DNA from: Pseudovibrio sp. M1P-2-3
GTDB lineage: Bacteria > Pseudomonadota > Alphaproteobacteria > Rhizobiales > Stappiaceae
Length of the DNA stretch: 64,000 bases
NCBI RefSeq assembly: GCF_031501865.1
Contig: NZ_JARRCW010000001.1
Coordinates: 2,873,001 to 2,937,000 of the forward strand
Direction: 5' to 3'
The notes beneath the pieces are model-generated. The model worked only from the letters and a program-made list of their open reading frames with translations. It had not been told where the DNA came from and did no database searches. Positions 1 through 64,000 of the stretch are shown in pieces. Made by a program: the position numbers and the translations under genes. The first letter of the stretch is position 1; the number at the start of each line of letters is the position of its first letter.

Positions 1-19
1 ATTTTTTTAGGTTCACTCA

Positions 20-1696
20 TTAGGTGACGTGGTTCGAACGAATGTGAACGTTGAACTTACCAGTTGGAGCATAAAGGCCCTTGATCCGGGTTTTCTCTTC
101 AAGGGTGTCAGCGTCGTAAACAACGATTTCACCGTTTGGCTCTAAAGAGTCGCCCATATTCCAGTTGGATACCCAAACTTCAGTGCCGTCTGCATTGAAC
201 TCGAAGTGAACAGCGGCATTGCCCTCTGTTTCGGTGATGGTGATTGTTTTCACAATCTCACCGGTTTCTTTCGAGATCACCTGAACAGCCTGCTGAATTT
301 CAGGATCTGGATGTTTGGTCTGGTCAGCCCAAACGTACTTGGAGTTCGGATGTGTACGAATGAAGAGGCCCGGGCCGTCTGTTTCAACTTCGTAACACTT
401 CTTCCAAGCCTCGTCCGGACGGCCTGCTGGGTCGTTCGCCCAGACTGAGACAGTACCAACACCGAGGTGGGTTGTGCCTGCAACAGGACCACACTTAGGA
501 TCGTTCCAGTTCGCACCAGGTCCCGGGTGTGGAAGCGCTGCAACATCGATCATTGCTTCAAGCTTGCGATCTTTGGTGTCGACAACAACCATTTTATTGG
601 ATGCGTTGGCAGCAATCTGGAAGTAGCGACCTGTAGGATCGAAGAAGCCATCATGAAGGAAGTGAGCAGAGTCAATCTTGTCGATACGAAGATTATCGAT
701 ATCGGAGTAATCGACCTGCCACATCTGGCCAAGTTCTTTAACAGCAACCAGCCATGTAGGCTCATTTGGAGTTGTGTAGATAGCGGCCACACGGCTTTCT
801 TCTACATAATCTCCGTTCAGGTTCACGCCACGGGTCGAAACAACCTTAAGCGGTTCCATGGTCACTGCATCAGAAATCACGAAGTGTGGAGGCCAGTAAG
901 CACCGCCGATGATGTACTTGCCATCGCCGGAAATGGCCACATCGCGGGCGTCGTAGGCAACAGTCACTTCAGAGACAAGCATCTTGTCTGGTGTTTGCCA
1001 GAGGTCGATCTTGGTCATCTTGCCATCACGGCCCATGGTGTACCAGAAGCGGCCTGGCTGCTCCGGTTCTTCCAGTTTGTGATGCTCGGATGCCTTGATC
1101 ACATGCACCGCATAACCGGTTGGAATGTGAACCAGAACTTCCTTGGTGTCGCCGTCGATGACTGCAACTTTACCCGCGTCACGCTCGATCACAACAAAGA
1201 AGTTTTCCCAGTTGCGGCCATGCAGAGGCTTATCAGGATAATCCTTTTCTTCCACATAGACCTTACGGGTCTGCTTCATCTGGTTGAGCGACATTTCAGG
1301 CGGCTTTGGCGGTTCCAACATAATGTAGGTCGCCATATCCTTGATTTCTTGCTCGGTCAGGATTTCCGAGAAGTTGTTCATGCCGCCTTCGGTTCCCCAA
1401 GAGATAATTTTCTCTAGGCGATCCTGGCCAAGCTGAAGAGTCCCTCCTTCTGTGACGGTGCCATCTGCGGCGGTTTTCTTCCAATGAGGCTCAAGGTTCT
1501 TACCTGTAGCCCCTTTACGAAGAACACCATGACAGCCCGCACACTGTTCAAAATAAAGCTGCTTGGAGCGCTCGAACGCTTCCTCGCTTAAGGTTGGTCC
1601 TTCTGCAAAAGCTGGCGCCGTTGCACTGCCTAACAGGAGCGCAAGGCTGGCCGCCATCGCGAAACCCGATCCTCGTCTCTTTGCTGGTTGTGACAT
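20..1696 (-). CDS. nirS: Cytochrome cd1 nitrite reductase NirS
   Basis: Periplasmic respiratory enzyme that reduces nitrite to nitric oxide, using haem c as electron entry and haem d1 as catalytic site. The 558-residue product has a Sec signal peptide ending near AFA (29-31), one c-type haem motif CAGCH at 52-56, and then a long region matching the eight-bladed d1 propeller, including the family segments HFLHDGFFDPTGRYF and GTTHLGVG. Length is normal for NirS. It stops 20 bases from the window edge, so d1-haem biogenesis genes would lie to the left and cannot be seen. It diverges from the Crp/Fnr regulator, with an FNR-like box 65 bases before the start codon. Identity is from direct reading of motifs and is very secure; the copper enzyme NirK is excluded by the haem motif. 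Confidence 0.97.
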   Translation of the reverse strand: MSQPAKRRGSGFAMAASLALLLGSATAPAFAEGPTLSEEAFERSKQLYFEQCAGCHGVLRKGATGKNLEPHWKKTAADGTVTEGGTLQLGQDRLEKIISWGTEGGMNNFSEILTEQEIKDMATYIMLEPPKPPEMSLNQMKQTRKVYVEEKDYPDKPLHGRNWENFFVVIERDAGKVAVIDGDTKEVLVHIPTGYAVHVIKASEHHKLEEPEQPGRFWYTMGRDGKMTKIDLWQTPDKMLVSEVTVAYDARDVAISGDGKYIIGGAYWPPHFVISDAVTMEPLKVVSTRGVNLNGDYVEESRVAAIYTTPNEPTWLVAVKELGQMWQVDYSDIDNLRIDKIDSAHFLHDGFFDPTGRYFQIAANASNKMVVVDTKDRKLEAMIDVAALPHPGPGANWNDPKCGPVAGTTHLGVGTVSVWANDPAGRPDEAWKKCYEVETDGPGLFIRTHPNSKYVWADQTKHPDPEIQQAVQVISKETGEIVKTITITETEGNAAVHFEFNADGTEVWVSNWNMGDSLEPNGEIVVYDADTLEEKTRIKGLYAPTGKFNVHIRSNHVT

Positions 1697-1754
1697 TTCA
1701 AACTCCGTTGCTGGTGAGGCCTGCTCACAGTGAGTTGAACGGAGCGACGACTCC

Positions 1755-1768
1755 TTGACTTAAGTTAA
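1755..1768 (-). promoter_or_regulatory. FNR/NnrR-type box upstream of nirS
   Basis: TTGACTTAAGTTAA reads as TTGAC-N4-GTTAA, one mismatch from the FNR-family palindrome TTGAC-N4-GTCAA. Its centre is about 65 bases before the nirS start, which would suit a -41.5 activator site with a leader of about 25 bases. The norC promoter carries the same arms. Binding by the adjacent regulator is inferred. Confidence 0.6.
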
Positions 1769-2157
1769 GACCACAACCGCGAGTGGATATCCCAATAGGA
1801 CAACCAGCTAGAAACCAAAGAAAACTAAGGGAGTTCACGCAGGGTGTGACAGATTGACCTCCAGAAGAAAGCATGAGGATAAATACTCTTTGAAAAGCAA
1901 AGGAGCGCACCTGCTCTACTTCCTTTTGACCTCGTTTTGACAAAGAACACGTAATCGATTCGCCCTAGTGGTTTTTCCAGATCACAGAGTGTCCTTTTGA
2001 GCTTTCAGCCCTTGCGAATCTCTTTCTATTCAACGGTGCTATGACAGGGATTTGCGGGAAGATGCAGCAGATCCCTCTCTTCCCCCTGAAATTGGAGGCT
2101 ATAGTCCCCGGTTTTCCAGCGTTAAAGGCCGCTTTTTTCGCTTTTTACCGATTAACT

Positions 2158-2171
2158 TTGACATGTGATAA
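2158..2171 (+). promoter_or_regulatory. Possible degenerate FNR-type box upstream of the regulator gene
   Basis: TTGACATGTGATAA keeps a perfect left half and a weaker right half (GATAA) compared with the nirS and norC sites. It lies about 60 bases before the regulator start, the same spacing class as the other two boxes. This would permit autoregulation, but the right half is poor, so the call is tentative. Confidence 0.35.
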
Positions 2172-2223
2172 AGCCAGATGCACAAACTGCAGTTTAACTT
2201 TCTAGATTGCCCATGAAATCACA

Positions 2224-2976
2224 ATGGAAACGACGATTGAATGCGCTATGGAACTGAGGGAACAGTGCATGCTGAGTGAGCGACGCAAACAGATTGCGCA
2301 AAATTCATTGCTTTTGAAGAGTTTACCCGAAAAGTACGTTGACATGCTGCTATCCATGTCGAGTTGGCGTACCTATGAAAAGGGCGAGACCCTTTTTTTT
2401 CAAGGTGAAACCGCTTCAGCAATTCACATTGTCATAGACGGGTGGGTCAAACTCTACCGAATTACCCCCAATGGCGGTGAAGCTATCGTGCATGTGTTCA
2501 CCAAAGGGGAGAGCTTTGGCGAAGCTGTCGCTATCCAGAAAAAGGAGTATCCTGTTTCCGCTGAAGCGGTCACTGCATGTGAAGTGGTGCGTATACCAAG
2601 CTCAGCACTGCTTAATGTTATTCGCGAAGAGCCGGAAGTGGCTGTTACCATTCTTGCCTCCACGTTCAATCATCTACATTTTCTGGTATCGCAACTGGAG
2701 CAGCTGAAGGCGCAAACGGGGCCACAGCGGGTTGCCGAGTTTTTGCTGGATCTGTGCTGCGCTGAGCACGGCACCCATATGGTGACCCTGCCCTATGATA
2801 AGGTTCTCATTGCCGGTCGTCTTGGCATGAAACCGGAAAGCCTTTCTCGCTCTTTTGCACGACTGCGTCCGGTAGGTGTTCAAATCAAGAAAAACAGCGC
2901 TATTATTGAAGATATTGAACGTCTTCGCTCTTTTGCCGAGACAGATCACGTGGAAGCTTGGAGCTCGATGAAATGA
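2224..2976 (+). CDS. Crp/Fnr-family transcriptional regulator, NnrR/DNR type
   Basis: Likely the nitric-oxide/oxygen-responsive activator of the denitrification genes around it. The 250-residue protein has an N-terminal cyclic-nucleotide-like beta-roll (about 35-150, with GETLFFQGE and GWVKLYRITPNGGEA), a dimerisation helix, and a C-terminal winged helix-turn-helix whose recognition segment reads AGRLGMKPESLSRSFARL. The N-terminus lacks the cysteine cluster of oxygen-sensing FNR, which favours the DNR/NnrR haem-binding branch; this is family inference. Two later ATGs exist: 2251, and 2269 preceded by GAGGGA at good spacing, so 2269 may be the true start. Its stop codon overlaps the DUF4202 gene in ATGA. 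Confidence 0.85.
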   Translation: METTIECAMELREQCMLSERRKQIAQNSLLLKSLPEKYVDMLLSMSSWRTYEKGETLFFQGETASAIHIVIDGWVKLYRITPNGGEAIVHVFTKGESFGEAVAIQKKEYPVSAEAVTACEVVRIPSSALLNVIREEPEVAVTILASTFNHLHFLVSQLEQLKAQTGPQRVAEFLLDLCCAEHGTHMVTLPYDKVLIAGRLGMKPESLSRSFARLRPVGVQIKKNSAIIEDIERLRSFAETDHVEAWSSMK

Positions 2977-3530
2977 CGCAGATGAAAACAGTTATTGCCG
3001 CTATTGACGGGGCAAATAGCAAAGACCCCAATAGCAGCGAAGGTCGTCCGGATGCCCTCCTTTATGGGGAGCGCATGTTTGAAGAGATGAACCGACTGTT
3101 TCCCGATGCCTCCGAGGTATTGAAGATTGCGGCCCGCGGCCAGCATGTAGAGCGGTGGATACTCAAACGAAAAGATTATCCAGAAGGGCGTGTTGGCTAC
3201 CTCACTTGGCGACGGGATTTGGCCAAGCACCATGCGGAGCGGGTCAGCGCCCTTATGCGCGACGCCGGATACCCTGAGGAAGACTGTACCCATGCAGCAC
3301 GCATGTTGCGCAAGGAAGGGATCAAGCGGGATAAAGATGTTCAGGCTTTGGAAGACACTATCTGTTTTGTATTCTTGAAATGGTACTTCGCACCATTTGC
3401 CGCAAAGCACACGCCCGAAAAGGTTGAGAGCATTGTGAACAAGACAGCTAGAAAAATGTCAGAGGCCGGCCGAAACAGGGTACTGGAAGAATTCTCCTTA
3501 CCAGAAAATCTGGCACTTGCTTTCAAATAA
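2973..3530 (+). CDS. DUF4202 domain protein
   Basis: A 185-residue soluble protein matching the DUF4202 family along its whole length, with the conserved blocks GRPDALLYGERM, ARGQHVERWILKRKDYPEGRVGYLTWRRDL, HAERV and LEDTICFVFLKWY. Several conserved His, Trp, Arg and Asp residues suggest a helical metal- or nucleotide-binding fold of the HD type; that is inference only. The start is placed at the ATG inside the ATGA overlap with the upstream regulator, which implies translational coupling; an earlier in-frame ATG at 2958 is less likely. Its position between the regulator and the nor operon ties it to nitrogen-oxide metabolism, but its biochemical role is not known to me. Confidence 0.8.
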   Translation: MTQMKTVIAAIDGANSKDPNSSEGRPDALLYGERMFEEMNRLFPDASEVLKIAARGQHVERWILKRKDYPEGRVGYLTWRRDLAKHHAERVSALMRDAGYPEEDCTHAARMLRKEGIKRDKDVQALEDTICFVFLKWYFAPFAAKHTPEKVESIVNKTARKMSEAGRNRVLEEFSLPENLALAFK

Positions 3531-3540
3531 GCGCCTTAGC

Positions 3541-3640
3541 ACGTTGCGTTCATTTTCATTCACGCCTCGCGCTTTAACTTCTTTATTTTTGAGAAAACTC
3601 TTGCCGTTTGATTGAACTCAATCAAACGGAACACGTTCTA
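3541..3640 (+). repeat. Copy A of a dispersed intergenic repeat
   Basis: The stretch from 3541 resembles a second copy starting near 13971: both contain TTCACGCCTCG followed by a GCTTTAA/GCTCTAA block, and both later contain CGTTTGATTG...TCAAA-GGAAC. In this copy the second block forms a perfect inverted repeat, GTTTGATTGA (3606-3615) and TCAATCAAAC (3618-3627) around a 2-base centre. It lies between the DUF4202 gene and norC. Element type unknown. Confidence 0.5.
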
Positions 3641-3804
3641 GATGAGATGACATCCAACAACACACAACAAAATAGGGCTCGCCCTCTACGCCCTCCTACT
3701 GTCATCTATCCGCATTTTACAGCAGCTTTTGCCCCTCAAAAAAGCCGGAAAACCACCTCTGTCCAACATACTCACCTTGGGAAATCTACGAAGTCCAAGT
3801 GGGA

Positions 3805-3818
3805 TTGACTTTGGTTAA
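3805..3818 (+). promoter_or_regulatory. FNR/NnrR-type box upstream of norC
   Basis: TTGACTTTGGTTAA has the same arms (TTGAC and GTTAA) and the same N4 centre as the nirS box. Its centre is about 70 bases before the norC start codon. The match in both sequence and spacing supports co-regulation of nirS and norCBQD by the adjacent NnrR/DNR-type protein. Confidence 0.62.
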
Positions 3819-3881
3819 GAAGTTTCCCGTGAACCATGACATTCTTTAGCTACGAGCAACCAAGGGGCAAAGGAACGCGCG

Positions 3882-4334
3882 ATGCGCGAGGTCATGACAA
3901 AAAGCATGACCCGCAATATTTTTTATGGCGGGTCGTTATTCTTCATCATCATCTTTGTGGCACTTTCCATACATAGCCACCTCTACATCAACAACACATC
4001 CACTGACGCAAAAACGCTGAATGACAGCGTTGCGGCCGGTAAGCATATCTGGGAAGAAAAAGCTTGCATCAACTGCCACACCATTTTGGGTGAAGGCGCC
4101 TACTTTGCGCCGGAAGTTGGTAACGTAATGGCGCGCTGGGGCGTGCTTGACGATCGTGAAGCAGCATTTGAATCCTTGAAAGGCTGGATGGAAGCCATGC
4201 CCACAGGCATTGAAGGCCGCCGTCAGATGCCTCAGTTCAACCTTTCCGACGAAGAAATCCTCAACCTAACCGATTTCCTGATCTGGACTAACAAAATTGA
4301 CACACAAGGTTGGCCGCCAAACGAGGCAGGTTAA
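3882..4334 (+). CDS. norC: Nitric oxide reductase subunit C (cytochrome c)
   Basis: Membrane-anchored monohaem cytochrome c that passes electrons to NorB for reduction of NO to N2O. The 150-residue protein has one N-terminal transmembrane anchor (about 13-34) and a periplasmic haem-binding domain with CINCH at 62-66 and the family segment GEGAYFAPEVGNVM after it. The distal methionine ligand is probably in RRQMPQF. The start is supported by AAGGAA six bases upstream. It is the first gene of norCBQD, 23 bases before norB, and is preceded by an FNR-type box. Confidence 0.96.
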   Translation: MREVMTKSMTRNIFYGGSLFFIIIFVALSIHSHLYINNTSTDAKTLNDSVAAGKHIWEEKACINCHTILGEGAYFAPEVGNVMARWGVLDDREAAFESLKGWMEAMPTGIEGRRQMPQFNLSDEEILNLTDFLIWTNKIDTQGWPPNEAG

Positions 4335-4357
4335 TCGAGGATCAGGGGGAACGAAAG

Positions 4358-5728
4358 ATGAAATACCAAACACAAAAAGTGGCTCTGGCGTATTTTGCTT
4401 TTGCCATGGCATTATTTGCAATTCAGGTGCTGGGCGGCCTGCTCGCAGGGTGGGTTTACATTCAACCCAACTTCCTGTCGGAACTGCTCCCGTTCAACAT
4501 CATCCGCATGCTGCACACAAACAGCTTGATCGTGTGGCTCATTACCGGCTTCTTTGGCGCAGCTTACTTCCTTGTTCCAGAGGAAGCAGAGCGTGAGTTG
4601 CACTCGCCCAAACTGGCTTATCTCCAGCTTGCTATTCTCATAGTGGGTACTTTGGGTGTGGTTGTGACCTATGTGTTCAACCCGTTCGAAGGCAACTGGC
4701 TGCTGGGCAAGGAAGGACGTGAGTTTCTTGAGCAACCCAAATGGGTCAAGATGGGCATTGTCGTTGCCGCTTTGATTTTCCTCTACAACATTACCATGAC
4801 TGTTTTGAAGGGTCGCAAGACTACAATTACGAATATTCTTCTGATTGGTCTTTGGGGTCTGGCTCTGCTGTTCCTGTTCAGCTTCTACAACCCAAGCAAC
4901 CTTGGGCTGGACAAGCTGTACTGGTGGTATGTTGTGCACCTTTGGGTGGAAGGCGTCTGGGAGCTTATCATGGCATCCATTCTGGCTTACCTGATGCTGA
5001 AGCTGACCGGTGTTGACCGCGAAGTCGTTGAAAAATGGCTCTATGTGATTGTAGCTACCGCTCTGTTCTCCGGCATTTTGGGCACAGGCCACCACTACTA
5101 CTGGATCGGCGCACCCGGTTACTGGCAGTGGATCGGATCCATCTTCTCAGCCTTGGAAGTTGTCCCGTTCTTTGGAATGATGGCATTCGCTTTCGTGATG
5201 GTTTGGAAAGGCCGCCGCGATCATCCGAACAAGGCCGCTCTGCTTTGGTCTCTCGGCTGTGCCACCCTCGCCTTCTTTGGCGCTGGTGTCTGGGGCTTCC
5301 TGCACACGTTGCACGGCGTGAACTACTACACACACGGGACTCAAATCACCGCCGCTCATGGTCACCTGGCGTTCTATGGAGCATATGTTGCATTGAATTT
5401 GGCGATCTTCACATACGCAATGCCAATATTGCGTGGCAGGGATCCATACAACCAAGTGCTTAACATGGCGTCTTTCTGGCTCATGTCCGGCGGCATGGTG
5501 TTCATGACATTCGTGCTGACCTTTGCAGGAACCATTCAAACCCACATGCAGCGGGTTATGGGTGAGTACTACATGGAAGTCCAAAGTCAGATGGATCTGT
5601 TCTACTGGATGCGTTTTGGCGCAGGCTTTGTATTCGTCATCGGTGCGTTCTTGTTCATCTATTCCGTTGCCGTACCGCGCAAGGAAGTCATCCAAAGCAG
5701 CACAACAGCTGAAGTTCCAGCGGAGTAA
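4358..5728 (+). CDS. norB: Nitric oxide reductase large subunit NorB (cNOR)
   Basis: Catalytic subunit of cytochrome-c-dependent NO reductase, a haem-copper-oxidase relative with a haem b3/non-haem iron centre. It is a 456-residue polytopic inner-membrane protein with about 12 transmembrane helices. Visible motifs include HLWVEGVWE (a His ligand and the conserved Glu of the FeB site), GTGHHYYWIG with the paired metal-binding His residues, and HGHLAFYGAYV with late haem-ligand His residues. The start is the ATG at 4358 after AGGGGGAACGAAAG; an upstream in-frame ATG at 4310 would overlap norC and add a non-conserved tail. No quinol-oxidising N-terminal extension is present, so this is cNOR and not qNOR. 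Confidence 0.97.
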   Translation: MKYQTQKVALAYFAFAMALFAIQVLGGLLAGWVYIQPNFLSELLPFNIIRMLHTNSLIVWLITGFFGAAYFLVPEEAERELHSPKLAYLQLAILIVGTLGVVVTYVFNPFEGNWLLGKEGREFLEQPKWVKMGIVVAALIFLYNITMTVLKGRKTTITNILLIGLWGLALLFLFSFYNPSNLGLDKLYWWYVVHLWVEGVWELIMASILAYLMLKLTGVDREVVEKWLYVIVATALFSGILGTGHHYYWIGAPGYWQWIGSIFSALEVVPFFGMMAFAFVMVWKGRRDHPNKAALLWSLGCATLAFFGAGVWGFLHTLHGVNYYTHGTQITAAHGHLAFYGAYVALNLAIFTYAMPILRGRDPYNQVLNMASFWLMSGGMVFMTFVLTFAGTIQTHMQRVMGEYYMEVQSQMDLFYWMRFGAGFVFVIGAFLFIYSVAVPRKEVIQSSTTAEVPAE

Positions 5729-5733
5729 ACCCT

Positions 5734-6543
5734 ATGGAAGCAACAACAATAACAAAACAAGGGGCGGCTGACGCCCCTTACTACCTCTCCCAATCGGACG
5801 AGTGTTCTGTTTTTGCCGCAGCCTATGACAACGGTCTTCCAGTGCTTCTCAAAGGCCCAACTGGCTGCGGCAAAACTCGCTTTGTGGCCCACATGGCTAA
5901 AAAGCTTGGCCGTAAACTCTACACCGTCGCCTGCCATGATGACCTGTCGGCGGCAGACCTTATCGGTCGTTACCTCTTGAAGGGTGGTGAAACCGTTTGG
6001 GTTGATGGCCCGTTAACCCGGGCTGTACGTGAAGGCGCCATTTGTTATCTGGATGAAGTGGTTGAGGCACGCAAAGACGTGACCGTCGTTCTGCACCCGC
6101 TTACGGATGATCGCCGCACCCTGCCAATTGACCGGACCGGCGAAGAGCTGGTGGCATCAAAAGATTTCATGCTGGTTGCCTCCTATAACCCCGGTTATCA
6201 GAATATTTTAAAGACACTCAAACCATCTACACGCCAGCGCTTTATCTCTCTTGAGTTCGACTTCCCTGCCCCTGAGCAAGAAGTGGATATTGTTGTTCAA
6301 GAGAGCGGGCTGGACAAAGCGACTGTAAAGTCTCTTGTCAGGCTAGCTGGTAAATTACGTGCCCTCAAAGGGCAGGATCTGGAAGAAGGCGTCTCTACCC
6401 GCTTGGTCGTTTATGCAGCGACACTGATTGCGCAAGGGATGAGCATTCCCCGCGCAATACAAGCCGCGATGATTGAACCTCTCACAGATGATGAGGATGT
6501 GAAACGCGGGCTCCAAGATCTTGTCGTGGTCGTTTTCGGGTGA
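5734..6543 (+). CDS. norQ: NorQ, MoxR-type AAA+ ATPase for NO reductase activation
   Basis: Cytoplasmic AAA+ ATPase of the CbbQ/NirQ/NorQ group that, with NorD, is thought to insert or activate the non-haem iron of NorB. The 269-residue protein has Walker A GPTGCGKT at 41-48, Walker B with CYLDEV, a sensor-1 region in LVASYNPGYQ, and the C-terminal domain of the CbbQ/NorQ family (about 180-269). Length is normal. It starts five bases after norB and is followed ten bases later by norD, consistent with a single norCBQD transcript. Confidence 0.93.
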   Translation: MEATTITKQGAADAPYYLSQSDECSVFAAAYDNGLPVLLKGPTGCGKTRFVAHMAKKLGRKLYTVACHDDLSAADLIGRYLLKGGETVWVDGPLTRAVREGAICYLDEVVEARKDVTVVLHPLTDDRRTLPIDRTGEELVASKDFMLVASYNPGYQNILKTLKPSTRQRFISLEFDFPAPEQEVDIVVQESGLDKATVKSLVRLAGKLRALKGQDLEEGVSTRLVVYAATLIAQGMSIPRAIQAAMIEPLTDDEDVKRGLQDLVVVVFG

Positions 6544-6553
6544 GGCCTGACCA

Positions 6554-8491
6554 ATGAGCAAGATCGACATAGAGCCATGGGAACCTGAAGAAACCGTCGG
6601 GAAACTATGGCATGCATTCGCAAGTCGCCTTGATGCACCTGAGGTGCATCACGGGGCCGCGGTCGACTTCAATGAAGTCGTCGGGCGGCTTGCAGTGCTA
6701 TATCGGGGATTGGGAGGTAGCCACAGTGTGGAATTGCGCCCAGTCTCCGAAGAAGTCTCGGGACACAGGCTAAGCTTTCTGCGCCGTCTTGGCACAGAAA
6801 GTGAACTGACACCAAACGCAAGTTTCAATGGTGAAACCTTGCGTTTGCCCTCAAGCCTTGCCGTCTTTCCGAGCCGAGAAGCAAACTCCGCCCTTTATAT
6901 CTGGCTGGCAGCCGCTGTTGCCCATGCCCCCCAATACTATGGTGATGAAGATCCGTTAAGGGCGGACCTGCGCGCATTACAAGTGGCCACTGTTATGGTG
7001 CGAGAAACCCTTAAAGGGGCACCTGGATTAAAGCAGAGTTACGCAGCGCTGTGTGATGGCTTGCTTCAGCAGCGCCCGCAACACTCTTTGCCCAAGGCTG
7101 AGGCGGCGGTTGACGCGCTCATCCGTCACATGCTGGGCGAACAGCTTGAGCTTGGTGAACTGGCCCTGTCTTACAAACACGCCATTGAAACAGAAAACTA
7201 CTGTGATATCGCCGCGCCGCGCGGTTATAAACCTTATCGCCCTGTGGCACTTTGGCCAGTGCTGAGGCCTGTTGAATTTAACGAGGGGGAAGCCGTCGAA
7301 ACGCGTGATACCGACGGGACGGCAGAAAGTGGCAGCGAGAAAATGCTGCGGGCCAAGCGGCATAAAACGGATCAGGCAGAGCGCAATGACAGCCTGATTT
7401 TGCACAAATTCGAAGCAATTCTGAGCTGGACCGAATTTCTAAATCTCAACCGCCGCGTTGATGACGATGATGAGGACAACGCGAAGAAGGCAGCGGATGA
7501 TCACGATGAGATTGGTCTTGGACAAGTCTCCAAAGCTCCTGCAACCCGCCTAAAATTACATCTGGACCTTGCTCCTGAAGATGTGGACCGCGAGAGGTTG
7601 TCGGGCAAACTGCTTTATCCTGAGTGGGATGTTCGTACCGGTGTCTACTTGAAAGACCATGTATGCGCGCTCACAAGCCAAGCAGAGATCAAGGAAGAGA
7701 ACGCCGACTTTACCAAGGACCCTCGCACTGCCCGCCGCATTCGAGCGGTAAAACGGCAGTTTGAAGCCTTGAGGCCCGCGCGTGTTATCACCCGCGGCCA
7801 TCTGGAAGGCGATGAGCTTGATATGGATGCGACTGTTCGCTCCAGCGTTGAGCGCTATGCGACCGGTGAAGGGTCGGAGAGGATCTGGCTGCAATCACTT
7901 CCAGAAGCGCGCAATCTGGCGGTGTCAATTCTGCTGGATGTTTCACGCTCTACAGAAAGTGCAGTGGCCGACCGCACTGTAATTGACATTGAGCGCGAAG
8001 CCCTGACCGCTTTGTCGTGGGGACTGGATGCTTGCGGCGATGACTTTTCCATCACCGCTTTCTCCTCTCTCAAGCGCCACCGTGTTTATTTGCAAAACTG
8101 CAAGCGGTTTGGGGAGCCCATGTCAAAGCAGGTCGAGATGAAAATCGGTAGTTTGAGACCGGGGTTCTATACACGCTTGGGCGCTGCCATTCGACACAGC
8201 TCACAAGAGCTGGCAAGCCAAGCCAAAAAACGCCGCCTGATGCTTGTCATAACAGACGGCAAGCCGAACGACCTTGACCACTATGAGGGCCGACACGGCA
8301 TTGAAGACACGCGCATGGCAGTGCTCGAGGCACGCAGACTTGGACAAGCTGTCTTCGGCATCACCATCGACAAATCCGCAAAGTCCTGGTTCCCGAGGCT
8401 TTTCGGACAGGGCGGCTTTGCCGTTATTCCTGAAGCGGACAAGCTGACACAGGCTCTACCTCAAATCTATCGTCAGCTGGTTGGTGGCTAA
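6554..8491 (+). CDS. norD: NorD, von Willebrand factor A domain protein
   Basis: Partner of the NorQ ATPase in maturation of nitric oxide reductase. The 645-residue soluble protein ends in a vWFA domain (about 450-640) with an intact metal-ion-dependent adhesion motif DVSRS near 461-465 and the later segment ITDGKPND. The N-terminal two thirds are helical and contain an acidic stretch (VDDDDEDNAKKAADDHDE) near 300. Family relatives pair a vWFA protein with a MoxR-like ATPase, which matches the gene order. It is the last gene of the operon and is followed by a strong hairpin. Confidence 0.93.
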   Translation: MSKIDIEPWEPEETVGKLWHAFASRLDAPEVHHGAAVDFNEVVGRLAVLYRGLGGSHSVELRPVSEEVSGHRLSFLRRLGTESELTPNASFNGETLRLPSSLAVFPSREANSALYIWLAAAVAHAPQYYGDEDPLRADLRALQVATVMVRETLKGAPGLKQSYAALCDGLLQQRPQHSLPKAEAAVDALIRHMLGEQLELGELALSYKHAIETENYCDIAAPRGYKPYRPVALWPVLRPVEFNEGEAVETRDTDGTAESGSEKMLRAKRHKTDQAERNDSLILHKFEAILSWTEFLNLNRRVDDDDEDNAKKAADDHDEIGLGQVSKAPATRLKLHLDLAPEDVDRERLSGKLLYPEWDVRTGVYLKDHVCALTSQAEIKEENADFTKDPRTARRIRAVKRQFEALRPARVITRGHLEGDELDMDATVRSSVERYATGEGSERIWLQSLPEARNLAVSILLDVSRSTESAVADRTVIDIEREALTALSWGLDACGDDFSITAFSSLKRHRVYLQNCKRFGEPMSKQVEMKIGSLRPGFYTRLGAAIRHSSQELASQAKKRRLMLVITDGKPNDLDHYEGRHGIEDTRMAVLEARRLGQAVFGITIDKSAKSWFPRLFGQGGFAVIPEADKLTQALPQIYRQLVGG

Positions 8492-8501
8492 TTAAAAAAA
8501 C

Positions 8502-8561
8502 AAGAGGGGGCGTTAACCGGGTGCACACGGGCAGTGTTCCATCCGGTTAACGCCCCCTCTT
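8502..8561. terminator. Bidirectional hairpin between norD and the outer-membrane protein gene
   Basis: Perfect 19-bp arms, AAGAGGGGGCGTTAACCGG at 8502-8520 and its complement at 8543-8561, enclose a 22-base loop. An A-run (8494-8500) lies on the left, giving a T-run after the stem on the minus strand; T-tract support on the plus strand is weak. The convergent gene ends at 8491 and 8574 flank it, so it probably terminates both. Confidence 0.75.
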
Positions 8562-8573
8562 ATGCGATAGACT

Positions 8574-9407
8574 CTAGAAACGGTAGGCCACACTCACCAT
8601 TGGACCATGCGTAATCGTGTCATAGATAAAGCGGTCTGACCCGCTCTTGTGGTTGTTATAATCCACGCTCAAAGCCTTATAACCCGCCATCATTTGCCAG
8701 TCCGAATTGATCTGGTATCCCAAATTACCTTGCAAATGCCATGCAATCTTGGAACCCACATCAAAGCCCCCGATATCTGCCTGCCCCTGAACGAATATTT
8801 GATCTGTCAGCCCGTATAACCCGCGCAGCCCCACAAAAGGATCGACCCAACGGCTATCAAGCCCGAAAGAGAAGTCACCAAAGCGCGTTCCGCTTACATC
8901 GAGTGAGAGATTTGTATCCCAATAGCGGGCTCCGGCAAGCACATCGAACGTGTATCGAGGTTCACTCAAAATTCGATAGAAAGCAAAACTCTCCCATATA
9001 GTTTGACCGGCGCTAAACCGAACTTTAGCATTGGGGAGGACATCCTCGTCAACCGTACCGACATTTAGATAGGCAAGGTCCGTTGCAACACCAAAACGGT
9101 GACGATAAAGCGCCTCTAACCGGAACAACACTCCAAAGCGGAGACTATTGAGTATATCGCTATGGCTGAAGTCAATGGACGTTTCGGGAAGTATCCCGAC
9201 CGCCGCACTTCCGGTTATGGCAGGTGGCAAAAAATAGGGCTGGATGGTGAACTCCCAGTTCGCAAAAAACGATCGGGGTTCCAACTGGTCACTCGTATTT
9301 TTTGTATCTTCAAGGTCAGTGGCTTGTGCTGCGTGGGATAGCCCCCAAGCACCTGCATAACAAAGAACCAGAAATACCCTTAAGTTTTGACCGCTCATAG
9401 CTTGCAC
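8574..9407 (-). CDS. Outer-membrane beta-barrel protein of unknown function
   Basis: A 277-residue protein with an N-terminal signal peptide (about 1-29, ending near AAQA) and alternating aromatic/polar strands throughout, closing with SVAYRF, the C-terminal aromatic signature of outer-membrane barrels. Segments such as FDVLAGARYWD and GPMVSVAYRF resemble small 8- to 10-strand barrels of the OmpA/OmpW size class, but I cannot place it in a named family. It is transcribed away from the sulfatase gene, 190 bases apart. A link to sulfated substrates is conceivable from that position only. The start chosen is ATG 9407; MSGQ four codons later is an alternative. Confidence 0.7.
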   Translation of the reverse strand: MQAMSGQNLRVFLVLCYAGAWGLSHAAQATDLEDTKNTSDQLEPRSFFANWEFTIQPYFLPPAITGSAAVGILPETSIDFSHSDILNSLRFGVLFRLEALYRHRFGVATDLAYLNVGTVDEDVLPNAKVRFSAGQTIWESFAFYRILSEPRYTFDVLAGARYWDTNLSLDVSGTRFGDFSFGLDSRWVDPFVGLRGLYGLTDQIFVQGQADIGGFDVGSKIAWHLQGNLGYQINSDWQMMAGYKALSVDYNNHKSGSDRFIYDTITHGPMVSVAYRF

Positions 9408-9597
9408 CGCCTAGATACCACCCTAGGCAATGAAGCACAGCGCCACCCTTTCGTCCCCTCCGAAATCCTAAAGGGGATTTTTTCAATCTGCTGCGGAAGT
9501 TACCCCAAAACATAACATTTAAGGGATCTGGCAAACATGATCTTGAAAGCACTCTTCTACACTCTGTGCAGCCTGTGACTATGAGTGGAGTGGAACA

Positions 9598-11190
9598 GTG
9601 ATTGTGCGGCCTTTTCCTCTGGGGTTTAAACTATGTCTTTTCATAGCTGCATCCATTACCCTAATATTTTCTAGTAGTGCGCAGCAGAAGACCGCAGATA
9701 AACCCAACATTCTTGTCATCATGGCCGATGACGTCAGTTGGGACAATGTGGGCGTTTACAGTCAGGACCTTAAAAGCATCGAAACTCCCAATCTGGATCG
9801 TCTCGCCTCCGAGGGGATGCGCTTTACCGACTACTATGCCCAGCCCACTTGCACCGCCGGTCGTTCAGCCTTCATCACCGGTCAGCTGCCCATACGTACG
9901 GGGCTACACACCGTTGGCCTTCCCGGAGACCCGATCGGGCTGAGTGCAGAAGACCCGAGCCTTGCCCAGCTGCTAAAGAAGCTCGGTTATGCCACCGGTC
10001 AATTCGGGAAAAACCATCTTGGCGACCGCAATGAGTTCCTGCCAACCGTACACGGTTTTGATGAGTACTGGGGCTGGCTGTATCACCTCAACGCAATGGA
10101 ATATGAAAGTGATCCAGACTGGCCTGACGAGCCCAAATTTAATGACGAATTTGCCCCCCGCCACCTGATTCACAGCTGGGCGCAGGAAGACGATGACCCG
10201 ACAATTGATCCCAGATGGGGCAAGGTTGGTAAACAAAAAATTCAGGATGAGGGCCCCGCTCCACCAGAGCGGCAAAAAACGCTGGATGACGATGTAACCC
10301 GCTACACCATCGATTTCATGGAACGGTCGGTGAAAGAACAAAAGCCCTTTTTTGTCTGGATGGCCCCTGCCCGCGCCCATGTCTGGACCTACCTGAAAAA
10401 GGAATATGAAGACCAGCTTGGGAACGGGCTGGGCCTGCAAGACGTGATAATGAAAGAGCTGGATGACAATGTAGGCAAGGCGCTTGAGGCGCTGGACCGG
10501 CTTGGTATCTCACAAAATACCATTGTAATTTTCACCTCAGACAACGGACCGGAAACACTGACATGGCCCGACGGTGGCACCACCTTGTTTCACGGAGAAA
10601 AAGGAACAACATGGGAAGGTGGCTTCCGTGTGCCCGCAATTATTCGCTGGCCAGACAATGTTCCTGCCGGCCACGTGGAAAAGCAGATATTTGATGCCAT
10701 GGATTGGATGCCGACACTTGTTGCGGCAGCTGGCGGCCCGCAAGACCTGCCGGCTAAACTAAAAGAGGGAATGGATGGCTATAAAGTCCATCTGGACGGG
10801 TATAACCAACTCGATTTGCTGAAGGGTACCGGCCCGTCAAAACGCAAGGAGGTTATTCTCTATGAGCGAACAGAATTGCAAGCAATACGCTATGGTGACT
10901 GGAAGGCACATTTTGTAATTCAACCTGAGGGGTGGTTTGGTCCTAAAGTCAAACTCAATGCGCCCATCCTTTACAATCTACGTAGAGACCCCTATGAGAA
11001 GGTGGCAGTTGAATCCGGGATGTATATAAAGTGGCTGGGAAAGAAAATGTGGGCGTTTGGCCCCGTTCAACGTCTGGTGCAATACCATCTTGAAACGCTG
11101 GAAGAATTTCCTCCGAGAGAACCAAAAAGCGGGGCCAATTCGGGGAAAAACAAGGCGCAACAACTGCTTGAAAATGTATTTTCACAGTAA
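9598..11190 (+). CDS. Secreted arylsulfatase (Cys-type, formylglycine-dependent)
   Basis: Hydrolyses sulfate esters, probably in the periplasm, on an unknown substrate. The 530-residue protein starts with GTG, has a signal peptide (about 1-28), then the alkaline-phosphatase-fold metal motif NILVIMADDVSWDN with its Asp pair. It also has the sulfatase signature PTCTAGRSAFITGQLPIRTG, whose Cys near residue 85 is the expected formylglycine precursor, and a later metal-binding FTSDNGPE. Length fits the arylsulfatase A/choline-sulfatase-like group. A formylglycine-generating enzyme is not in this window. The following DUF4345 gene begins 45 bases downstream and may be co-transcribed. Confidence 0.92.
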   Translation: MIVRPFPLGFKLCLFIAASITLIFSSSAQQKTADKPNILVIMADDVSWDNVGVYSQDLKSIETPNLDRLASEGMRFTDYYAQPTCTAGRSAFITGQLPIRTGLHTVGLPGDPIGLSAEDPSLAQLLKKLGYATGQFGKNHLGDRNEFLPTVHGFDEYWGWLYHLNAMEYESDPDWPDEPKFNDEFAPRHLIHSWAQEDDDPTIDPRWGKVGKQKIQDEGPAPPERQKTLDDDVTRYTIDFMERSVKEQKPFFVWMAPARAHVWTYLKKEYEDQLGNGLGLQDVIMKELDDNVGKALEALDRLGISQNTIVIFTSDNGPETLTWPDGGTTLFHGEKGTTWEGGFRVPAIIRWPDNVPAGHVEKQIFDAMDWMPTLVAAAGGPQDLPAKLKEGMDGYKVHLDGYNQLDLLKGTGPSKRKEVILYERTELQAIRYGDWKAHFVIQPEGWFGPKVKLNAPILYNLRRDPYEKVAVESGMYIKWLGKKMWAFGPVQRLVQYHLETLEEFPPREPKSGANSGKNKAQQLLENVFSQ

Positions 11191-11235
11191 GCGAGCGCTC
11201 GCGCTCCAATACTCAATAGAAAGGGACAGGCCTTC

Positions 11236-11616
11236 ATGGATATTAGAAGTGTTTACCTGATAGTTATTGCTGTCGCGCTGTTTCCCATTGCACTTTCATA
11301 TGGCGCAGCCCCTCATGTCAGTTTGTCCTTCCTATTTGGCATTGAAGGCATAACCCTCAATGAAGTTCACATATTTAGAGCGGTGATGGGCCTTTATCTA
11401 GCCACATTGATTTTCTGGATTTGCGGGGCATTCATAGCATCAATTCGCACAGCTGCCCTGTGGAGTCTGGTGGTATTTATGCTGGGCCTTGCAGCTGGAC
11501 GCTTGTTTAGCCTAATGATGGACGGGGGCCCGAGCCAACTATTGATAATCTACCTTGTTCTAGAAATCATCTGCGCCGTGCTGGGACTTGCCTTACTAGC
11601 GAAGAAGGCACCGTAA
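11236..11616 (+). CDS. DUF4345 family small membrane protein
   Basis: A 126-residue, very hydrophobic protein with four predicted transmembrane helices (about 5-25, 46-67, 73-93 and 103-122). The conserved layout, with EVHIFRAVMGLY before helix two and AAGRLFSLMMDGGPS between helices three and four, matches DUF4345. Function is unknown in the family. It follows the sulfatase by 45 bases on the same strand, with AGAAAGG upstream as a possible ribosome site. Confidence 0.75.
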   Translation: MDIRSVYLIVIAVALFPIALSYGAAPHVSLSFLFGIEGITLNEVHIFRAVMGLYLATLIFWICGAFIASIRTAALWSLVVFMLGLAAGRLFSLMMDGGPSQLLIIYLVLEIICAVLGLALLAKKAP

Positions 11617-12268
11617 ACAGGCACTATCCATGCAGCTCGCAATTTCAATTTATATTTACATTCAGAGTTTTAGAGTAAAATATTTTCACGCTTAATTACT
11701 CATTTTAAACCGTAAGATACAAGTTACAAAACGCCAGCAACCACACAGCATACTAATAGTAAAATGGAGTTCTAATTACCTTCCGGTTTCTACGAGAAGC
11801 AACCACAGATCATCAATAGTTTAATCACCTCCCAGAGGTTATAAAGTCAAGGTTTCATCAGCAACTAGCTGTCTACAGCTGCAAAAACTGCCACATACAG
11901 TTGAGCTATTTTGTTATCCACTCTTTATATACACAACCAAAGCGTAATATTGTAAATTCAGATACTTTAGGTAAAGCAATCAAACACCTAATAATAGAAA
12001 AGTAATTTGTTTAACGATTTGAAAAATATGATTATTTTCATAATATAAGAGAATACTTATAAAACTCATTTTTTTGTAGGTCTTAATCTAACGAAAAACA
12101 TACTTTTGAGAACATTCTAGGTAGAATAATATTTCAGATTGTTCTTTGTGTTTTCTTTTCAAGCCTTCTGAGATTTAACTCAAAACCGGTTCACATTAAT
12201 TTCTATTAATATTTTCATAATCAGGAAAAGAATAGGTTGCCAAAAATAGATACATTCAGGGGCAACTT
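11617..12268. other. AT-rich intergenic region
   Basis: About 650 bases between the DUF4345 gene and the chemoreceptor gene, strongly AT-rich from 11640 onward, with no frame that reads like a protein and no structured RNA I could recognise. It presumably carries the chemoreceptor promoter. I could not fix a promoter motif by eye. Confidence 0.5.
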
Positions 12269-13954
12269 ATGCTTAGATTTCAACCCAAAACACTGCGCAG
12301 CAGAATATGGATTGCCATTGCCATACTTTTTCTCTGTTTCATTGCAGGAACAGTGTTTCAATCCTATGTTCTTTATCAAAGTTTACTTGAGGCTAAACGT
12401 CATGAATTGAAAGCGGTTGTATCTTCTGCCCGCTCCATCACACAAGGTTACTACAGACAATTTGAAAATGGCACTCTAACAGAGGAACAAGCGCAACAAA
12501 GAGCCGCAGAATCACTCAAAAGCCTCCGGTATGACGGGAATGAATATGTTTTCATTTTCGGCTTCGATTATCGGGGAGTTATGCACCCGCTGAATGATGC
12601 GCTCTTGGGCCGAGATCTGTCCGGCGCCAAAGACGCTGATGGCAAGGAGTATGTGCGTGAGACTATCGACTTAGGCCGTTATAAAGGACAAGGCTTCATT
12701 GAGTATAATTATATAGATGAAAATAAAGAGGCCAACGACAAAATCAGTTATGTTGTCAGCTTTCCCGAGTGGAAGTGGGTTATCGGCTCCGGTGTCTATA
12801 AATATAAACTCTTTGATAACCTGAAAGAATCTCTATCCAAACCCGTTCTGATATTGGGTCCTCTAGTGCTCTTTGCACTATTTATCGGGCTTCTCATGGG
12901 GCGCCGGGTCGCCACAGCGGTAGACTGGCTTTGCTCCAGCCTTTTGAGTGTTGCAAGCGGGCGTCTGCAATTTGATGACCAGTTCAAGAAGGATACTGGA
13001 GAATTAGGGGATGTTCACCGTGCCCTGCACCAGTTCAGAGAGCAAAATGCGGAACATAAAAAGATGGAGGAGAACGTTCGCAGGAACTTTGATGCGAACG
13101 TGAAGCGCGAAAAACAGGTTATGAGCGCTATCGGGCAATTCCGGCAGGACTATCAAGAGGCAATGAACTCTCTGGGAGAATTGGCTCAGGATATGAAAAA
13201 TGCGGCCCATGCATTCCGAGGCTTTGCACAAACATCCGAGCAAAGTGCCAATATGGCGTTTTCAGGAGCTGAAGAGGCTTCCTCCCAAGTGCAAAGTGTT
13301 GCGTCAGCTTCGGAAGAATTGACTGCTTCCATTCAGGAAATTCGGCATCAGGTTGACCGGACAGTTTCTTTCGTTGACACGACAAAGGCCAGCGCTGAAG
13401 GCTGCCGTGAGGATGCGCTTGTTCTTCAGGGGTTAAACACGGACATTTCTGAATTTTTGGAAGAGATCAAAGGCATATCCAATAAAACCAAACTTCTTGC
13501 TCTGAATGCCACAATAGAAGCGGCGCGGGCTGGTGAACAAGGTGCAGGATTTGCCGTCGTGGCTATGGAAGTAAAAGGGCTTGCAGAGCAAACTGAAAAG
13601 GCCGCTGACGAGCTGGAAGCCCATGTGACCTCTGCATCTTCCAGAACGCAGAACAATGTTGCCTCCCTTAACCAGATCAGTCAGAACGTGGAGCAGGTTG
13701 TAGAATTTATGACGGCCATCAGCGGCTCCATAGAACAGCAGCAAGCTTCAACACAGGAAATCAGCCGGAGTTCACAAGCATCCGCCCAAGGCACAGAAGC
13801 GGCGCATGAGAGCTTCTCCAACGTCGCCTCCTCTGCCGGAGAGACCCGCAAGAAAGCTGAGGATCTGCGCAAGAGTGCCGATCAAATAACTGACAGCATC
13901 AATGCGCTGGTAAGCTGCACGGATAGTTTCCTCGATAAAGTACAGGGGCAATAA
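12269..13954 (+). CDS. Methyl-accepting chemotaxis protein with single-Cache sensor
   Basis: Transmembrane chemoreceptor that would signal to CheA/CheW. The 561-residue protein has an N-terminal transmembrane helix (about 12-33), a periplasmic single Cache domain (about 38-185, with [19 protein letters not shown] and [10 protein letters not shown]), a second helix (about 190-208) and a HAMP-like linker. The cytoplasmic coiled-coil hairpin has its tip near 400-445 ([28 protein letters not shown]). Ligand cannot be told from sequence; this Cache class commonly binds small organic acids. No che genes are adjacent, so it is an orphan receptor. Confidence 0.93.
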
Positions 13955-13970
13955 CACCACCCATTAGAGA

Positions 13971-14240
13971 ACGTCGCGTTCATCGACATTCACGCCTCGT
14001 GCTCTAATGCCATTTTGTTTTATGTGAAACCTTGAGATGTTTGTTTCCTCTCGCAGGCGAACGTGGTCCCCGGATCAAGTCCGGGGCGACACTCTAGAAT
14101 CTCTACAAGGTTATACTGGCCCCCGAGCCGGTATCCATAAATGACCCTATAGGTCCCTGTTCATACTGCTTGGTATAAGTGCTCTCTCTTGAGGAAATTT
14201 CTGTCGTTTGATTGGTTTCCCTCAAATGGAACGCACTTTA
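13971..14240 (+). repeat. Copy B of the dispersed intergenic repeat, interrupted
   Basis: The left block (13971-14010) matches copy A at 3541-3580, sharing TTCACGCCTCG. The right block (14191-14240) matches the CGTTTGATTG...TCAAA-GGAACGCAC part of copy A. In copy A the blocks are about 30 bases apart; here about 180 bases, including the CCCCGGA palindrome, lie between them. This looks like one repeat interrupted by another. Confidence 0.5.
14068..14086. repeat. REP-like GC palindrome
   Basis: CCCCGGATCAAGTCCGGGG has 7-bp perfect arms around TCAAG. Palindromes of this CCCGGA...TCCGGG type are common dispersed intergenic repeats in alphaproteobacteria (general knowledge). Only one copy was noticed in this window. 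Confidence 0.55.
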
Positions 14241-14268
14241 TGAAGTGAAGGGGTCGCCCTTCACTTCA
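14241..14268. repeat. Perfect 12-bp hairpin
   Basis: TGAAGTGAAGGG at 14241-14252 pairs perfectly with CCCTTCACTTCA at 14257-14268 around GTCG. There is no T-run on either side, so it is not a canonical terminator, although it lies about 80 bases past the end of the long T6SS operon and could stabilise or end that transcript. Confidence 0.5.
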
Positions 14269-14345
14269 AATTGGGAAAAACAAGTTTATTCCAATCAGCC
14301 CAAAGCCGTTCCGGCGCTCAAAATTCTCGGCAGCCCTGTTTTGAA

Positions 14346-15233
14346 CTACCAATGACAAGAGGCCCGGAGCGGTTTTATTTCTCGCGAGAGTTTTGAGATT
14401 GAAAAGAGGTAGCTTTTTAGCTTGCCCTCATTGCGCAGGTCAATTTGCACCCGGTTGCTGGCAAACCAGCGGCTAATCTGCTTAATGCTCCCCAGCCCTC
14501 GAGGAGCCAGAATAACTTTCCCGTTTTCAGTCGTTCGCCAAACTTCCTGATCTGTCCGCTTGGAGTTCAAACGAATGTTCACCGACACGCGCCGCAGATC
14601 CACAGGATCATCCAGAATCACGGCGGCTGTTGTAATATCTTCTTCGCAAGAAATCATCAAAGTGGCGAGAGCTGCGGACCTTTCAACATCAGAAGGGGGA
14701 AGCTCGCGGGTTGTGAGATAAACATTGGGTTTGAGCGAAGGGTTAAACGTCAATTGGCTCTTTTCACCGTTCAATGCCGCTGTCTTTTCCGGACTGGCGT
14801 CCCTATTTGTTTGTATGGACGTCTGTTTCGCCTGCTTTTTCAAAGTAGTGATATAGTCTTGCAGCTCAGCTTTCGTCAAAAGGTCTGTGCTCGTCCCATA
14901 ACGATAGCGCACAACCCAGTCGCCTTCATCGGGAAGCCGGAGGTCTTCCACCTCATTCGCCAGCACTTCCAACCGGCCCGGTTCCAAGGCTTTCGCAGGC
15001 GTGTTGGAGGTCTGTTCGGTTTCCTTGGAGATTACAGTAAGGCCAGTTCCGAGAAGCTCATCAAAACAAGACAGCCGGTCCACACGGTCTGCTTCCAAGC
15101 GGCAACTTTCCAGTAGGTCGCTATCAACTTCGATAAGTGTTGTCTTCGCTCCTGCGGTCTCAAAGGGCAACACGGTTGCCGTACAAACGGATAGGATCAG
15201 CGATGACCTGATGAACACTTTGAAAAAAGACAT
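14346..15233 (-). CDS. vasI: T6SS-associated protein VasI/TagO family
   Basis: A 295-residue exported accessory protein of type VI secretion, matching the VasI family in its C-terminal half: SCEEDITTAAVILDDP, a middle strand-rich region, and a final helix region RFSISKLS-like. It has a signal peptide (about 1-29) and early conserved cysteines in LLESCRLEADRVDRLSCFDELL, typical of this family. Role in the family is poorly defined. It is the last gene of the minus-strand T6SS operon, beginning two bases after vasH ends, so it is presumably co-translated with it. Confidence 0.82.
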   Translation of the reverse strand: MSFFKVFIRSSLILSVCTATVLPFETAGAKTTLIEVDSDLLESCRLEADRVDRLSCFDELLGTGLTVISKETEQTSNTPAKALEPGRLEVLANEVEDLRLPDEGDWVVRYRYGTSTDLLTKAELQDYITTLKKQAKQTSIQTNRDASPEKTAALNGEKSQLTFNPSLKPNVYLTTRELPPSDVERSAALATLMISCEEDITTAAVILDDPVDLRRVSVNIRLNSKRTDQEVWRTTENGKVILAPRGLGSIKQISRWFASNRVQIDLRNEGKLKSYLFSISKLSREIKPLRASCHW

Positions 15234-15235
15234 AT

Positions 15236-16819
15236 CTAAAATCCCTGATCTTTAATCTTAAATTGGCTGAGCTTATTGGAGAGCGTGCGTTGTGGCAGGT
15301 TGAGGTACTGCGCCATTTCGCGGCGGTTGCCCGCATATTTATTGTAGGCGAACAGCAAGATACCCCGTTCAAATTGGCTTACACTCTCCTTCAAGCCTCT
15401 TTCGGTAAGATGCCCGTCCATAGGCTGCAATGTCTCCTCCTCCGACTTAGCTGCAGTGCTCTTTTTTGCGCTGACAGGTTGAGGAACCATGGAAGCTTTG
15501 AGAAAGGCCTTTGAAATCACAGGCTCATGCCCCGCCAGAAACGAGGCGTTGATAATGCAATTTTGTAGCTCTCTGATATTTCCAGAAAATTCTTGCTCAT
15601 CGAGGAAAAGATAGGCTTCATCTGAAAGATGCTTGGGCTGCTCGCCGTTTCTTGACGCCACTTCTTTCAAGAAATACTCGGCAAGGTAACCGATATCCCC
15701 CGTTCTCTCCCGCAGTGGCGGCAGATGAATCCTAAGCTGGGATATTCTGTGAAACAGATCAGCACGAAAGCGCCCCTCGTTTATTTCAAGGGCTAAATCG
15801 CGGTGGGTTGCCGTCACTAGCCTAAAGTTAACGGGCTTGGGGTGATCGCTCCCCAAAGGTCGGACAGACTTCTCCTGTAACACCCGCAGCAGCTTCACCT
15901 GCAGGTCTATGCGCATATCCCCGATTTCATCCAGAAACAGCGTCCCTCCTTCCGCCCGATGCAGCAAACCTTCCTTATTCTGGTCCGCGCCGGTAAAAGC
16001 CCCTTTGGTATACCCAAACAGTTCACTTTCAATCAGGTGCTCAGGAAGGGCTGATATATTTTCCGCAATGAACGGACCACTGGAATATTCTGAGAGGTGG
16101 TGGAGAGACTTTGCTGCCAGTTCCTTACCCGTTCCGGTTTCGCCCGTAATCAAGGTGGCATAAGAGCTCGGTGCAAACTGAGCCAGTTTGCTGCGCACCT
16201 CCCTTATCTGAGCGGAGGCTCCAACCATCCTGTCGGAGAGCATCGCCTCCAAGCGATTTTCTTCTTTTTGCTTTAATAAAGGGCCATCCTTTTTAAGCTG
16301 TACCTGCTTTTCAAAGGACGAAACCAGCGGTTTTAGCTGAAAGTAAGCTTCGCTCAGCTGACTTAAACATGAGTATTCATGCTCAAGGTCTGACTGTTTT
16401 AAAGGCTCGCCAATGAGGAAAAAATAGTACTTCCCATTGGTCTTTCCTTTGGCCGCCTCAATATCAACTCGGTGGGCGCGAAAGTGCCCTCTTTCCGCAA
16501 AAAGAACCTGCTTTAAGTCTCCATTTGGCAAACGGGCGCTTGGAAGCTCTATGTAACTTGGCCTTGTTCTTAAAACCTCCAGGCAGCTGTACTTTATAGA
16601 GCGAAATCCGATGCGAAGATCGGGGAGCTTTTGCAGGGAAAAGCCCCCTTCACTCAATAACGGAATGATAGAGCGTCCGGTTACATCAGGTGTGTAAACC
16701 ACCAGCGCCTTGCCACGGGCAAGGGCGCAGGTACCAGACGCAAAACTGGCATCTAGCTGAGCAGCGCTTTGACAGTGTGACAAAGCCAATAGGTGGTTTA
16801 CAAGAGCGCACTCAGACAT
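15236..16819 (-). CDS. vasH: Sigma-54-dependent activator, VasH type
   Basis: Bacterial enhancer-binding protein that would activate RpoN-dependent T6SS promoters. The 527-residue protein has an N-terminal regulatory region (about 1-195) of no recognised receiver type. The central AAA+ domain carries Walker A GETGTGKE near 225-232 and an intact GAFTGA loop near 273-278 for contacting sigma-54. The C-terminal Fis-type helix-turn-helix (about 485-525) includes YAGNRREMAQYLNLPQRTLSNKL. VasH proteins in other bacteria are encoded inside T6SS clusters and control hcp and core operons, which fits its place between clpV and vasI. I found no clear -24/-12 promoter in the intergenic regions scanned. 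Confidence 0.9.
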   Translation of the reverse strand: MSECALVNHLLALSHCQSAAQLDASFASGTCALARGKALVVYTPDVTGRSIIPLLSEGGFSLQKLPDLRIGFRSIKYSCLEVLRTRPSYIELPSARLPNGDLKQVLFAERGHFRAHRVDIEAAKGKTNGKYYFFLIGEPLKQSDLEHEYSCLSQLSEAYFQLKPLVSSFEKQVQLKKDGPLLKQKEENRLEAMLSDRMVGASAQIREVRSKLAQFAPSSYATLITGETGTGKELAAKSLHHLSEYSSGPFIAENISALPEHLIESELFGYTKGAFTGADQNKEGLLHRAEGGTLFLDEIGDMRIDLQVKLLRVLQEKSVRPLGSDHPKPVNFRLVTATHRDLALEINEGRFRADLFHRISQLRIHLPPLRERTGDIGYLAEYFLKEVASRNGEQPKHLSDEAYLFLDEQEFSGNIRELQNCIINASFLAGHEPVISKAFLKASMVPQPVSAKKSTAAKSEEETLQPMDGHLTERGLKESVSQFERGILLFAYNKYAGNRREMAQYLNLPQRTLSNKLSQFKIKDQGF

Positions 16820-16827
16820 GAGACCCC

Positions 16828-19539
16828 TTAGACCAAAGCCACTTCCGGGCTGGAGCTGTTTTCCTCTTCTTCAAGAACCTTGGCGGCAAACGTGAAGCTG
16901 TTCACACCGTCCCCTTCATAATCCACGCAGATTTCCGACAGGTGCGCCCCCTTATGACCTGCCTCCAGAATCTCGATGGAAATTGACGGAAGAAGCTTTT
17001 GCTGGATCACTTGATCCACCAGCCGCGCCCCATTCGCAGCAACGCCGCACATTTTCTGAATGCTCTCAATAGCTTCGCTTGTGACATCCAGTGTGATGTT
17101 TTGGTTTTCTCTCAGCAGCTCAATCAATCCGGCAATACGCATATGGACAATGCTCGCCATAATTTCATCGGAGAGCGGCAGGTAAACAATGGGCTCCATG
17201 CGCGCCAGCAAAGCGGGTTTGAAATGCTGCGCAAACAGAGGATTTAGAGAGCGGGCCATAGTTTCGGCGCTTGGTATCTTTCCCTCTTCTGCGGTTGCAA
17301 ACCAGTTTTCAATCTGGTCAGAGCCAAGATTACTGGTCAGGAAGAACACAATATTACGGCAATCAATGATGCGCCCTTCGCCGTCGGCCAGTTCTCCCTT
17401 ATCAAAAGCCTGATAGAACAGGTTGAGCACGTTGGGATCGGCTTTTTCAACTTCATCCAGAAGAACAACGGAGTAAGGCTGTTTGCGGATGGCTTCCGTC
17501 AGGACGCCGCCTTCTCCATAGCCAACATAGCCGGGGGGAGACCCAATCAGGCGCGATAGGGTATGCCGCTCCTGATACTCGGACATATTGATTGTGGTTA
17601 TAAACTGCTCCCCGCCGAACAAACGGCGCGCAATTTCCAGAGCGGTTTCCGTTTTACCCACACCAGAGGGACCAGCAAGCAGGAAGACGCCCAGCGGCTG
17701 GCCTTTTTTATGAAGGTCCAGTCTGGAAGCTTGCAAGCGAGACTCAATTTTATCAAGGGCGTGATCCTGCCCCTTGATAGTCTGCTTCATTGTCTCAGCC
17801 AAGGTCAGCAGTCTGTGATAATCATCCTCCACCATTGAGGTAACCGGAATGCCGGTCCAGTCACCGATAATGGCCGCAATCTCAGCCGGTCCCACCTCAA
17901 CTGAAACCAGAGAGCTTTCCGTTTGGCTTTTTTCCAGCTGTCCACGCAGCTCCACAAGTTTACTTTGGCTGTCTGTGAGGTCCTGTGAATACGCCTCATC
18001 GGAGTCCAGGAGTTCCATCAAAATATTGCGCTCATCCCGATAGGCCTGAACCAACTCCACCTGTGCGTTAAACTCGCCTTCCAGCTCGTCCGCACGTTCC
18101 CCGATCACGTCAAGACGGGTCTTTATGGCTCCCAAGCGCTCCTGCTGCGCCTCATCCAAACGAACAGCCAACGCATCGCGCTTCAGGCCATCCCGCTCCC
18201 GAATAAGGGTCGCCTCTTCCTGTCGCAGCTCTTCAAGCAGCACAGGTTGCGTTGCATCCCCTGCCCTGACCCTTGCACATGCGGTATCAAGAACATCAAT
18301 CGCTTTATCAGGAAGCTGGCGTCCGGTTATATAGCGAGCAGAGAGTTTGACTGCGGCGCTGATCGCTTCTTCACTAATGTAAATGCCGTGGCTCTTCTCA
18401 TAGGCCTGCTTCAGGCCACGCAAGATCACAATCGCCTGCTCAACGGTTGGCTCATCCAGTTTGATAAGCTGGAACCGGCGGGTGAGTGCCGGATCTTTTT
18501 CAAAGTGCAGCTTGTATTCGGACCATGTTGTGGCAGCAATGGTTCTCAGTTCACCTCTGGCAAGTGCGGGTTTGAGCAGGTTGGCCGCATCCGAGCCACC
18601 CTTGTCCCCACCTGCACCAATCAGGGTATGCGCTTCATCAATGAATAGAATGATCGGCTTCGGGCTGGACTTCACTTCTTCAATGACGGCCTTCAGGCGT
18701 TTTTCGAATTCTCCTTTGAGAGATGCCCCTGCCTGTAACGCCCCTACATCAAGCCCCCACAGCTCCACGTCGGCCAGCGAAGGAGGGATATCACCTTCAA
18801 CAATCTTTAAAGCGATACCTTCAGCCAAAGCGGTTTTACCAACACCCGCCTCCCCCACGCACATGGGGTTGTTTTTACGGCGGCGGCAGAGGATTTCGAT
18901 AATCTGACGGATTTCCTGATCACGGCAGAAGATGGGGTCAATTTCCCCCTGCCGAGCCAGCTCGGTAAAGTTGGTTCCAAACTTGGAAAGAGCGCTCTCA
19001 TGTTCAGCCGCATGCGCGGCACCGATCTGCTGCTCAAGGCCCGCATGCGAGGGCTGGACTGTTTCAATCGAACCAGCAGTCAGATCATCAAACTTGCGCA
19101 GAACAAAGTCAGTGGGAAGATCTTTCAGGTTATTATAGTAGTCAAAAGGTGCATACCGACCAAGGTCACTTAGCAGGGCAACCAGTATGGCACCTGAGCG
19201 AATTTTGGCTTGCCCTAGTTCAACAGAGGTGATCAACCACGCATCTTGCAGGATGTCCTGAAGAACCGGAGAAAATGTTGGTGCTCGATCGCTTTCCGTA
19301 CGGCGGAACCGGAGAAACGTTGCTTTCACTGCCCCAATGAATTTTTCAGGATCAATGTCCTGAGTTTTCATAATAAGCCGGAAATCTGTTTCGTGCTGCT
19401 CAACAAGCCCGATAAGCAGATGTTCAATGGTAACTTCCCGGTTCGAATTGGTCACGCAAAGGCTTGCCGCATCTTCAATGGCCTTGGTGCAGCAAAGGTT
19501 CAAACGGGAAATAAGTGATTTAATATCTAGTCGTGTCAT
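16828..19539 (-). CDS. tssH: T6SS sheath-recycling ATPase TssH/ClpV
   Basis: ClpB-like AAA+ ATPase that disassembles contracted TssB-TssC sheath. The 903-residue protein has an N-terminal Clp repeat domain (about 1-165), a first AAA+ domain with GEAGVGKTAL near 229-238, a coiled-coil middle domain (about 420-540), and a second AAA+ domain with GPSGVGKTET near 622-631 and LLDEVEKA. Length and domain order match ClpV rather than housekeeping ClpB, and the operon context confirms it. It sits 15 bases after tssL and eight before vasH. Confidence 0.96.
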   Translation of the reverse strand: MTRLDIKSLISRLNLCCTKAIEDAASLCVTNSNREVTIEHLLIGLVEQHETDFRLIMKTQDIDPEKFIGAVKATFLRFRRTESDRAPTFSPVLQDILQDAWLITSVELGQAKIRSGAILVALLSDLGRYAPFDYYNNLKDLPTDFVLRKFDDLTAGSIETVQPSHAGLEQQIGAAHAAEHESALSKFGTNFTELARQGEIDPIFCRDQEIRQIIEILCRRRKNNPMCVGEAGVGKTALAEGIALKIVEGDIPPSLADVELWGLDVGALQAGASLKGEFEKRLKAVIEEVKSSPKPIILFIDEAHTLIGAGGDKGGSDAANLLKPALARGELRTIAATTWSEYKLHFEKDPALTRRFQLIKLDEPTVEQAIVILRGLKQAYEKSHGIYISEEAISAAVKLSARYITGRQLPDKAIDVLDTACARVRAGDATQPVLLEELRQEEATLIRERDGLKRDALAVRLDEAQQERLGAIKTRLDVIGERADELEGEFNAQVELVQAYRDERNILMELLDSDEAYSQDLTDSQSKLVELRGQLEKSQTESSLVSVEVGPAEIAAIIGDWTGIPVTSMVEDDYHRLLTLAETMKQTIKGQDHALDKIESRLQASRLDLHKKGQPLGVFLLAGPSGVGKTETALEIARRLFGGEQFITTINMSEYQERHTLSRLIGSPPGYVGYGEGGVLTEAIRKQPYSVVLLDEVEKADPNVLNLFYQAFDKGELADGEGRIIDCRNIVFFLTSNLGSDQIENWFATAEEGKIPSAETMARSLNPLFAQHFKPALLARMEPIVYLPLSDEIMASIVHMRIAGLIELLRENQNITLDVTSEAIESIQKMCGVAANGARLVDQVIQQKLLPSISIEILEAGHKGAHLSEICVDYEGDGVNSFTFAAKVLEEEENSSSPEVALV

Positions 19540-19554
19540 GTTGCCCTCAAAACG

Positions 19555-20376
19555 TCAAAGAATAGCCTGCAGCTGCTCTATGACGTCCCCAGTGTAATTA
19601 TTTATTGAAATGAGAAAGCCAAGGTAGGTCAGGACGCAAAGCACCGAGAATATTATCCAGACCCACGAAACGGGTGTTTGCCTACGAATATAATGGGCTT
19701 TGTCGATGATTTTGTCGGCAAAGCCCATGATCTCTTCGGGGCTGTCACCGCGTTCGCGCTGAATAACCGCATGCACTTCCTGAAGAATATCCTCCAGCTG
19801 TGTGCGTCCGTTATGCATCACACGGTATTTGCCCTCAAACCCGAGACACAAAACCAAATAAAGGAACTCTAGAAGATCAATGTAGCGTTCGGGATCGCGC
19901 ATCAAACGGCTCAGCACGATAAAGAACTTCTCACCGCCCCATGTTTCGCTATGGAACAGGGCCAGCAGGCTGCGCTCGGACCAGTCGCTTTCCTGCCCCC
20001 ACTTGGAGCACATCACCGCTTCGTCAATTGCAGAGCACAGGCAGTACCGGTGTGCCAGAATTGTTGCCCGGTCATATCCTTGTCGGTGCAGCTCCAACTC
20101 AAGAGATTCAATTTCGGTCTTCACATCCTTATGAAGATGATCAATCTGCGAAAAGCTTGAGACATCGGGAATGCGGATCATCAGCGCAATGAGAGACTGG
20201 CTTGCATCCACCAGCGGGTTCAGACTGTTCCCGCGAATGGGAAAACTGATTGGCTGCGTATAAACAGGAGAAACATCCTTCATTTTCTGAGGAGTTTCAC
20301 CTTTCGGCAGGGCTTCTTGATTTGAAGCCTCAACCATATTTTCTTCGGCTGCAAAAACGCCTGCGACTTCAGCCAT
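19555..20376 (-). CDS. tssL: T6SS membrane-complex protein TssL (DotU/IcmH family)
   Basis: Inner-membrane component that, with TssM and TssJ, forms the trans-envelope complex. The 273-residue protein has a cytoplasmic helical DotU domain (about 55-235) with HRYCLCSAIDEAVMCSKWG and WSERSLLALFH, and one C-terminal transmembrane helix (about 243-263, VWIIFSVLCVLTYLGFLI). It lacks the peptidoglycan-binding OmpA extension found in some TssL proteins. Its start codon overlaps the tssK stop by one base, implying coupled translation. Confidence 0.95.
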   Translation of the reverse strand: MAEVAGVFAAEENMVEASNQEALPKGETPQKMKDVSPVYTQPISFPIRGNSLNPLVDASQSLIALMIRIPDVSSFSQIDHLHKDVKTEIESLELELHRQGYDRATILAHRYCLCSAIDEAVMCSKWGQESDWSERSLLALFHSETWGGEKFFIVLSRLMRDPERYIDLLEFLYLVLCLGFEGKYRVMHNGRTQLEDILQEVHAVIQRERGDSPEEIMGFADKIIDKAHYIRRQTPVSWVWIIFSVLCVLTYLGFLISINNYTGDVIEQLQAIL

Positions 20377-21725
20377 CAGCTTGCCCTCTCGTTTCGAATG
20401 GCCCAGAACTGCATATCTAAATCAGGGAAATCTCCAGCAATGTGGAATGCAAACCCGCTGGCATCGCGCACATATTTCCAGCCAGCGGAATTGCTATCCA
20501 GCTGGAAGTAGGTATAGCCCGCGTGATACGGCAGGTGGCGCGGCGGCGAAGACAGCCGCTGCAACACCACACCTGGCAAATGGAGCTGGATCAACTCACG
20601 AATGCGTTCAATGGAGGAAACCTTAGTTTGAGACGGGAAGTCTCTTGCCAACTTATCCAGTGGAACACTGGCTTTTACTGCCACAATAAAGACCGCCGTA
20701 TCCAGTAGGCTTCTGTCGTTCAGCGGTGATGTAATCACCCCATACTTTTGGCGGGTTAGAGGCAGGGCAATTGCACTCGCCTCGAATATGGCCGTCAAGG
20801 ATTGGCGTAGTGACCCGATAACCGGCTCAAAACAAACCTGCGGCTCTTCCTGATGGAAGGCGGGCCATGCAGCTGGCATACGCTGCTCATGGGTAAACGT
20901 CGCCAGTTCTCCAGCTGCGCCCGCAAACACACGGTACAGCTCTTTGGGATGAACGCCTTTAATGGTGGCAAAATGGCGAAATTCGGGCCACAGACGATTA
21001 ACCGTTTGCAGCATCAAGAAATCTGTTACTTCGGAAACGCCGCCCTGACCGGGTGCTCCCAGACGGTCAGCAATTTGCCGGGCCCTTTGCTTGAGCAGGC
21101 CGACAAAGTCATCCAGCTGCCTTTGTAACCTCGGCATTGCCTCCAGCGTTGTAGCCATTGGCAGGAAGTCCTCATCCAGAACAACAGTTCCGTCAGAACG
21201 CTTTTCCCGAATGCGGGCAATCGGCAAACAGGTATACGAAGAGCGATCTTCATGCTCCAACAGCAGTTTGACTTTATGCTGCGCCACATCAATATGAAAC
21301 GCTTCAGTATCCGCCCCGGCAATATCCCTCACCTCTTGGGAAATAAAGCGCATACGGGTCGCATCACTTGCACTCAGCGGGTCATTGATCTCAGGGATCC
21401 CGTTGGAGCGCAGCGGCAAGGCCAGATAGACCCGCTCATTCACCACGTTCCTGTCTGCCACATCCAGCGCATCGGGCGGCGGTGTCTCGCCGGGGACGTC
21501 AAACACTGTCCCATCAGGAAACGTCCCGCTGGCATGGTTAAGCATAACCTTGCCGTGCAGGAGGTTCTCCAGATTGATTTCCAATCTGGACAGACCCGTT
21601 TGGTACGGGTCGATAGTTTCAATACGGGTGCGCACCAGATGTTCTAGATAGCGTTGCTGCTGCTGAAAGTGGTGCGGCTTTAAAAACAGCCCATCCCGCC
21701 ACACTACATGATTGCGTAATGACAT
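20376..21725 (-). CDS. tssK: T6SS baseplate protein TssK
   Basis: Trimeric baseplate adaptor linking the baseplate to the membrane complex. The 449-residue product begins with the family N-terminus MSLRNHVVWRDGLFLKPHHFQQ and ends with a receptor-binding-like domain. I place the start at 21725 because the upstream in-frame extension to 21782 overlaps tssJ, is not conserved in character, and would add 19 residues before the usual TssK start. With this start the gap to tssJ is 22 bases. Confidence 0.94.
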   Translation of the reverse strand: MSLRNHVVWRDGLFLKPHHFQQQQRYLEHLVRTRIETIDPYQTGLSRLEINLENLLHGKVMLNHASGTFPDGTVFDVPGETPPPDALDVADRNVVNERVYLALPLRSNGIPEINDPLSASDATRMRFISQEVRDIAGADTEAFHIDVAQHKVKLLLEHEDRSSYTCLPIARIREKRSDGTVVLDEDFLPMATTLEAMPRLQRQLDDFVGLLKQRARQIADRLGAPGQGGVSEVTDFLMLQTVNRLWPEFRHFATIKGVHPKELYRVFAGAAGELATFTHEQRMPAAWPAFHQEEPQVCFEPVIGSLRQSLTAIFEASAIALPLTRQKYGVITSPLNDRSLLDTAVFIVAVKASVPLDKLARDFPSQTKVSSIERIRELIQLHLPGVVLQRLSSPPRHLPYHAGYTYFQLDSNSAGWKYVRDASGFAFHIAGDFPDLDMQFWAIRNERAS

Positions 21726-21747
21726 TCTTGTTGTCGTCCTGCTAAAA

Positions 21748-22308
21748 TTACCGATGCAAATTCGTGATGATTTTCTTGTCACCCAGAACTACGAGAAGCT
21801 TGTAAAGCTCTCCCTTTGACTTCACCTGCTCCACAGCTCGCCAGTCGATTTGGTCATAATTGATGTAACCACCGGCAACCGCTATAAACTTGGTATTTTT
21901 ATTCAGCTCCACTTCATCAATTGTTTTGGAATTTCCCGGCTCAACCTGCACTTCACTGAGATCAATAAACGTAGATCGGAGTGCCTTCTTTGGAGATTCC
22001 GTCACCACGTCAAATTCCGATTGAAAGAACTTGCCATCATCCGAAAGCTGGAAGACCCACACATCAATGGGAACATGTTCCCCCGCATCATTGCGGTTTG
22101 CCCCCGGTTCGGAGAAAACCGTAATATCAATCAAACTGGGCTGGTCTTTGGGTTCTCCAACGGCAATGCCCGGATCGGCGATAACCTTGGCAACTTTCTT
22201 AGGTATTTTGGCTGCGTCACAAGCACCCAGAAACAGTAGGGCCATGAGCGCAAGGACCCCACCCTGTCTTGTTCCAAGTAAATGCAATAGTCTACGAATT
22301 CTCATCAT
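21748..22308 (-). CDS. tssJ: T6SS outer-membrane lipoprotein TssJ
   Basis: Lipoprotein that anchors the T6SS membrane complex to the outer membrane and binds the periplasmic part of TssM. The 186-residue precursor has a lipobox FLGAC with the lipidated Cys at 30, followed by the transthyretin-like beta-sandwich of TssJ: INVFSEPGANRN-like strand, PIDVWVFQL, and a late VVLGDKKI strand. The signal sequence is charged at the N-terminus (MMRIRR). It lies 39 bases after the fha gene. Confidence 0.9.
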   Translation of the reverse strand: MMRIRRLLHLLGTRQGGVLALMALLFLGACDAAKIPKKVAKVIADPGIAVGEPKDQPSLIDITVFSEPGANRNDAGEHVPIDVWVFQLSDDGKFFQSEFDVVTESPKKALRSTFIDLSEVQVEPGNSKTIDEVELNKNTKFIAVAGGYINYDQIDWRAVEQVKSKGELYKLLVVLGDKKIITNLHR

Positions 22309-22347
22309 AATTAATTTTCGTTCTGTCCGCCTGCCTGCCCTGAACCA

Positions 22348-23856
22348 TTAAATTTCTTCTGCAATGGAACGCGCGCGCAGCTCCCTGTCATAGACCTGAC
22401 GGAACACCTCCTCGAACATGCGCATCAACCCCTTTTGACGGCCGGATTTCATTTCGCTGTAATAGTGCTGATACATTTGCCAGTGCCATGCATCGGTGTT
22501 TCCACCCCGTGGTGCGTGCCCTTTGTAGCGGGCAAACCGTCTGGCCAGATGTTTGGGAGCCAGAGCTTCCAGCACCGTGTCCAGCGCTTCATCTATGGCG
22601 ATCTGGCTTGCTTCTTCATGAAGACGTATTTGCGTCAGGCTTTCTTCAATTGCAGCTGATGGGCTGAGGTAAACAGGGCTTTGCTCCAAGAATAAGTCCC
22701 GCATAACTTCTTCCGGCCGCTCGCCCAGACGAATGGGGTTATCTTCAACCGGGTGCAGCTGGGTAGAGTGGGCGGAAGCTCTTTTTTCCGCCTGCATGGC
22801 ATTCAGTTTCATCAAGCCTTCCACCGCAGTTTTAATTGCAGCGCCGGTTTCCCGTGCAATACGGTTCGTCTCCGGCAAAGAGAGGTCGGCAATGGGCAGG
22901 CCCATCGCAGAAAAGAGCGGGCGAAGGACCACATGATCCACCATCTGGGTATCGCCTTCAGCACCTGCCAAGGTTCCGTGCCACTCTTCCTGCTCTCTCA
23001 AATGCGGCACTTGTGCTTGTGGCACACCGCCAGCCGACAGCTGCTCCAGATAAGCATCCATTTCACTGTCAATGGTTTGCCCAGCTGGTGAGTGTTCTCT
23101 TGAAATGTGTTCCAGCTTTGGGGCAGAGATAAACTGCTGCTGCGCTTCGGGGTCATCCAGTCCAGCGCTTTCACGCTCATTGGACGGGGTCAGTTCGAGG
23201 TCTTCAAGCAGCTCATGCTCTTGATCTTTACTGGTCACTGTCTGCTCCGATGCAAAAAGGGAGTTGATATCTAAAACCTGCGGCGCGCTCTTTTCAGCTT
23301 CGCTATCCAGATGCCCCAATGGATCTGAATTATCTTCGCTCGCATTTTTCTTTTTTTGAAAATAGCTTCCATCGGTCAGCTCACTGGCCGACCCATCAGC
23401 AAGTATGGCTTCGGCGCTTATGCGGTCTTGATCCTGCTTGCTGGAAAGGCTTCCGGGAATAAGCGTTTCAATAGAAGCAAACCGCCCGGCCCACTGCTCC
23501 CGCTGATAGATGCTGGGTTTCTTGTCTTCATCTGAAAATGCCACGTATGCGGAGATTTCAAAGTTGCCAAGAACCCAAATGTCCCCATCGGATATTCCAA
23601 ACTGCTTGCCTTTGGGCAAAGGCCGGTTGGAACCATTGACGAAAACACCTTTTTTAGAAAGCGGTTCAGCGCAAAACACGTTATCGCGCGCAAAAATTCG
23701 CACATGATGCGGATCAACGGATTGCTCGCGGTCCAGAAGCTGCCAATCACTTTCCTTCGAAGAGCCTATATGCCCCCCTGAAGCTTCAAAGGCGCAGGTT
23801 GCGGTCACGCCGCTTTCCAGATTGACTGTATTATTGACAATAAGAATTAGCCTCAT
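22348..23856 (-). CDS. tagH: T6SS FHA-domain protein (TagH/Fha)
   Basis: Phosphothreonine-binding T6SS regulator. The 502-residue protein has an N-terminal forkhead-associated domain (about 20-95, with GSSKESDWQL, DPHHVRI and KGVFVNGSNRPL), a low-complexity acidic middle, and the T6SS-specific C-terminal helical domain (about 310-500, ending in VFRQVYDRELRARS). In other systems this protein is a target of the PpkA kinase and PppA phosphatase; neither is present in this window, so phosphorylation control here is uncertain. Confidence 0.9.
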   Translation of the reverse strand: MRLILIVNNTVNLESGVTATCAFEASGGHIGSSKESDWQLLDREQSVDPHHVRIFARDNVFCAEPLSKKGVFVNGSNRPLPKGKQFGISDGDIWVLGNFEISAYVAFSDEDKKPSIYQREQWAGRFASIETLIPGSLSSKQDQDRISAEAILADGSASELTDGSYFQKKKNASEDNSDPLGHLDSEAEKSAPQVLDINSLFASEQTVTSKDQEHELLEDLELTPSNERESAGLDDPEAQQQFISAPKLEHISREHSPAGQTIDSEMDAYLEQLSAGGVPQAQVPHLREQEEWHGTLAGAEGDTQMVDHVVLRPLFSAMGLPIADLSLPETNRIARETGAAIKTAVEGLMKLNAMQAEKRASAHSTQLHPVEDNPIRLGERPEEVMRDLFLEQSPVYLSPSAAIEESLTQIRLHEEASQIAIDEALDTVLEALAPKHLARRFARYKGHAPRGGNTDAWHWQMYQHYYSEMKSGRQKGLMRMFEEVFRQVYDRELRARSIAEEI

Positions 23857-23867
23857 TATCGCCCCTC

Positions 23868-24896
23868 CTACAAACGCGCCGTTATAAGCACATCACGGGC
23901 CTCTGCCTCGCTGCCTCCCAGAAATGAAGACCAGCCCAAACGGCTTTCACAGTCCTTATTCAAGGTAACTGGAATGGCCTCACCTTCTGCTAACCCCAGC
24001 TTGATGTCATAGGCGTGCTGATCGCGCAGCATGAAATCTATGAGGTCTCTCAATGGCTTATAATCCCGCCCATGAGGAAGAAAATCCTTGAAGCGATTGA
24101 ACTTCAGGTTCTTCAGGTAGATATTGAATTTGCTGGAAATGTCCGGTACGCGCTCTCCGGCAATGGCATTTTCTCCCAGCACCATATTGCTTTGACCCAA
24201 GCTTGAGCGCTGATCCTCCGGGATATCCACCTTGCGCTGGACCCACTCTTCAACCTCCACGCTTTGATGGAAGAAAGCATGGGCAACAACGCTCACAATT
24301 ACGCTAGGCGAGCGGTTTCTTGAAGCTAGGGCATCCGCATGGGTAAGCATCCGCTCCCAATTGATTGCGGAGGAATTGCGAGCGTCTTCATCTCCCATCC
24401 CGAAAATGGCAAACATCTGGTGGGAAAAACGGTCCTGAGCCTCTGGCTTATACTGAATGTAATAGCGGTACTTGCGCATCACGCGATGCAGCAAACCAAG
24501 AACCCGATTATGAAAGAAGTCAAAAAAGCCCTTAATCAACGACCCCTTTTGATCGTATTGGGCAATGACCTCCTGATAATAGGAGGGTAAGGGAGAGCTG
24601 GTGCCATGCAGGCCCAAGAAGCCCACTTCAATCAGCAGCGGCAGTGCCTCTTTGAGCTCGTCCTCGCTCGCGAGGAAGGGCTGCGCGGAAAAAACGTCGG
24701 AAATCGGAAAGCCCAGACCGTGATTTACGGCAAACAGAACCTTCTCCTCCTCTGGCAGGAGATGAGTTCCAACTTCCCGCCCGTCGTCATGCTGACGCTG
24801 CAAGTGTTCGACGGCCTGAAAAAATGACCAATCGCGGGCGTCCTCTTGAATTTTCTCCCTTAGATAAGGGGCTGTCGTCCGATTTTGGCTGGCCAT
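23868..24896 (-). CDS. tssG: T6SS baseplate protein TssG
   Basis: Baseplate wedge component that binds TssF. The 342-residue protein shows the conserved TssG start region LREKIQEDARDWSFFQAVEHLQR, the GLHGTSSPLPSYYQEVIAQ motif, and FFDFFHNRVLGLLHRVMRKYRY. Length is typical. Its start lies inside the end of tssF, a 37-base overlap, so the two are almost certainly co-translated as the F/G pair. The next gene, fha, begins 11 bases after its stop. Confidence 0.95.
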   Translation of the reverse strand: MASQNRTTAPYLREKIQEDARDWSFFQAVEHLQRQHDDGREVGTHLLPEEEKVLFAVNHGLGFPISDVFSAQPFLASEDELKEALPLLIEVGFLGLHGTSSPLPSYYQEVIAQYDQKGSLIKGFFDFFHNRVLGLLHRVMRKYRYYIQYKPEAQDRFSHQMFAIFGMGDEDARNSSAINWERMLTHADALASRNRSPSVIVSVVAHAFFHQSVEVEEWVQRKVDIPEDQRSSLGQSNMVLGENAIAGERVPDISSKFNIYLKNLKFNRFKDFLPHGRDYKPLRDLIDFMLRDQHAYDIKLGLAEGEAIPVTLNKDCESRLGWSSFLGGSEAEARDVLITARL

Positions 24897-26647
24897 TTAT
24901 ATACTTCATTGTTTTCAACGCCTTCCATGATGAGTTCATGAAAAGAGTTGACGCTGGAATATAGAGAGAAAAATTCAGCTAGAACGCTGGCAAAAACATA
25001 CATGTCGCCTTCACTCTGGAAAGCTTCTTCCGACATGGTCATGCGTGATGTTAAGCCGCGCACCGCTTGCCCACGAAACAGCTTATCGACGGGCTTGGTA
25101 TCAATGGACACAATACCCTTCATCCGCTGCTTGCTGACCCGCTCCGCCTGCCTGTCAGATCGCGCCTGAAAATCGTAGGCAGAGATAACCGTCTCCAAGG
25201 CTTCTTTACTGAGCAAGGACACGTAGTTCAGCGAAAGATTGGAAATCAAAGACCAGTAAAGGCTTCCATCAAGAGGTGGAAACACCGGCTGGGTTGGTTG
25301 CAACAGGTTTTCAAACTTCACATAGGAAGGCGTTTCTTCCGTTGGAATGCAAATATCTCCTGTTGCCAGTTCCTGCGCATGATGGCCGTTAAAACAAAGA
25401 AGCTCAGCAGAAAGCACTTCGTGTTCAGGTATCGCAGGCTGGCTGTCATGGCGTACAAAGGAAACCAAATGTTCCATGCCGCGTCCGCGCAAGGCTTCAC
25501 GCAGGCGCAAGCGATAATAAATCTGCATCATTCCATCGGCCCGCTCCACTTCATGGTGAAAGGACTCGAAGGTTGGATATTCGCGCAAGTGAGAACGGGT
25601 ATGCAGGTCTTCCACTGCCCGCCAGCTCACCACATTAGTAATGGAGAAAATATCTATTGAATTTTTCGGATCGCCTGAGGGCCGAATAGGGTACCTCAAT
25701 TTGCGGTGGTCCACATTCATAGGCTCCGCATCATACTGGAAAAGGTTGACGGCGGGCACACAATAAAGCCGGATACTATCCGGACGAACTTTCACACTGG
25801 GCGGAAGCGGCCTTTCAAATTCAAATAGTAGGGTAAATTCAATTCCAGAACCCGACTGAAAATAAGAGCTTAACCCCTTCAGGTCGAAGCACTGGAATTT
25901 GTGAGGGAACACAAAGTACTCTTGAAGCAAGCGGTACCCCTCATAGGAGGCGTTGCCATTGGGAAGAATTGATTCATCCGCTCCAAACCCTCCGGGGCTG
26001 AGCTGGCGAAGCGGTACGTCATACTTACGCTGTATTTCGCCTTGTTCTCCGTCACCTTGTATAACCAGTGTGAGTTTCTTCAGGTATCGGCCAATCCAAA
26101 GATATAGCAGCTGCGCAGATACCGGATCACCGCACATCCACAGCCGTAAATCCTTCAGGCCGATCTTACTGGTCGGCAGGCCCGAAAGCGTTTGGAACTT
26201 CACCGCCAAGTCCGTCGACTGGCGCGTCCTTTCCAGATGCTGCTCTACAATCTCAAGCGGATAAACGTCTGTATCTGCTGTTGTACGGAACGGACAAATG
26301 ACATCGTCAACCGCCCTTGAGAGGATCTTGCTTTTCGCCGGAACCACATGACGCTCCGTGAACGCCTTTTCAACTGGTGAAAGCTTCATCAAGGTGGTTG
26401 CCGGAAACGGGCGCAGAAAGTTCGGCATCAATAGGTTGATGACCGAGTGCGTCAGCTCCGGCAGCTCATCATCAAGCTTTTCCCGCAGCTTCGACGTTAA
26501 AAAGGCAAACCCTTCTAGAAGCCGCTCAACATCCGGATCTGTTGAACGCTCCGAAAGGTATCTGGAAAGCTTCGGGTTATTTTGTGCAAAGAAGCGGCCA
26601 CTTTCCCGAAGATAGGCCAGCTCATCTTGAAAATAACGTGCTTTCAC
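24860..26647 (-). CDS. tssF: T6SS baseplate protein TssF
   Basis: Large baseplate wedge subunit, gp6-like, assembling with TssG, TssE and TssK. The 595-residue protein begins with the diagnostic YFQDELAYLRESGRFFAQNNPKLSRYLSERSTDPDVERLLEGFAFL, given here only as a description of the conserved first 50 residues, and retains the PNFLRPFPATTL motif near 80. The C-terminus ends in PAKIGRQPLI, over which the tssG start overlaps. Length is normal. Confidence 0.95.
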   Translation of the reverse strand: MKARYFQDELAYLRESGRFFAQNNPKLSRYLSERSTDPDVERLLEGFAFLTSKLREKLDDELPELTHSVINLLMPNFLRPFPATTLMKLSPVEKAFTERHVVPAKSKILSRAVDDVICPFRTTADTDVYPLEIVEQHLERTRQSTDLAVKFQTLSGLPTSKIGLKDLRLWMCGDPVSAQLLYLWIGRYLKKLTLVIQGDGEQGEIQRKYDVPLRQLSPGGFGADESILPNGNASYEGYRLLQEYFVFPHKFQCFDLKGLSSYFQSGSGIEFTLLFEFERPLPPSVKVRPDSIRLYCVPAVNLFQYDAEPMNVDHRKLRYPIRPSGDPKNSIDIFSITNVVSWRAVEDLHTRSHLREYPTFESFHHEVERADGMMQIYYRLRLREALRGRGMEHLVSFVRHDSQPAIPEHEVLSAELLCFNGHHAQELATGDICIPTEETPSYVKFENLLQPTQPVFPPLDGSLYWSLISNLSLNYVSLLSKEALETVISAYDFQARSDRQAERVSKQRMKGIVSIDTKPVDKLFRGQAVRGLTSRMTMSEEAFQSEGDMYVFASVLAEFFSLYSSVNSFHELIMEGVENNEVYKWPAKIGRQPLI

Positions 26648-26671
26648 TAATCAAACTCGCATAAAACCGCA

Positions 26672-27148
26672 TTAATAAACTTTTGAGACGCGCCCATCCG
26701 TCATCAAAATATCGATGACACACTGCTCTTTTTGATTTCCCACAGGGACAGCTGTCTGGATTTTGAACAGCAAGCTCAATGGCCTATCAGGATCAGGAAC
26801 AAACTCGATTGATCTGACAGTCACTCTTGGCTCGTACTCTTCAATGCACTTACGAATTGACATGGAGATATGCTGAGACAAGTCTCCCGTACTCGCATTC
26901 GCAACATTAAGATCATCCAAACCCAGCTCGGGAGCAGCTAGCGCTGCCCCCGCTCTGGCATTCAAGATCTTCTTCAGGTGACGCTTGATGGACTGAATTT
27001 TGGCATTCATTCCATCCCGGTCGGTGGGAAGAGGAGCATCTTCTTCATCGGCAATCAGCCGTTCAAAAAGAGTTCCCCTAGCAGCCCTTAAGCCGCTATC
27101 CCAAACCTGTGTCTCATCCCGTTTTGACATTGCTAAAGCTGTGATCAA
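26672..27148 (-). CDS. tssE: T6SS baseplate protein TssE (gp25-like)
   Basis: Gp25-like baseplate component that nucleates sheath polymerisation. The 158-residue protein carries the gp25 fold with SIRKCIEEYEPRVT and the conserved Glu-Pro-Arg core, followed by the strand region FKIQTAVP. Its start overlaps the tssC stop in an ATGA arrangement, so translation is coupled to the sheath gene. TssF begins 24 bases after its end. Confidence 0.93.
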   Translation of the reverse strand: MITALAMSKRDETQVWDSGLRAARGTLFERLIADEEDAPLPTDRDGMNAKIQSIKRHLKKILNARAGAALAAPELGLDDLNVANASTGDLSQHISMSIRKCIEEYEPRVTVRSIEFVPDPDRPLSLLFKIQTAVPVGNQKEQCVIDILMTDGRVSKVY

Positions 27149-28638
27149 TCATCCGTATCAAGCTTGCCAACCAATGACAGCTCGAAGTTGGCGCCCATGT
27201 ACTTGAAGTGCGGACGTACCTTCAGGGAAACCTGATACCAGCCCGGATCCCCCTCTACACTGGACACTGTCACTTGTGCGGCACGCAGTGGGCGACGGGA
27301 GCGAACATCGGCAGGTGGATTTTCCTGATCAGCAACATACTGCTTCAGCCACGTGTTCAGCTCGCGTTCCAGATCCTCTTTCTCCTTCCAAGAGCCAATC
27401 TGTTCGCGCTGCAGAACTTTGATGTAGTGCGCCAGACGGTTCACAATCATCATGTAAGGCAGCTGAGTTCCAAGCTTGTAGTTGGTCTCGGCTTCCTTGC
27501 CTTCCTTGGTGTTCTGGAAAAGCTTTGGCTTCTGCGCAGAGTTTGCAGAGAAAAACGCAGCATTGTCAGAGCCCTTGCGCATGGTCAGGGAAATAAACCC
27601 TTCCTCGGCAAGTTCATATTCACGTCGGTCTGTGACCAGAATTTCAGTCGGGATTTTCTCTTCGAGCTGACCAAAGGCTTCATAGACATGAACTGGCAGA
27701 TCGTAGACTGCACCACCAGACTGAGGACCGATGATGTTCGGACACCAACGGTACTTGGCAAAGCTTTCTGTCAAGCGCGTTGCCATCAAGAAGGATGTAT
27801 TCCCCCAAAGGTAGCTGTCGTGATTTTCCGTCACATTCTCATTATAGACAAATGACTTAATCGGATTTTCTTCTTCATCATAGGGTGTACGAAGCAAGAA
27901 GCGCGGGCAAGTCAGCCCCACATAACGTGAATCTTCACTTTGCCTGAACCCCATCCACTTGCGGAAGCGCGGGCCTTCATAAATGGAAAACAGATCTTTT
28001 TGAGCAGGCAAATCAACGAAGTCATCTACGTCAAACATTTTCGGAGAAGCAGCCGCGATAAACGGAGCGTGTGCCATCGCACCAACCGAAGCCACGAATT
28101 GCATGAGTTTTACATCACGCGCACTAGGGCCGAAGTCGTAATTGGCAATCATGGCACCAACAGGCTCACCACCAAACTGACCGTAACCGGAGGCATAAAC
28201 GTGCTTATACAAGCCCGCCTGCACCACTTCAGGGCTTGTCTCAAAGTCCTCCAACAGTTTTTCTTTTGAAATTGGGAGAAGGTCAATTTTGATATTCTCG
28301 CGAAAATCAGTGCGATCAACCAACAGCTTCAGACCGCGCCAAGCGGACTCCATTTCCTGAAAACCTGGGTCATGCAGAATCTGATCAAGCTGAGTAGAGA
28401 CCTTCTGATCCAGTTCCGCGATCATCCGGTCCACAAGCACACGGTTAACACGCTGGTCAGTTTGCTTATTAGCAATAATATCTGCAATAAACGCTTCCAC
28501 ACCACGCTTGGCAATGGAATAGCTTTCCGCATCATCGGGACGAATGCGGGTTTCTTCCATGATTTGATCGAGAAGAGAGAGAGTTTTAGTAACGCCTTCG
28601 CCAGAAACTTCGGCGGAGGAATTTGCTGTTTCTTCCAT
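27145..28638 (-). CDS. tssC: T6SS contractile sheath large subunit TssC
   Basis: Large subunit of the contractile sheath, assembling with TssB. The 497-residue protein contains the conserved blocks AWRGLKLLVDRT, FGQFGGEPVGAMIANYDFG-like, PRFLLRTPYDEEENPI, and SGGAVYDLPVHVYE, and a basic C-terminal part. Length is typical. It follows tssB by 93 bases and overlaps tssE by four. The N-terminus before residue 25 is short and polar. Confidence 0.97.
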   Translation of the reverse strand: MEETANSSAEVSGEGVTKTLSLLDQIMEETRIRPDDAESYSIAKRGVEAFIADIIANKQTDQRVNRVLVDRMIAELDQKVSTQLDQILHDPGFQEMESAWRGLKLLVDRTDFRENIKIDLLPISKEKLLEDFETSPEVVQAGLYKHVYASGYGQFGGEPVGAMIANYDFGPSARDVKLMQFVASVGAMAHAPFIAAASPKMFDVDDFVDLPAQKDLFSIYEGPRFRKWMGFRQSEDSRYVGLTCPRFLLRTPYDEEENPIKSFVYNENVTENHDSYLWGNTSFLMATRLTESFAKYRWCPNIIGPQSGGAVYDLPVHVYEAFGQLEEKIPTEILVTDRREYELAEEGFISLTMRKGSDNAAFFSANSAQKPKLFQNTKEGKEAETNYKLGTQLPYMMIVNRLAHYIKVLQREQIGSWKEKEDLERELNTWLKQYVADQENPPADVRSRRPLRAAQVTVSSVEGDPGWYQVSLKVRPHFKYMGANFELSLVGKLDTDD

Positions 28639-28731
28639 CAGTTATATACCTAAATGAACTAAAGAATTGGTAAGGTTAATCAAAGCGGTACGTATAAATC
28701 GCAACCACTCAGAAGGCTGAAAGAAAGAAGA

Positions 28732-29229
28732 CTATTCCTTGCTCTCTAACGCATCTATCTCTGAAAGAAGCTTGTTACGCGCTTCCTCGTCCTGCAAAAT
28801 AGCCTCAAGACGCTTTCTGAATGCCGGAATGTTCCCAAGCGGCCCCTTCAAGGCGACAAGGGCCTCACGCAGCTCGATCAGCTTATTTAATTCAGGAACC
28901 TGTTTAACAATCGCATCAGGCTCAAAGTCACTCAAAGATGAAAACTTTAGCTTACTCACCAAGCGAGCATCTTCGTCATCTGACAAGGTATTTTGAACGT
29001 TAACTTCTTTTTCCAGTCCCGCTTCCTGCATCACCGAGCCAAAGGTGTTTTTGTCAACGGAAAGCATGTCACGCTCTTCCAGCGGAGCTTCTTCATCACG
29101 CCCCAGATAGTCGCCAAGCATCACCAAACGAAGAGGCAGCTCTACTTCTTCCTGCTGATCTCCTGTAGCGGGAACATAGCGTATATTAATTCTTTCCTTT
29201 GGAGCGACTGATCCATCTTTACCCGACAT
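28732..29229 (-). CDS. tssB: T6SS contractile sheath small subunit TssB
   Basis: Small sheath subunit that pairs with TssC; the helix near its C-terminus is the usual ClpV contact. The 165-residue protein has the family block RINIRYVPATGDQQEEVELP and MLGDYLGR followed by LSVDKNTFGSVM. I choose ATG 29229, preceded by GGAAAAGG at good spacing, over a TTG six codons upstream. It is the first gene of the 12-gene minus-strand operon and diverges from tssM. Confidence 0.95.
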   Translation of the reverse strand: MSGKDGSVAPKERINIRYVPATGDQQEEVELPLRLVMLGDYLGRDEEAPLEERDMLSVDKNTFGSVMQEAGLEKEVNVQNTLSDDEDARLVSKLKFSSLSDFEPDAIVKQVPELNKLIELREALVALKGPLGNIPAFRKRLEAILQDEEARNKLLSEIDALESKE

Positions 29230-29517
29230 CGCTGTAACCTTTTCCAATCAAGAGAAGTTTCAAAAACACAATTCGAAATGCTCACACAAACCCACAACTT
29301 TTAATTGTAGATAAATATATGAGTGATTCTTTAGTGCATCTTTTGAACATTCATAGATAAAAAAAGCAAGATAAATTTAATCTTGAATATTATTTAATGG
29401 GAAATATAGTAAATCGAATCATCGACGACACCTAGAAGCCAAATTTATTTCATGTAAATACAAACTAGACTCTCTACATGATCTATTTTAGCCTTTAATT
29501 ACATTGCGTATGGAAAA
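29230..29517. promoter_or_regulatory. Divergent promoter region between tssB and tssM
   Basis: An AT-rich stretch of 288 bases with no gene, placed to drive both T6SS operons. I scanned it for a sigma-54 pattern (GG-N10-GC, TGGCAC...TTGC) on both strands because VasH is present and found no good match, so control by VasH here is either indirect or uses a degenerate site. Confidence 0.5.
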
Positions 29518-32500
29518 ATGATATCGAAATTACTTTCTTTCACTATAAAACATTTGAAGAAATTACTAAGCGTAATTAAATCATATTTATTTCTAAGTTT
29601 AATCTTTATCGCCATATGCATTGTTTCTATTTGGTTTTTCGGGCCAAATATTAAGATCGCAAGCATGCGTCCCCTAGCGTCACCGCTCACTAGAATGGTG
29701 GCAATTACGGCGGTGATATTTCTCTGGGGCTTAAATAATCTCATCATTGAGTGGTATCAAAAGCGCAAAAAGAAGTCTGGAACCAAAGAGGTCGAGACCG
29801 TCAAACCACGTGATCCACTCAAGGAAAAAGTTGAGGGTTTTGAGCGTTCATTTCGTGCCGCGATGGGGATTGTCAAAGACAACTGGATGGGGACCGGGCA
29901 AAATAAGGGGCGGCAATCCTTCTATGCTTTGCCTTGGTATGTAGTCCTCGGCTTTCCTGCTGCTGGTAAAACCTCTTTCATTGTAGAGTCAGACCTAAAG
30001 TTCCCTCTCGCACATTTCTTCTCACAGGAAGATGCCAAGCATGTGGAACCTACGGAAGATGTTGATTACTGGGTGACTAATGACGCGATTCTATTTGATG
30101 TGGCCGGGCAGATAATTGGTCATCAGCGGTCTGGGATCAAAAAAGATATCATTGATGAATCCGCGCATATTTGGGATAAGTTTCTCTCTTTACTAAGAGA
30201 ATTCAGACCGAGAAGGCCCATTAACGGCGCTATCCTATGTCTTGACGTTGTGGACCTGATTACCAGTGATCCACAGACGCGTGCAAATAATGCCTCATTG
30301 CTCCATGCGCGCCTTATTGAACTCTCTGAAAAGCTGGGAACCCGTTTTACGGTCCATGTGGTTTTGACAAAATTCGATCTTATTGACGGATTTCAGGAGT
30401 TTATTGCCGGCCTTCGCCCTTCACAAAGAGCAGAGCCTTTTGGATTTGCCTTTGATGTCTACCCGGAAAAAGACGGGAGCTCTTGGCTTAAAGAATTTGA
30501 TGGAGCCTATGAAGGTTTCATGGAGGACATTAACCGGACATTATCGGACAAACTTCTGGATGTACGCTCCACTGATAGTAGAAGACGCCTTTATGCCTTC
30601 GGGAGGCAGCTTTCCGGACTTCGGGAGGTTCTGTTTGAATTCCTCAGCAAGGCTTTTCAATCCGATAACTTTTCCACGGCGCCACAGGTCCGCGGCATAT
30701 TCATGGCTTCCAGTCGTCAGGAAGCCGCACCTATCAATGCTATTCTAACGGCTGCCTCCCATAAGTATGAGATGGATGCCCCTATCCAGCCAGCACACAA
30801 TGGGCGTTCAAAACAGTATTTCGCCCGCGATCTTCTGCATTCGGTTATTTTCCGTGAAGCAGGCCTTGCAGGTGACAATATTCGCATTGAAAGGTCAAAG
30901 CGCTTCTTGTTTGCCGGGTCCGTGTTTGCCTCCACGCTGTTGTTCATAGGCTTTACCAGCTTCTACTGGCTTGCCTACCAAGACAACAAAGCCAAAGCCG
31001 ACGAAGTATTGGTGGTCGCCAACAACTTCCAACAGAAAAAACTGGGCAACTCACAGCATTCACGGGAGACAGGCCAAGCAAGCCAATATCTGGCGGCACT
31101 GGAATCCTTGCGTGATGCCTCCTCCATTTTTGGGGATTACCGTGAAAGCAACTGGGTGACATCCAGCGCAACACTCAATCAGGGCCGAAAAGTCGGTCCG
31201 GAAATTGAGACAGCTTATGTGGAGATGCTGAAAGAGGATTACCTTCCTGATATTGCCGGTTTTATTCGCAACATAATCGTCGAACTCGGGCAAACCCCGA
31301 AGGGCAAAGATAGCAATGAACGGCTGGAAGCTCTCAGGGTATACCTCATGCTTGGCGATTCTGAGCGACGTAATGCCAAGCTGGTATTAGATTGGATGAG
31401 TGAACACTGGCAGGAAAGTTACGAGGGAAACCTTTCGGTTCAACGCTCTCTTCGTAAGCACCTGAAATTTGCTATTGAAACAGCCGGTCTTGAGGCAAAC
31501 CTTGAAGACGATCTAGTGAAAGTCGCGCAAGCCGATCTTCGGGATATTTCACGAGACTTGCGCCTTTATCGAAATATTGAGCAAATTGCTGACCGGCAGC
31601 TGGTCTCTCCCGTAAACCTCCGCAATGACATAGGCCCCGCCTATAATATAATATTTGCCAGAACTGATAGGGAGGCTACTGAAAGCACCCCCGTTACGGT
31701 GAAACCATTCTTTACCAAGGGTGCCTTCCACGATTTCTTTATTCCTCAAAACTCCAAGCTCACCACTGTTGCTATCGAGGATGCGTGGGTTGCTGGAGAG
31801 CGTGAAACGGTTAATTACTCCGATGAGGATCTTGAAGCATTTCGCCGTAAAGTGACCACCAGATATGCAAGCCACTATATTGAAAGCTGGAGCAATGCTC
31901 TCAACCAGCTTGAGATATCAAAATTCCAGAACGTGGATCATGCCGTTGATGTACTTGAGGAAATCACTGGCCCAGAAAACCCGTTGGGTCGCTTGCTGAC
32001 GCGCATTAAGCAAGAAACTGAAATCTATAAATCCAAAACAATTGAACTCTCAGCGGAGCAGGCCATAGACGCCACGCTTCCTTTTGATTTGAACAGGGAA
32101 CAGGGGCTGCGCATTCGCAGAGCCTTCAGTCGCCTTAATGAAATTATTGAGGCCGAGGAAGGGGAAAAGACCTATCTGGAAGATCTGGATGTGGCGCTGA
32201 ACCGCCTCTATGAGTACTTGAAGGAAATCCGGCAGGCTGGAGAGCGCTCTGGAGAAGTGGCCCTTGCGAAGGCCAAGGCAAGAATAAACCTTGAAGGGGA
32301 TGATCCCATCTATGTCATTCGCCGTATTGGTGTCGATTTGCCTGAGCCACTGAACCGCTTCTTTGACACGATCGCCGATGAAAGCTGGAAGGTGGTTCTG
32401 CAAAGCGCCAAAGGTGAATTGCAAAGGGCTTGGAATGATGAAGTCTATGCGGACTATAACCTTTCCATGGCAACTCGTTATCCGTTTCAAAAAGATGCAG

Positions 32501-33108
32501 AGGAAGAAGTCTCACTCGCTGATTTTGAAAGTCTTTTCGGGCCAGGTGGCAAAATCGAGAATTTCTATAAAAATAACCTCATTCAGTTTGTCGAGGAATC
32601 CTCAGGTAAAGCCAAAATTATTGATGGCAGAGAACTGCATATTGAGCCTGAATTCCTTAAACAGTTAAAACGTGCCTTGGAGCTGCGCGAAAGTTATTTT
32701 GACGAAGAAGGCGCCCTCAGCATTGGCTATACCATTGAACCAAAAAGCCTATCAGGAAACGCCAGACGAGCTGTACTCAACATTGAAGGGCAGCTGGTTT
32801 CCTACACCCATGGTCCAAGACGCGCTGCCCGTATTATCTGGCCCAACATAATGTCTGGTGATGCGGAAAGTAAACTCACCATATTCCCTTCAGGACGACG
32901 AAAACCCCAAGTGCTCTCGTTCAAGGGACCATGGTCAGGTTTCCGGATTCTGGATAGTGGGAAAGTCACCGATGTGAGCGGCGGAGAGGTCGATCTTGAG
33001 TTCAATCTGGAATCTACAAAGATCACCTACAAAATCAGACAGGCTGACCATCGCAACCTTGCAGGAAAAAGCCCTTTGGCTGACCTCGTTCTTCCGGCAC
33101 GTATGTAA
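29518..33108 (+). CDS. tssM: T6SS membrane-complex protein TssM (IcmF family)
   Basis: Central inner-membrane channel component of the T6SS envelope complex. The 1196-residue protein has two N-terminal transmembrane helices (about 17-42 and 60-80) and a cytoplasmic GTPase-like domain with Walker A GFPAAGKTS near 145-153. A third transmembrane helix follows (about 461-486, FLFAGSVFASTLLFIGFTSFYWLAY), then a large periplasmic domain ending in the TssJ-binding beta-rich part (PRRAARIIWPNIMSGD region). The intact Walker A suggests nucleotide binding, which not all TssM proteins retain. Its stop shares one base with the next start (TAATG). Confidence 0.96.
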   Translation: MISKLLSFTIKHLKKLLSVIKSYLFLSLIFIAICIVSIWFFGPNIKIASMRPLASPLTRMVAITAVIFLWGLNNLIIEWYQKRKKKSGTKEVETVKPRDPLKEKVEGFERSFRAAMGIVKDNWMGTGQNKGRQSFYALPWYVVLGFPAAGKTSFIVESDLKFPLAHFFSQEDAKHVEPTEDVDYWVTNDAILFDVAGQIIGHQRSGIKKDIIDESAHIWDKFLSLLREFRPRRPINGAILCLDVVDLITSDPQTRANNASLLHARLIELSEKLGTRFTVHVVLTKFDLIDGFQEFIAGLRPSQRAEPFGFAFDVYPEKDGSSWLKEFDGAYEGFMEDINRTLSDKLLDVRSTDSRRRLYAFGRQLSGLREVLFEFLSKAFQSDNFSTAPQVRGIFMASSRQEAAPINAILTAASHKYEMDAPIQPAHNGRSKQYFARDLLHSVIFREAGLAGDNIRIERSKRFLFAGSVFASTLLFIGFTSFYWLAYQDNKAKADEVLVVANNFQQKKLGNSQHSRETGQASQYLAALESLRDASSIFGDYRESNWVTSSATLNQGRKVGPEIETAYVEMLKEDYLPDIAGFIRNIIVELGQTPKGKDSNERLEALRVYLMLGDSERRNAKLVLDWMSEHWQESYEGNLSVQRSLRKHLKFAIETAGLEANLEDDLVKVAQADLRDISRDLRLYRNIEQIADRQLVSPVNLRNDIGPAYNIIFARTDREATESTPVTVKPFFTKGAFHDFFIPQNSKLTTVAIEDAWVAGERETVNYSDEDLEAFRRKVTTRYASHYIESWSNALNQLEISKFQNVDHAVDVLEEITGPENPLGRLLTRIKQETEIYKSKTIELSAEQAIDATLPFDLNREQGLRIRRAFSRLNEIIEAEEGEKTYLEDLDVALNRLYEYLKEIRQAGERSGEVALAKAKARINLEGDDPIYVIRRIGVDLPEPLNRFFDTIADESWKVVLQSAKGELQRAWNDEVYADYNLSMATRYPFQKDAEEEVSLADFESLFGPGGKIENFYKNNLIQFVEESSGKAKIIDGRELHIEPEFLKQLKRALELRESYFDEEGALSIGYTIEPKSLSGNARRAVLNIEGQLVSYTHGPRRAARIIWPNIMSGDAESKLTIFPSGRRKPQVLSFKGPWSGFRILDSGKVTDVSGGEVDLEFNLESTKITYKIRQADHRNLAGKSPLADLVLPARM

Positions 33109-34553
33109 TGAGTGAAGTTGAAGCCATAGGGAAAGAGGAGGCCGCTGGATCAGTAGCCCCCTCATTGATGGAACTCGCCAAGGCACTCAAGGAAAAAGGG
33201 TACTTTGGTGATCTGGTGGACGCTGTTGTGCGCCCTCTTTCCGATCCTTTCGAAGAAGAAATCGAAGAGCACCCTGACTTTGACACTATCAGTGACGAAC
33301 TCATGAAGCGGGGTACACTCGCCCATGCCAGCATCAATTGGGGGATCGTGGAAGAAAGCTCATTGAAACTGCTTCAAACAGCGCAAAAGGACATTTCCCT
33401 GCTGGAAGCACTGTTTCTCTCACGGCTGAGCAAAAAGACACGCTTTGCGTTCGCTTCCTGCGTTCTGGCACTGGATGCTTATTGCAGCCTCCCTAAAGAG
33501 CTACGTTTCCCTAAAGACGTCAAGCGTTTTACGCTGCTTCTAAAGCGTACAACTGGACTCTTAACCAAAGATTCGCCTCCCGGACAGGCAGGTAAAGAAA
33601 ATGCTGTTCTTCTTGCCGCTATCGAGAGCTTGATGCGCAATGAAGCTATTGTCGAACAAGGTCTTACAAAGGGTTTAAGAGAGCTTCGCGAGCGGCTCCA
33701 ACTGGAAGAACAGGAACGGGATAAAAAAGAGCAAGCCACTAAAGCAAGCGGCTCTGACAAAGCTGATAGAGAAAAGGTGGGCTCAGGTGGTGGTTCTACT
33801 CAGATATCTTCCCGGACGCTGAAGAAGAGTATTGGCGATGTAAGCGGCCTCATTTTTGAGCTGGCAGCCGATACCGCCCTTCCCTATCAGCTGTTTCGTT
33901 TCGGCAGCTGGTATGACATTACAAACCCGCCGCCAATTCGGACGAAAAACGCAAGTGTGATCCCTGCAGTCTCTGTTGATACGATCGACCGTTATCAAAG
34001 CCTTCTACAGGAAGAAGAGATTGATCGGGCCTCAATCTTGAAACTGGAAAGAACACTGTTTTCCATGCCCTTCTGGATAGAGGGGCACTACATTGCCGCG
34101 CAAATTGCAGAAAAATGCGGCCATTTCGCCGTGAAAGACGCAATTCACGCCAGTACAAGCGCCTTTATTGAACGCCTGCCGAAACTGCATGAGCTGTGCT
34201 TTGAAAACGGAAGTCCTTTTATTCCCGGTGAAGTTGCTATCTGGCTAAATGACAGCCCGCAGCCCAAGACTGAGATAACTGAGGAAAGCTCAAAGCCGAG
34301 CTGGGGACTTACAGAACTTGCCGAAAACAGGAAGATGACTTCCAGATGGAACGGAGATTACAAAAAGTTCCGCTCTCCCCGCCAGAAGGCCTTTATGGAA
34401 CTGGAACTTTTGGAAATGCTTTCCAAAGCGGGTCTAAGCTCTCTTGTTTCCGATCAGGCCAAACGCCTGTTCAATAGTGCCGAGCAAAGCGAAATCAAAA
34501 CGTGGGACCCTGAATTTTTTGGCCGCACTTCAAAAATTATCACCGAAAAATAA
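33108..34553 (+). CDS. TssA-type T6SS protein, first copy (VasJ-like C-terminus)
   Basis: A 481-residue cytoplasmic T6SS protein of the TssA superfamily, thought to cap or prime sheath-tube assembly. The N-terminal ImpA-like region includes a DPFEEEIEEHPDFDTI segment, and the C-terminal domain (about 250-470) resembles the VasJ/TssA C-terminal family with LERTLFSMPFWIEGHYIAAQIAEKCG and SPRQKAFMELELLEMLSKAGL. An acidic/lysine coiled linker (about 190-235) joins the two. It overlaps tssM by one base. Because a second TssA-type gene lies at 62446, this one may be the TagA- or TssA2-like accessory; the two have different C-terminal domains. Confidence 0.78.
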   Translation: MSEVEAIGKEEAAGSVAPSLMELAKALKEKGYFGDLVDAVVRPLSDPFEEEIEEHPDFDTISDELMKRGTLAHASINWGIVEESSLKLLQTAQKDISLLEALFLSRLSKKTRFAFASCVLALDAYCSLPKELRFPKDVKRFTLLLKRTTGLLTKDSPPGQAGKENAVLLAAIESLMRNEAIVEQGLTKGLRELRERLQLEEQERDKKEQATKASGSDKADREKVGSGGGSTQISSRTLKKSIGDVSGLIFELAADTALPYQLFRFGSWYDITNPPPIRTKNASVIPAVSVDTIDRYQSLLQEEEIDRASILKLERTLFSMPFWIEGHYIAAQIAEKCGHFAVKDAIHASTSAFIERLPKLHELCFENGSPFIPGEVAIWLNDSPQPKTEITEESSKPSWGLTELAENRKMTSRWNGDYKKFRSPRQKAFMELELLEMLSKAGLSSLVSDQAKRLFNSAEQSEIKTWDPEFFGRTSKIITEK

Positions 34554-34608
34554 TGGGTAATCCCATGATCTGTAAACTTATAGTGATCAATGTAAACAGT
34601 GAAAAGCT

Positions 34609-35508
34609 ATGAAGATATTTACTAAGTCCATTCTGGTTCTACTGGTTGCCTATGTCATTGCGCTGCCGCTTTATTTTACTCTAGACTATATGAATGTTGT
34701 CCCTTCGGACTACTCCATAATCGCCCACCTCCTGGGCATGGCGGGAGATAAGATTGTATTGGGTCACTGGGTTGTCCCCACGCCCAAGGGTCTTTCTGGC
34801 GTTCCCTTGGAGCAAACAACGGTCTTCCTCAACCTTGCTCTAGGTGTCAGCGCAATTGCGGCCATTCTTGTTGCAATTCCGGCGCTTGCCCTTTTGAGTT
34901 ACGGCGTCAGCTCCCTTTTCACTCTGGTACGCTCCTCCCAGCAAAAAGCCACTTTGGACCAATTCAGCAAAGCTGCAGAACTTCTTGGCAATGACAGTCC
35001 CGCCTTGAGGCAGGCAGGGGTTACAATTTTAACGGAAGTAGGCAAGAAGTACCCAAAAGAATATCAGAGTAACGTTACCCAGCTTCTCGCAGCCCACATC
35101 CGGGAGCAAAGTAAAAAACAAAAGGATAATGTGGCTACAGGAAGAGAGCCTTCCCGCGTTCGCGGTGAACTGGCAGCATCCCTATATAAGCTCTCTGAAC
35201 TTAGGCAAAAAGTATACAACCCCAAGGAAGAAGAGCAAATAAATCTCGGGGGGGCCTATTTCAGAGGACTTCGCAGCGAAGGCTTTTTGAATGCCAAAGG
35301 CGACGCTGTTTCCCCTGACCTTCGGAACGCCTTCCTTAAAGAGTGTGTATTCGATAGAGCCGACCTGACAGGAGCAAACTTCCAAAACGCCGACGTCTCC
35401 CGCGCCCGCGTCGAAGAGCAATGGAGAGACCTGTTCACCGCCGAACAGTGGGCAACAGTTTCCGTTATCAACCGAGAAGGAAAAGTTATCCGCGCACCTG
35501 TATCATAA
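34609..35508 (+). CDS. Membrane protein with C-terminal pentapeptide repeats, T6SS-linked
   Basis: A 299-residue protein with two N-terminal transmembrane helices (about 5-25 and 70-105, the latter long and possibly double), a helical middle with ARM/HEAT-like character (LLGNDSPALRQAGVTILTEVGKKYP), and a short pentapeptide-repeat segment near 245-280 (FLKECVFDRADLTGANFQNADVSRA). It starts 55 bases after the tssA-type gene on the same strand and ends the plus-strand T6SS operon. Function is unknown; the context suggests an accessory envelope factor or immunity-like protein, which is inference only. Confidence 0.65.
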   Translation: MKIFTKSILVLLVAYVIALPLYFTLDYMNVVPSDYSIIAHLLGMAGDKIVLGHWVVPTPKGLSGVPLEQTTVFLNLALGVSAIAAILVAIPALALLSYGVSSLFTLVRSSQQKATLDQFSKAAELLGNDSPALRQAGVTILTEVGKKYPKEYQSNVTQLLAAHIREQSKKQKDNVATGREPSRVRGELAASLYKLSELRQKVYNPKEEEQINLGGAYFRGLRSEGFLNAKGDAVSPDLRNAFLKECVFDRADLTGANFQNADVSRARVEEQWRDLFTAEQWATVSVINREGKVIRAPVS

Positions 35509-35544
35509 GGTGCCATTTGCAAGGGTTAAACTGGAAAAGTTCGA

Positions 35545-35595
35545 ACCTGATCTGACAGAATACCGCTAAACGAAAACGGCACTGTCAGATCAGGT
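35545..35595. repeat. Perfect 14-bp inverted repeat at the IS3 remnant end
   Basis: ACCTGATCTGACAG at 35545-35558 and its exact complement CTGTCAGATCAGGT at 35582-35595 are 23 bases apart, directly beside the dead IS3-type gene. The right arm is probably the true IS end; the left arm could be a second, inverted end. There is no T-run, so a terminator role for the T6SS operon is not favoured. Confidence 0.55.
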
Positions 35596-35603
35596 CTGAA
35601 TTT

Positions 35604-36060
35604 CTACACCTGATCGGATGTGCACCCATCAAGTGATGAATGGGGAGGGTTCTGGTTATAAAACGCAATATACTTGCCGATCGAAGTCCGTGCCTCTCTT
35701 ACTCCGACATAGGCTTTGAGATAAACTTCCTCGTATTTGATTATAGGTCACAGGCATTCTGGCAAACACATTGTCACTCCACTCTCTCTTGAGGACATCT
35801 GTGAACGCCTTATTGGACTTTTTAACCTCAAGGTTGCGCAGCAGGTACGGGTAGACCTTGTGGCCAGTTACAGGCTTGGACGCGTGGAGCCATAGGTACA
35901 GGCCCCAATACCTAACAGAGCGTACTTTAAAGCGTCTAATATCATGCCCCTCAGCCTTTAAAACCGTTGCCGCATGCGGCTAACGGCAAAGGGATAAGCA
36001 AGTTTCAACTCATCCATGCGGCGCATAAGGGCAAAGTCCTCCTTTGAGACCGGTTTTGGT
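35604..36060 (-). pseudogene. Degraded IS3-family transposase (OrfB) remnant
   Basis: Read on the minus strand with frame changes, this stretch shows MRRMDELKLAYPFA, then GHKVYPYLLRNLEV, then after an internal deletion DNVF, and finally KYEEVYLKAYVGVREA with IAFYNQNPPHSSLDG and a stop at 35604. These are consecutive landmarks of the DDE transposase of the IS3 family (YPFAG, GHKIYPYLLR, LKYEEVYLKAY, YNxxRPHSSLDG). Most of the catalytic core is missing. It marks the left edge of the glycan island, just past the T6SS operon. Confidence 0.75.
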
Positions 36061-36163
36061 AATTCCGCGGTTATTCTACATTCATTTCCTAGGGCTAGGC
36101 GCACCTTATATTAAATTGTAAGCATCCTATGCGAACCAATTTTTAATAGAATATGAGAGCATT

Positions 36164-37027
36164 ATGAGAACTTTTATATTGGGTGTTGGGACTCAAAAGT
36201 CCGGCACTACTTGGTTTTTTAATCAATTAAAGAAAAACGAAAATTTCAAGGCACCGTTTCGTAAAGAAATGCATATTTTTGATGCAAAATTCCTTCCAAA
36301 ATGCGGGCACAGACGGTCTATTGAGCGAAGCTATGAAAATGCCCAAAAAGATGGAGCAGGCTTGGATGAACAGAAGGATGCTACTCTGAGATATCAGATG
36401 CTACAGGATCCTGAAGAGTATTTCCGCTATTATGATCGGTTATTGAGTGAGGAAAACAGTTTCACGGCTGATATCACACCAACGTATGCAGCTATTCCAG
36501 CAGACGGACTTAAACTGATTAAGAGCTCCTTCGAGCGGCTCTCAATTTCGGTTAAGGTTGTCTACTTCATAAGAGAACCTGTGACCCGCTTGGAAAGCAT
36601 GGTGAGAATGTCTTTCAGGAGACAAAAGAAAATAAGAACTGCGACTGTGGAAGACTTGATGCAAGAAATTTCTGCTCTCACACAGTCCCGAGCGGATCTA
36701 TTGCGCTCTTCCTATGATAAGGCCGTGAATAATATTCATGAATGTTTTGGGAAAGACAATGTGTATATTGGCTTTTACGAAACGATGTTTAACAAAGAAG
36801 AATTAGCAAGGTTATCTGAGTTCCTATCTATTGATCCGTCAACATTTGACGGGGCGGCTGTAATAAATGGCGCGGGCAGAAAATTTAAATACTCATCAGA
36901 ATTTTTATCAAAAGTAAAAGAAAAATATAATCATCAATATGATTTTGTTTCACAGGCGTTAGGTTTTGATCGTAAAATATGGGATCAGGCTCTGGTGAAC
37001 ATTTCAAATAACTCTACTAGTAACTAA
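36164..37027 (+). CDS. Sulfotransferase family protein
   Basis: Predicted to transfer sulfate from PAPS to a carbohydrate or other hydroxyl acceptor. The 287-residue protein has the 5'-phosphosulfate loop as TQKSGTTWF near 9-17 and the 3'-phosphate-binding segment FIREPVTRLESMVRMS near 135-150, in the right order and spacing for the family. Acceptor is unknown. It is AT-richer than the T6SS genes to its left, and it stands alone between an IS3 remnant and an IS5 remnant, which suggests acquisition with the adjoining glycan genes. Confidence 0.82.
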   Translation: MRTFILGVGTQKSGTTWFFNQLKKNENFKAPFRKEMHIFDAKFLPKCGHRRSIERSYENAQKDGAGLDEQKDATLRYQMLQDPEEYFRYYDRLLSEENSFTADITPTYAAIPADGLKLIKSSFERLSISVKVVYFIREPVTRLESMVRMSFRRQKKIRTATVEDLMQEISALTQSRADLLRSSYDKAVNNIHECFGKDNVYIGFYETMFNKEELARLSEFLSIDPSTFDGAAVINGAGRKFKYSSEFLSKVKEKYNHQYDFVSQALGFDRKIWDQALVNISNNSTSN

Positions 37028-37141
37028 TTTACTAAGTGAGTTTTCTAAGGCGCAGGAGTTTAACTTACACATCCTGCCCCGCAAACGCCTGACAAGCTGA
37101 TAGTGCCCCAATCAGGTGTGGACGATGGGTAATCTCCCCGT

Positions 37142-37625
37142 TTATGGAGGGATTACCAGCCATTTTGTCAAAGCATAGATAAATCCACCTATCTTCATCT
37201 GCTCTTTATGGCCTCTTCTTCCGGGGATTACTGCCGTACCACCGTTGACTTGCCACTGTTCCCGAATACGGTCACCGTCAAAACCCCGATCAGCGATCAA
37301 AACCATGTCCTCCGACCCATCCCGCTATAAAGGATTTCATTGCCTGTGTAATCGGAGACTTAAACGTTAAAAGTCTCAAGACGTATCAGCAGGCCATAAT
37401 ATTATAGATCAGGTGGATTTTCGTCGTAAAGCCACCTTCTGAGCGGCTAGAACCCTGTTTTTGCATCCCCCACATGTTGGTATTGCAGATGATCATGCTG
37501 ACAATCATTTGAACACTAGGGGGAACTAGACTGCTGTCATTGAGTACGGACAAGATAAATTCCTAAAGACTTGCTTGGTTCCAACGCCGAAGTTGCTGAT
37601 AAACACTGATCCATTTACTAAACTC
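37142..37625 (-). pseudogene. Degraded IS5-family transposase remnant
   Basis: On the minus strand, fragments in changing frames read MQKQGSSRSEGGFTTKIHLI, then MVLIADRGFDGDRIREQW with VIPGRRGHKEQMKIGGFIY and a stop at 37142. The order (SRGGxTTKIH, then ADRGYDxDxIR) is that of IS5-family DDE transposases, but the C-terminal catalytic part is lost and frameshifts are present. The region up to the GT2 gene (to 38100) is AT-rich with no supported gene. Confidence 0.75.
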
Positions 37626-38100
37626 TTCTGGTTGATCACGCTATTGCACTCCGGTTCAGGCAATCCAGAAGACCCTGTCAAAGACGCTGAGAGGTCCTTG
37701 GATTTACGGCCCCCTTGTCCCCGTATGACAGCTACAAACTGCTCAAAAAACGCCCATTTAGCATCACACATCAAGTGCCGTGCAAAAATAATCTCTCAAA
37801 AAGCTGCGTTGAATTACAAATTCTCTGACTTTGGGAAACTTATTTTGCAAATAAGCCTACAGGAAACTTTGGGTAAAGTATAATTTACGAATCAACAAAA
37901 ATAGATATACCCAAAATAAATATAGCGAAGATATTATTAAAAATAACTAAAATGTTATTAAGTATAATTTGACATTATCATTGCATTTAATACATATTAA
38001 TTACAAAGAATAAATAAGTTAGTCATTACCTCTACCCAATGAGTTAGTGCCGATGGTGTGTCTTACCTATATATCAAGCCAATGCAGACGGAATTAAGCT

Positions 38101-40119
38101 ATGCTTGAGCTGTTAAAAAGAATAATAAGTAAAAAACAACCAAACGAAGAAGAAAAAAGGCACTTCCTGAAAGGCAAATATAGCGATTTGGGTAGCTTTG
38201 ATGTTGAAGTTCTGGGAAGGACAGAGGCAACATTCGTCCAGTCGACTACACTTTTTGAGGGAGAAGTAGTTTCCAAAACTCCGGAGGCAGGGAAAACCAA
38301 TGTGTTGGCGTGCGTCACCATGTACAACGAACCCAGCGATCTATTTGAACAGACATTAAGTGGCTTGGCCGCATCGATTAAACATCTTCAACTTTCTAAT
38401 GACGCCATCAAATCCGAGAACATTATCATAGTTTTCATAGTTGATGGGGCAACCAAACTTCACCACTCAACTCGCCAGATGATGGTTGATCGTGGCTTGC
38501 TACCAGACAATGAAGTAGACTATTCCGCCCAAAATGCTCTAACATTATATGAAAGTGTTTTAACCTTGGAGGCCTCTTGTGCCAGCTTGAGAATCATCAC
38601 ATCTATAAAACATACCAATGGCGGTAAACTTGACAGCCATCGTTGGATATTACGCTCTATAGCACCGGGGATTGATCCAGTATGTTGGCTGCAAATCGAC
38701 GTAGGGAATGTTCCAAATCCCGAATCTCTTCTAGAAATAAGCAAGATTTTTGATAAAGATCCTACCATTGCCGCAGTTGTTCCACGTGTAGAGTTGGAAC
38801 CTGTCGGAAGTATTTTTGATCCTCTATACGCCTATCAGCACGCCGACTTTATTATGTCGCGTTTGGTGCGATTACCATCTCTAGATATTCTCGGCTATAT
38901 TGATATGATTCCAGGACAAATGTCGGCAACGCGTTGGGAGCTGTTCAATCAAAAGACAGAAACCGGGCAAACAGTTGCAGACCGTTATCTGGAGGGGCTT
39001 CAAGCAACCGCGCCCTACGATATTATACGCTTTTTAACTGAAGATGCCTTGATTGGTTTTGAGCTGATGTGTTCTGAAAAGAACAGTCTACGTGTTGTTT
39101 CAAGCTACAAGGCCATGTCACAAGTAGAACCTTGCAATACACTTGAGACATTACTAAAACAAAGAAAACGCTGGATTAATGGCGGGTCAATGTCTACATG
39201 GTACCAAGCTGTTAATCTCATGAGATACTGGCGTGCCTCAAAAGCTAAGTTGCATAGAAAGCTTCGTTTCACCTTTATAGCATTATGGACTGTCTTAACG
39301 AGCTTTCTTGCCTTGATTATTGGCCCTGCCGCAATTGTTGGCATACTCGCATTGGACATTTCGGCCGCTGAATCCTTACCTGCAGGCGCAACTGATCCTA
39401 TGCTTATTATAATTGGGATCGCAGCATTGTGTCTGGTTTTGCCGGCAAGTTTAGCAACTACCCCGTATATTGCGCGCGTCAAGCCACTTCAGGTGCGTAC
39501 CATGCTCACATTTGCAGCTATCGGTAATATTGTACTGATTGGAGTTAGCACTTTTAAGCTAGGATTATGGGCGGTGCTATTCGCAACTCTTCCAATGGTT
39601 TTCCTGTTCATCATTCTAGGACTTATACTTGGGAGGAGGACCCTACGGGTTGTTCTTCGCTCCGTATGGTCTTTTGTTTTTCTGCTGCTCCCTGTCAACC
39701 TAATGCTACAAATCTACGCCATATTTAATTTAAATAATGCGAGCTGGGGCACAAAAGGCGTTAACAAGCCCCAGTCCACCATGGACGATGTAAAGCCAGA
39801 AATTGTCGAACGTCAGCTGCGACGTTTCAGAGACGTGGCCCTGATCGGCTATTGTCTCCTTTCAAGTCTTCTGGCGGTAATGATTGTAGCGGAACCCTCA
39901 TACGTCATTCCTATTTTCGTTTTGGTTGGAACCGTACAGCTTCTGGCATACTTAGCCGCCATTACCAAAGCTCTTCAAGTAACTCCCCACTATTCAGCCC
40001 AGCGAAGTCAGGGAAACAAGTTTCCATTGCCTGCCCCTTACCAAGAGGACAATTGGGAGAGGAGCAATGTGTCAGATCCCCAATCTTTCACGGGTTTCGA
40101 TCAACCACTTAAAAAATAA
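38101..40119 (+). CDS. Chitin-synthase-like family 2 glycosyltransferase
   Basis: A 672-residue membrane glycosyltransferase resembling the chitin synthase superfamily, so probably a processive beta-linked polymer synthase using a UDP-sugar such as UDP-GlcNAc. Motifs in order: VTMYNEP near 73, substrate-binding DVGNVP near 200, TEDALIGFE near 314-322 with the likely catalytic ED, QRKRW near 353-357 (the QxxRW product-binding motif), and a SWGTKG segment near 547-552, which is characteristic of chitin synthases. About seven transmembrane helices lie between 383 and 625. No partner protein with a BcsB or PilZ domain is nearby. Bacterial cellulose or hyaluronan synthases lack SWGTKG, so those are less likely. 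Confidence 0.78.
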   Translation: MLELLKRIISKKQPNEEEKRHFLKGKYSDLGSFDVEVLGRTEATFVQSTTLFEGEVVSKTPEAGKTNVLACVTMYNEPSDLFEQTLSGLAASIKHLQLSNDAIKSENIIIVFIVDGATKLHHSTRQMMVDRGLLPDNEVDYSAQNALTLYESVLTLEASCASLRIITSIKHTNGGKLDSHRWILRSIAPGIDPVCWLQIDVGNVPNPESLLEISKIFDKDPTIAAVVPRVELEPVGSIFDPLYAYQHADFIMSRLVRLPSLDILGYIDMIPGQMSATRWELFNQKTETGQTVADRYLEGLQATAPYDIIRFLTEDALIGFELMCSEKNSLRVVSSYKAMSQVEPCNTLETLLKQRKRWINGGSMSTWYQAVNLMRYWRASKAKLHRKLRFTFIALWTVLTSFLALIIGPAAIVGILALDISAAESLPAGATDPMLIIIGIAALCLVLPASLATTPYIARVKPLQVRTMLTFAAIGNIVLIGVSTFKLGLWAVLFATLPMVFLFIILGLILGRRTLRVVLRSVWSFVFLLLPVNLMLQIYAIFNLNNASWGTKGVNKPQSTMDDVKPEIVERQLRRFRDVALIGYCLLSSLLAVMIVAEPSYVIPIFVLVGTVQLLAYLAAITKALQVTPHYSAQRSQGNKFPLPAPYQEDNWERSNVSDPQSFTGFDQPLKK

Positions 40120-40867
40120 ATATGGCTACCAAAGAGCTGATACTTGGTTTCGTAACATTTGAGAGGCTATCAGCTTGTAGGTTTTATTGACTTTTCGTAG
40201 ACACTTCTGATGCTTGATCTCAATACCCCTCCAGCACTTAAGGGGGCCGTTTTGATTGAAGTGTTAACGGCAATGTGGTTTGGCCTACCACTGACTAGCC
40301 ATAAGCCTGCGCAATATTGAAGGTCTGCTGGCGGCGCTCGAAACCGTGTTGAGCTACCAGACCATTCACAACTAGGTTAAAAAGTTCGGGCACTTCTTTA
40401 CTAGTAAAACTCGGCGGGGTCACTCATCTCCCAATAATAAGTGCACCTTGCTGACGACGGGCAAGATTACTGGCTTCTCTTATTGAACACGATGATGCTT
40501 TTAGTGTGTGGAAGCCTAATTGCGCTCTTAAAACGAACAGGAATACTGTTTTGTATTTCAGAAATTCCTGAGATATGTATCTATTCTATGAAAATAGTTA
40601 CACACAAGTAACCATGAAGAATATTGAATCAATATTTAAATATTTTTATTTATACAATTAATAACTTCCACTACGGCAACCCACCTAAAACTCCACATTA
40701 GATATAAATAAAATACATATTCACACTTGACATTAGTATATTTACCTACAACTCTACATACTTTCAAACATAACATTTCTCAAACACGATAAATTTGAGA
40801 ATATAGAATCATGAATATCAATAATATTGGAATATCAGAACATTAGCTAAAATAGTTTGGAGGGGGT
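40120..40867. other. Intergenic region with a degenerate repeat
   Basis: About 750 bases, very AT-rich in the right half (40560-40860). The left half contains a stretch near 40212-40250 that resembles another near 48238-48275. I saw no intact gene. The right part presumably holds the promoter of the downstream glycan operon. Confidence 0.5.
40212..40250 (+). repeat. Degenerate repeat, copy 1
   Basis: GATGCTTGATCTCAAT followed by a CCAGCACTTAAGGGG block resembles TATGCTTGACCTCAAT plus CCAAGTACTTAAAGGG at 48234-48270. Identity is roughly 70 per cent by eye. The two copies bracket the glycan operon. They may be pieces of one old insertion sequence, but I cannot assign a family. Confidence 0.4.
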
Positions 40868-41866
40868 ATGTCAGAGCATACTAATCATGTTTTGGTTACT
40901 GGAGGGGCTGGCTTTATTGGCTCTCACTTGTGTCTGGCTCTGTTGGAAACGGGAGCGCGTGTAACGTGCCTTGATAACCTTTCTACGGGCCAACTCAGTA
41001 ATATCACCGAGTTTTTAGATCATCCGAATTTCTGTTTTCACGAGCACGATATTACTGATCCATTTCCCCTGAAGGTGGACCAAATTTACAATCTTGCATG
41101 CCCGGCCTCTCCCCCGGATTATCAACGGGATCCAATCCATACTACGAAGACTTGTGTCGTAGGATCGCTCAATATGTTAGAACTTGCCCGCAAGAATTGC
41201 GCCCGTATCCTACAAGCTTCTACGAGTGAAATTTACGGTGATCCGCTGCAACACCCCCAAAAAGAACATTACTGGGGTAATGTGAACCCTATCGGGCCCA
41301 GAGCATGCTATGACGAAGGCAAGCGATGCGCAGAGACGTTATTTTTTGATTACAGGCGACATCACAATGTGGACATTCGGGTAGTACGTATTTTCAACAC
41401 CTACGGCCCCAAAATGCGCCCAAACGATGGGCGAGTTGTCTCCAATTTTATATCCAGCGCCATCAATGGTGAGCCGCTAACTGTTTACGGGAAAGGGGTA
41501 CAAACCCGTTCCCTTTGCTACATAAATGACCTCATCCTGGTTATGATGAAGTTTATGGCGCTCCCTGATGCCCATCCTCTACCTCTGAATATAGGCAACC
41601 CAGATGAGTACACGATCCTGTCTTTAGCCAAAATGATCTCACAGGTTTCAGGTACAAAAAACAAGGTAGTTCATCTCCCCATACCAATCGATGATCCCAA
41701 ACAGCGCAGGCCCGACATTTCAGAGGCAAAGGCCCTTCTGGACTGGGAGCCCCAAGTGCCTTTGATAGAAGGGTTACAGCGCACATATGATTACTTCAAG
41801 GCCCTACCCATATCTCCAGAACTATCAACAACAGAACCAGCAACAATGCAGGCAGGTGTGGTATGA
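40868..41866 (+). CDS. UDP-glucuronate decarboxylase-like SDR enzyme (UXS family)
   Basis: Extended short-chain dehydrogenase that most resembles UDP-xylose synthase, converting UDP-glucuronate to UDP-xylose. The 332-residue protein has the NAD-binding GGAGFIGSH near 12-20, TSEIYGDP, the catalytic Tyr148-xxx-Lys152 pair in CYDEGKRCAE, the UXS-type NPIGPRACYDEGKR block and GKGVQTRSLCYI. A good ribosome site GGAGGGGGT precedes the ATG. It is the first of seven overlapping or closely spaced genes. Relatives with other substrates (for example 4,6-dehydratases) cannot be ruled out. Confidence 0.85.
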   Translation: MSEHTNHVLVTGGAGFIGSHLCLALLETGARVTCLDNLSTGQLSNITEFLDHPNFCFHEHDITDPFPLKVDQIYNLACPASPPDYQRDPIHTTKTCVVGSLNMLELARKNCARILQASTSEIYGDPLQHPQKEHYWGNVNPIGPRACYDEGKRCAETLFFDYRRHHNVDIRVVRIFNTYGPKMRPNDGRVVSNFISSAINGEPLTVYGKGVQTRSLCYINDLILVMMKFMALPDAHPLPLNIGNPDEYTILSLAKMISQVSGTKNKVVHLPIPIDDPKQRRPDISEAKALLDWEPQVPLIEGLQRTYDYFKALPISPELSTTEPATMQAGVV

Positions 41867-42873
41867 GCGCTGCCCCGACAGTTCTGGTTACTGGAGGAGC
41901 TGGCTTCATTGGCAGCCACACATGCAAGGCACTCCATAAGGCCGGATATACTCCAGTTACCTTTGACAATCTCTCCACTGGAAACCGCTCTGCGATAAAG
42001 TGGGGACCGTTGGAAACTGGGGATATACTGGACGAAGAAAATCTTTGTCGCGTCATAGCTCAATACAAACCTGTCGCGGTCATACACTTTGCAGCCCTCG
42101 CCTATGTTGGCGAATCCGAGCAAGACCCAGCCCGTTATTACAAGAATAATGTATCCGGTCTTCTTTGCTTATTGAGCGCTATGAAGCGTTGCGATCTGCA
42201 TCACATAGTTTTTTCCAGCTCCTGCGCCACCTATGGCCTCCCTCAAAAACTGCCAATTGGAGAAGATCAGCAGCAAGAACCCATTAATGCCTATGGACGA
42301 ACAAAGCTGATCGGTGAACAAATTCTGGAAGACTTCCGACGAATTCACGGTTTCCACTACGGTATTTTGCGGTATTTCAATGCAGCTGGAGCGGATTTGG
42401 ACGGGGAGATTGGCGAGGACCATGATCCGGAAACTCATCTAATTCCCAATGTTCTTACCACCGCCTTGGGAGGGGCTAAAGTCAAGGTATTCGGCACAGA
42501 TTATGACACACCAGATGGCACCTGCATTCGCGACTATATTCATGTAGCAGATCTCGCCGATGCACACCTGCGCGCATTAACTATGCTCACTGAGAAGGAT
42601 CCTTGTTCTTTTGCCTGTAATCTGGGTTCGGGTCGCGGTGTTTCCATAATGGAAATTATCAAGGAAAGTGAGCGCCTGTTGGAAAGGCCAATTCCTTTTC
42701 AGCACGGTCCACGACGCGCAGGTGATCCACCGTTTCTTGTGGCCGACACACGCAAAGCTCAGGAACTGCTGGGATGGGCACCGCGCCATAGTGACCTGTC
42801 CACTATCTTGCGTAGCAGTCACGCTTGGCTTGCACGTAAATCCATTTTCCAAGATCAAATTATTAGAGCTTAA
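41863..42873 (+). CDS. galE: UDP-glucose/UDP-GlcNAc 4-epimerase
   Basis: NAD-dependent SDR enzyme that interconverts UDP-glucose and UDP-galactose, or the N-acetyl forms. The 336-residue protein has GGAGFIGSH near 10-18, the SSSCATYG loop, the catalytic Tyr144-xxx-Lys148 (YGRTK), RYFNAAGAD, and DTPDGTCIRDYIHVADLA, all standard GalE landmarks. It overlaps the upstream gene by four bases (ATGA). Here it presumably feeds galactose or GalNAc donors to the adjacent glycosyltransferase rather than the Leloir pathway. Confidence 0.92.
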   Translation: MSAAPTVLVTGGAGFIGSHTCKALHKAGYTPVTFDNLSTGNRSAIKWGPLETGDILDEENLCRVIAQYKPVAVIHFAALAYVGESEQDPARYYKNNVSGLLCLLSAMKRCDLHHIVFSSSCATYGLPQKLPIGEDQQQEPINAYGRTKLIGEQILEDFRRIHGFHYGILRYFNAAGADLDGEIGEDHDPETHLIPNVLTTALGGAKVKVFGTDYDTPDGTCIRDYIHVADLADAHLRALTMLTEKDPCSFACNLGSGRGVSIMEIIKESERLLERPIPFQHGPRRAGDPPFLVADTRKAQELLGWAPRHSDLSTILRSSHAWLARKSIFQDQIIRA

Positions 42874-42881
42874 AGATAGAG

Positions 42882-43829
42882 ATGAAAATTTCAGCGATTG
42901 TCCCTTGTTACAATGAGGAAGAAAACCTTGCAGCAGCGTTTGACGCTTATATCAGCGCGCTTTCTGACTATGATGATTATGAGATTATCATCACTGATGA
43001 TGGCAGTACGGACCGTTCTCTAGACATTATAAAAGAATATGCGGCCCGCAATAGCCGTATTAAATTTATCTCATTTTCAAGAAATTTCGGCAATTGTGCT
43101 GCGTTCCGCATTGGTTACAGATACGCAAAATTTGACTGGTGTGTTCAGTATGATTGCGACCTCCAGTCCCCGCCAGAGGAAACTCATAGGCTGGTGGCGA
43201 AACTGGACGAAGGCTATGATGTCGTTTTTGGAACACGCAATAATAGGGATGACCCTCTCTATAGGGTGTGGGGTACCAAAATTCAGCAGTTCATCGCCCA
43301 CAAACTGTTTGGTGTTGATGTTCCAAAGGATGCATCTGTGTTCCGCGTCATGCGCACGTCTGTCGCCAGAGATGTGATTAATTATCCTGCACGTTCCCAA
43401 TATTTTATTGCGACTGTACCTTTGGTCACCCACAATTACACATCTGTGGTGACAGAACACAATGCCCGCCGTGCAGGTGATTCTAAATGGACACTGGGCA
43501 ACATGCTCAGCCACAGTTTTGATTTGTTTCTTGGGTTCTCCCTCGCACCGCTCACCTTTATTTGGGCTCTTCTTGTAGCAGCTTTGGGGGTCTTGGGATT
43601 TGGCCTTCTTATCAATGGTAGTATTGAGAGCGGAACCCTGTCTCTTCTAGCGGTGTTCAACCTGCTGGCTCTGGCAATTTTAGGTGAGTACATCAAAAGG
43701 CCATTCAGCCAGAACCTGCCCTATAAGCAGGTTTATGTGAAAGAAACCAATATCCCCCAATGCCAAAGCGACTTTAACACGCGTGAACTTCTTGCAGAAG
43801 TTTCTGGCAAGCAGGTGCAACCAGCTTAG
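42882..43829 (+). CDS. Family 2 glycosyltransferase with two C-terminal transmembrane helices
   Basis: A 315-residue membrane glycosyltransferase of the dolichol-phosphate-mannose-synthase/GtrB/ArnC type, expected to load a sugar onto undecaprenyl phosphate. It shows PCYNEEENL near 9-17, DDGSTDRSL near 40, the DXD-like YDCDLQSPPEE near 88-98, and ends with two transmembrane helices (about 225-247 and 256-278) followed by a cytoplasmic tail. It starts eight bases after galE. The exact donor and acceptor are not visible in sequence. Confidence 0.87.
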   Translation: MKISAIVPCYNEEENLAAAFDAYISALSDYDDYEIIITDDGSTDRSLDIIKEYAARNSRIKFISFSRNFGNCAAFRIGYRYAKFDWCVQYDCDLQSPPEETHRLVAKLDEGYDVVFGTRNNRDDPLYRVWGTKIQQFIAHKLFGVDVPKDASVFRVMRTSVARDVINYPARSQYFIATVPLVTHNYTSVVTEHNARRAGDSKWTLGNMLSHSFDLFLGFSLAPLTFIWALLVAALGVLGFGLLINGSIESGTLSLLAVFNLLALAILGEYIKRPFSQNLPYKQVYVKETNIPQCQSDFNTRELLAEVSGKQVQPA

Positions 43830-43849
43830 CAAGCAAGAGGAGGAGCAAC

Positions 43850-45124
43850 GTGCTCGAAAACAACCACACTGTTCACCCTCAAGCAAACTATGCTGAGGAC
43901 AAAACAATTCTCATTCTTGGCGCGGGGCCAGATCAGTATCCCCTATACCAACGGGCTAAAGAGGCCGGTGCACGCATCATAGGAGCCGATGCCAACGCCG
44001 CATCCCTCGCCCGAGATCTTACTGATCAGTTTCTCCATATCAAAACCCGAAGAGCTGAAGAAATCCTAGAGCTCTTGGCAGGTGAGAAAATTGATGGTGT
44101 TGCATCTCCTGGAAATGACTCCTTCCACCAAACTATTTTTGATTTAGCAAAGCAGCTTGAGCTACCTCACACTCTCTCTTCAGCTGCAGTTCGTGCCTCC
44201 ATGGATAAGGGGTATTTTTCAGATAAAGCAAAAGAGATCGGGCTTTTCTCTCCCCAGCATTGCCAATCACGCAAACTTTGTAAGCTGGAGGAATTTGCAA
44301 AGAAGGCGCGTTTTCCCTTAATTGCAAAACCCTCGGACGCTTCGGGAAGCAAGGGGCTGAGTTTTTTGGACTGTATTCAGGAGCTGCCAGTTGGTTTTGA
44401 AAAAGCGGCATCTCTTTCTCCAACGCACACTGTGATTGCCGAAGAATATATTCCCGGAGACCAGTTCGGAGTGGAGACATTCTTTTATAAGGGACAGTGT
44501 ATTTTGCTTGCTGTGAGCAAGCGAGGACATACGGGCGCTCCTGATTTTCTGGTAACTCACCACCACATGTCCAAGGACCTGACAAGCAGCATCGAAAGTG
44601 AGTTGCGTTTGGCTGTAAACGCTATTGCCAAAGAGCTTGGCATTACCGATGGCCCCATTAACTTTGACGTAATCAAACCTCACTCCGGCCCTCTTTGCTT
44701 TTTGGAAATGGGCGCACGTCTTTCTGGCAACGGCTTCCCACAGCTTGTGCGCCAAGTCTTTGGTGTCGATACCTATGAATGGACACTCCAAACTGCTTTA
44801 GGCCTGTTGCTGCCAGATGCCACGGGAGCATTGGCTCCAAAACAGAGCGGCCTTTTAAAAATTCTGTCTGCAAATAAAACAGGCGTATTCGACGGTGTCC
44901 GGGGTTTGGAGCACTTTAGAAAAGAGCCAGCGTTTCGGGACCTTCACCTATTTGTCTCCAAAGGAGATCAGGTGCGCCCTTTTAAGAAGACAATCGACCG
45001 GCTGGGAACAGTTCTTCTAAGCCATGAAGATCCGGAATTGATTGAGCAAGCACTTAGGGTTCTTGAGAAAAATATTTCATTTGAAATTTCAGAGACAAAT
45101 TCAATAATAGAGGCGGTTTCATGA
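43850..45124 (+). CDS. ATP-grasp domain enzyme
   Basis: ATP-dependent carboxylate-amine/thiol ligase, 424 residues, starting with GTG after AGAGGAGGAG. The N-terminal pre-ATP-grasp fold reads ILGAGPDQYPLYQRAKEAGARIIGAD near 22-47, the ATP-binding strand is FPLIAKPSDASGSKGLSFL near 155-173, and the metal-binding loop is LEMGARLSGNGF near 285. In glycan operons such enzymes often add an amino acid or build an amide-linked substituent; here that is inference. It overlaps the next gene by four bases. Confidence 0.82.
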   Translation: MLENNHTVHPQANYAEDKTILILGAGPDQYPLYQRAKEAGARIIGADANAASLARDLTDQFLHIKTRRAEEILELLAGEKIDGVASPGNDSFHQTIFDLAKQLELPHTLSSAAVRASMDKGYFSDKAKEIGLFSPQHCQSRKLCKLEEFAKKARFPLIAKPSDASGSKGLSFLDCIQELPVGFEKAASLSPTHTVIAEEYIPGDQFGVETFFYKGQCILLAVSKRGHTGAPDFLVTHHHMSKDLTSSIESELRLAVNAIAKELGITDGPINFDVIKPHSGPLCFLEMGARLSGNGFPQLVRQVFGVDTYEWTLQTALGLLLPDATGALAPKQSGLLKILSANKTGVFDGVRGLEHFRKEPAFRDLHLFVSKGDQVRPFKKTIDRLGTVLLSHEDPELIEQALRVLEKNISFEISETNSIIEAVS

Positions 45125-45819
45125 TATCTAGACGTTTCGTTTTTTCTTTTTTGTTCGGCGGAGCCGCCTTAGCAGTGGGTCTTTATGCTCTTCTTGTTCT
45201 GCCAGCAGAGCGGGAGGTGCGCAATCTGGGCATCTTCATTTTTAAGCTATTACCGTTTTTTTGTGCCAGCTTTGCAATTGCCCTGTTCCCAGTAGAGCTG
45301 TTCTCACGTTACAAGCTCACCGTTCCACTTACTTTCCTTTGTTTTGCTGCGTTCTTCTTTGTATTCGTACCAAAAATGTTTTTTGATGTGGCGTTTAACG
45401 AAGCAGGTAACCTCTACTATATGACGCTGGTGTTTACGCCTTTTCTTATTCTGGCGTTTTCCGCAGTATTTCGATTAGGTGGTGGCAGCGGGCAAAATAC
45501 CTTGAGGATAGCCCTTGGAATGTTGTGCCTAATGCTATCCGGCTTGGAAGACCTCGCTTTTTTAACCATCAACCCTCACGAGACCGGATCCAAATATTCA
45601 CCCATTCCGGAAGTCTGGACGTGGGCCTCCCACATTAAAGTACGTATTGGACACTACCCCTCAAAGTATGAGGCTTACGCCTTTATTTCAGTGCACATTG
45701 CTCTGGCGCTGGTAATCGCACTTCACTCATTCAGCTGGCTGCGCCCTGTTGGACGCTTTATTGGTATGATTGATGGCTCTCCCCAAGCTCCACTTACTGG
45801 AAACTATGTGGCTTCATGA
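45121..45819 (+). CDS. Unknown polytopic membrane protein in the glycan operon
   Basis: I do not recognise this 232-residue protein. It has about six hydrophobic helices (near 5-28, 36-58, 65-85, 97-117, 128-147 and 187-208), short loops, and a C-terminal tail. Both of its ends overlap neighbours by four bases (ATGA), so it is clearly a real, translated member of the operon between the ATP-grasp enzyme and the GNAT protein. A conserved-looking soluble loop NPHETGSKYSPIPEVW lies between helices five and six. It could be a polymerase-like or export accessory protein. Confidence 0.65.
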   Translation: MISRRFVFSFLFGGAALAVGLYALLVLPAEREVRNLGIFIFKLLPFFCASFAIALFPVELFSRYKLTVPLTFLCFAAFFFVFVPKMFFDVAFNEAGNLYYMTLVFTPFLILAFSAVFRLGGGSGQNTLRIALGMLCLMLSGLEDLAFLTINPHETGSKYSPIPEVWTWASHIKVRIGHYPSKYEAYAFISVHIALALVIALHSFSWLRPVGRFIGMIDGSPQAPLTGNYVAS

Positions 45820-46913
45820 GAGTAATCAAAGCAGAAAAGCCGGGAGAGATTGACGCATTACTTCAAAGCTTCGAGGTTCCTACCGAGATTGAGGAGCAAG
45901 TTCGCTGGCATGCCTTCTTTAAAAGTGCACGCCCTCTCACTTGGCCACGTTGCAAAAGTGCCTTTCTTTCAGTCGTACATGGAAAGAAAATCGTTGGATG
46001 CTGCAGCGTATATCGCTACCCTTACCCCCTTCCTTTTGAAAGTGCATGGATGCGACGTACTGCACGCACGTTTTTTTGGCCCGCAAATCCCGTCAATATG
46101 CAGGGACTTCCAGTAATCAGCAAGGGCAACAATCCTGAAGAGGTATACCCTGCTCTGCTGGAGGCTATAGATAAGCTAAGAGTTAGATGGCTTGCTCCAG
46201 CCATCCGCCTTATCATGTTGGACGCACAAAATGATGCTCCACTTATTGAGTACCTCAAACGCGCCAATTATCTGCTTGAACAGGGTATCGTAAAAAACAC
46301 TCTTGAAGTGAGCTGGGATAATTTTGAGGGGTATTTTGAAAAGCATCTGCGAAGTAAAACCCGCCGCCTGCTGCGAAAGGCGCATAAAAACGCTACTGGT
46401 GCGGGCGTAACCTTTCAGCCCCTAACCAATCCCAGCAAAGAACAAGACAGGATTTGTGAACTTCTACAAAATGTGGCTGACAAAAACAAAAGTGAGGTTA
46501 TTTGGTCAGAGCGTTTTTTGGAAAAGGAAAAGACATACCTTAAAGAAAGGAAGCTGGTAGTCCTTGGGTCTTATCTGAATGGCAAGCTCATTGGATGCAC
46601 CGTTAACTTTAATCAGGGCAGTGAATTCGTAATGAAATCCATCGGGCTGGATTATTCCTGCAGTGAAGAATTGAACCTATACCGCCTTATGTTGCTACAA
46701 GGCATTCGGTATTCGATTGAGGCAGGATACAGCACTTTAAACGCAGGCTTTTCTCAATATGCCATCAAGCGCCGCCTTGGTTTTTCTCAGGAAAATACGC
46801 TAACGGCTGTAAAGTCATGGCCCTTAGCTGTGGCTCCCTATTTCGCATATCGCTCCGCCTCAATGATTGGGGAAACGAGCCACCAACCTACAAAAGCAGA
46901 GGGAAGTGCTTGA
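45816..46913 (+). CDS. GNAT-superfamily acyl/aminoacyltransferase (FemAB-like)
   Basis: A 365-residue protein whose C-terminal half (about 165-350) fits the FemAB/BioF2-type GNAT fold: FEKHLRSKTRRLLRKAHK, a beta-strand KLVVLGSYLNGKLIGCTVNF, then YSCSEELNLYRLMLLQGIRYSIEAGYSTLNAGFSQYAIKRRLGF. Such proteins transfer acyl or aminoacyl groups to glycans. The pairing with an ATP-grasp enzyme suggests decoration of a sugar with an amino acid or related acid. Start overlaps the previous gene in ATGA. Confidence 0.78.
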   Translation: MRVIKAEKPGEIDALLQSFEVPTEIEEQVRWHAFFKSARPLTWPRCKSAFLSVVHGKKIVGCCSVYRYPYPLPFESAWMRRTARTFFWPANPVNMQGLPVISKGNNPEEVYPALLEAIDKLRVRWLAPAIRLIMLDAQNDAPLIEYLKRANYLLEQGIVKNTLEVSWDNFEGYFEKHLRSKTRRLLRKAHKNATGAGVTFQPLTNPSKEQDRICELLQNVADKNKSEVIWSERFLEKEKTYLKERKLVVLGSYLNGKLIGCTVNFNQGSEFVMKSIGLDYSCSEELNLYRLMLLQGIRYSIEAGYSTLNAGFSQYAIKRRLGFSQENTLTAVKSWPLAVAPYFAYRSASMIGETSHQPTKAEGSA

Positions 46914-48181
46914 AAAAAAGTGGGCCCCTCTCCAGTCTAGCACGTGACACAATATTACTTGTGGGAGCAACAATTTACCTTCGCGCTTTGAGTGCTCTTA
47001 CAACCATACTGCTTACACGATTTCTCTCGGAAAGTGCCTATGGGAGTTTTGCTTATGGTCAATCTCTTGCTCTGATATTCATGTTTGGAGCGTCTATTGG
47101 CCTGCCAACTTATATCATAAAACACATAGGGGACGCACCGGAGCAAAGGGGGGAGCTCTTTCACCGCAGCTTGCTCCTTATTCTTGTGATCGCTGTCATT
47201 CAAAGCCTGGTACTGGGGCTACTGTTTTTTTTGAACGTGCTCCCGGCGGGTCAGTTTTTTATCATGGGGCCGGTAGCAATCACAGGCAGTTTTATGGCGT
47301 GCAATCTGGTGTTACAAAGTTTTTTTCGTACTCAAAACTATGTGGGCAGACAAACGATACTCCTAGTAATGCAAGGAACTGCTGTTTTGTTGGTTGTACC
47401 GGCCTGTGCCTACTTTTTTCATGCTGCACAGGCTGTTGCCGCGGCTTGGGTTGGCGTCTTCACCCTCATGTTTATACTTTATATGTTTGCAGCGCGGCCT
47501 ATTCTGGCTATCCCCTTAGCCAGCAATCCGGTTATCGATCTGAAAACTTTATTTCGTAGAACTCTGCCTTACGGCGGCATAGATTGGACCATAGCCAGCT
47601 TCCCGCTTATTGTCTCCACATGCCTGCTATTTTGGGCGGGGCTTCCCACCGTGGGTATTTTTAGTGCTAGTTACACGGTTTACAGTGCGGTCTCCATATT
47701 GGCTCTGGTGCTTGACCAGATTTTTATAAATGAGCTTGCAAAAGCACCAGCAGCGCGAAAATTGCAGGTTGAAAAAACCTACTTAAAAGTGGCGTTTGTT
47801 CTGGGTTTAAGCGTTGCACTGGTTTTATTCACCTCTTCAGGTTTTCTCTCAATGCTGTTCTTCAGGGATTTCCATGAGCACCTTCAACTTAGTATTCAAG
47901 TTTTATCCATAGCGGTGTTGTTTCGATTTCTTTCTCTGGCAGCCAGCAGCCATGATCGCATGCATGCGGGAAGCTCACTGATACTGAAAACATATATTGG
48001 AGGATTTTTCGCTATCCTAGTGCTAGCTCCCTTTGCAGTGCAATGGGGTATTCTGGGAGGTGTCTACACCTTGGTTCTAATAGAATTCCTCCTCACCCTG
48101 AGCTTTCTTAGAAAACGATTTACGACCCTGCTACCAACACTCAAAAAGGCTAGAGTTATCAGTGACCAAGTTAAGCCATAA
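46910..48181 (+). CDS. Polysaccharide flippase-like membrane protein (MATE/Wzx superfamily)
   Basis: Predicted to flip a lipid-linked glycan across the inner membrane. The protein of about 423 residues has some 12 transmembrane helices and the family opening (LLVGATIYLRALSALTTILLTRFLSESAYGSFAYGQSL). I place the start at TTG 46910, overlapping the upstream stop as TTGA and preceded by GAGGGAAG. An ATG at 46817 in the same frame would overlap the GNAT gene by 97 bases and add 31 residues without hydrophobic character. It closes the operon. Confidence 0.82.
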   Translation: MKKSGPLSSLARDTILLVGATIYLRALSALTTILLTRFLSESAYGSFAYGQSLALIFMFGASIGLPTYIIKHIGDAPEQRGELFHRSLLLILVIAVIQSLVLGLLFFLNVLPAGQFFIMGPVAITGSFMACNLVLQSFFRTQNYVGRQTILLVMQGTAVLLVVPACAYFFHAAQAVAAAWVGVFTLMFILYMFAARPILAIPLASNPVIDLKTLFRRTLPYGGIDWTIASFPLIVSTCLLFWAGLPTVGIFSASYTVYSAVSILALVLDQIFINELAKAPAARKLQVEKTYLKVAFVLGLSVALVLFTSSGFLSMLFFRDFHEHLQLSIQVLSIAVLFRFLSLAASSHDRMHAGSSLILKTYIGGFFAILVLAPFAVQWGILGGVYTLVLIEFLLTLSFLRKRFTTLLPTLKKARVISDQVKP

Positions 48182-48233
48182 CCTGCGTGGACACTATAGA
48201 ATTATCTATACTGCTGGCTCTTGAAGGTACACC

Positions 48234-48270
48234 TTATGCTTGACCTCAATGCTTGCCAAGTACTTAAAGG
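48234..48270 (+). repeat. Degenerate repeat, copy 2
   Basis: TATGCTTGACCTCAAT and CCAAGTACTTAAAGGG match the copy at 40212-40250 in the same orientation. Together they bracket the glycan operon 40868-48181. Confidence 0.4.
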
Positions 48271-48421
48271 GCTATAACTGAATCTGAATTATGAGGCGTT
48301 GGAAATGGTAACGCATCTGGTTGACTGTTTAAACGTTTCAACCATTAAAGTGCTTATCACGACTGCTAATTCTTTGGGGGCTCCCAGTCTGTTTGATTTG
48401 CGATTCACTTGTTTCCAGAAG

Positions 48422-48531
48422 CTCCCGCCTATTCCCGCGGCCTTTTCCAGGAAAATCCGTTATCGCTTCCGAGAAATCAAGGAACACCTGTGGTAAAGGA
48501 AGGCCAGAACCTTAGCAATCTTGATCAACGC
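48422..48531 (+). pseudogene. IS630-family transposase C-terminal fragment, copy 1
   Basis: In one frame the translation runs LPPIPAAFSRKIRYRFREI, then KEHLW, a stop codon, and RKARTLAILINA. The 51-base part 48481-48531 is about 84 per cent identical to 50753-50803, whose better preserved copy reads as an IS630 C-terminus. The in-frame stop shows it is dead. Confidence 0.6.
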
Positions 48532-48764
48532 AAGTCTACCGAACAGCGTATTGATGGGAATGTCACGCTAACCAAAACCGGCAAGTATTCTTTGATAGTC
48601 AGAATGATGAATGAGCGCATTCTGAGAAGGCTCGGTGAAATCTTCCTATTACTACTTGAGTGATTGCGGAAAAGTGTCCGGTACTGAATAGTAATGTTCA
48701 TGGGTATTCTAAAAAAGGTCATAGGGTTATCTATTTGTAATTGTCTTTAGTTTGGGAGGGTGGT

Positions 48765-50552
48765 GTGCAGCAGGTGTTCAACCTATATCTGGTTAGGCCA
48801 ACCAGATACGATGAGGACGGCTATCCAGTTCATTGGATCCGCACGTCGATACCAGCCAATTCCCTTGCCTGTATCTATGGAATTTCGCAGGATTGTCAGG
48901 CTCGGCAGGTGCTTGGGCCAGATGTCTCCATACGCATTCATTGCCGGGATGAAGGACATGTCCGCATTCGTCCAAAGAAAATCATAGAGGAGATCCAAGC
49001 CAGTGGAACGGATGCTTTGGTTTGCTTTGTGGGGGTACAAACCAACCAGTTCCCAAGGGCTATGGATTTGGCACGCCCTCTGCGTGAAGCTGGTGTTCAG
49101 GTTGCTATAGGCGGTTTCCACGTTACCGGCTGTATGGTGATGCTCGACGAGATGCCAGAGGAAATGGTAGAGGCGAAAGCTCTGGGGATCAGCATGTTTC
49201 TCGGTGAGGCAGAAGACGGGCGCTTTGATCAGGTGTTGCGTGATGCCTATTGTGGAACGTTGAAAGAAGTCTACGATTTCGCACGGGAACTGCCGCATCT
49301 ACCGGGGCAACCACGACCTCAAGTCGATCCGATGGTGATTAAAAAATCCACTCTGGGATATAGCAGCTTTGATCTGGGGCGAGGCTGCCCGTTTGAATGT
49401 AGTTTTTGTTGCATTATCAATGTTCAGGGGCGCAGCAGCCGATTTCGGTCACCGGAAGATTTGGAAAAAATTATACGGGACAACAAGGCGCAGGACATTA
49501 CCAAGTTCTTCATCACTGATGACAACTTCGCGCGTAATCGCAATTGGGAGGCATTTCTCGATTGTCTGATTGGTTTACGCGAGAACGAGGGTTTTGAGTT
49601 TACCCTGATTATTCAGGTGGACACATTGTGTCACAAGATACCAAAATTTATCGAAAAATGCGTTCGGGCAGGTGTTGATCAGGTTTTTGTCGGACTTGAG
49701 AATATCAACTCAGATAATCTGGCGTTATCTAATAAACGGCAGAACAAAATCACCGATTATCGGGAAATGTTTCTTGCATGGAAAAAATACCCAGTGGTAA
49801 TCACCGCCGGCTACATCATCGGTTTCCCCGGAGATACACGCCAATCCATTTTAAATGACATTGATATCATTAAGCAGGAACTGGCCATCGATGTCCTTTC
49901 CCTTTCGATCCTGACACCACTGCACGGGTCAGTGGATCACAAGAACGCCGTTGCCCGTGGAGATCCTTTAAACCCTGACCTGAACTTGTATGACTTAACC
50001 CATGCCGTCTTTCCGCATCCAAACTTCGAGCCCGGGGAGCTGGACAAGGTATATCGTGAGGCTTGGCTGCGATTTTACACCAAAGACCACTGCATAAGAA
50101 TTCTGAAACGAGCCGCTGCGCTGGGCAGCGACAAGAAGATGACCACGGCAAATCGCTTATTGTTGTATGGTGAGGCGGCACGCCTTCAAAATATTTACTC
50201 ACTTGATAATGGATTTTTCCGACTGAAATACCGGCAGGATCGCCGCCCCGGATTGCCTCTGGAAAATGTCTTATGGTTTCATTTGAAGTTTTGGCCGCGG
50301 GCCATTGCCACTGCTATGTGGATTAGTTTTAGACGTTGGCGATATGAGCGGCTCACCTCTAGAATGTGGAAAGACCCGAAGCGCTTTGACTATAAGGATG
50401 TTGCGATTAGCCGGACCGGCGAAACTGAATATAACAAATTGGAGTTATTTACCAAAACACGCGGCGGCATTCAGGCGGTGCAAAAGGCCCAAAAAATCAA
50501 ATCCCTTACTCAAAGAGGAAAAAGCAGAAAAATATCTGATATTACAACTTGA
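48765..50552 (+). CDS. B12-binding-domain-like radical SAM protein
   Basis: Radical SAM enzyme of unknown reaction. The product, 595 residues from GTG 48765, starts with LYLVRPTRYDEDGYPVHW and has a Rossmann-like cobalamin-binding-type domain (about 70-165). Its radical SAM core has CPFECSFCC (Cx3Cx2C for the 4Fe-4S cluster) near 211-219, then ITDDN, GLENINSDNL and GFPGDTRQSI. The Dx HxxG signature that ligates cobalamin was not found, so cobalamin binding is uncertain or base-on. GGGAGGG just upstream favours this GTG over a TTG at 48741. It lies between two IS630 remnants. Confidence 0.82.
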   Translation: MQQVFNLYLVRPTRYDEDGYPVHWIRTSIPANSLACIYGISQDCQARQVLGPDVSIRIHCRDEGHVRIRPKKIIEEIQASGTDALVCFVGVQTNQFPRAMDLARPLREAGVQVAIGGFHVTGCMVMLDEMPEEMVEAKALGISMFLGEAEDGRFDQVLRDAYCGTLKEVYDFARELPHLPGQPRPQVDPMVIKKSTLGYSSFDLGRGCPFECSFCCIINVQGRSSRFRSPEDLEKIIRDNKAQDITKFFITDDNFARNRNWEAFLDCLIGLRENEGFEFTLIIQVDTLCHKIPKFIEKCVRAGVDQVFVGLENINSDNLALSNKRQNKITDYREMFLAWKKYPVVITAGYIIGFPGDTRQSILNDIDIIKQELAIDVLSLSILTPLHGSVDHKNAVARGDPLNPDLNLYDLTHAVFPHPNFEPGELDKVYREAWLRFYTKDHCIRILKRAAALGSDKKMTTANRLLLYGEAARLQNIYSLDNGFFRLKYRQDRRPGLPLENVLWFHLKFWPRAIATAMWISFRRWRYERLTSRMWKDPKRFDYKDVAISRTGETEYNKLELFTKTRGGIQAVQKAQKIKSLTQRGKSRKISDITT

Positions 50553-51200
50553 TATCAACGAGGCAGACAGCCATGAAGCGCTGCAAGCGCTAAGAGCTGG
50601 TTCGATTTACTTGGACAGTTGAGTATCGTTTATAGGAGCCCTGCACTATTTGCGCCGCCTTCCGAGTAAGCTGCTGCGCGAGTTTACTCTGACAAAAAGG
50701 CTAGGTCTCCCCATCAAGCGACAGATGCGCCAGCTCTGGCTATAAAATGCAAGGCACACCTGCGGAAAAGGAAGGCCAGTACCTTAGAAACCCAGATCAA
50801 CGCTATTGGAAATATATGCAACCTCTTCATTTCCCAAGAATGCAGGAACTACCTCAATGCAATTGGATATTTTTCAACCTAACATTGAAAGTCTATTGAA
50901 TGTTGGTCCAATCAGAGAGCAAACCAAGTTTGCGACATGTATGGATGCCTTAGTCAATGCGAGAGTTACTCAGACGTAAAAACCATGGGATCAAGTGCGC
51001 ACGTGTATCAGGCCTTTTTGCAAGATTTTGTCCTCGCGGGCCGTTATGGATAAGCGCCGATCAGGTCCAATATCATAACCACGAGCTCAAAGCTCCGTGT
51101 CGCAAACTGGTTTTCCTGATCCGATCTTAGTGATCCTGGGTCCTTAACTGTCAGATGTCCCTTGCAATCCCTCCCGGCTTACCGACGAAACAAGCCACGT
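50553..51200. other. Intergenic region between the radical SAM gene and IS110
   Basis: About 650 bases. The only coding-like piece is the IS630 fragment at 50745-50882. The rest (50553-50740 and 50885-51200) shows no supported gene. Confidence 0.5.
50745..50882 (+). pseudogene. IS630-family transposase C-terminal fragment, copy 2
   Basis: A frame ending at TAA 50880-50882 reads KAHLRKRKASTLETQIN, then AIGNICNLFISQECRNYLNAIGYFST. This corresponds to the end of IS630-family transposases (KLKxxLRKA..., FSPxECxNYFxxAGY). The N-terminal catalytic part is absent. It is in the same orientation as copy 1, 2.3 kb away, with the radical SAM gene between. Confidence 0.7.
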
Positions 51201-52229
51201 TCACACAGCCATGCTTGCCGGATCTCGATAGGTTTCTCCCTTTGTTATCATTGCCCATACTGTTCGCGCCATTTTATTTGCCAGCGCCACAGCGGCCACC
51301 AGAGGAGCTTTTCTTGCCAGCAAGGCCTCAAGCCACGGATGCCGGGGCGCGCCTTTTTTGCGGGCCCACCAAATAACTGTTGTCGCGCCAATAATCAGCA
51401 GCCTGCGAATATCACGCTGGCCGGCTTTAGACGTCTTCCCAAGCCGCGTTTTGCCCCCCGTTGAGTGCTGCTTGGGAACCAGGCCCAGCCAAGCGGCGAA
51501 ATCCCGCCCGCGCTTGAACGTGGCCATTGCGGGGGCAAAAGCCTCTATCGCTATCGCGGTGATTGGGCCGAGCCCGGGAATGGTTTGCAGAATTTTTGCC
51601 GTACCACTGTTTCTGGCCAATGTCTGAAGTTTTTTCTCAAGCACCTTAATCTTTTGCGTATGCTCGCCAATCTGTTCAAAGTACAACCTCGCCATTTCAT
51701 GAACAATCTCAGGAAGATGTCCCCCATCCGCTTCAAGACGCTGCCTCAGCTTCTCAACATGGACCGCGCCATGAGGGACGACCAGTCCATGTTCGGCCAA
51801 ATGCGCCCGCAGCGCGTTAATCATTTGGGTTCGCTGGCGCACCAGAATCTCACGGGTGCGGAACACCATCGAACGGGCCTGTTGAAGTTCGCTTTTGACC
51901 TCCACAAAGCGCATGGTGGGACGGGCGGCGGCTTCGGCAATGGCAAAAGCATCGTTGGCGTCGTTTTTCTGGCGCTTAACAAAGGGTTTGACGTAAATCG
52001 GCGCAATCAAGCGAACCTCGTGCCCCAGCTTTCCCACCTCTCTTCCCCAATAATGGGAACTCGCACAAGCCTCCATTGCGACAAGACAAGTTGGCAGCTT
52101 ACCCAAAGCCTTCAAAAAACCCGCACGAGAAACCTTCTTTGAAAATACGACATGTCCGTCTGCAGCGGCTCCATGCAGTTGAAAAACGTTCTTTGATAAA
52201 TCAACTCCAACAACGGCAAGGTTCTTCAT
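51201..52229 (-). mobile_element. IS110-family transposase, apparently intact
   Basis: A full-length 342-residue DEDD-type transposase of the IS110 family. The N-terminal RuvC-like domain shows VGVDLSKNVFQLH (first Asp) and KRQKNDANDAFAI (Asp-x2-Asp pair), and the C-terminal Tnp20 domain has IPGLGPITAIAIEAF and LGLVPKQHSTGGKTRLG with a Ser/Thr-Gly catalytic region. No frameshift is seen. IS110 elements lack long terminal inverted repeats and encode a bridge RNA beside the gene; exact ends were not defined here. It separates the radical SAM gene from the autotransporter. Confidence 0.93.
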
Positions 52230-52526
52230 GGTTGCGTCCCTCTTTTTCCAAAAGCTACACTCTGCTCAGTATTGCAGAAATGCGCCGGGAGAGGCATCCA
52301 TTCCATCACTATCGATTAATTTTACCTAGTTACTCCTACCTAAAGACTTATCTCTTTAATTTTTCAACACGAACACAACAACAATCCCATAGAGCTATAG
52401 AAAAATTAAATTATACAGAGAATTCTATTGCATATTAATACAATTAATATTTAGCTATTTACGATTATAATTATTTTATACTTAATTTAATAAATATTAA
52501 ACGTGGCATATACGGATTACAACACC

Positions 52527-54884
52527 ATGAAAAAAATGAATTATACTTACAGAATAATTTTTTTCTCATGTTCATTTCCCATAGTTAGTTTGAGCATTCC
52601 TTTTACGGCTGCATATAGTGACGATCTGAGTGTGGGGCAGCCGGGAGGCGAGACTTACAGTGTTCTTCAAGGCACCGAAACATATGATACCATAACGATT
52701 TCCCCAACGGATCAGGATCTGGGTATAATTAATGTAAAAGGCACCACTAGCGTTTTGGTGGCAAATACCGGGTTTGAAGTTGGTCAAGCGGGCAATGGAA
52801 CTTTGAATTTGAGCGGCGGTGGCGGTGTGGAGACCACGACACTCATTGCAGCTGGTGGTGCAAGTTCCTTGGGAACTGTAAGTATTGATGGCACAGACAG
52901 TAAGCTAACTGTATCTTCCGGGTTGCAAATCGGGCGGTCTGGCAATGGAATATTGAGCCTGACCAACAGCGGCAGCCTGCAGATCCCTTCACTGGAAATT
53001 GCCGTAAATGCTGGTTCAGTGGGTGCGATGAACATTGGAGGAGATGCCACTAGCTCCGCAATCGCCCCAGGGATTATCAATGACGATGCCACAGTTAGTT
53101 TTGGTCAAGGGACAGGCGAAATTGTATTTAATCATACCATAAATGATGCGGGCATTTCCTTTGCCAATGATGTTGCAGGCACAGGCACTATATTGGCAAT
53201 CCAAGGAACAACGACCCTATCAGGTACGATAGGGCCAGAAGTTACACTCGCACTACAAAGTCCAGCCGATGCCATCGATGGTGACGAAGTAAGGATATAC
53301 GTCACAGGAACTTTTAAAGGCGGTGTAATGTTGTTTGAAGATGTCATTGACAGTACCTTTCTGGGAGGTACTGGAACTGTTGGTTCTGTTGTTATAAGTA
53401 GTAGTGGAACAATAGCCCCTACGATGCCCGATGGAACTTATGGAGCTTTAACCATATCCAATGGTGCAAGTTTCAATAACCTATATTATGAAGTGCAATT
53501 AGATTCATCTGGAGGTTCGGACACGCTTCACTTTGAAAGTGGTGAAGTCATTTTCAAAGATGGTATATTTCTAACTATTAATCCAAGGGGAGATTCTGCA
53601 GCCTATCCATTGACAGTGCAATATCCTATTATGACATCGAATACACCAGACCTCTCTGGCGGAAGCCTCGCAGACTTACAAGTGAACTCCGATTTATTGA
53701 CCCAAGTTGTTTTTAGTACCAATGCCATGACAGTGTCTGTCAGCAATGAAAGTGTCCCGGTAACCAGTGTCGCTCGCACCCACAATCAAAGGGCGGTCGC
53801 AACAGCAATTGACGAATTACGTGTACAAGCGCAAGAGCAGTTTGTGGGGCGGGATCTCGATACAACAGAACGATTAGACATTTACTCCCCCCTTTACACC
53901 AACCTCCTGCTGCTCTCTTTGAATGAAATTCCATTTGCCTTCGAGCAGATGGGAGCAGAGATTTACGGTAGTATGTCCACAGCACTGCTCAATGATACGC
54001 ATTATCTGCGCGAGGCTGTCTATGATCAAATGACAACCAATACTCAAGGTCCTATGGTGTGGGCGCAAGGCTACGGAGCTTGGGGGAGATGGAGCGGAGA
54101 TGGCAATGCGGCGGAGATGACCCGTGATCTTGGAGGGTTCTTTGTCGGGCTGGAAGGGCCTGTGGCTGGAGAACTTGATGAGGCCTTACGGGTGGGGTTT
54201 GTGGCAGGTTATGGGCATGCAAACTATGACGTGCACCACCGCTCCTCTTCGGGCTATTCGAATCTTGTACATTTGGGCGCTTATGGCACTTGGCAACGGC
54301 AAGAAACTCACCTTTTACTGGGGGCAGCCTATGCCGCCAGTTTTAATGACGTGGACCGTACGGTTCGCTTTGGGGATATTTATGAGGATCCCTCATCCAA
54401 CTACCTCACCAATCTCATTCAACTGTTCGCAGTGGGGCGCTATGACTGGGACACCAGTTTGGCGACACTCTCTCCTATTCTTGGGCTTGCTTTTGTGTCT
54501 CAAAGTGCGCCAACGGTGAACGAAAAAGGAGGCATCACGGCCTTACGGGTGCGCTCCGATACCTCCAGCCTATTTTACACCACGTTGGGGGCCGAGATTT
54601 CCAAAGATTGGCTGGTTGCAGGACGCAATGTTGAGACCCGCCTGTCTACCGCTTGGCAACATGTAGCGGGCAACACCAACAGCAGTACCGATATCCTAAT
54701 GCAGGGAACCAACCAATATCAACAGCTCTTCGGTGTTTCCTCACAGCGCGACCAACTGCTTGTAGACGCTACAGTTCAGGCCGATCTATCCTCAAGGGCT
54801 TCCTTGAGCTTATCCTACGCCGGTCAATATGGCTCTGATACCTATGACAATGCTTTTCAAGGCCAAGTAAAACTTCAATTTTAA
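52527..54884 (+). CDS. Autotransporter (type Va) with repeat-type passenger
   Basis: Secreted surface protein of 785 residues. After a signal peptide (about 1-27, MKKMNYTYRIIFFSCSF...) comes a beta-helix passenger with repeats such as VGQAGNGTLNLSGGGGV and IGRSGNGILSLTNSGSL, which match the T5SS/PEP-CTERM-associated repeat type. The C-terminal autotransporter barrel (about 500-785) has WAQGYGAWGRWSGDGNA and GGFFVGLEG and a final Phe. I use ATG 52527, because an in-frame GTG 24 bases earlier lengthens the signal peptide for no reason. Function may be adhesion. It lies just after IS110. Confidence 0.9.
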   Translation: MKKMNYTYRIIFFSCSFPIVSLSIPFTAAYSDDLSVGQPGGETYSVLQGTETYDTITISPTDQDLGIINVKGTTSVLVANTGFEVGQAGNGTLNLSGGGGVETTTLIAAGGASSLGTVSIDGTDSKLTVSSGLQIGRSGNGILSLTNSGSLQIPSLEIAVNAGSVGAMNIGGDATSSAIAPGIINDDATVSFGQGTGEIVFNHTINDAGISFANDVAGTGTILAIQGTTTLSGTIGPEVTLALQSPADAIDGDEVRIYVTGTFKGGVMLFEDVIDSTFLGGTGTVGSVVISSSGTIAPTMPDGTYGALTISNGASFNNLYYEVQLDSSGGSDTLHFESGEVIFKDGIFLTINPRGDSAAYPLTVQYPIMTSNTPDLSGGSLADLQVNSDLLTQVVFSTNAMTVSVSNESVPVTSVARTHNQRAVATAIDELRVQAQEQFVGRDLDTTERLDIYSPLYTNLLLLSLNEIPFAFEQMGAEIYGSMSTALLNDTHYLREAVYDQMTTNTQGPMVWAQGYGAWGRWSGDGNAAEMTRDLGGFFVGLEGPVAGELDEALRVGFVAGYGHANYDVHHRSSSGYSNLVHLGAYGTWQRQETHLLLGAAYAASFNDVDRTVRFGDIYEDPSSNYLTNLIQLFAVGRYDWDTSLATLSPILGLAFVSQSAPTVNEKGGITALRVRSDTSSLFYTTLGAEISKDWLVAGRNVETRLSTAWQHVAGNTNSSTDILMQGTNQYQQLFGVSSQRDQLLVDATVQADLSSRASLSLSYAGQYGSDTYDNAFQGQVKLQF

Positions 54885-55180
54885 ATGCTGTATGCTGAAA
54901 GGTGAGGCCAGCCATTAGGTTAGGTTATTCTATCTGGAGTGCCAATACGCACTCAAGCCTGACCCACCTTTTAGCCTATAACAGTCTAGCAGCCAAACCT
55001 TATACCAACGGCACATAAGGCTGGTTCACAGAGTGAGTGTCGCATACTTCATCTGACCGCAGCTTGAACCTATGGTCCAGACAACATTATTCTGCACGTG
55101 CGCTGAACGCCTGGTGAGAATAAGCATGCAGGTAGCGCATTCATAATTAGTATACAGTTTAATTGACTTGAACGGTAGCA
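54885..55180. other. Intergenic region between autotransporter and PAAR gene
   Basis: The 296 bases between these convergent genes contain no supported gene and no strong hairpin that I could find. Confidence 0.5.
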
Positions 55181-55477
55181 CTACCCCCCAATCAAGCACA
55201 TGGGGCTACCCAAAATTACTGTGCCACCATGGGAGCAGCTATCTCCAATGCGCACGGCTGGCAGGTTTCCTATCAGACACGACGTACTTCCCTTCACAAT
55301 AACATCAGGTGGCCCGACACACGTTGCTGTGGAGGTGGCAGTTGCTGCTGGCAGACTGCCGATTAGAACCATCGGCTGGCCGGGAGGCAGGATAGGACCG
55401 CCAACATGCGGTACAATCCCAGTTACCATAGGGCAGACATGCATATCCGTAATTCGGGAAGCTGGTAATCCTGGCAT
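55181..55477 (-). CDS. PAAR-domain T6SS spike-tip protein
   Basis: A 98-residue PAAR protein expected to cap the VgrG spike. The sequence is made of short glycine- and proline-rich strands (PGLPASRITDMHVCPM, GPPDVIVKGSTSCLIGNLPAVRIGDSCSHGGTVILG) typical of the family, with conserved Cys and His residues for metal binding at the tip. There is no fused toxin domain, so any effector would be carried as a separate protein. It follows the unknown small gene by one base and lies two genes downstream of vgrG. Confidence 0.9.
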   Translation of the reverse strand: MPGLPASRITDMHVCPMVTGIVPHVGGPILPPGQPMVLIGSLPAATATSTATCVGPPDVIVKGSTSCLIGNLPAVRIGDSCSHGGTVILGSPMCLIGG

Positions 55478-56044
55478 CTATTCGTTCACTCCCGGCCATG
55501 CTCCATTTGCAACATCCAGTGCGCACCTGTGAGCCGTTTGAAGAAGGACTTTGATGTCTTCCTGTGTTTGACAAGGGATAAGAGCAATTGCCCCAAGTAT
55601 CGCCTTCGCGTGCAAATAGGCAGGCGGAAGAACCACCGGACCCGATGAAGCCGCGATACTTCCCGACCCATTCCATGCAACCGCATAGCATAACCAGCCT
55701 GAAGGCCCTTGTGTTCCCAGCTTATCGCCAGTTTCCAGCAGGGTACGCCGCTTCTTCTCCTCCGGGCTTTTTACCCACTCCCTCACTCTTTGGCGCGTGG
55801 CGCGGGCATTGGAAATATCGTTGACACCCATTTCATCCTGAACCGACAGCGCCCAGCAAATACCTTCTCGTGGAGGCAGTGCATGCCCAACAAAATTCAC
55901 ATAGTCAGCTAGAAGCCCTTCTTCCAGCAGCTTTTCCATGACCTGCAAGGGAGAGTATTCTGGCGTTATCAGTTCACCTGCATTCTCCCCAAGCTCAAAG
56001 CGATCAAGAATGCTCCTTGCGTCTTCATAGGGAATTTTTTTCAT
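55478..56044 (-). CDS. Unknown soluble protein between VgrG and PAAR genes
   Basis: A 188-residue protein with no signal peptide or transmembrane helix, rich in Ala, Glu and Leu in helix-forming stretches (EDARSILDRFELGENAGEL, LQVMEKLLEEGLLADYVNFVGHALPPREGICWALSVQDEM) and a Pro/Gly-rich loop near 120-135. Genes of this size and place recur in vgrG-PAAR loci as adaptors, chaperones or immunity-like proteins; I do not recognise it beyond a possible match to DUF6931-type proteins, which I cannot confirm. Stop and PAAR start are adjacent, so the genes are co-translated. Confidence 0.62.
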   Translation of the reverse strand: MKKIPYEDARSILDRFELGENAGELITPEYSPLQVMEKLLEEGLLADYVNFVGHALPPREGICWALSVQDEMGVNDISNARATRQRVREWVKSPEEKKRRTLLETGDKLGTQGPSGWLCYAVAWNGSGSIAASSGPVVLPPAYLHAKAILGAIALIPCQTQEDIKVLLQTAHRCALDVANGAWPGVNE

Positions 56045-56101
56045 TGTGATCTCTTCCTGACTGCACCGGCTTGGCTGAAATGCTCTCTACACTTCTAGGG
56101 A

Positions 56102-58066
56102 TCAGTTAATCATTGCTGGCATACCTTTGATCATTAATGGCCCCTGACTGTTAACCTCTGCCAACGGCCCTTTGATGCTTACCTGAGCCTGCGCCTCTAC
56201 AGCCACTTGAAGTCCTTTCACTTCGGTCTTTGTGTCTGCTTCTAATTTAGCGGTCAGGCCCTTCATTTCCAGTGTTCCACTTGACTTTGCTGAGACTTTC
56301 GATTGACCGGAAACAGAGACCGTTGTTGCTGATATTTTTATTTCCGAGGAGCTCATTTCTATTTTGGAGCTTCCCACCTTCAAGGTCAGTTTCGTATCCG
56401 CTGAAAGCTCGATTTCTTTTGCTTGTAAGCTGTCGGTATTGGTAGTTTCTACACTACGTTCACTGGTTTTCAGCTCTGTTTTGCTTTCCACCTCGGTCAA
56501 GAGATCCTTGCCAATAACAATTTTAGAAGATTCTCCAACCGTGGTTGTTTCCAGTTTCTTGATATTGCGATTCACATTCTCTTCCACAAGCAGCTCAAAG
56601 TCTTTTGCAGCGCGTAAACCAATCAGTTCTGCACCCACCTTGTCATCAAATTCCAGCTCATTGGGCAGATCTCCCAATTGAGATCGAATACCGGACTTGG
56701 TTGTATTTTTGGCTATAAAGGGCGGCTTATTCTTTTCGTTGTAAATCTGACCGCTGATGATTGGTAGATCTGGATCACCATGCAAAAAGCTAACCAGAAC
56801 CTCATGCCCAACTCTTGGCAGGAACTGTGTCCCAGTGCCATTACCCGCATAAATTTCAGCAACTCTGATATATCCTGAAGTGTCTTCAGTCCTACCCGAA
56901 ATATCCCAGAAAAACTGAAGCTTTACCCTCCCCTGCTCATCACAGGCTGGTTCTCCAACTTTCGGCCCAACAACAACCGCATTGTGTACACCAGCTATCA
57001 GTGGTTTTGGTATATATTTCGGTACTATAGGCGTGCCTTCCGGAACCGCTTCAATTGTTGCCTGAAGGGCAAGGCCACGCTCCATTTTATAGCTCAGAGC
57101 TGTAATAATCAGGGTTTGCGGGAGCTTACCCTCAACATTGGAGTTCAGTTTGATGGCCTGTCCAATGTGGAGGGATGGGTGCTCACAGGTGCCTCGTACG
57201 CGTACTTCATAACCTTGAACGGACTGGGTCATTTTTCCAAGAGTTACGCTTGAAAGCGTGTCGCGGGGAAGCGGAAGAAAACGATAGACGACAGGCTTTT
57301 CTATAGTTTTAAGCGAAGAGGACGGTTTGGGGCCTGCCTTTAATGTCTTGGCAGTATCCGCATCATAAGTGGCAAGCTCTGTGGTTGCAGGGCGCATGAC
57401 TTGGCTATGCTCCAAAGTTATAGCCTGATAAGCGCCCGGAGCGGTAACACCCAGCATGTCTTCCAACTCCACGGCTCCCCCTTGCGCAGGAAAGGGTTTT
57501 GATGGGTCGTGTATAACCAAGGCTTCTGGGTCACTGCCATCTGAAACAAAATAAACCAGTCCCTCTTCCGCCAGAATCCGCTGGCAAAAGGACAAGTCGT
57601 TCTCGTTATACTGAATGCAGGTTTCCCGTTTTCCCGAAGTCTTGGCACCGCTCGTTTTCACCTGACCTATGCCGTTCCGCTCAAACACCTCCCCCCAAAT
57701 ATCCAAGGTGCTTTTGTTCTGGTAAATTGCGCAATGCTCTCCCAGCTCCAGAACGCCCAGTTTGGGCCGTACGACAATCGAAAGCTGCGTTAAACCAGTA
57801 GAATCGATAATACGATCTGCCTGAAACACCAATCCGGCAAACTTGCGCGGTATAACGCCTTTGGAATACGCAGTCTCAACAAAACTAAGCTCTGCCTTTT
57901 GCCCCACCAGCTCCTGAAGAGACTGGCCCGTATCGAGCGCAAGAATATTATAGGTGGGAACCTCACAAATACGCTCTTCCAGCTGCACACCTTGCACAGC
58001 GAGCTCCTGCCCATCAACGGATAAAATAGAAATCTGATCACTGTTATACTCTAGGCTCATCGACAT
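56102..58066 (-). CDS. vgrG: T6SS spike protein VgrG (TssI)
   Basis: Trimeric puncturing spike. The 654-residue protein has a gp27-like N-terminal region (about 1-370) and the gp5 OB-fold signature FLPRVGHEVLVSFLHGDPDLPIISGQIYNEKNKPPF near 425-460. The C-terminal part is a long beta-strand repeat region (KLTLKVGSSKIEMSSSEIKISATTVSVSGQ...) ending in MPAMIN. No enzymatic extension follows. The start is ATG 58066 after AGAGGTG; an upstream in-frame GTG is less likely. Confidence 0.94.
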   Translation of the reverse strand: MSMSLEYNSDQISILSVDGQELAVQGVQLEERICEVPTYNILALDTGQSLQELVGQKAELSFVETAYSKGVIPRKFAGLVFQADRIIDSTGLTQLSIVVRPKLGVLELGEHCAIYQNKSTLDIWGEVFERNGIGQVKTSGAKTSGKRETCIQYNENDLSFCQRILAEEGLVYFVSDGSDPEALVIHDPSKPFPAQGGAVELEDMLGVTAPGAYQAITLEHSQVMRPATTELATYDADTAKTLKAGPKPSSSLKTIEKPVVYRFLPLPRDTLSSVTLGKMTQSVQGYEVRVRGTCEHPSLHIGQAIKLNSNVEGKLPQTLIITALSYKMERGLALQATIEAVPEGTPIVPKYIPKPLIAGVHNAVVVGPKVGEPACDEQGRVKLQFFWDISGRTEDTSGYIRVAEIYAGNGTGTQFLPRVGHEVLVSFLHGDPDLPIISGQIYNEKNKPPFIAKNTTKSGIRSQLGDLPNELEFDDKVGAELIGLRAAKDFELLVEENVNRNIKKLETTTVGESSKIVIGKDLLTEVESKTELKTSERSVETTNTDSLQAKEIELSADTKLTLKVGSSKIEMSSSEIKISATTVSVSGQSKVSAKSSGTLEMKGLTAKLEADTKTEVKGLQVAVEAQAQVSIKGPLAEVNSQGPLMIKGMPAMIN

Positions 58067-58216
58067 AAATAACACCTCTAGAGGAACTGAAACTGGTATA
58101 TGCTTGGCGTTATTTACCGCTATTCAGCGGTGTGCCTGCCCTATTCGTAAAAACAATTTTGCAATCCAGCTGAAGTCTTCGCCTGACCTCCATTCAACTA
58201 TTGCAGGAGCTTCTCC

Positions 58217-60307
58217 TCACACAGGAATTCGGCCAGCTTCTCTCTTCGTGGACCGTTTCACTATTAAGGTTAGAACCGCCATCAAAACACCTGTTCCGGC
58301 AATGATTGCTCCCAAAATAGCCGCCGTATCTCCATAGTTAAAAGTAACAAGCATTGCTCCCACAACAACAGGCCCCGCAACACTGCCAATACGCTCGAAC
58401 ATACGCAGGAAACTGAGGGCCCCAGTCCGCGATACATCGGGGCTAAGAGCTGCTGCATCCATGGCCGCCACAATTAGAGGGGCCTTAAGGAAGGCATGCG
58501 CCAGTCCGAGGGCTGCAACCACTGCCAATACAGCGGCCACAGAAGCACTTTGATAAAGACCGATCAGAACAATCCCTGAGATAATCGTTGCACAAATAAC
58601 CACCCAAAGGTTTTTCCCGAGTTGATCTGAAAATCGCGATGCAAGCGGACTAATGGGAATAATGATCAAGGAATAGAGCATCATGACCCTCCCAATTTCT
58701 GACTGGCTGGCTTCAAGGCTGGCCAGATAAATTGGAACAAAGAAATATAGGAAGCCGGTCAGGACAATTTTTGCTGGAATGGCGCAAAACAACAAGATCA
58801 GAAGGAAGCTTGGGTTACGCAGTAGCGCGCCAAACGGGTTAACTGACGATGCTTTTGCCTTGGATTTTTGGGGCTCTGAAGAGGGTAAATTGCCATGCAG
58901 CATTTTCCATCCCATAACACCGGCAACAAGACTTAGGACTGTTGCAATCATGAATACGGGCTTGTAGCCCAACCAATCAGCAAAAATGGCACCTGTTGCC
59001 GTGCCGCACATGGTCGCCGCCATAAGTACACCGACAAATGCTGCCATGGCACGGGCCCTATTTTCTCCCGTAGCAACAGCAGCAATATAACTTTGGCAAC
59101 TAATCGTGATAATGCCATACCCCACCGCTGTGAGTGATCTTGCAAGTACAATGTCATTGCCGCTTTGAGCCAGAGCGCAGTACACATAGCCACCGATCGC
59201 TGGAACAAGCCCCACAAGATACAAAGTCTTATTGCCAAAACGATCAATAAGACCAGCTGCAAAGGGAGTAATGGCTGCTATCACAAACATAAAAGCAGAG
59301 ATGGGTAAGCCCATCATAATATCCCTATCAAACAGGTCGGTGGGGCTGTAGTATTCAGCCACGAACAAAGGCATGAATGACTTTTGCAACTCTTCAGCAA
59401 AACAGAACACAAATAACGGAATTCTGGCGTCGATAATACGGGCAGGCTTTGGAGGAGATGCAGCAAACAAAGCGTGCTTTTCAATAAAGGCTTGTATCTT
59501 GGATTTTGCTGTGCCAGCACCTTCCAGCGCAGCTGTGGACCGCCGTCTCAAAGCATCGTTTTGTTTATTCAAGACAGCAATAAAGCGTCCTATCCGTCCA
59601 CGTTGATTTGCGCCTTGATAGAAGTTAAAGTTTCCCCGCGCACGCATTGAAAGAACACTATCAATCTGCCGCAAGGGATATGTAACTGATGCGTTGAGGT
59701 AAACAACAACCACCTCAATGGCAATGAGGCAAACTGCTATGAAAATGACGAGGGTATCAAAAAAGACATTCGCCATTTTATTATCTACATAATTGGCATC
59801 AATGACCGTTTCCAGTTTGGCAACAGTGCTCCCCGAGACAGATATATCCGCATAAACCCTCATACTCTCTTCGCCCGCACCCGTAATATTCGACCATATG
59901 TCGGCAAGCGAGCCAAACGTATTTTTCACTCTCCCCCAAAACTGTTCGCTATCGCTAGAGGGAATGGTCTTTGCAAATGAAGAGACCTCTGCGTTTGAGA
60001 AGTTACTCTTAGAGAGGCCGGATGCGGAAATAAGTGAAATGCGCTCAATCTCGGGGTTTTCCAACTCGAGTTCGCTCAGGTACGTATCAAGCCCACGAAT
60101 TTTGTCGAACGGAATACCAATAGACGTGGCATATTCAATATTCTGCTTAACGGAAGATGTAACAGATTCAGCCTTGGAGATGAGATAGGGGTGCAAACCA
60201 CTGTTAAATTCGGTCAAGGTCACAGCAATACTGAGCAAAGCGGCAATGCCCATGGCAACTGACATTGTTAGAAAGTAGCGCGTAGAAAAACCACTTAAGA
60301 TTGCCAT
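58217..60307 (-). CDS. MFS transporter fused to an N-terminal membrane sensor and HAMP domain
   Basis: A 696-residue fusion. Residues 1-205 look like a receptor: transmembrane helix (about 9-31), periplasmic domain of about 150 residues, second helix (about 183-205), and then a HAMP-like linker (about 206-265, PLRQIDSVLSMRARGNFNF). Residues about 290-690 are a complete MFS transporter of 12 helices with the helix 2-3 loop motif DRFGNKT. Drug- or solute-exporter type is likely but the substrate is unknown. It overlaps by 13 bases with the upstream sensor gene. No histidine kinase, GGDEF or MCP output domain is present; the transporter sits in the output position. Confidence 0.85.
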   Translation of the reverse strand: MAILSGFSTRYFLTMSVAMGIAALLSIAVTLTEFNSGLHPYLISKAESVTSSVKQNIEYATSIGIPFDKIRGLDTYLSELELENPEIERISLISASGLSKSNFSNAEVSSFAKTIPSSDSEQFWGRVKNTFGSLADIWSNITGAGEESMRVYADISVSGSTVAKLETVIDANYVDNKMANVFFDTLVIFIAVCLIAIEVVVVYLNASVTYPLRQIDSVLSMRARGNFNFYQGANQRGRIGRFIAVLNKQNDALRRRSTAALEGAGTAKSKIQAFIEKHALFAASPPKPARIIDARIPLFVFCFAEELQKSFMPLFVAEYYSPTDLFDRDIMMGLPISAFMFVIAAITPFAAGLIDRFGNKTLYLVGLVPAIGGYVYCALAQSGNDIVLARSLTAVGYGIITISCQSYIAAVATGENRARAMAAFVGVLMAATMCGTATGAIFADWLGYKPVFMIATVLSLVAGVMGWKMLHGNLPSSEPQKSKAKASSVNPFGALLRNPSFLLILLFCAIPAKIVLTGFLYFFVPIYLASLEASQSEIGRVMMLYSLIIIPISPLASRFSDQLGKNLWVVICATIISGIVLIGLYQSASVAAVLAVVAALGLAHAFLKAPLIVAAMDAAALSPDVSRTGALSFLRMFERIGSVAGPVVVGAMLVTFNYGDTAAILGAIIAGTGVLMAVLTLIVKRSTKREAGRIPV

Positions 60308-61080
60308 AGCTCAGCCACTTCCTTCTTCTTTTCGTCTGGTATCCCCTTAGGACTGCTAAGCGCCTGCAGAGCAGATTGATAGACCTTGTTTCCCTCCTCA
60401 ATCTTTACACTGAGTTCATCCCTATCGGGAGCTTCCAGTCTTTTCAGTGCTTGAGGGTTAAGGGCGCGATAGACCCTTGTTACGGCGGAAAACTCGAAGA
60501 CAACAAAAGGAATGAGCACCAAGAAAATCACAGTGAAAATAGCCAGATAGGCTGTGGCCAACTTCATACTTGTTTTCCAGATAGCATTTTGGAGGTCAGC
60601 AGTTTGCGTGGAAACTATAACAGCGCCCATAATAGAATTAGCTGAATCCAACAGAAGTCGACCGGAATACAACATATTCCCCCGATCAATAGTCGATAAT
60701 TTTTCTCCGGACCCAAAAACTCGGCGCATAACGGCTTCGTGATCTTCAACCGGCAAGGCCTTGCTTCCACTGGAGGTAATTGGGCTACCAATTGGAGACA
60801 CCACCATTATCTGAAAAATGGAAGAATCCCGTTCTCGTTCACGCTCAAGAAGACCTTGAAGCCCGCTCATCTCCTCCATAGCAAGCCCGGTTCCCTCAGC
60901 ACGCTGAACAAGAGTATCAACGGAACCTGCCACCACCTGAAGCCGGGAGGTTGTGGCTTCCGCCACCAATGCTCTGAATTTCAAGTGGGCAAGAACGCCT
61001 TGAAGTATGAGGATTGCAGCTATAACCACGAGAACCGAAAAAATGATCCTCCAGTAAAATCCATTAATTAACGTCTTCAT
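60295..61080 (-). CDS. Orphan membrane sensor subunit with HAMP-like end
   Basis: A 261-residue protein with a transmembrane helix (about 10-31), periplasmic domain with coiled-coil-like DTLVQRAEGTGLAMEEM and strand segments IFQIMVVSPIG and GRLLLDSANSIMGAVIVS (Cache-like), a second helix (about 178-203) and a short cytoplasmic tail with no catalytic output. It mirrors the receptor half of the downstream MFS fusion and overlaps it by 13 bases, so the two proteins may form a heteromer. I choose ATG 61080; a TTG four codons earlier follows GGGG and is possible. Confidence 0.72.
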   Translation of the reverse strand: MKTLINGFYWRIIFSVLVVIAAILILQGVLAHLKFRALVAEATTSRLQVVAGSVDTLVQRAEGTGLAMEEMSGLQGLLERERERDSSIFQIMVVSPIGSPITSSGSKALPVEDHEAVMRRVFGSGEKLSTIDRGNMLYSGRLLLDSANSIMGAVIVSTQTADLQNAIWKTSMKLATAYLAIFTVIFLVLIPFVVFEFSAVTRVYRALNPQALKRLEAPDRDELSVKIEEGNKVYQSALQALSSPKGIPDEKKKEVAELWQS

Positions 61081-61438
61081 AACTCTACGCAATCCCCAGC
61101 GAAATTGAAGTATTCTGACGAATCGATTAAATGATGATTTTATTTAGGTATTTTTGATGACACAAGAATTAATATAAATTCAGGATAGCAATAATTATTA
61201 AATTAACACACATCCGACAGAATCATTAATAAAAATCAGATATTCAAAATTCAACTAACATTGAAAAAGTATTTTAAGTTTAAATATTTCATGTATTACT
61301 TAATTTATATCTATCATATTGATTTTATATTTCTATTGACATTACCATTACTACCAAGATAAATCATTAGTTACTTTATAGAATCAGAAAATAAGCATAT
61401 TTCCGCATATTCACTTTCATTCATTCAAGAGTGTTTTT
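61081..61438. promoter_or_regulatory. Divergent intergenic region between the sensor genes and the solute-binding gene
   Basis: About 360 bases, extremely AT-rich, without a gene. It must contain promoters for both the sensor-MFS pair and the solute-binding protein/tssA/hcp transcript. No GG-N10-GC sigma-54 pattern was found on inspection. Confidence 0.5.
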
Positions 61439-62449
61439 ATGTATGTGTTAAAGTATATTGTGTCCGCTTTACTTATATTTGCCGCAGCACACTCACAACT
61501 AATAGCAAAAGAAGCCAATTCGGATACATATAACGTACATATGATTGTCTGGCGCGGTTGCGAGACAGCATGTAGAGGATTTATCCGTTACTTTGACGTT
61601 CGCCGTTTACCCGTAAACGTAACCGTTACAGACGTTGCACGGGATAAAACGAAACTTCCCGAGATTAAAGCCCGTTTGCAGGAAGAAAAGCCTGATCTTG
61701 TCGTCACATGGGGCACAACGGTGACGCGTTCTATCCTAGGAACAATTTCGGACTATGGAACGCAAACGGCACTAGGTGATATCCCTTCCCTGTTTATGAT
61801 CGTGGCCGATCCGGTACGCTCTGATATCATTGAAAACTACAACACAACTGGCAGACCATGGCTGACGGGCGTGCACAACCGCATTAAGGAAGAAGTTCAA
61901 CTCAAACAAATTTTCGAGTATTATCACCCTAATCTCCTCGCTGTCATTAACAGTCCCTCTGAATTAAACTCGCGCCAGAACACTCAAAAACTTGCAGCAC
62001 TATCAAAAAGTATGGGCTTTGAGCTTTTATCGCTGGACTATGAGATGGGCGATGATGAAAAGCCAGTAGCCTCCAGTATATCAGATAGGATTGCTCAAGC
62101 CAAAGCTATGGGGGCCGATGCAATCTATGTTGGCTCCAGTTCTTATAACCTTGAGAACCGGAGAGAGTTCACCGCTGCTGCCCTTGAACATAAGCTGCCG
62201 GTTTTCAGCGCCTATGAACAGATGGTGCGCGACGGTATGGCATTAATGTCCGTCTCCAACAGTTACGCCAATGTGGGTAAACTTGCAGCCTCTCAGGCAG
62301 ACCAAATTCTACTGGGAAAACAGATGCCCGGCTCTTTGCCTGTTAAGGCACTAGACCGCTTCTCGATCTTCATCAATATGAAGGCAGCGAAGCAACTGGA
62401 CTTGTACCCTCCTCTGCCTCTTGCACTTGTAGCAGAGGTGGTTCAATGA
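61439..62449 (+). CDS. Periplasmic solute-binding protein (ABC_sub_bind family)
   Basis: A 336-residue secreted binding protein of the PF04392-type ABC_sub_bind family. It has a signal peptide (about 1-24, ending near IAKE) and two Rossmann-like lobes, with EEKPDLVVTWGTTVTRSIL near 80-100 and the hinge segment KAMGADAIYVGSSSYN near 220. There are no ABC permease or ATPase genes beside it. It diverges from the sensor/MFS pair and its stop codon overlaps the start of the tssA gene (ATGA), so it is co-transcribed with T6SS genes. Ligand unknown; this family includes amino-acid binding members. Confidence 0.82.
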   Translation: MYVLKYIVSALLIFAAAHSQLIAKEANSDTYNVHMIVWRGCETACRGFIRYFDVRRLPVNVTVTDVARDKTKLPEIKARLQEEKPDLVVTWGTTVTRSILGTISDYGTQTALGDIPSLFMIVADPVRSDIIENYNTTGRPWLTGVHNRIKEEVQLKQIFEYYHPNLLAVINSPSELNSRQNTQKLAALSKSMGFELLSLDYEMGDDEKPVASSISDRIAQAKAMGADAIYVGSSSYNLENRREFTAAALEHKLPVFSAYEQMVRDGMALMSVSNSYANVGKLAASQADQILLGKQMPGSLPVKALDRFSIFINMKAAKQLDLYPPLPLALVAEVVQ

Positions 62450-63852
62450 AAATTGAAGAGCTGAAAACGCCTATCTCCCAAGAAAATAAAGGCGGCATCT
62501 ACCTCAAAGGCGATCGCAGCACTTACCGCGCCCTGCGCAATACCTTCAATGCTGGGCAGTCAGCTTATAGATCCCTATCAGAATCGTCGGAGTCTCTTGC
62601 TGACCGGATACTTGAAGAGACCAACCGTCAAGCATGGGAAGCCCTGAGTGAGCTGGCCGAAAAAACCTTATTGGAGATTTCGAAGGATCTGGAGATCCTT
62701 TCCTGGTTTACGGCTGCACAAGTTCACAGCACCGCCCCCCTGCCGAATTTACGCGATTGCTTGAGTGTTCTGCTTCACCTGACAAGAGAGGGCATAGATT
62801 GGCTACAACCGATCCCTCCCATTGAAAAACTCAAGGCGGAAGGCGAAAGTGAGCAAGCCGAAGAAATTGCCGCCTTGAAAATTCGCGCCTTCACGCAGCT
62901 CTTTGGGGAGGTGGAAGGCTCGGGCCTTTTATATGCCCCCCTAACAAACATTGGGCTAGTTGCAGATATTTCCTATGGGCAATTCCTGATTTTTGAAAAG
63001 AAAGGAAATATCGACGAGCTTAGGGAGGTGGTTTCCCAGAGTATTTCCTCTGAAACAGAGGTCTTGACGGAAAAAATCAAGGCCCTGCAGGAGATCGAGA
63101 AACTTGTCAGTGAACTAGACGCACTGATTAAAAGCTATGCTCAACCCCATAAACAAGCACCACCTCTGCTCGGGTATTTTCTACGTCATATAAAAGAGCT
63201 CCTTCGTGCGATTGGCGAACTTGTTAAAACAACCGGTTATCGCTGGCCAAGCTCGGAAGAGGCCGAAGAAACAAAGGACAAGACTGCGTCCGATGCTGAA
63301 AATATAGATGCATCAAAAGCGCTTGATCTACCCGCTTCTATACAATTAACCAGCGCACATACAATGGGCACTGCTCCTATATCAACACGGGGTGATGCGT
63401 TGGCGGCCATAGCCGATCTTGCCGAGTACTTTCGTAAATTCGAACCACATTCGCCCATTTGCCTGCTGCTGGACCGAGCGGTCAGATGGGGCGGTCTATC
63501 CGCTGGTGAACTCTATCAGGAAATTTTGAGTGAGGGTAGCGTGGGCATGGCGCAGATGGCGTTGATGACGGGTCTTGAAAGTCAAGGATTTTCTCAGGCC
63601 TACCAACGCAAACAAGCTGCAGCGCCTCAAAGTGTCGAACACCCAACACTTTCCGATTACAGCGCTGCCATTCCTCAGCCCAAACACAAGCAGAACAAGC
63701 CGAAGCCAACGCAGCAGACACCGGCCAAGCCTGAAAAGCAAGTACAAGCTCAAGTTAGAAGTGAGCCCCCCAAAAAACAGGATACCGAAATCATCGAAAC
63801 TCAACCGGAAGCAAACAAAAAGGAATTGGAATTAGCGAGTTTCGAATGGTGA
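62446..63852 (+). CDS. tssA: TssA-type T6SS protein, second copy (ImpA family)
   Basis: A 468-residue cytoplasmic baseplate/sheath-cap protein. The N-terminal ImpA domain (about 1-130) begins with the family GDRSTYRALRNTFNAGQSAYR region, and the C-terminal domain (about 300-385) carries the ImpA block RGDALAAIADLAEYFRKFEPHSPICLLLDRAVRWGGLS. A Lys/Pro/Gln-rich tail (about 400-455) follows and is not typical. It overlaps the solute-binding gene by four bases and precedes hcp by 32 bases. The 33108 gene is a second TssA-type protein with a different C-terminus. Confidence 0.85.
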   Translation: MKIEELKTPISQENKGGIYLKGDRSTYRALRNTFNAGQSAYRSLSESSESLADRILEETNRQAWEALSELAEKTLLEISKDLEILSWFTAAQVHSTAPLPNLRDCLSVLLHLTREGIDWLQPIPPIEKLKAEGESEQAEEIAALKIRAFTQLFGEVEGSGLLYAPLTNIGLVADISYGQFLIFEKKGNIDELREVVSQSISSETEVLTEKIKALQEIEKLVSELDALIKSYAQPHKQAPPLLGYFLRHIKELLRAIGELVKTTGYRWPSSEEAEETKDKTASDAENIDASKALDLPASIQLTSAHTMGTAPISTRGDALAAIADLAEYFRKFEPHSPICLLLDRAVRWGGLSAGELYQEILSEGSVGMAQMALMTGLESQGFSQAYQRKQAAAPQSVEHPTLSDYSAAIPQPKHKQNKPKPTQQTPAKPEKQVQAQVRSEPPKKQDTEIIETQPEANKKELELASFEW

Positions 63853-63884
63853 CTAGCAAATAGCCAACGACGGAGAAGTGACCA

Positions 63885-64000
63885 ATGTCCAGTTCTTATA
63901 TGCGTATTGATGGAATTGATGATTTTAAAGGAATGGCAACCGTTAAGGATATCGGGAGCAAGAAAGGCTTCTTCCCAATAGACAGCCTGAGCTTTGGCTT
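63885..64000 (+). CDS. hcp: Hcp tube protein (TssD), truncated by the window end
   Basis: The first 38 codons of an Hcp-family protein are visible, starting MSSSYMRIDGIDDFKG and continuing with SIGSKKGFFPIDSLSFGF-like sequence, which fits the Hcp opening of a short exported-tube subunit. It has no stop in the window. The ATG lies 32 bases after the tssA stop with GGAGAAG upstream. Hcp forms the T6SS inner tube. Confidence 0.82.
   Translation, partial: MSSSYMRIDGIDDFKGMATVKDIGSKKGFFPIDSLSFG

Follow-up and report, generated by a model that had tools for sequence, protein, structure and literature searches.

Genes of the sensor-transporter locus

The window analysed here, a 64,000-nucleotide stretch of the Pseudovibrio sp. 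M1P-2-3 genome, carries on its minus strand a gene for a sensor-HAMP-MFS fusion protein (FUS, 58217..60307). As the first-pass annotation of this DNA had described, FUS was a single open frame of 696 amino acids with an ATG start, joining a receptor to a full MFS transporter without a break. It consisted of a periplasmic sensor (residues ~34-186; 59750..60208, minus strand), a HAMP domain assigned from hhalign and model helices (residues ~207-262; 59522..59689, minus strand), and a complete, DHA1-like MFS domain assigned from MFS_1 and Foldseek (residues ~293-690; 58238..59431, minus strand). The AF2 model of FUS had a mean pLDDT of 89.7 and a pTM of 0.86. A hidden stop or assembly error, for which the annotation had proposed a check, was ruled out: the frame had no internal stop, the genome has a second copy, a paralogue of 62% identity with the same partner, at a distance of ~643 kb, the fusion was present in four other Pseudovibrio species, and the same kind of join was found in 106 loci.

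The adjoining gene encoded PART, a partner sensor (60295..61080, minus strand) with two TM segments, a single Cache domain, and a short cytoplasmic tail, starting at either ATG 61080 (261 aa) or TTG 61092 (265 aa). Its end overlapped the FUS start by 13 bases (60295..60307, minus strand), which confirmed the earlier description of an adjoining second sensor half. Divergent from the FUS operon and outside it was a gene for a binding protein of the ABC_sub_bind family (SBP, PF04392; 61439..62449, plus strand) with a hydrophobic N-terminus. The SBP gene overlapped by four bases a tssA-like gene (62446..63852, plus strand), which matched ImpA_N at E 3.2e-12, scored 98.8 bits with TIGR03363, below the cut-off of 160.85, and was the first gene of a type VI secretion (T6SS) cluster continuing past the window end (L145). 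The minus strand continued downstream of FUS with vgrG (56102..58075; TIGR03361, E 3.1e-90), an adjoining gene for a DUF6931 protein (55478..56044, minus strand; PF22011, E 1.1e-30), and a PAAR protein gene (55181..55477, minus strand; PF05488, E 1.2e-19). Beside the set in the window there was no signalling enzyme, and T6SS genes only.

Sensor halves, HAMP segment, and MFS domain

The Pfam search proposed for both proteins matched MFS_1 and found neither HAMP in FUS nor a significant family in PART, whose single match was at chance level (DUF7248, E 0.97); the N-terminal third of FUS had no Pfam family at E<=1. When profiles were compared, FUS 1-205 aligned with PART 1-210 (hhalign probability 99.2, E 2e-19), and the periplasmic parts by themselves gave a probability of 98.5, with MFS, shuffled, and reversed controls at <=0.8. 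The FUS sensor homologous to the PART Cache domain had strands at 87-94, 149-157, and 160-169 in the AF2 model, and PART was assigned at the fold level as a single Cache sensor domain. These profile alignments and predicted structures showed PART and the FUS N-terminus to be two homologous membrane sensors of Cache type.

The HAMP-like segment named in the first-pass annotation stood by relatives and profiles and failed in Pfam, in which window FUS had no match to HAMP (PF00672) at E<=1. FUS residues 204-262 aligned with 62 HAMP segments of SpoIIE proteins at a probability of 96.6 (E 6e-10), against <=3.8 for six control segments and <=2.9 for 60 column shuffles. The histidine kinase 9trk_A matched FUS 195-261 with a whole-sequence E of 4.6e-7, no single stretch alone passing 0.001. 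In the AF2 model, a helix at 171-223, a 14-residue break, and a helix at 238-263 formed a helix-connector-helix directly after TM2. Among relatives, L031 matched PF00672 at 20.9 bits, below the 25-bit cut-off, and L127 at 16.1 bits, the sole match among 11 proteins with two sensor units in tandem. Profile-profile comparison and relatives thus support assignment of the segment to the HAMP family, which in FUS is joined, as the sequence comparisons and the predicted structure showed, to a complete DHA1-like MFS domain. HAMP is a signal-relay domain. The FUS HAMP segment leads into an MFS domain, unlike those of Cache-HAMP kinases and chemoreceptors (WalK, KinD, CitA, DcuS, Tlp3), and FUS also differs from these proteins in being accompanied by a second, output-less sensor half.

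The MFS_1 profile (PF07690) covered FUS residues 299-619 at E 2.3e-46. Foldseek matched the domain to 434 PDB chains at E<=0.001; the best 50 were led by VMAT1/VMAT2, NorA, and MdfA (best E 1.9e-11), and VMAT1 in the first row had a TMt of 0.84, indicating a 12-TM MFS fold. The fold and family motifs are common to DHA1 drug:H+ antiporters and VMAT (NorA, MdfA, VMAT2), whereas FUS has an N-terminal sensor-HAMP region and genetic links to SBP and signalling genes. The signature residues R390 (77/78), Q405 (76/78), K513 (77/78), and D561 (74/78) were kept, as were R635, E638, and R639 in 78/78. Conservation was similar at G358 (75/78) and at G435 and G439 (78/78), which together with R390 we take to be motif A/B/C residues. 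This is the preservation expected of a working transporter, and putative gated transport by FUS is therefore possible.

PART lay directly upstream of FUS in 93 of the 95 loci with a simple fusion, so the search for the same adjacent pair in other genomes was successful, whereas it lay upstream in none of the 11 loci with a tandem fusion; the PART profile had been built from 54 of the partners later found with it. In three tandem proteins, unit 1 was PART-like (E 7.7e-28 vs 2.6e-12 for the FUS N-terminus) and unit 2 FUS-like (E 4.8e-21 vs 1.3e-7 for PART); the same order was seen more weakly in six further proteins, nine being compared in all. In the Rosetta-stone sense, this complementarity points to a heteromeric sensor. 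The homologous halves, the gene overlap, and these natural PART-FUS gene fusions supported the heteromer proposed in the first-pass annotation, and we infer that PART and FUS form such a sensor. The PART tail aligned with HAMP at a probability of 43%, with FUS at 67% when TM2 was included and 40% when it was not, and with SpoIIE HAMP at only 3-8%; among ten column shuffles, one reached 99.9% through a four-column hhalign artefact, and this control was set aside. The tail, not clearly a HAMP itself, could supply the second half of a dimeric HAMP four-helix bundle.

Distribution of the set and its neighbouring genes

The PART-FUS-SBP set was widespread in Pseudomonadota. We collected 119 loci, of which 106 remained once redundancy was removed at a 95% identity threshold for the MFS region, and the three fusion loci among five hold-outs all repeated the set. 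An SBP profile match was found in 118/119 loci, the profile having been iterated over the very loci in which it was counted; in the single miss (L090) the sequence ended 227 bases past the fusion. FUS was directly followed by SBP in 101/106 loci. Window SBP, with an export-type N-terminus, scored 83.6 bits with PF04392 (cut-off 25.9, E 1.9e-23), and its solved relatives matched in profile searches were 3lkv (E 1.4e-8), 6hni (E 3.9e-7), and 3lft (E 4.3e-4). It thus shares its family with TrpX-type proteins; however, an ABC-ATPase signature, the only ABC component scanned for, was missing near SBP in 102/106 loci and at least 3.9 kb away in the remaining four. SBP as part of a TrpXYZ-type ABC transporter was rejected on this context. 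The score with NF041285 was 76 bits, far under the cut-off of 390. In hold-out L147, an ATPase-like gene, judged by eye, lay ~6 kb from SBP.

A SpoIIE phosphatase gene was beside the set in 60/106 loci, and STAS and HATPase_c_2 were present in those loci scanned for them. GGDEF-EAL genes lay beside the set in L048, L049, L058, and L059, a contig end cutting the EAL of the last, and a PAS-kinase adjoined it in L047. Two stand-alone MFS loci without a receptor (L146, L147) retained SBP and a receiver-SpoIIE gene, L147 with an additional hybrid kinase. FUS2, a degenerate paralogue, adjoined a SpoIIE gene. The near-obligate SBP, the T6SS link, and the stand-alone MFS relatives with SBP and an output were absent from the first-pass annotation.

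T6SS genes of at least two types were near the set in 24/106 loci. These labels came from blastp against window proteins first named by eye; Pfam confirmed TssB, C, E, F, G, J, K, L, and M, and showed AAA/ClpB domains only for TssH, while the fha label is as named by eye. Outside the 24 were L065, with a lone tssH match that could be ClpB and a TssK 25 kb off on the same contig, and L031, L094, and L117, each with one 23-24% VgrG match. TssK was missing from 25 of the 45 FUS genomes searched, so T6SS is at most one use of the set; in 8 of 15 TssK-bearing genomes outside Pseudovibrio it was within 35 kb of FUS. In a quick LG+G4 tree of 105 rows (L043 dropped), most T6SS-linked loci fell in one clade. 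The tree program flagged long branches that meet, and the change counts (T6SS 8, SpoIIE 11, tandem 2) are therefore provisional. In 23 of these rows, including the Pseudovibrio relatives L007, L008, and L010, neither SpoIIE nor T6SS was found in the fetched flank; some had other outputs and some were on short contigs. GNAT, alanine racemase, and formyltransferase enzymes were encoded in some of the clusters.

Possible roles of the PART-FUS-SBP set

A search of the open-access PMC literature, preprints excluded, found no description of a similar system, in agreement with the annotation's view that it was likely to be undescribed. UhpC is an MFS protein and, to our knowledge, has no fused Cache/HAMP sensor, partner sensor, or SBP. 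In UhpABC it is, like FUS as proposed below, a receptor for a separate signalling protein (PMC8871633). Beside the FUS family the encoded outputs are instead SpoIIE, GGDEF-EAL, kinases, or T6SS. In the family, though not in the window, a signalling protein is thus encoded beside the MFS, and ligand signalling may pass through the MFS of FUS. CbrA (SLC5-STAC-PAS-kinase) likewise combines transporter and signalling in one polypeptide (PMC8871633), but with another transporter family, the transporter first and the kinase after, whereas in FUS sensor-HAMP comes first and the transporter last, with no enzyme. The main texts of two papers on Pseudovibrio T6SS clusters (PMC4811931, PMC3806328) contain neither "MFS" nor "HAMP".

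We give about an even chance to PART, FUS, and SBP together forming a sensory module of three components, a transceptor that provides the input to a neighbouring output system, here T6SS. Since the set heads a T6SS cluster, it probably serves to sense a small extracellular molecule. SBP would take a small, perhaps amino-acid-like ligand, and loaded SBP would dock on the periplasmic face of the sensor, the MFS, or both; the signal would reach the MFS by way of TM2 and HAMP, and the output encoded beside the module would read the conformation of the MFS, which possibly still transports. In many lineages that output would be a partner-switching phosphatase of the SpoIIE type, in some GGDEF-EAL or a histidine kinase; in the window, the most likely role of the module is to license or tune T6SS when the cell meets an external compound. 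The proposed ligand, docking, and output coupling are drawn from gene order. Periplasmic binding proteins are coupled to membrane sensors in LuxPQ and TorT-TorS also, whereas here the MFS core keeps its SBP in loci without the sensor as well.

The first-pass annotation had suggested that the transporter itself may be the output. In that case, the heteromeric Cache-HAMP sensor would, together with SBP, open or close an MFS exporter or importer, and the neighbouring signalling or T6SS genes would be co-regulated only. This reading is unlikely. Separate signalling proteins or T6SS genes adjoin many loci, which makes the MFS look like a relay or receptor; degenerate FUS2 adjoins SpoIIE, and a stand-alone MFS lies near a hybrid kinase and receiver-SpoIIE. 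In its favour, the MFS follows HAMP in the chain as the output domain does in receptors, the seven signature residues given above are kept in 74-78 of 78, receptor-less loci retain SBP beside the MFS, and the L007-L010 operons have no recognised output gene. TRAP and TTT systems are secondary transporters fed by an SBP. That FUS is likewise a transporter of the SBP substrate, without signalling and with the Cache halves as a docking platform only, would fit the near-constant SBP and the scarcity of ABC-ATPase signatures; the relay role of HAMP, the adjoining output genes, and the drug/amine antiporters as closest MFS structures make it improbable. An ordinary MFS with a decorative N-terminus, placed among these neighbours by chance and linked to T6SS by hitch-hiking, is very improbable in view of the PART complementarity, the hold-out loci, and TssK proximity outside the genus, although T6SS-linked loci lie mostly in one clade and the window-like search query favours them in the sample.

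Returning to the input module, it is possible, if doubtful, that the following hold jointly. The set would be a new class of membrane signalling machine: an MFS transceptor that depends on SBP, is coupled through HAMP, and has a heteromeric Cache sensor. As a plug-in input, it would have been recruited again and again, to partner-switching phosphatases, c-di-GMP enzymes, kinases, and T6SS. In the boldest form, the MFS would export a signal made by the GNAT, alanine racemase, and formyltransferase enzymes encoded in some of the clusters, SBP and Cache would read the exported signal, and HAMP would feed back on the exporter, giving a self-limiting signal between cells by which T6SS is armed. If the input-module reading is right, it would name the input for many SpoIIE partner-switching operons and for a marine-bacterial T6SS subtype, show that a HAMP domain can address a transporter, and place the MFS among the secondary transporters that work with a periplasmic binding protein.

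The PART-FUS-SBP locus and its T6SS neighbour

Frame reading confirmed the 696-residue uninterrupted frame of the first-pass annotation at 58217-60307 on the minus strand, encoding a sensor-HAMP-MFS fusion (FUS), together with the preceding gene, here called PART, which encodes a partner sensor of 261 aa (60295-61080, minus strand; TTG at 61092 may be the start instead), lies 5' of FUS and overlaps it by 13 bases. When the domains proposed for the two proteins were searched with Pfam, the transporter part stood, FUS containing a full MFS_1 domain (2.3e-46); there was no significant match in the first 290 residues of FUS or in PART. Head-to-head with the pair lies the gene of an ABC_sub_bind-family binding protein (SBP; 61439-62449, plus strand; PF04392, 83.6 bits), which overlaps by 4 bases a tssA-like gene (62446-63852, plus strand; ImpA_N, 3.2e-12; TIGR03363 below cut-off). 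No NCBIfam model reached its cut-off for FUS, PART or SBP.

Reading of the DNA beyond the window showed that the tssA-like gene starts a T6SS cluster extending past the window, in which tssA is followed by hcp, tssB, tssC, a second tssC-like gene, tssE-like (Pfam gp25 just under cut-off), tssF (labelled by blastp) and tssG, and further by an AAA/ClpB-type protein at the tssH place, an exported SBP_bac_3-like protein (17.9 bits against a cut-off of 26.4), fha, tssJ, tssK, tssL and tssM. The SBP_bac_3-like gene, between tssH and fha (genome 2946573-2947292; 11574-12293 of L145, the DNA beyond the window), is a second binding-protein gene within the cluster. Such a gene also directly follows SBP in Vibrio-type clusters (L053, 5581-6303; L127, 10521-11258); the proteins of these two are over the Pfam cut-off and that of L145 is under it. 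The SBP-headed cluster is distinct from another T6SS cluster, assigned by Pfam, that occupies roughly the 15-34 kb stretch of the window, and the genome carries three TssK genes (window 16828-33108; genome 2935446-2954286; around 3560703-3579019). Only two of these, those scoring lower against PF05936, lie beside PART-FUS-SBP sets. Elsewhere in the window, denitrification genes (cd1 nitrite reductase-like, nor-like and a Crp-type regulator; 20-8491) were identified by eye, as was an IS110-like transposase (51201-52229) next to an autotransporter gene called by Pfam (52503-54884), just ahead of the vgrG group.

A second set was found about 643 kb away in the host genome (identity to the window 62% for FUS, 48% for PART and 64% for SBP); there PART, FUS, SBP and tssA follow one another on one strand, some 14 kb away from the third TssK. 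FUS was present in 5 of the 16 Pseudovibrio genomes searched, the host's own included, and the other four carry a PART-FUS-SBP operon; no T6SS genes were recognised in the fetched flanks of these operons, and in one of the four (G001) TssK lies 29 kb from FUS on the same contig. Apparently broken copies were seen in P. denitrificans (L009/L077, SBP split in two frames) and in one Vibrio maritimus assembly (L089, short FUS frame).

Conservation of the set and of the paired sensor genes

Surveys of the order (E<=1e-40) and of the class and phylum (E<=1e-50) gave matches, some covering the MFS alone, in 29/397, 36/385 and 12/398 genomes, own genome counted; gene surroundings were examined in 44 of the 70 other-genus genomes matched. 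A named-genome scan gave 73 loci in Vibrio, Photobacterium, Marinobacterium, Oceanospirillum, Rhodobacteraceae, Magnetospirillum, Roseomonas, Azospirillum, Rhizobium and others. The locus set comprised 119 loci (window, L006-L010, L031-L143), or 106 once MFS regions at least 95% identical were removed.

The adjacent pair, whose recurrence the first-pass annotation had proposed to look for, was found in other genomes: of the 95 loci whose fusion is simple (one sensor unit), 93 had PART immediately 5' of FUS, a count partly by construction, as the PART profile was built on 54 of the partners that it finds, and a profile-independent rule of two transmembrane segments plus spacing placed it there in 88/95. 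The two loci without a match were L043, which is a contig-end fragment, and L092. With starts estimated, the genes overlapped in 51/88 loci and were at most 50 bases apart in 31/88. The SBP profile matched in 118/119 loci, the sequence of the remaining one (L090) stopping 227 bases past FUS. In 101/106 loci SBP came directly after FUS in the same orientation; the window (divergent), L056, L070, L090 and L092 departed from this order. By a simple rule, 101 of 105 SBPs, 39 of them with twin arginines, had a hydrophobic stretch after a start codon and 4 did not. An ABC-ATPase signature occurred in 4/106 loci, each time at least 3.9 kb away; by context, therefore, a role of SBP in an ABC transporter was rejected.

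PART was homologous to the N-terminal sensor part of FUS (FUS-N; hhalign probability 99.2, against at most 0.8 for the MFS, shuffled and reversed controls). At 11 loci a longer fusion of 796-877 aa had two transmembrane-segment pairs ahead of the MFS, and upstream PART matches numbered 0/11. Nine of these tandem proteins (all save L055 and L070) were compared by hhalign. In three Vibrio-type proteins, unit 1 matched PART at 7.7e-28 against 2.6e-12 for FUS-N, and unit 2 matched FUS-N at 4.8e-21 against 1.3e-7 for PART; a weaker form of this order was seen in six further proteins (unit 1, PART 1.4e-17 against FUS-N 2.2e-13; unit 2, PART 7.7e-10 against FUS-N 8.2e-14). Unit 1 being PART-like and unit 2 FUS-like, PART thus appears joined to FUS in gene order, and this natural joining supports a putative heteromeric sensor.

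Probable outputs beside the set and deviant forms

A SpoIIE phosphatase lay within the fetched flank in 60/106 loci (43 on the same strand downstream of SBP, 12 divergent from PART, 5 otherwise). Pfam listed HAMP in four of five scanned SpoIIE proteins, one under cut-off, and among the neighbours scanned found STAS (L102) and HATPase_c_2 (L129, L062; fused in L116), which together with SpoIIE form a predicted partner-switching system. Tandem-type loci carried a PAS-GGDEF-EAL protein (L048, L049, L058, L059), a PAS histidine kinase (L047) or T6SS genes (L053, L054, L127). Between SBP and SpoIIE, L031, L094 and L117 encode a protein of 690-730 aa with 13-15 predicted transmembrane segments, by eye two sensor-like units and then a many-helix core; the one scanned (L031) had no Pfam match. 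At L067 (1895-5864) the place of SpoIIE behind the set is taken by genes for an NMT1-like binding protein, a LysM-bearing secretin and a pentapeptide protein.

At least two different T6SS genes were found in 24/106 loci and a single one in four further loci; among the 40 other-genus loci drawn from the surveys, which are less biased than the named-genome scan with its window-like query, 6 had T6SS genes. TssK was present in 20 of 45 FUS genomes tested and, in 8 of the 15 TssK-bearing genomes outside the genus (G380, G087, G1005, G795, G701, G547, G493, G631), lay no more than 35 kb away from FUS on one contig, the expectation from genome length being 1-2% per TssK by our own estimate. The set varied in its placement, standing ahead of tssA or of vgrG, diverging from vgrG, or lying between tssH and tssK, and on a quick tree the T6SS label requires at least 8 changes. 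SpoIIE and several T6SS genes occurred together in L032 and L045; neither label applied to 23/105 tree rows, which include the loci with GGDEF-EAL or a kinase, short contigs, and operons lacking a recognised output.

A degenerate FUS-like paralogue (FUS2) was found at 14 loci, 12 of them SpoIIE-divergent (L033-L042, L050, L061) and two without SpoIIE in the flank (L063, L064). It abuts the SpoIIE frame in L034, L035, L036, L039 and L042, and has a PART-like gene 5' in L036 and L039. Among the 14 aligned FUS2, K513, Q405, R639 and E638 (D in 2) were kept in none, R635 in 1, R390 in 10 and G435 in 14; the D561 and G358 positions were gapped in all, the gaps being alignment-dependent. Two of five hold-out loci (L146, L147) encode sensor-less FUS-like MFS proteins (profile E 8e-81 and 9e-55) near ABC_sub_bind proteins (two and one, respectively) and a receiver-SpoIIE protein, L147 having in addition a hybrid histidine kinase; the other three repeated PART-FUS-SBP. 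The core thus looks like MFS, SBP and output, with a Cache-HAMP sensor added onto it.

Proposed mechanism and relation to known receptors

We propose, at roughly even chances, that SBP would feed a heteromeric Cache sensor, that HAMP would act as the relay between this sensor and the MFS, and that the MFS would serve as a transceptor for the neighbouring output, in the window the T6SS. The main rival, gated transport by the MFS, is the less probable explanation and may hold in part. An amino-acid-like compound is a candidate for the ligand: the solved relatives of SBP are TrpX-type, with aromatic amino acids as ligands, and some clusters contain genes for GNAT (L036 over cut-off; L045 and L063 under), alanine racemase (L036) and formyltransferase (L096, L102, L109). 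The Formyl_trans_N proteins, of about 300 aa, are encoded directly 3' of SBP (L096, 11116-12024; L102, 11026-11937; L109, 11020-11910).

Searches of the open-access literature (PMC, preprints excluded) showed no sensor-HAMP-MFS protein or PART-FUS-SBP set. UhpC and CbrA are known relatives in principle. PART-FUS-SBP would be a variant form of the transporter-like receptor, and there is a fair chance that it constitutes a separate class.
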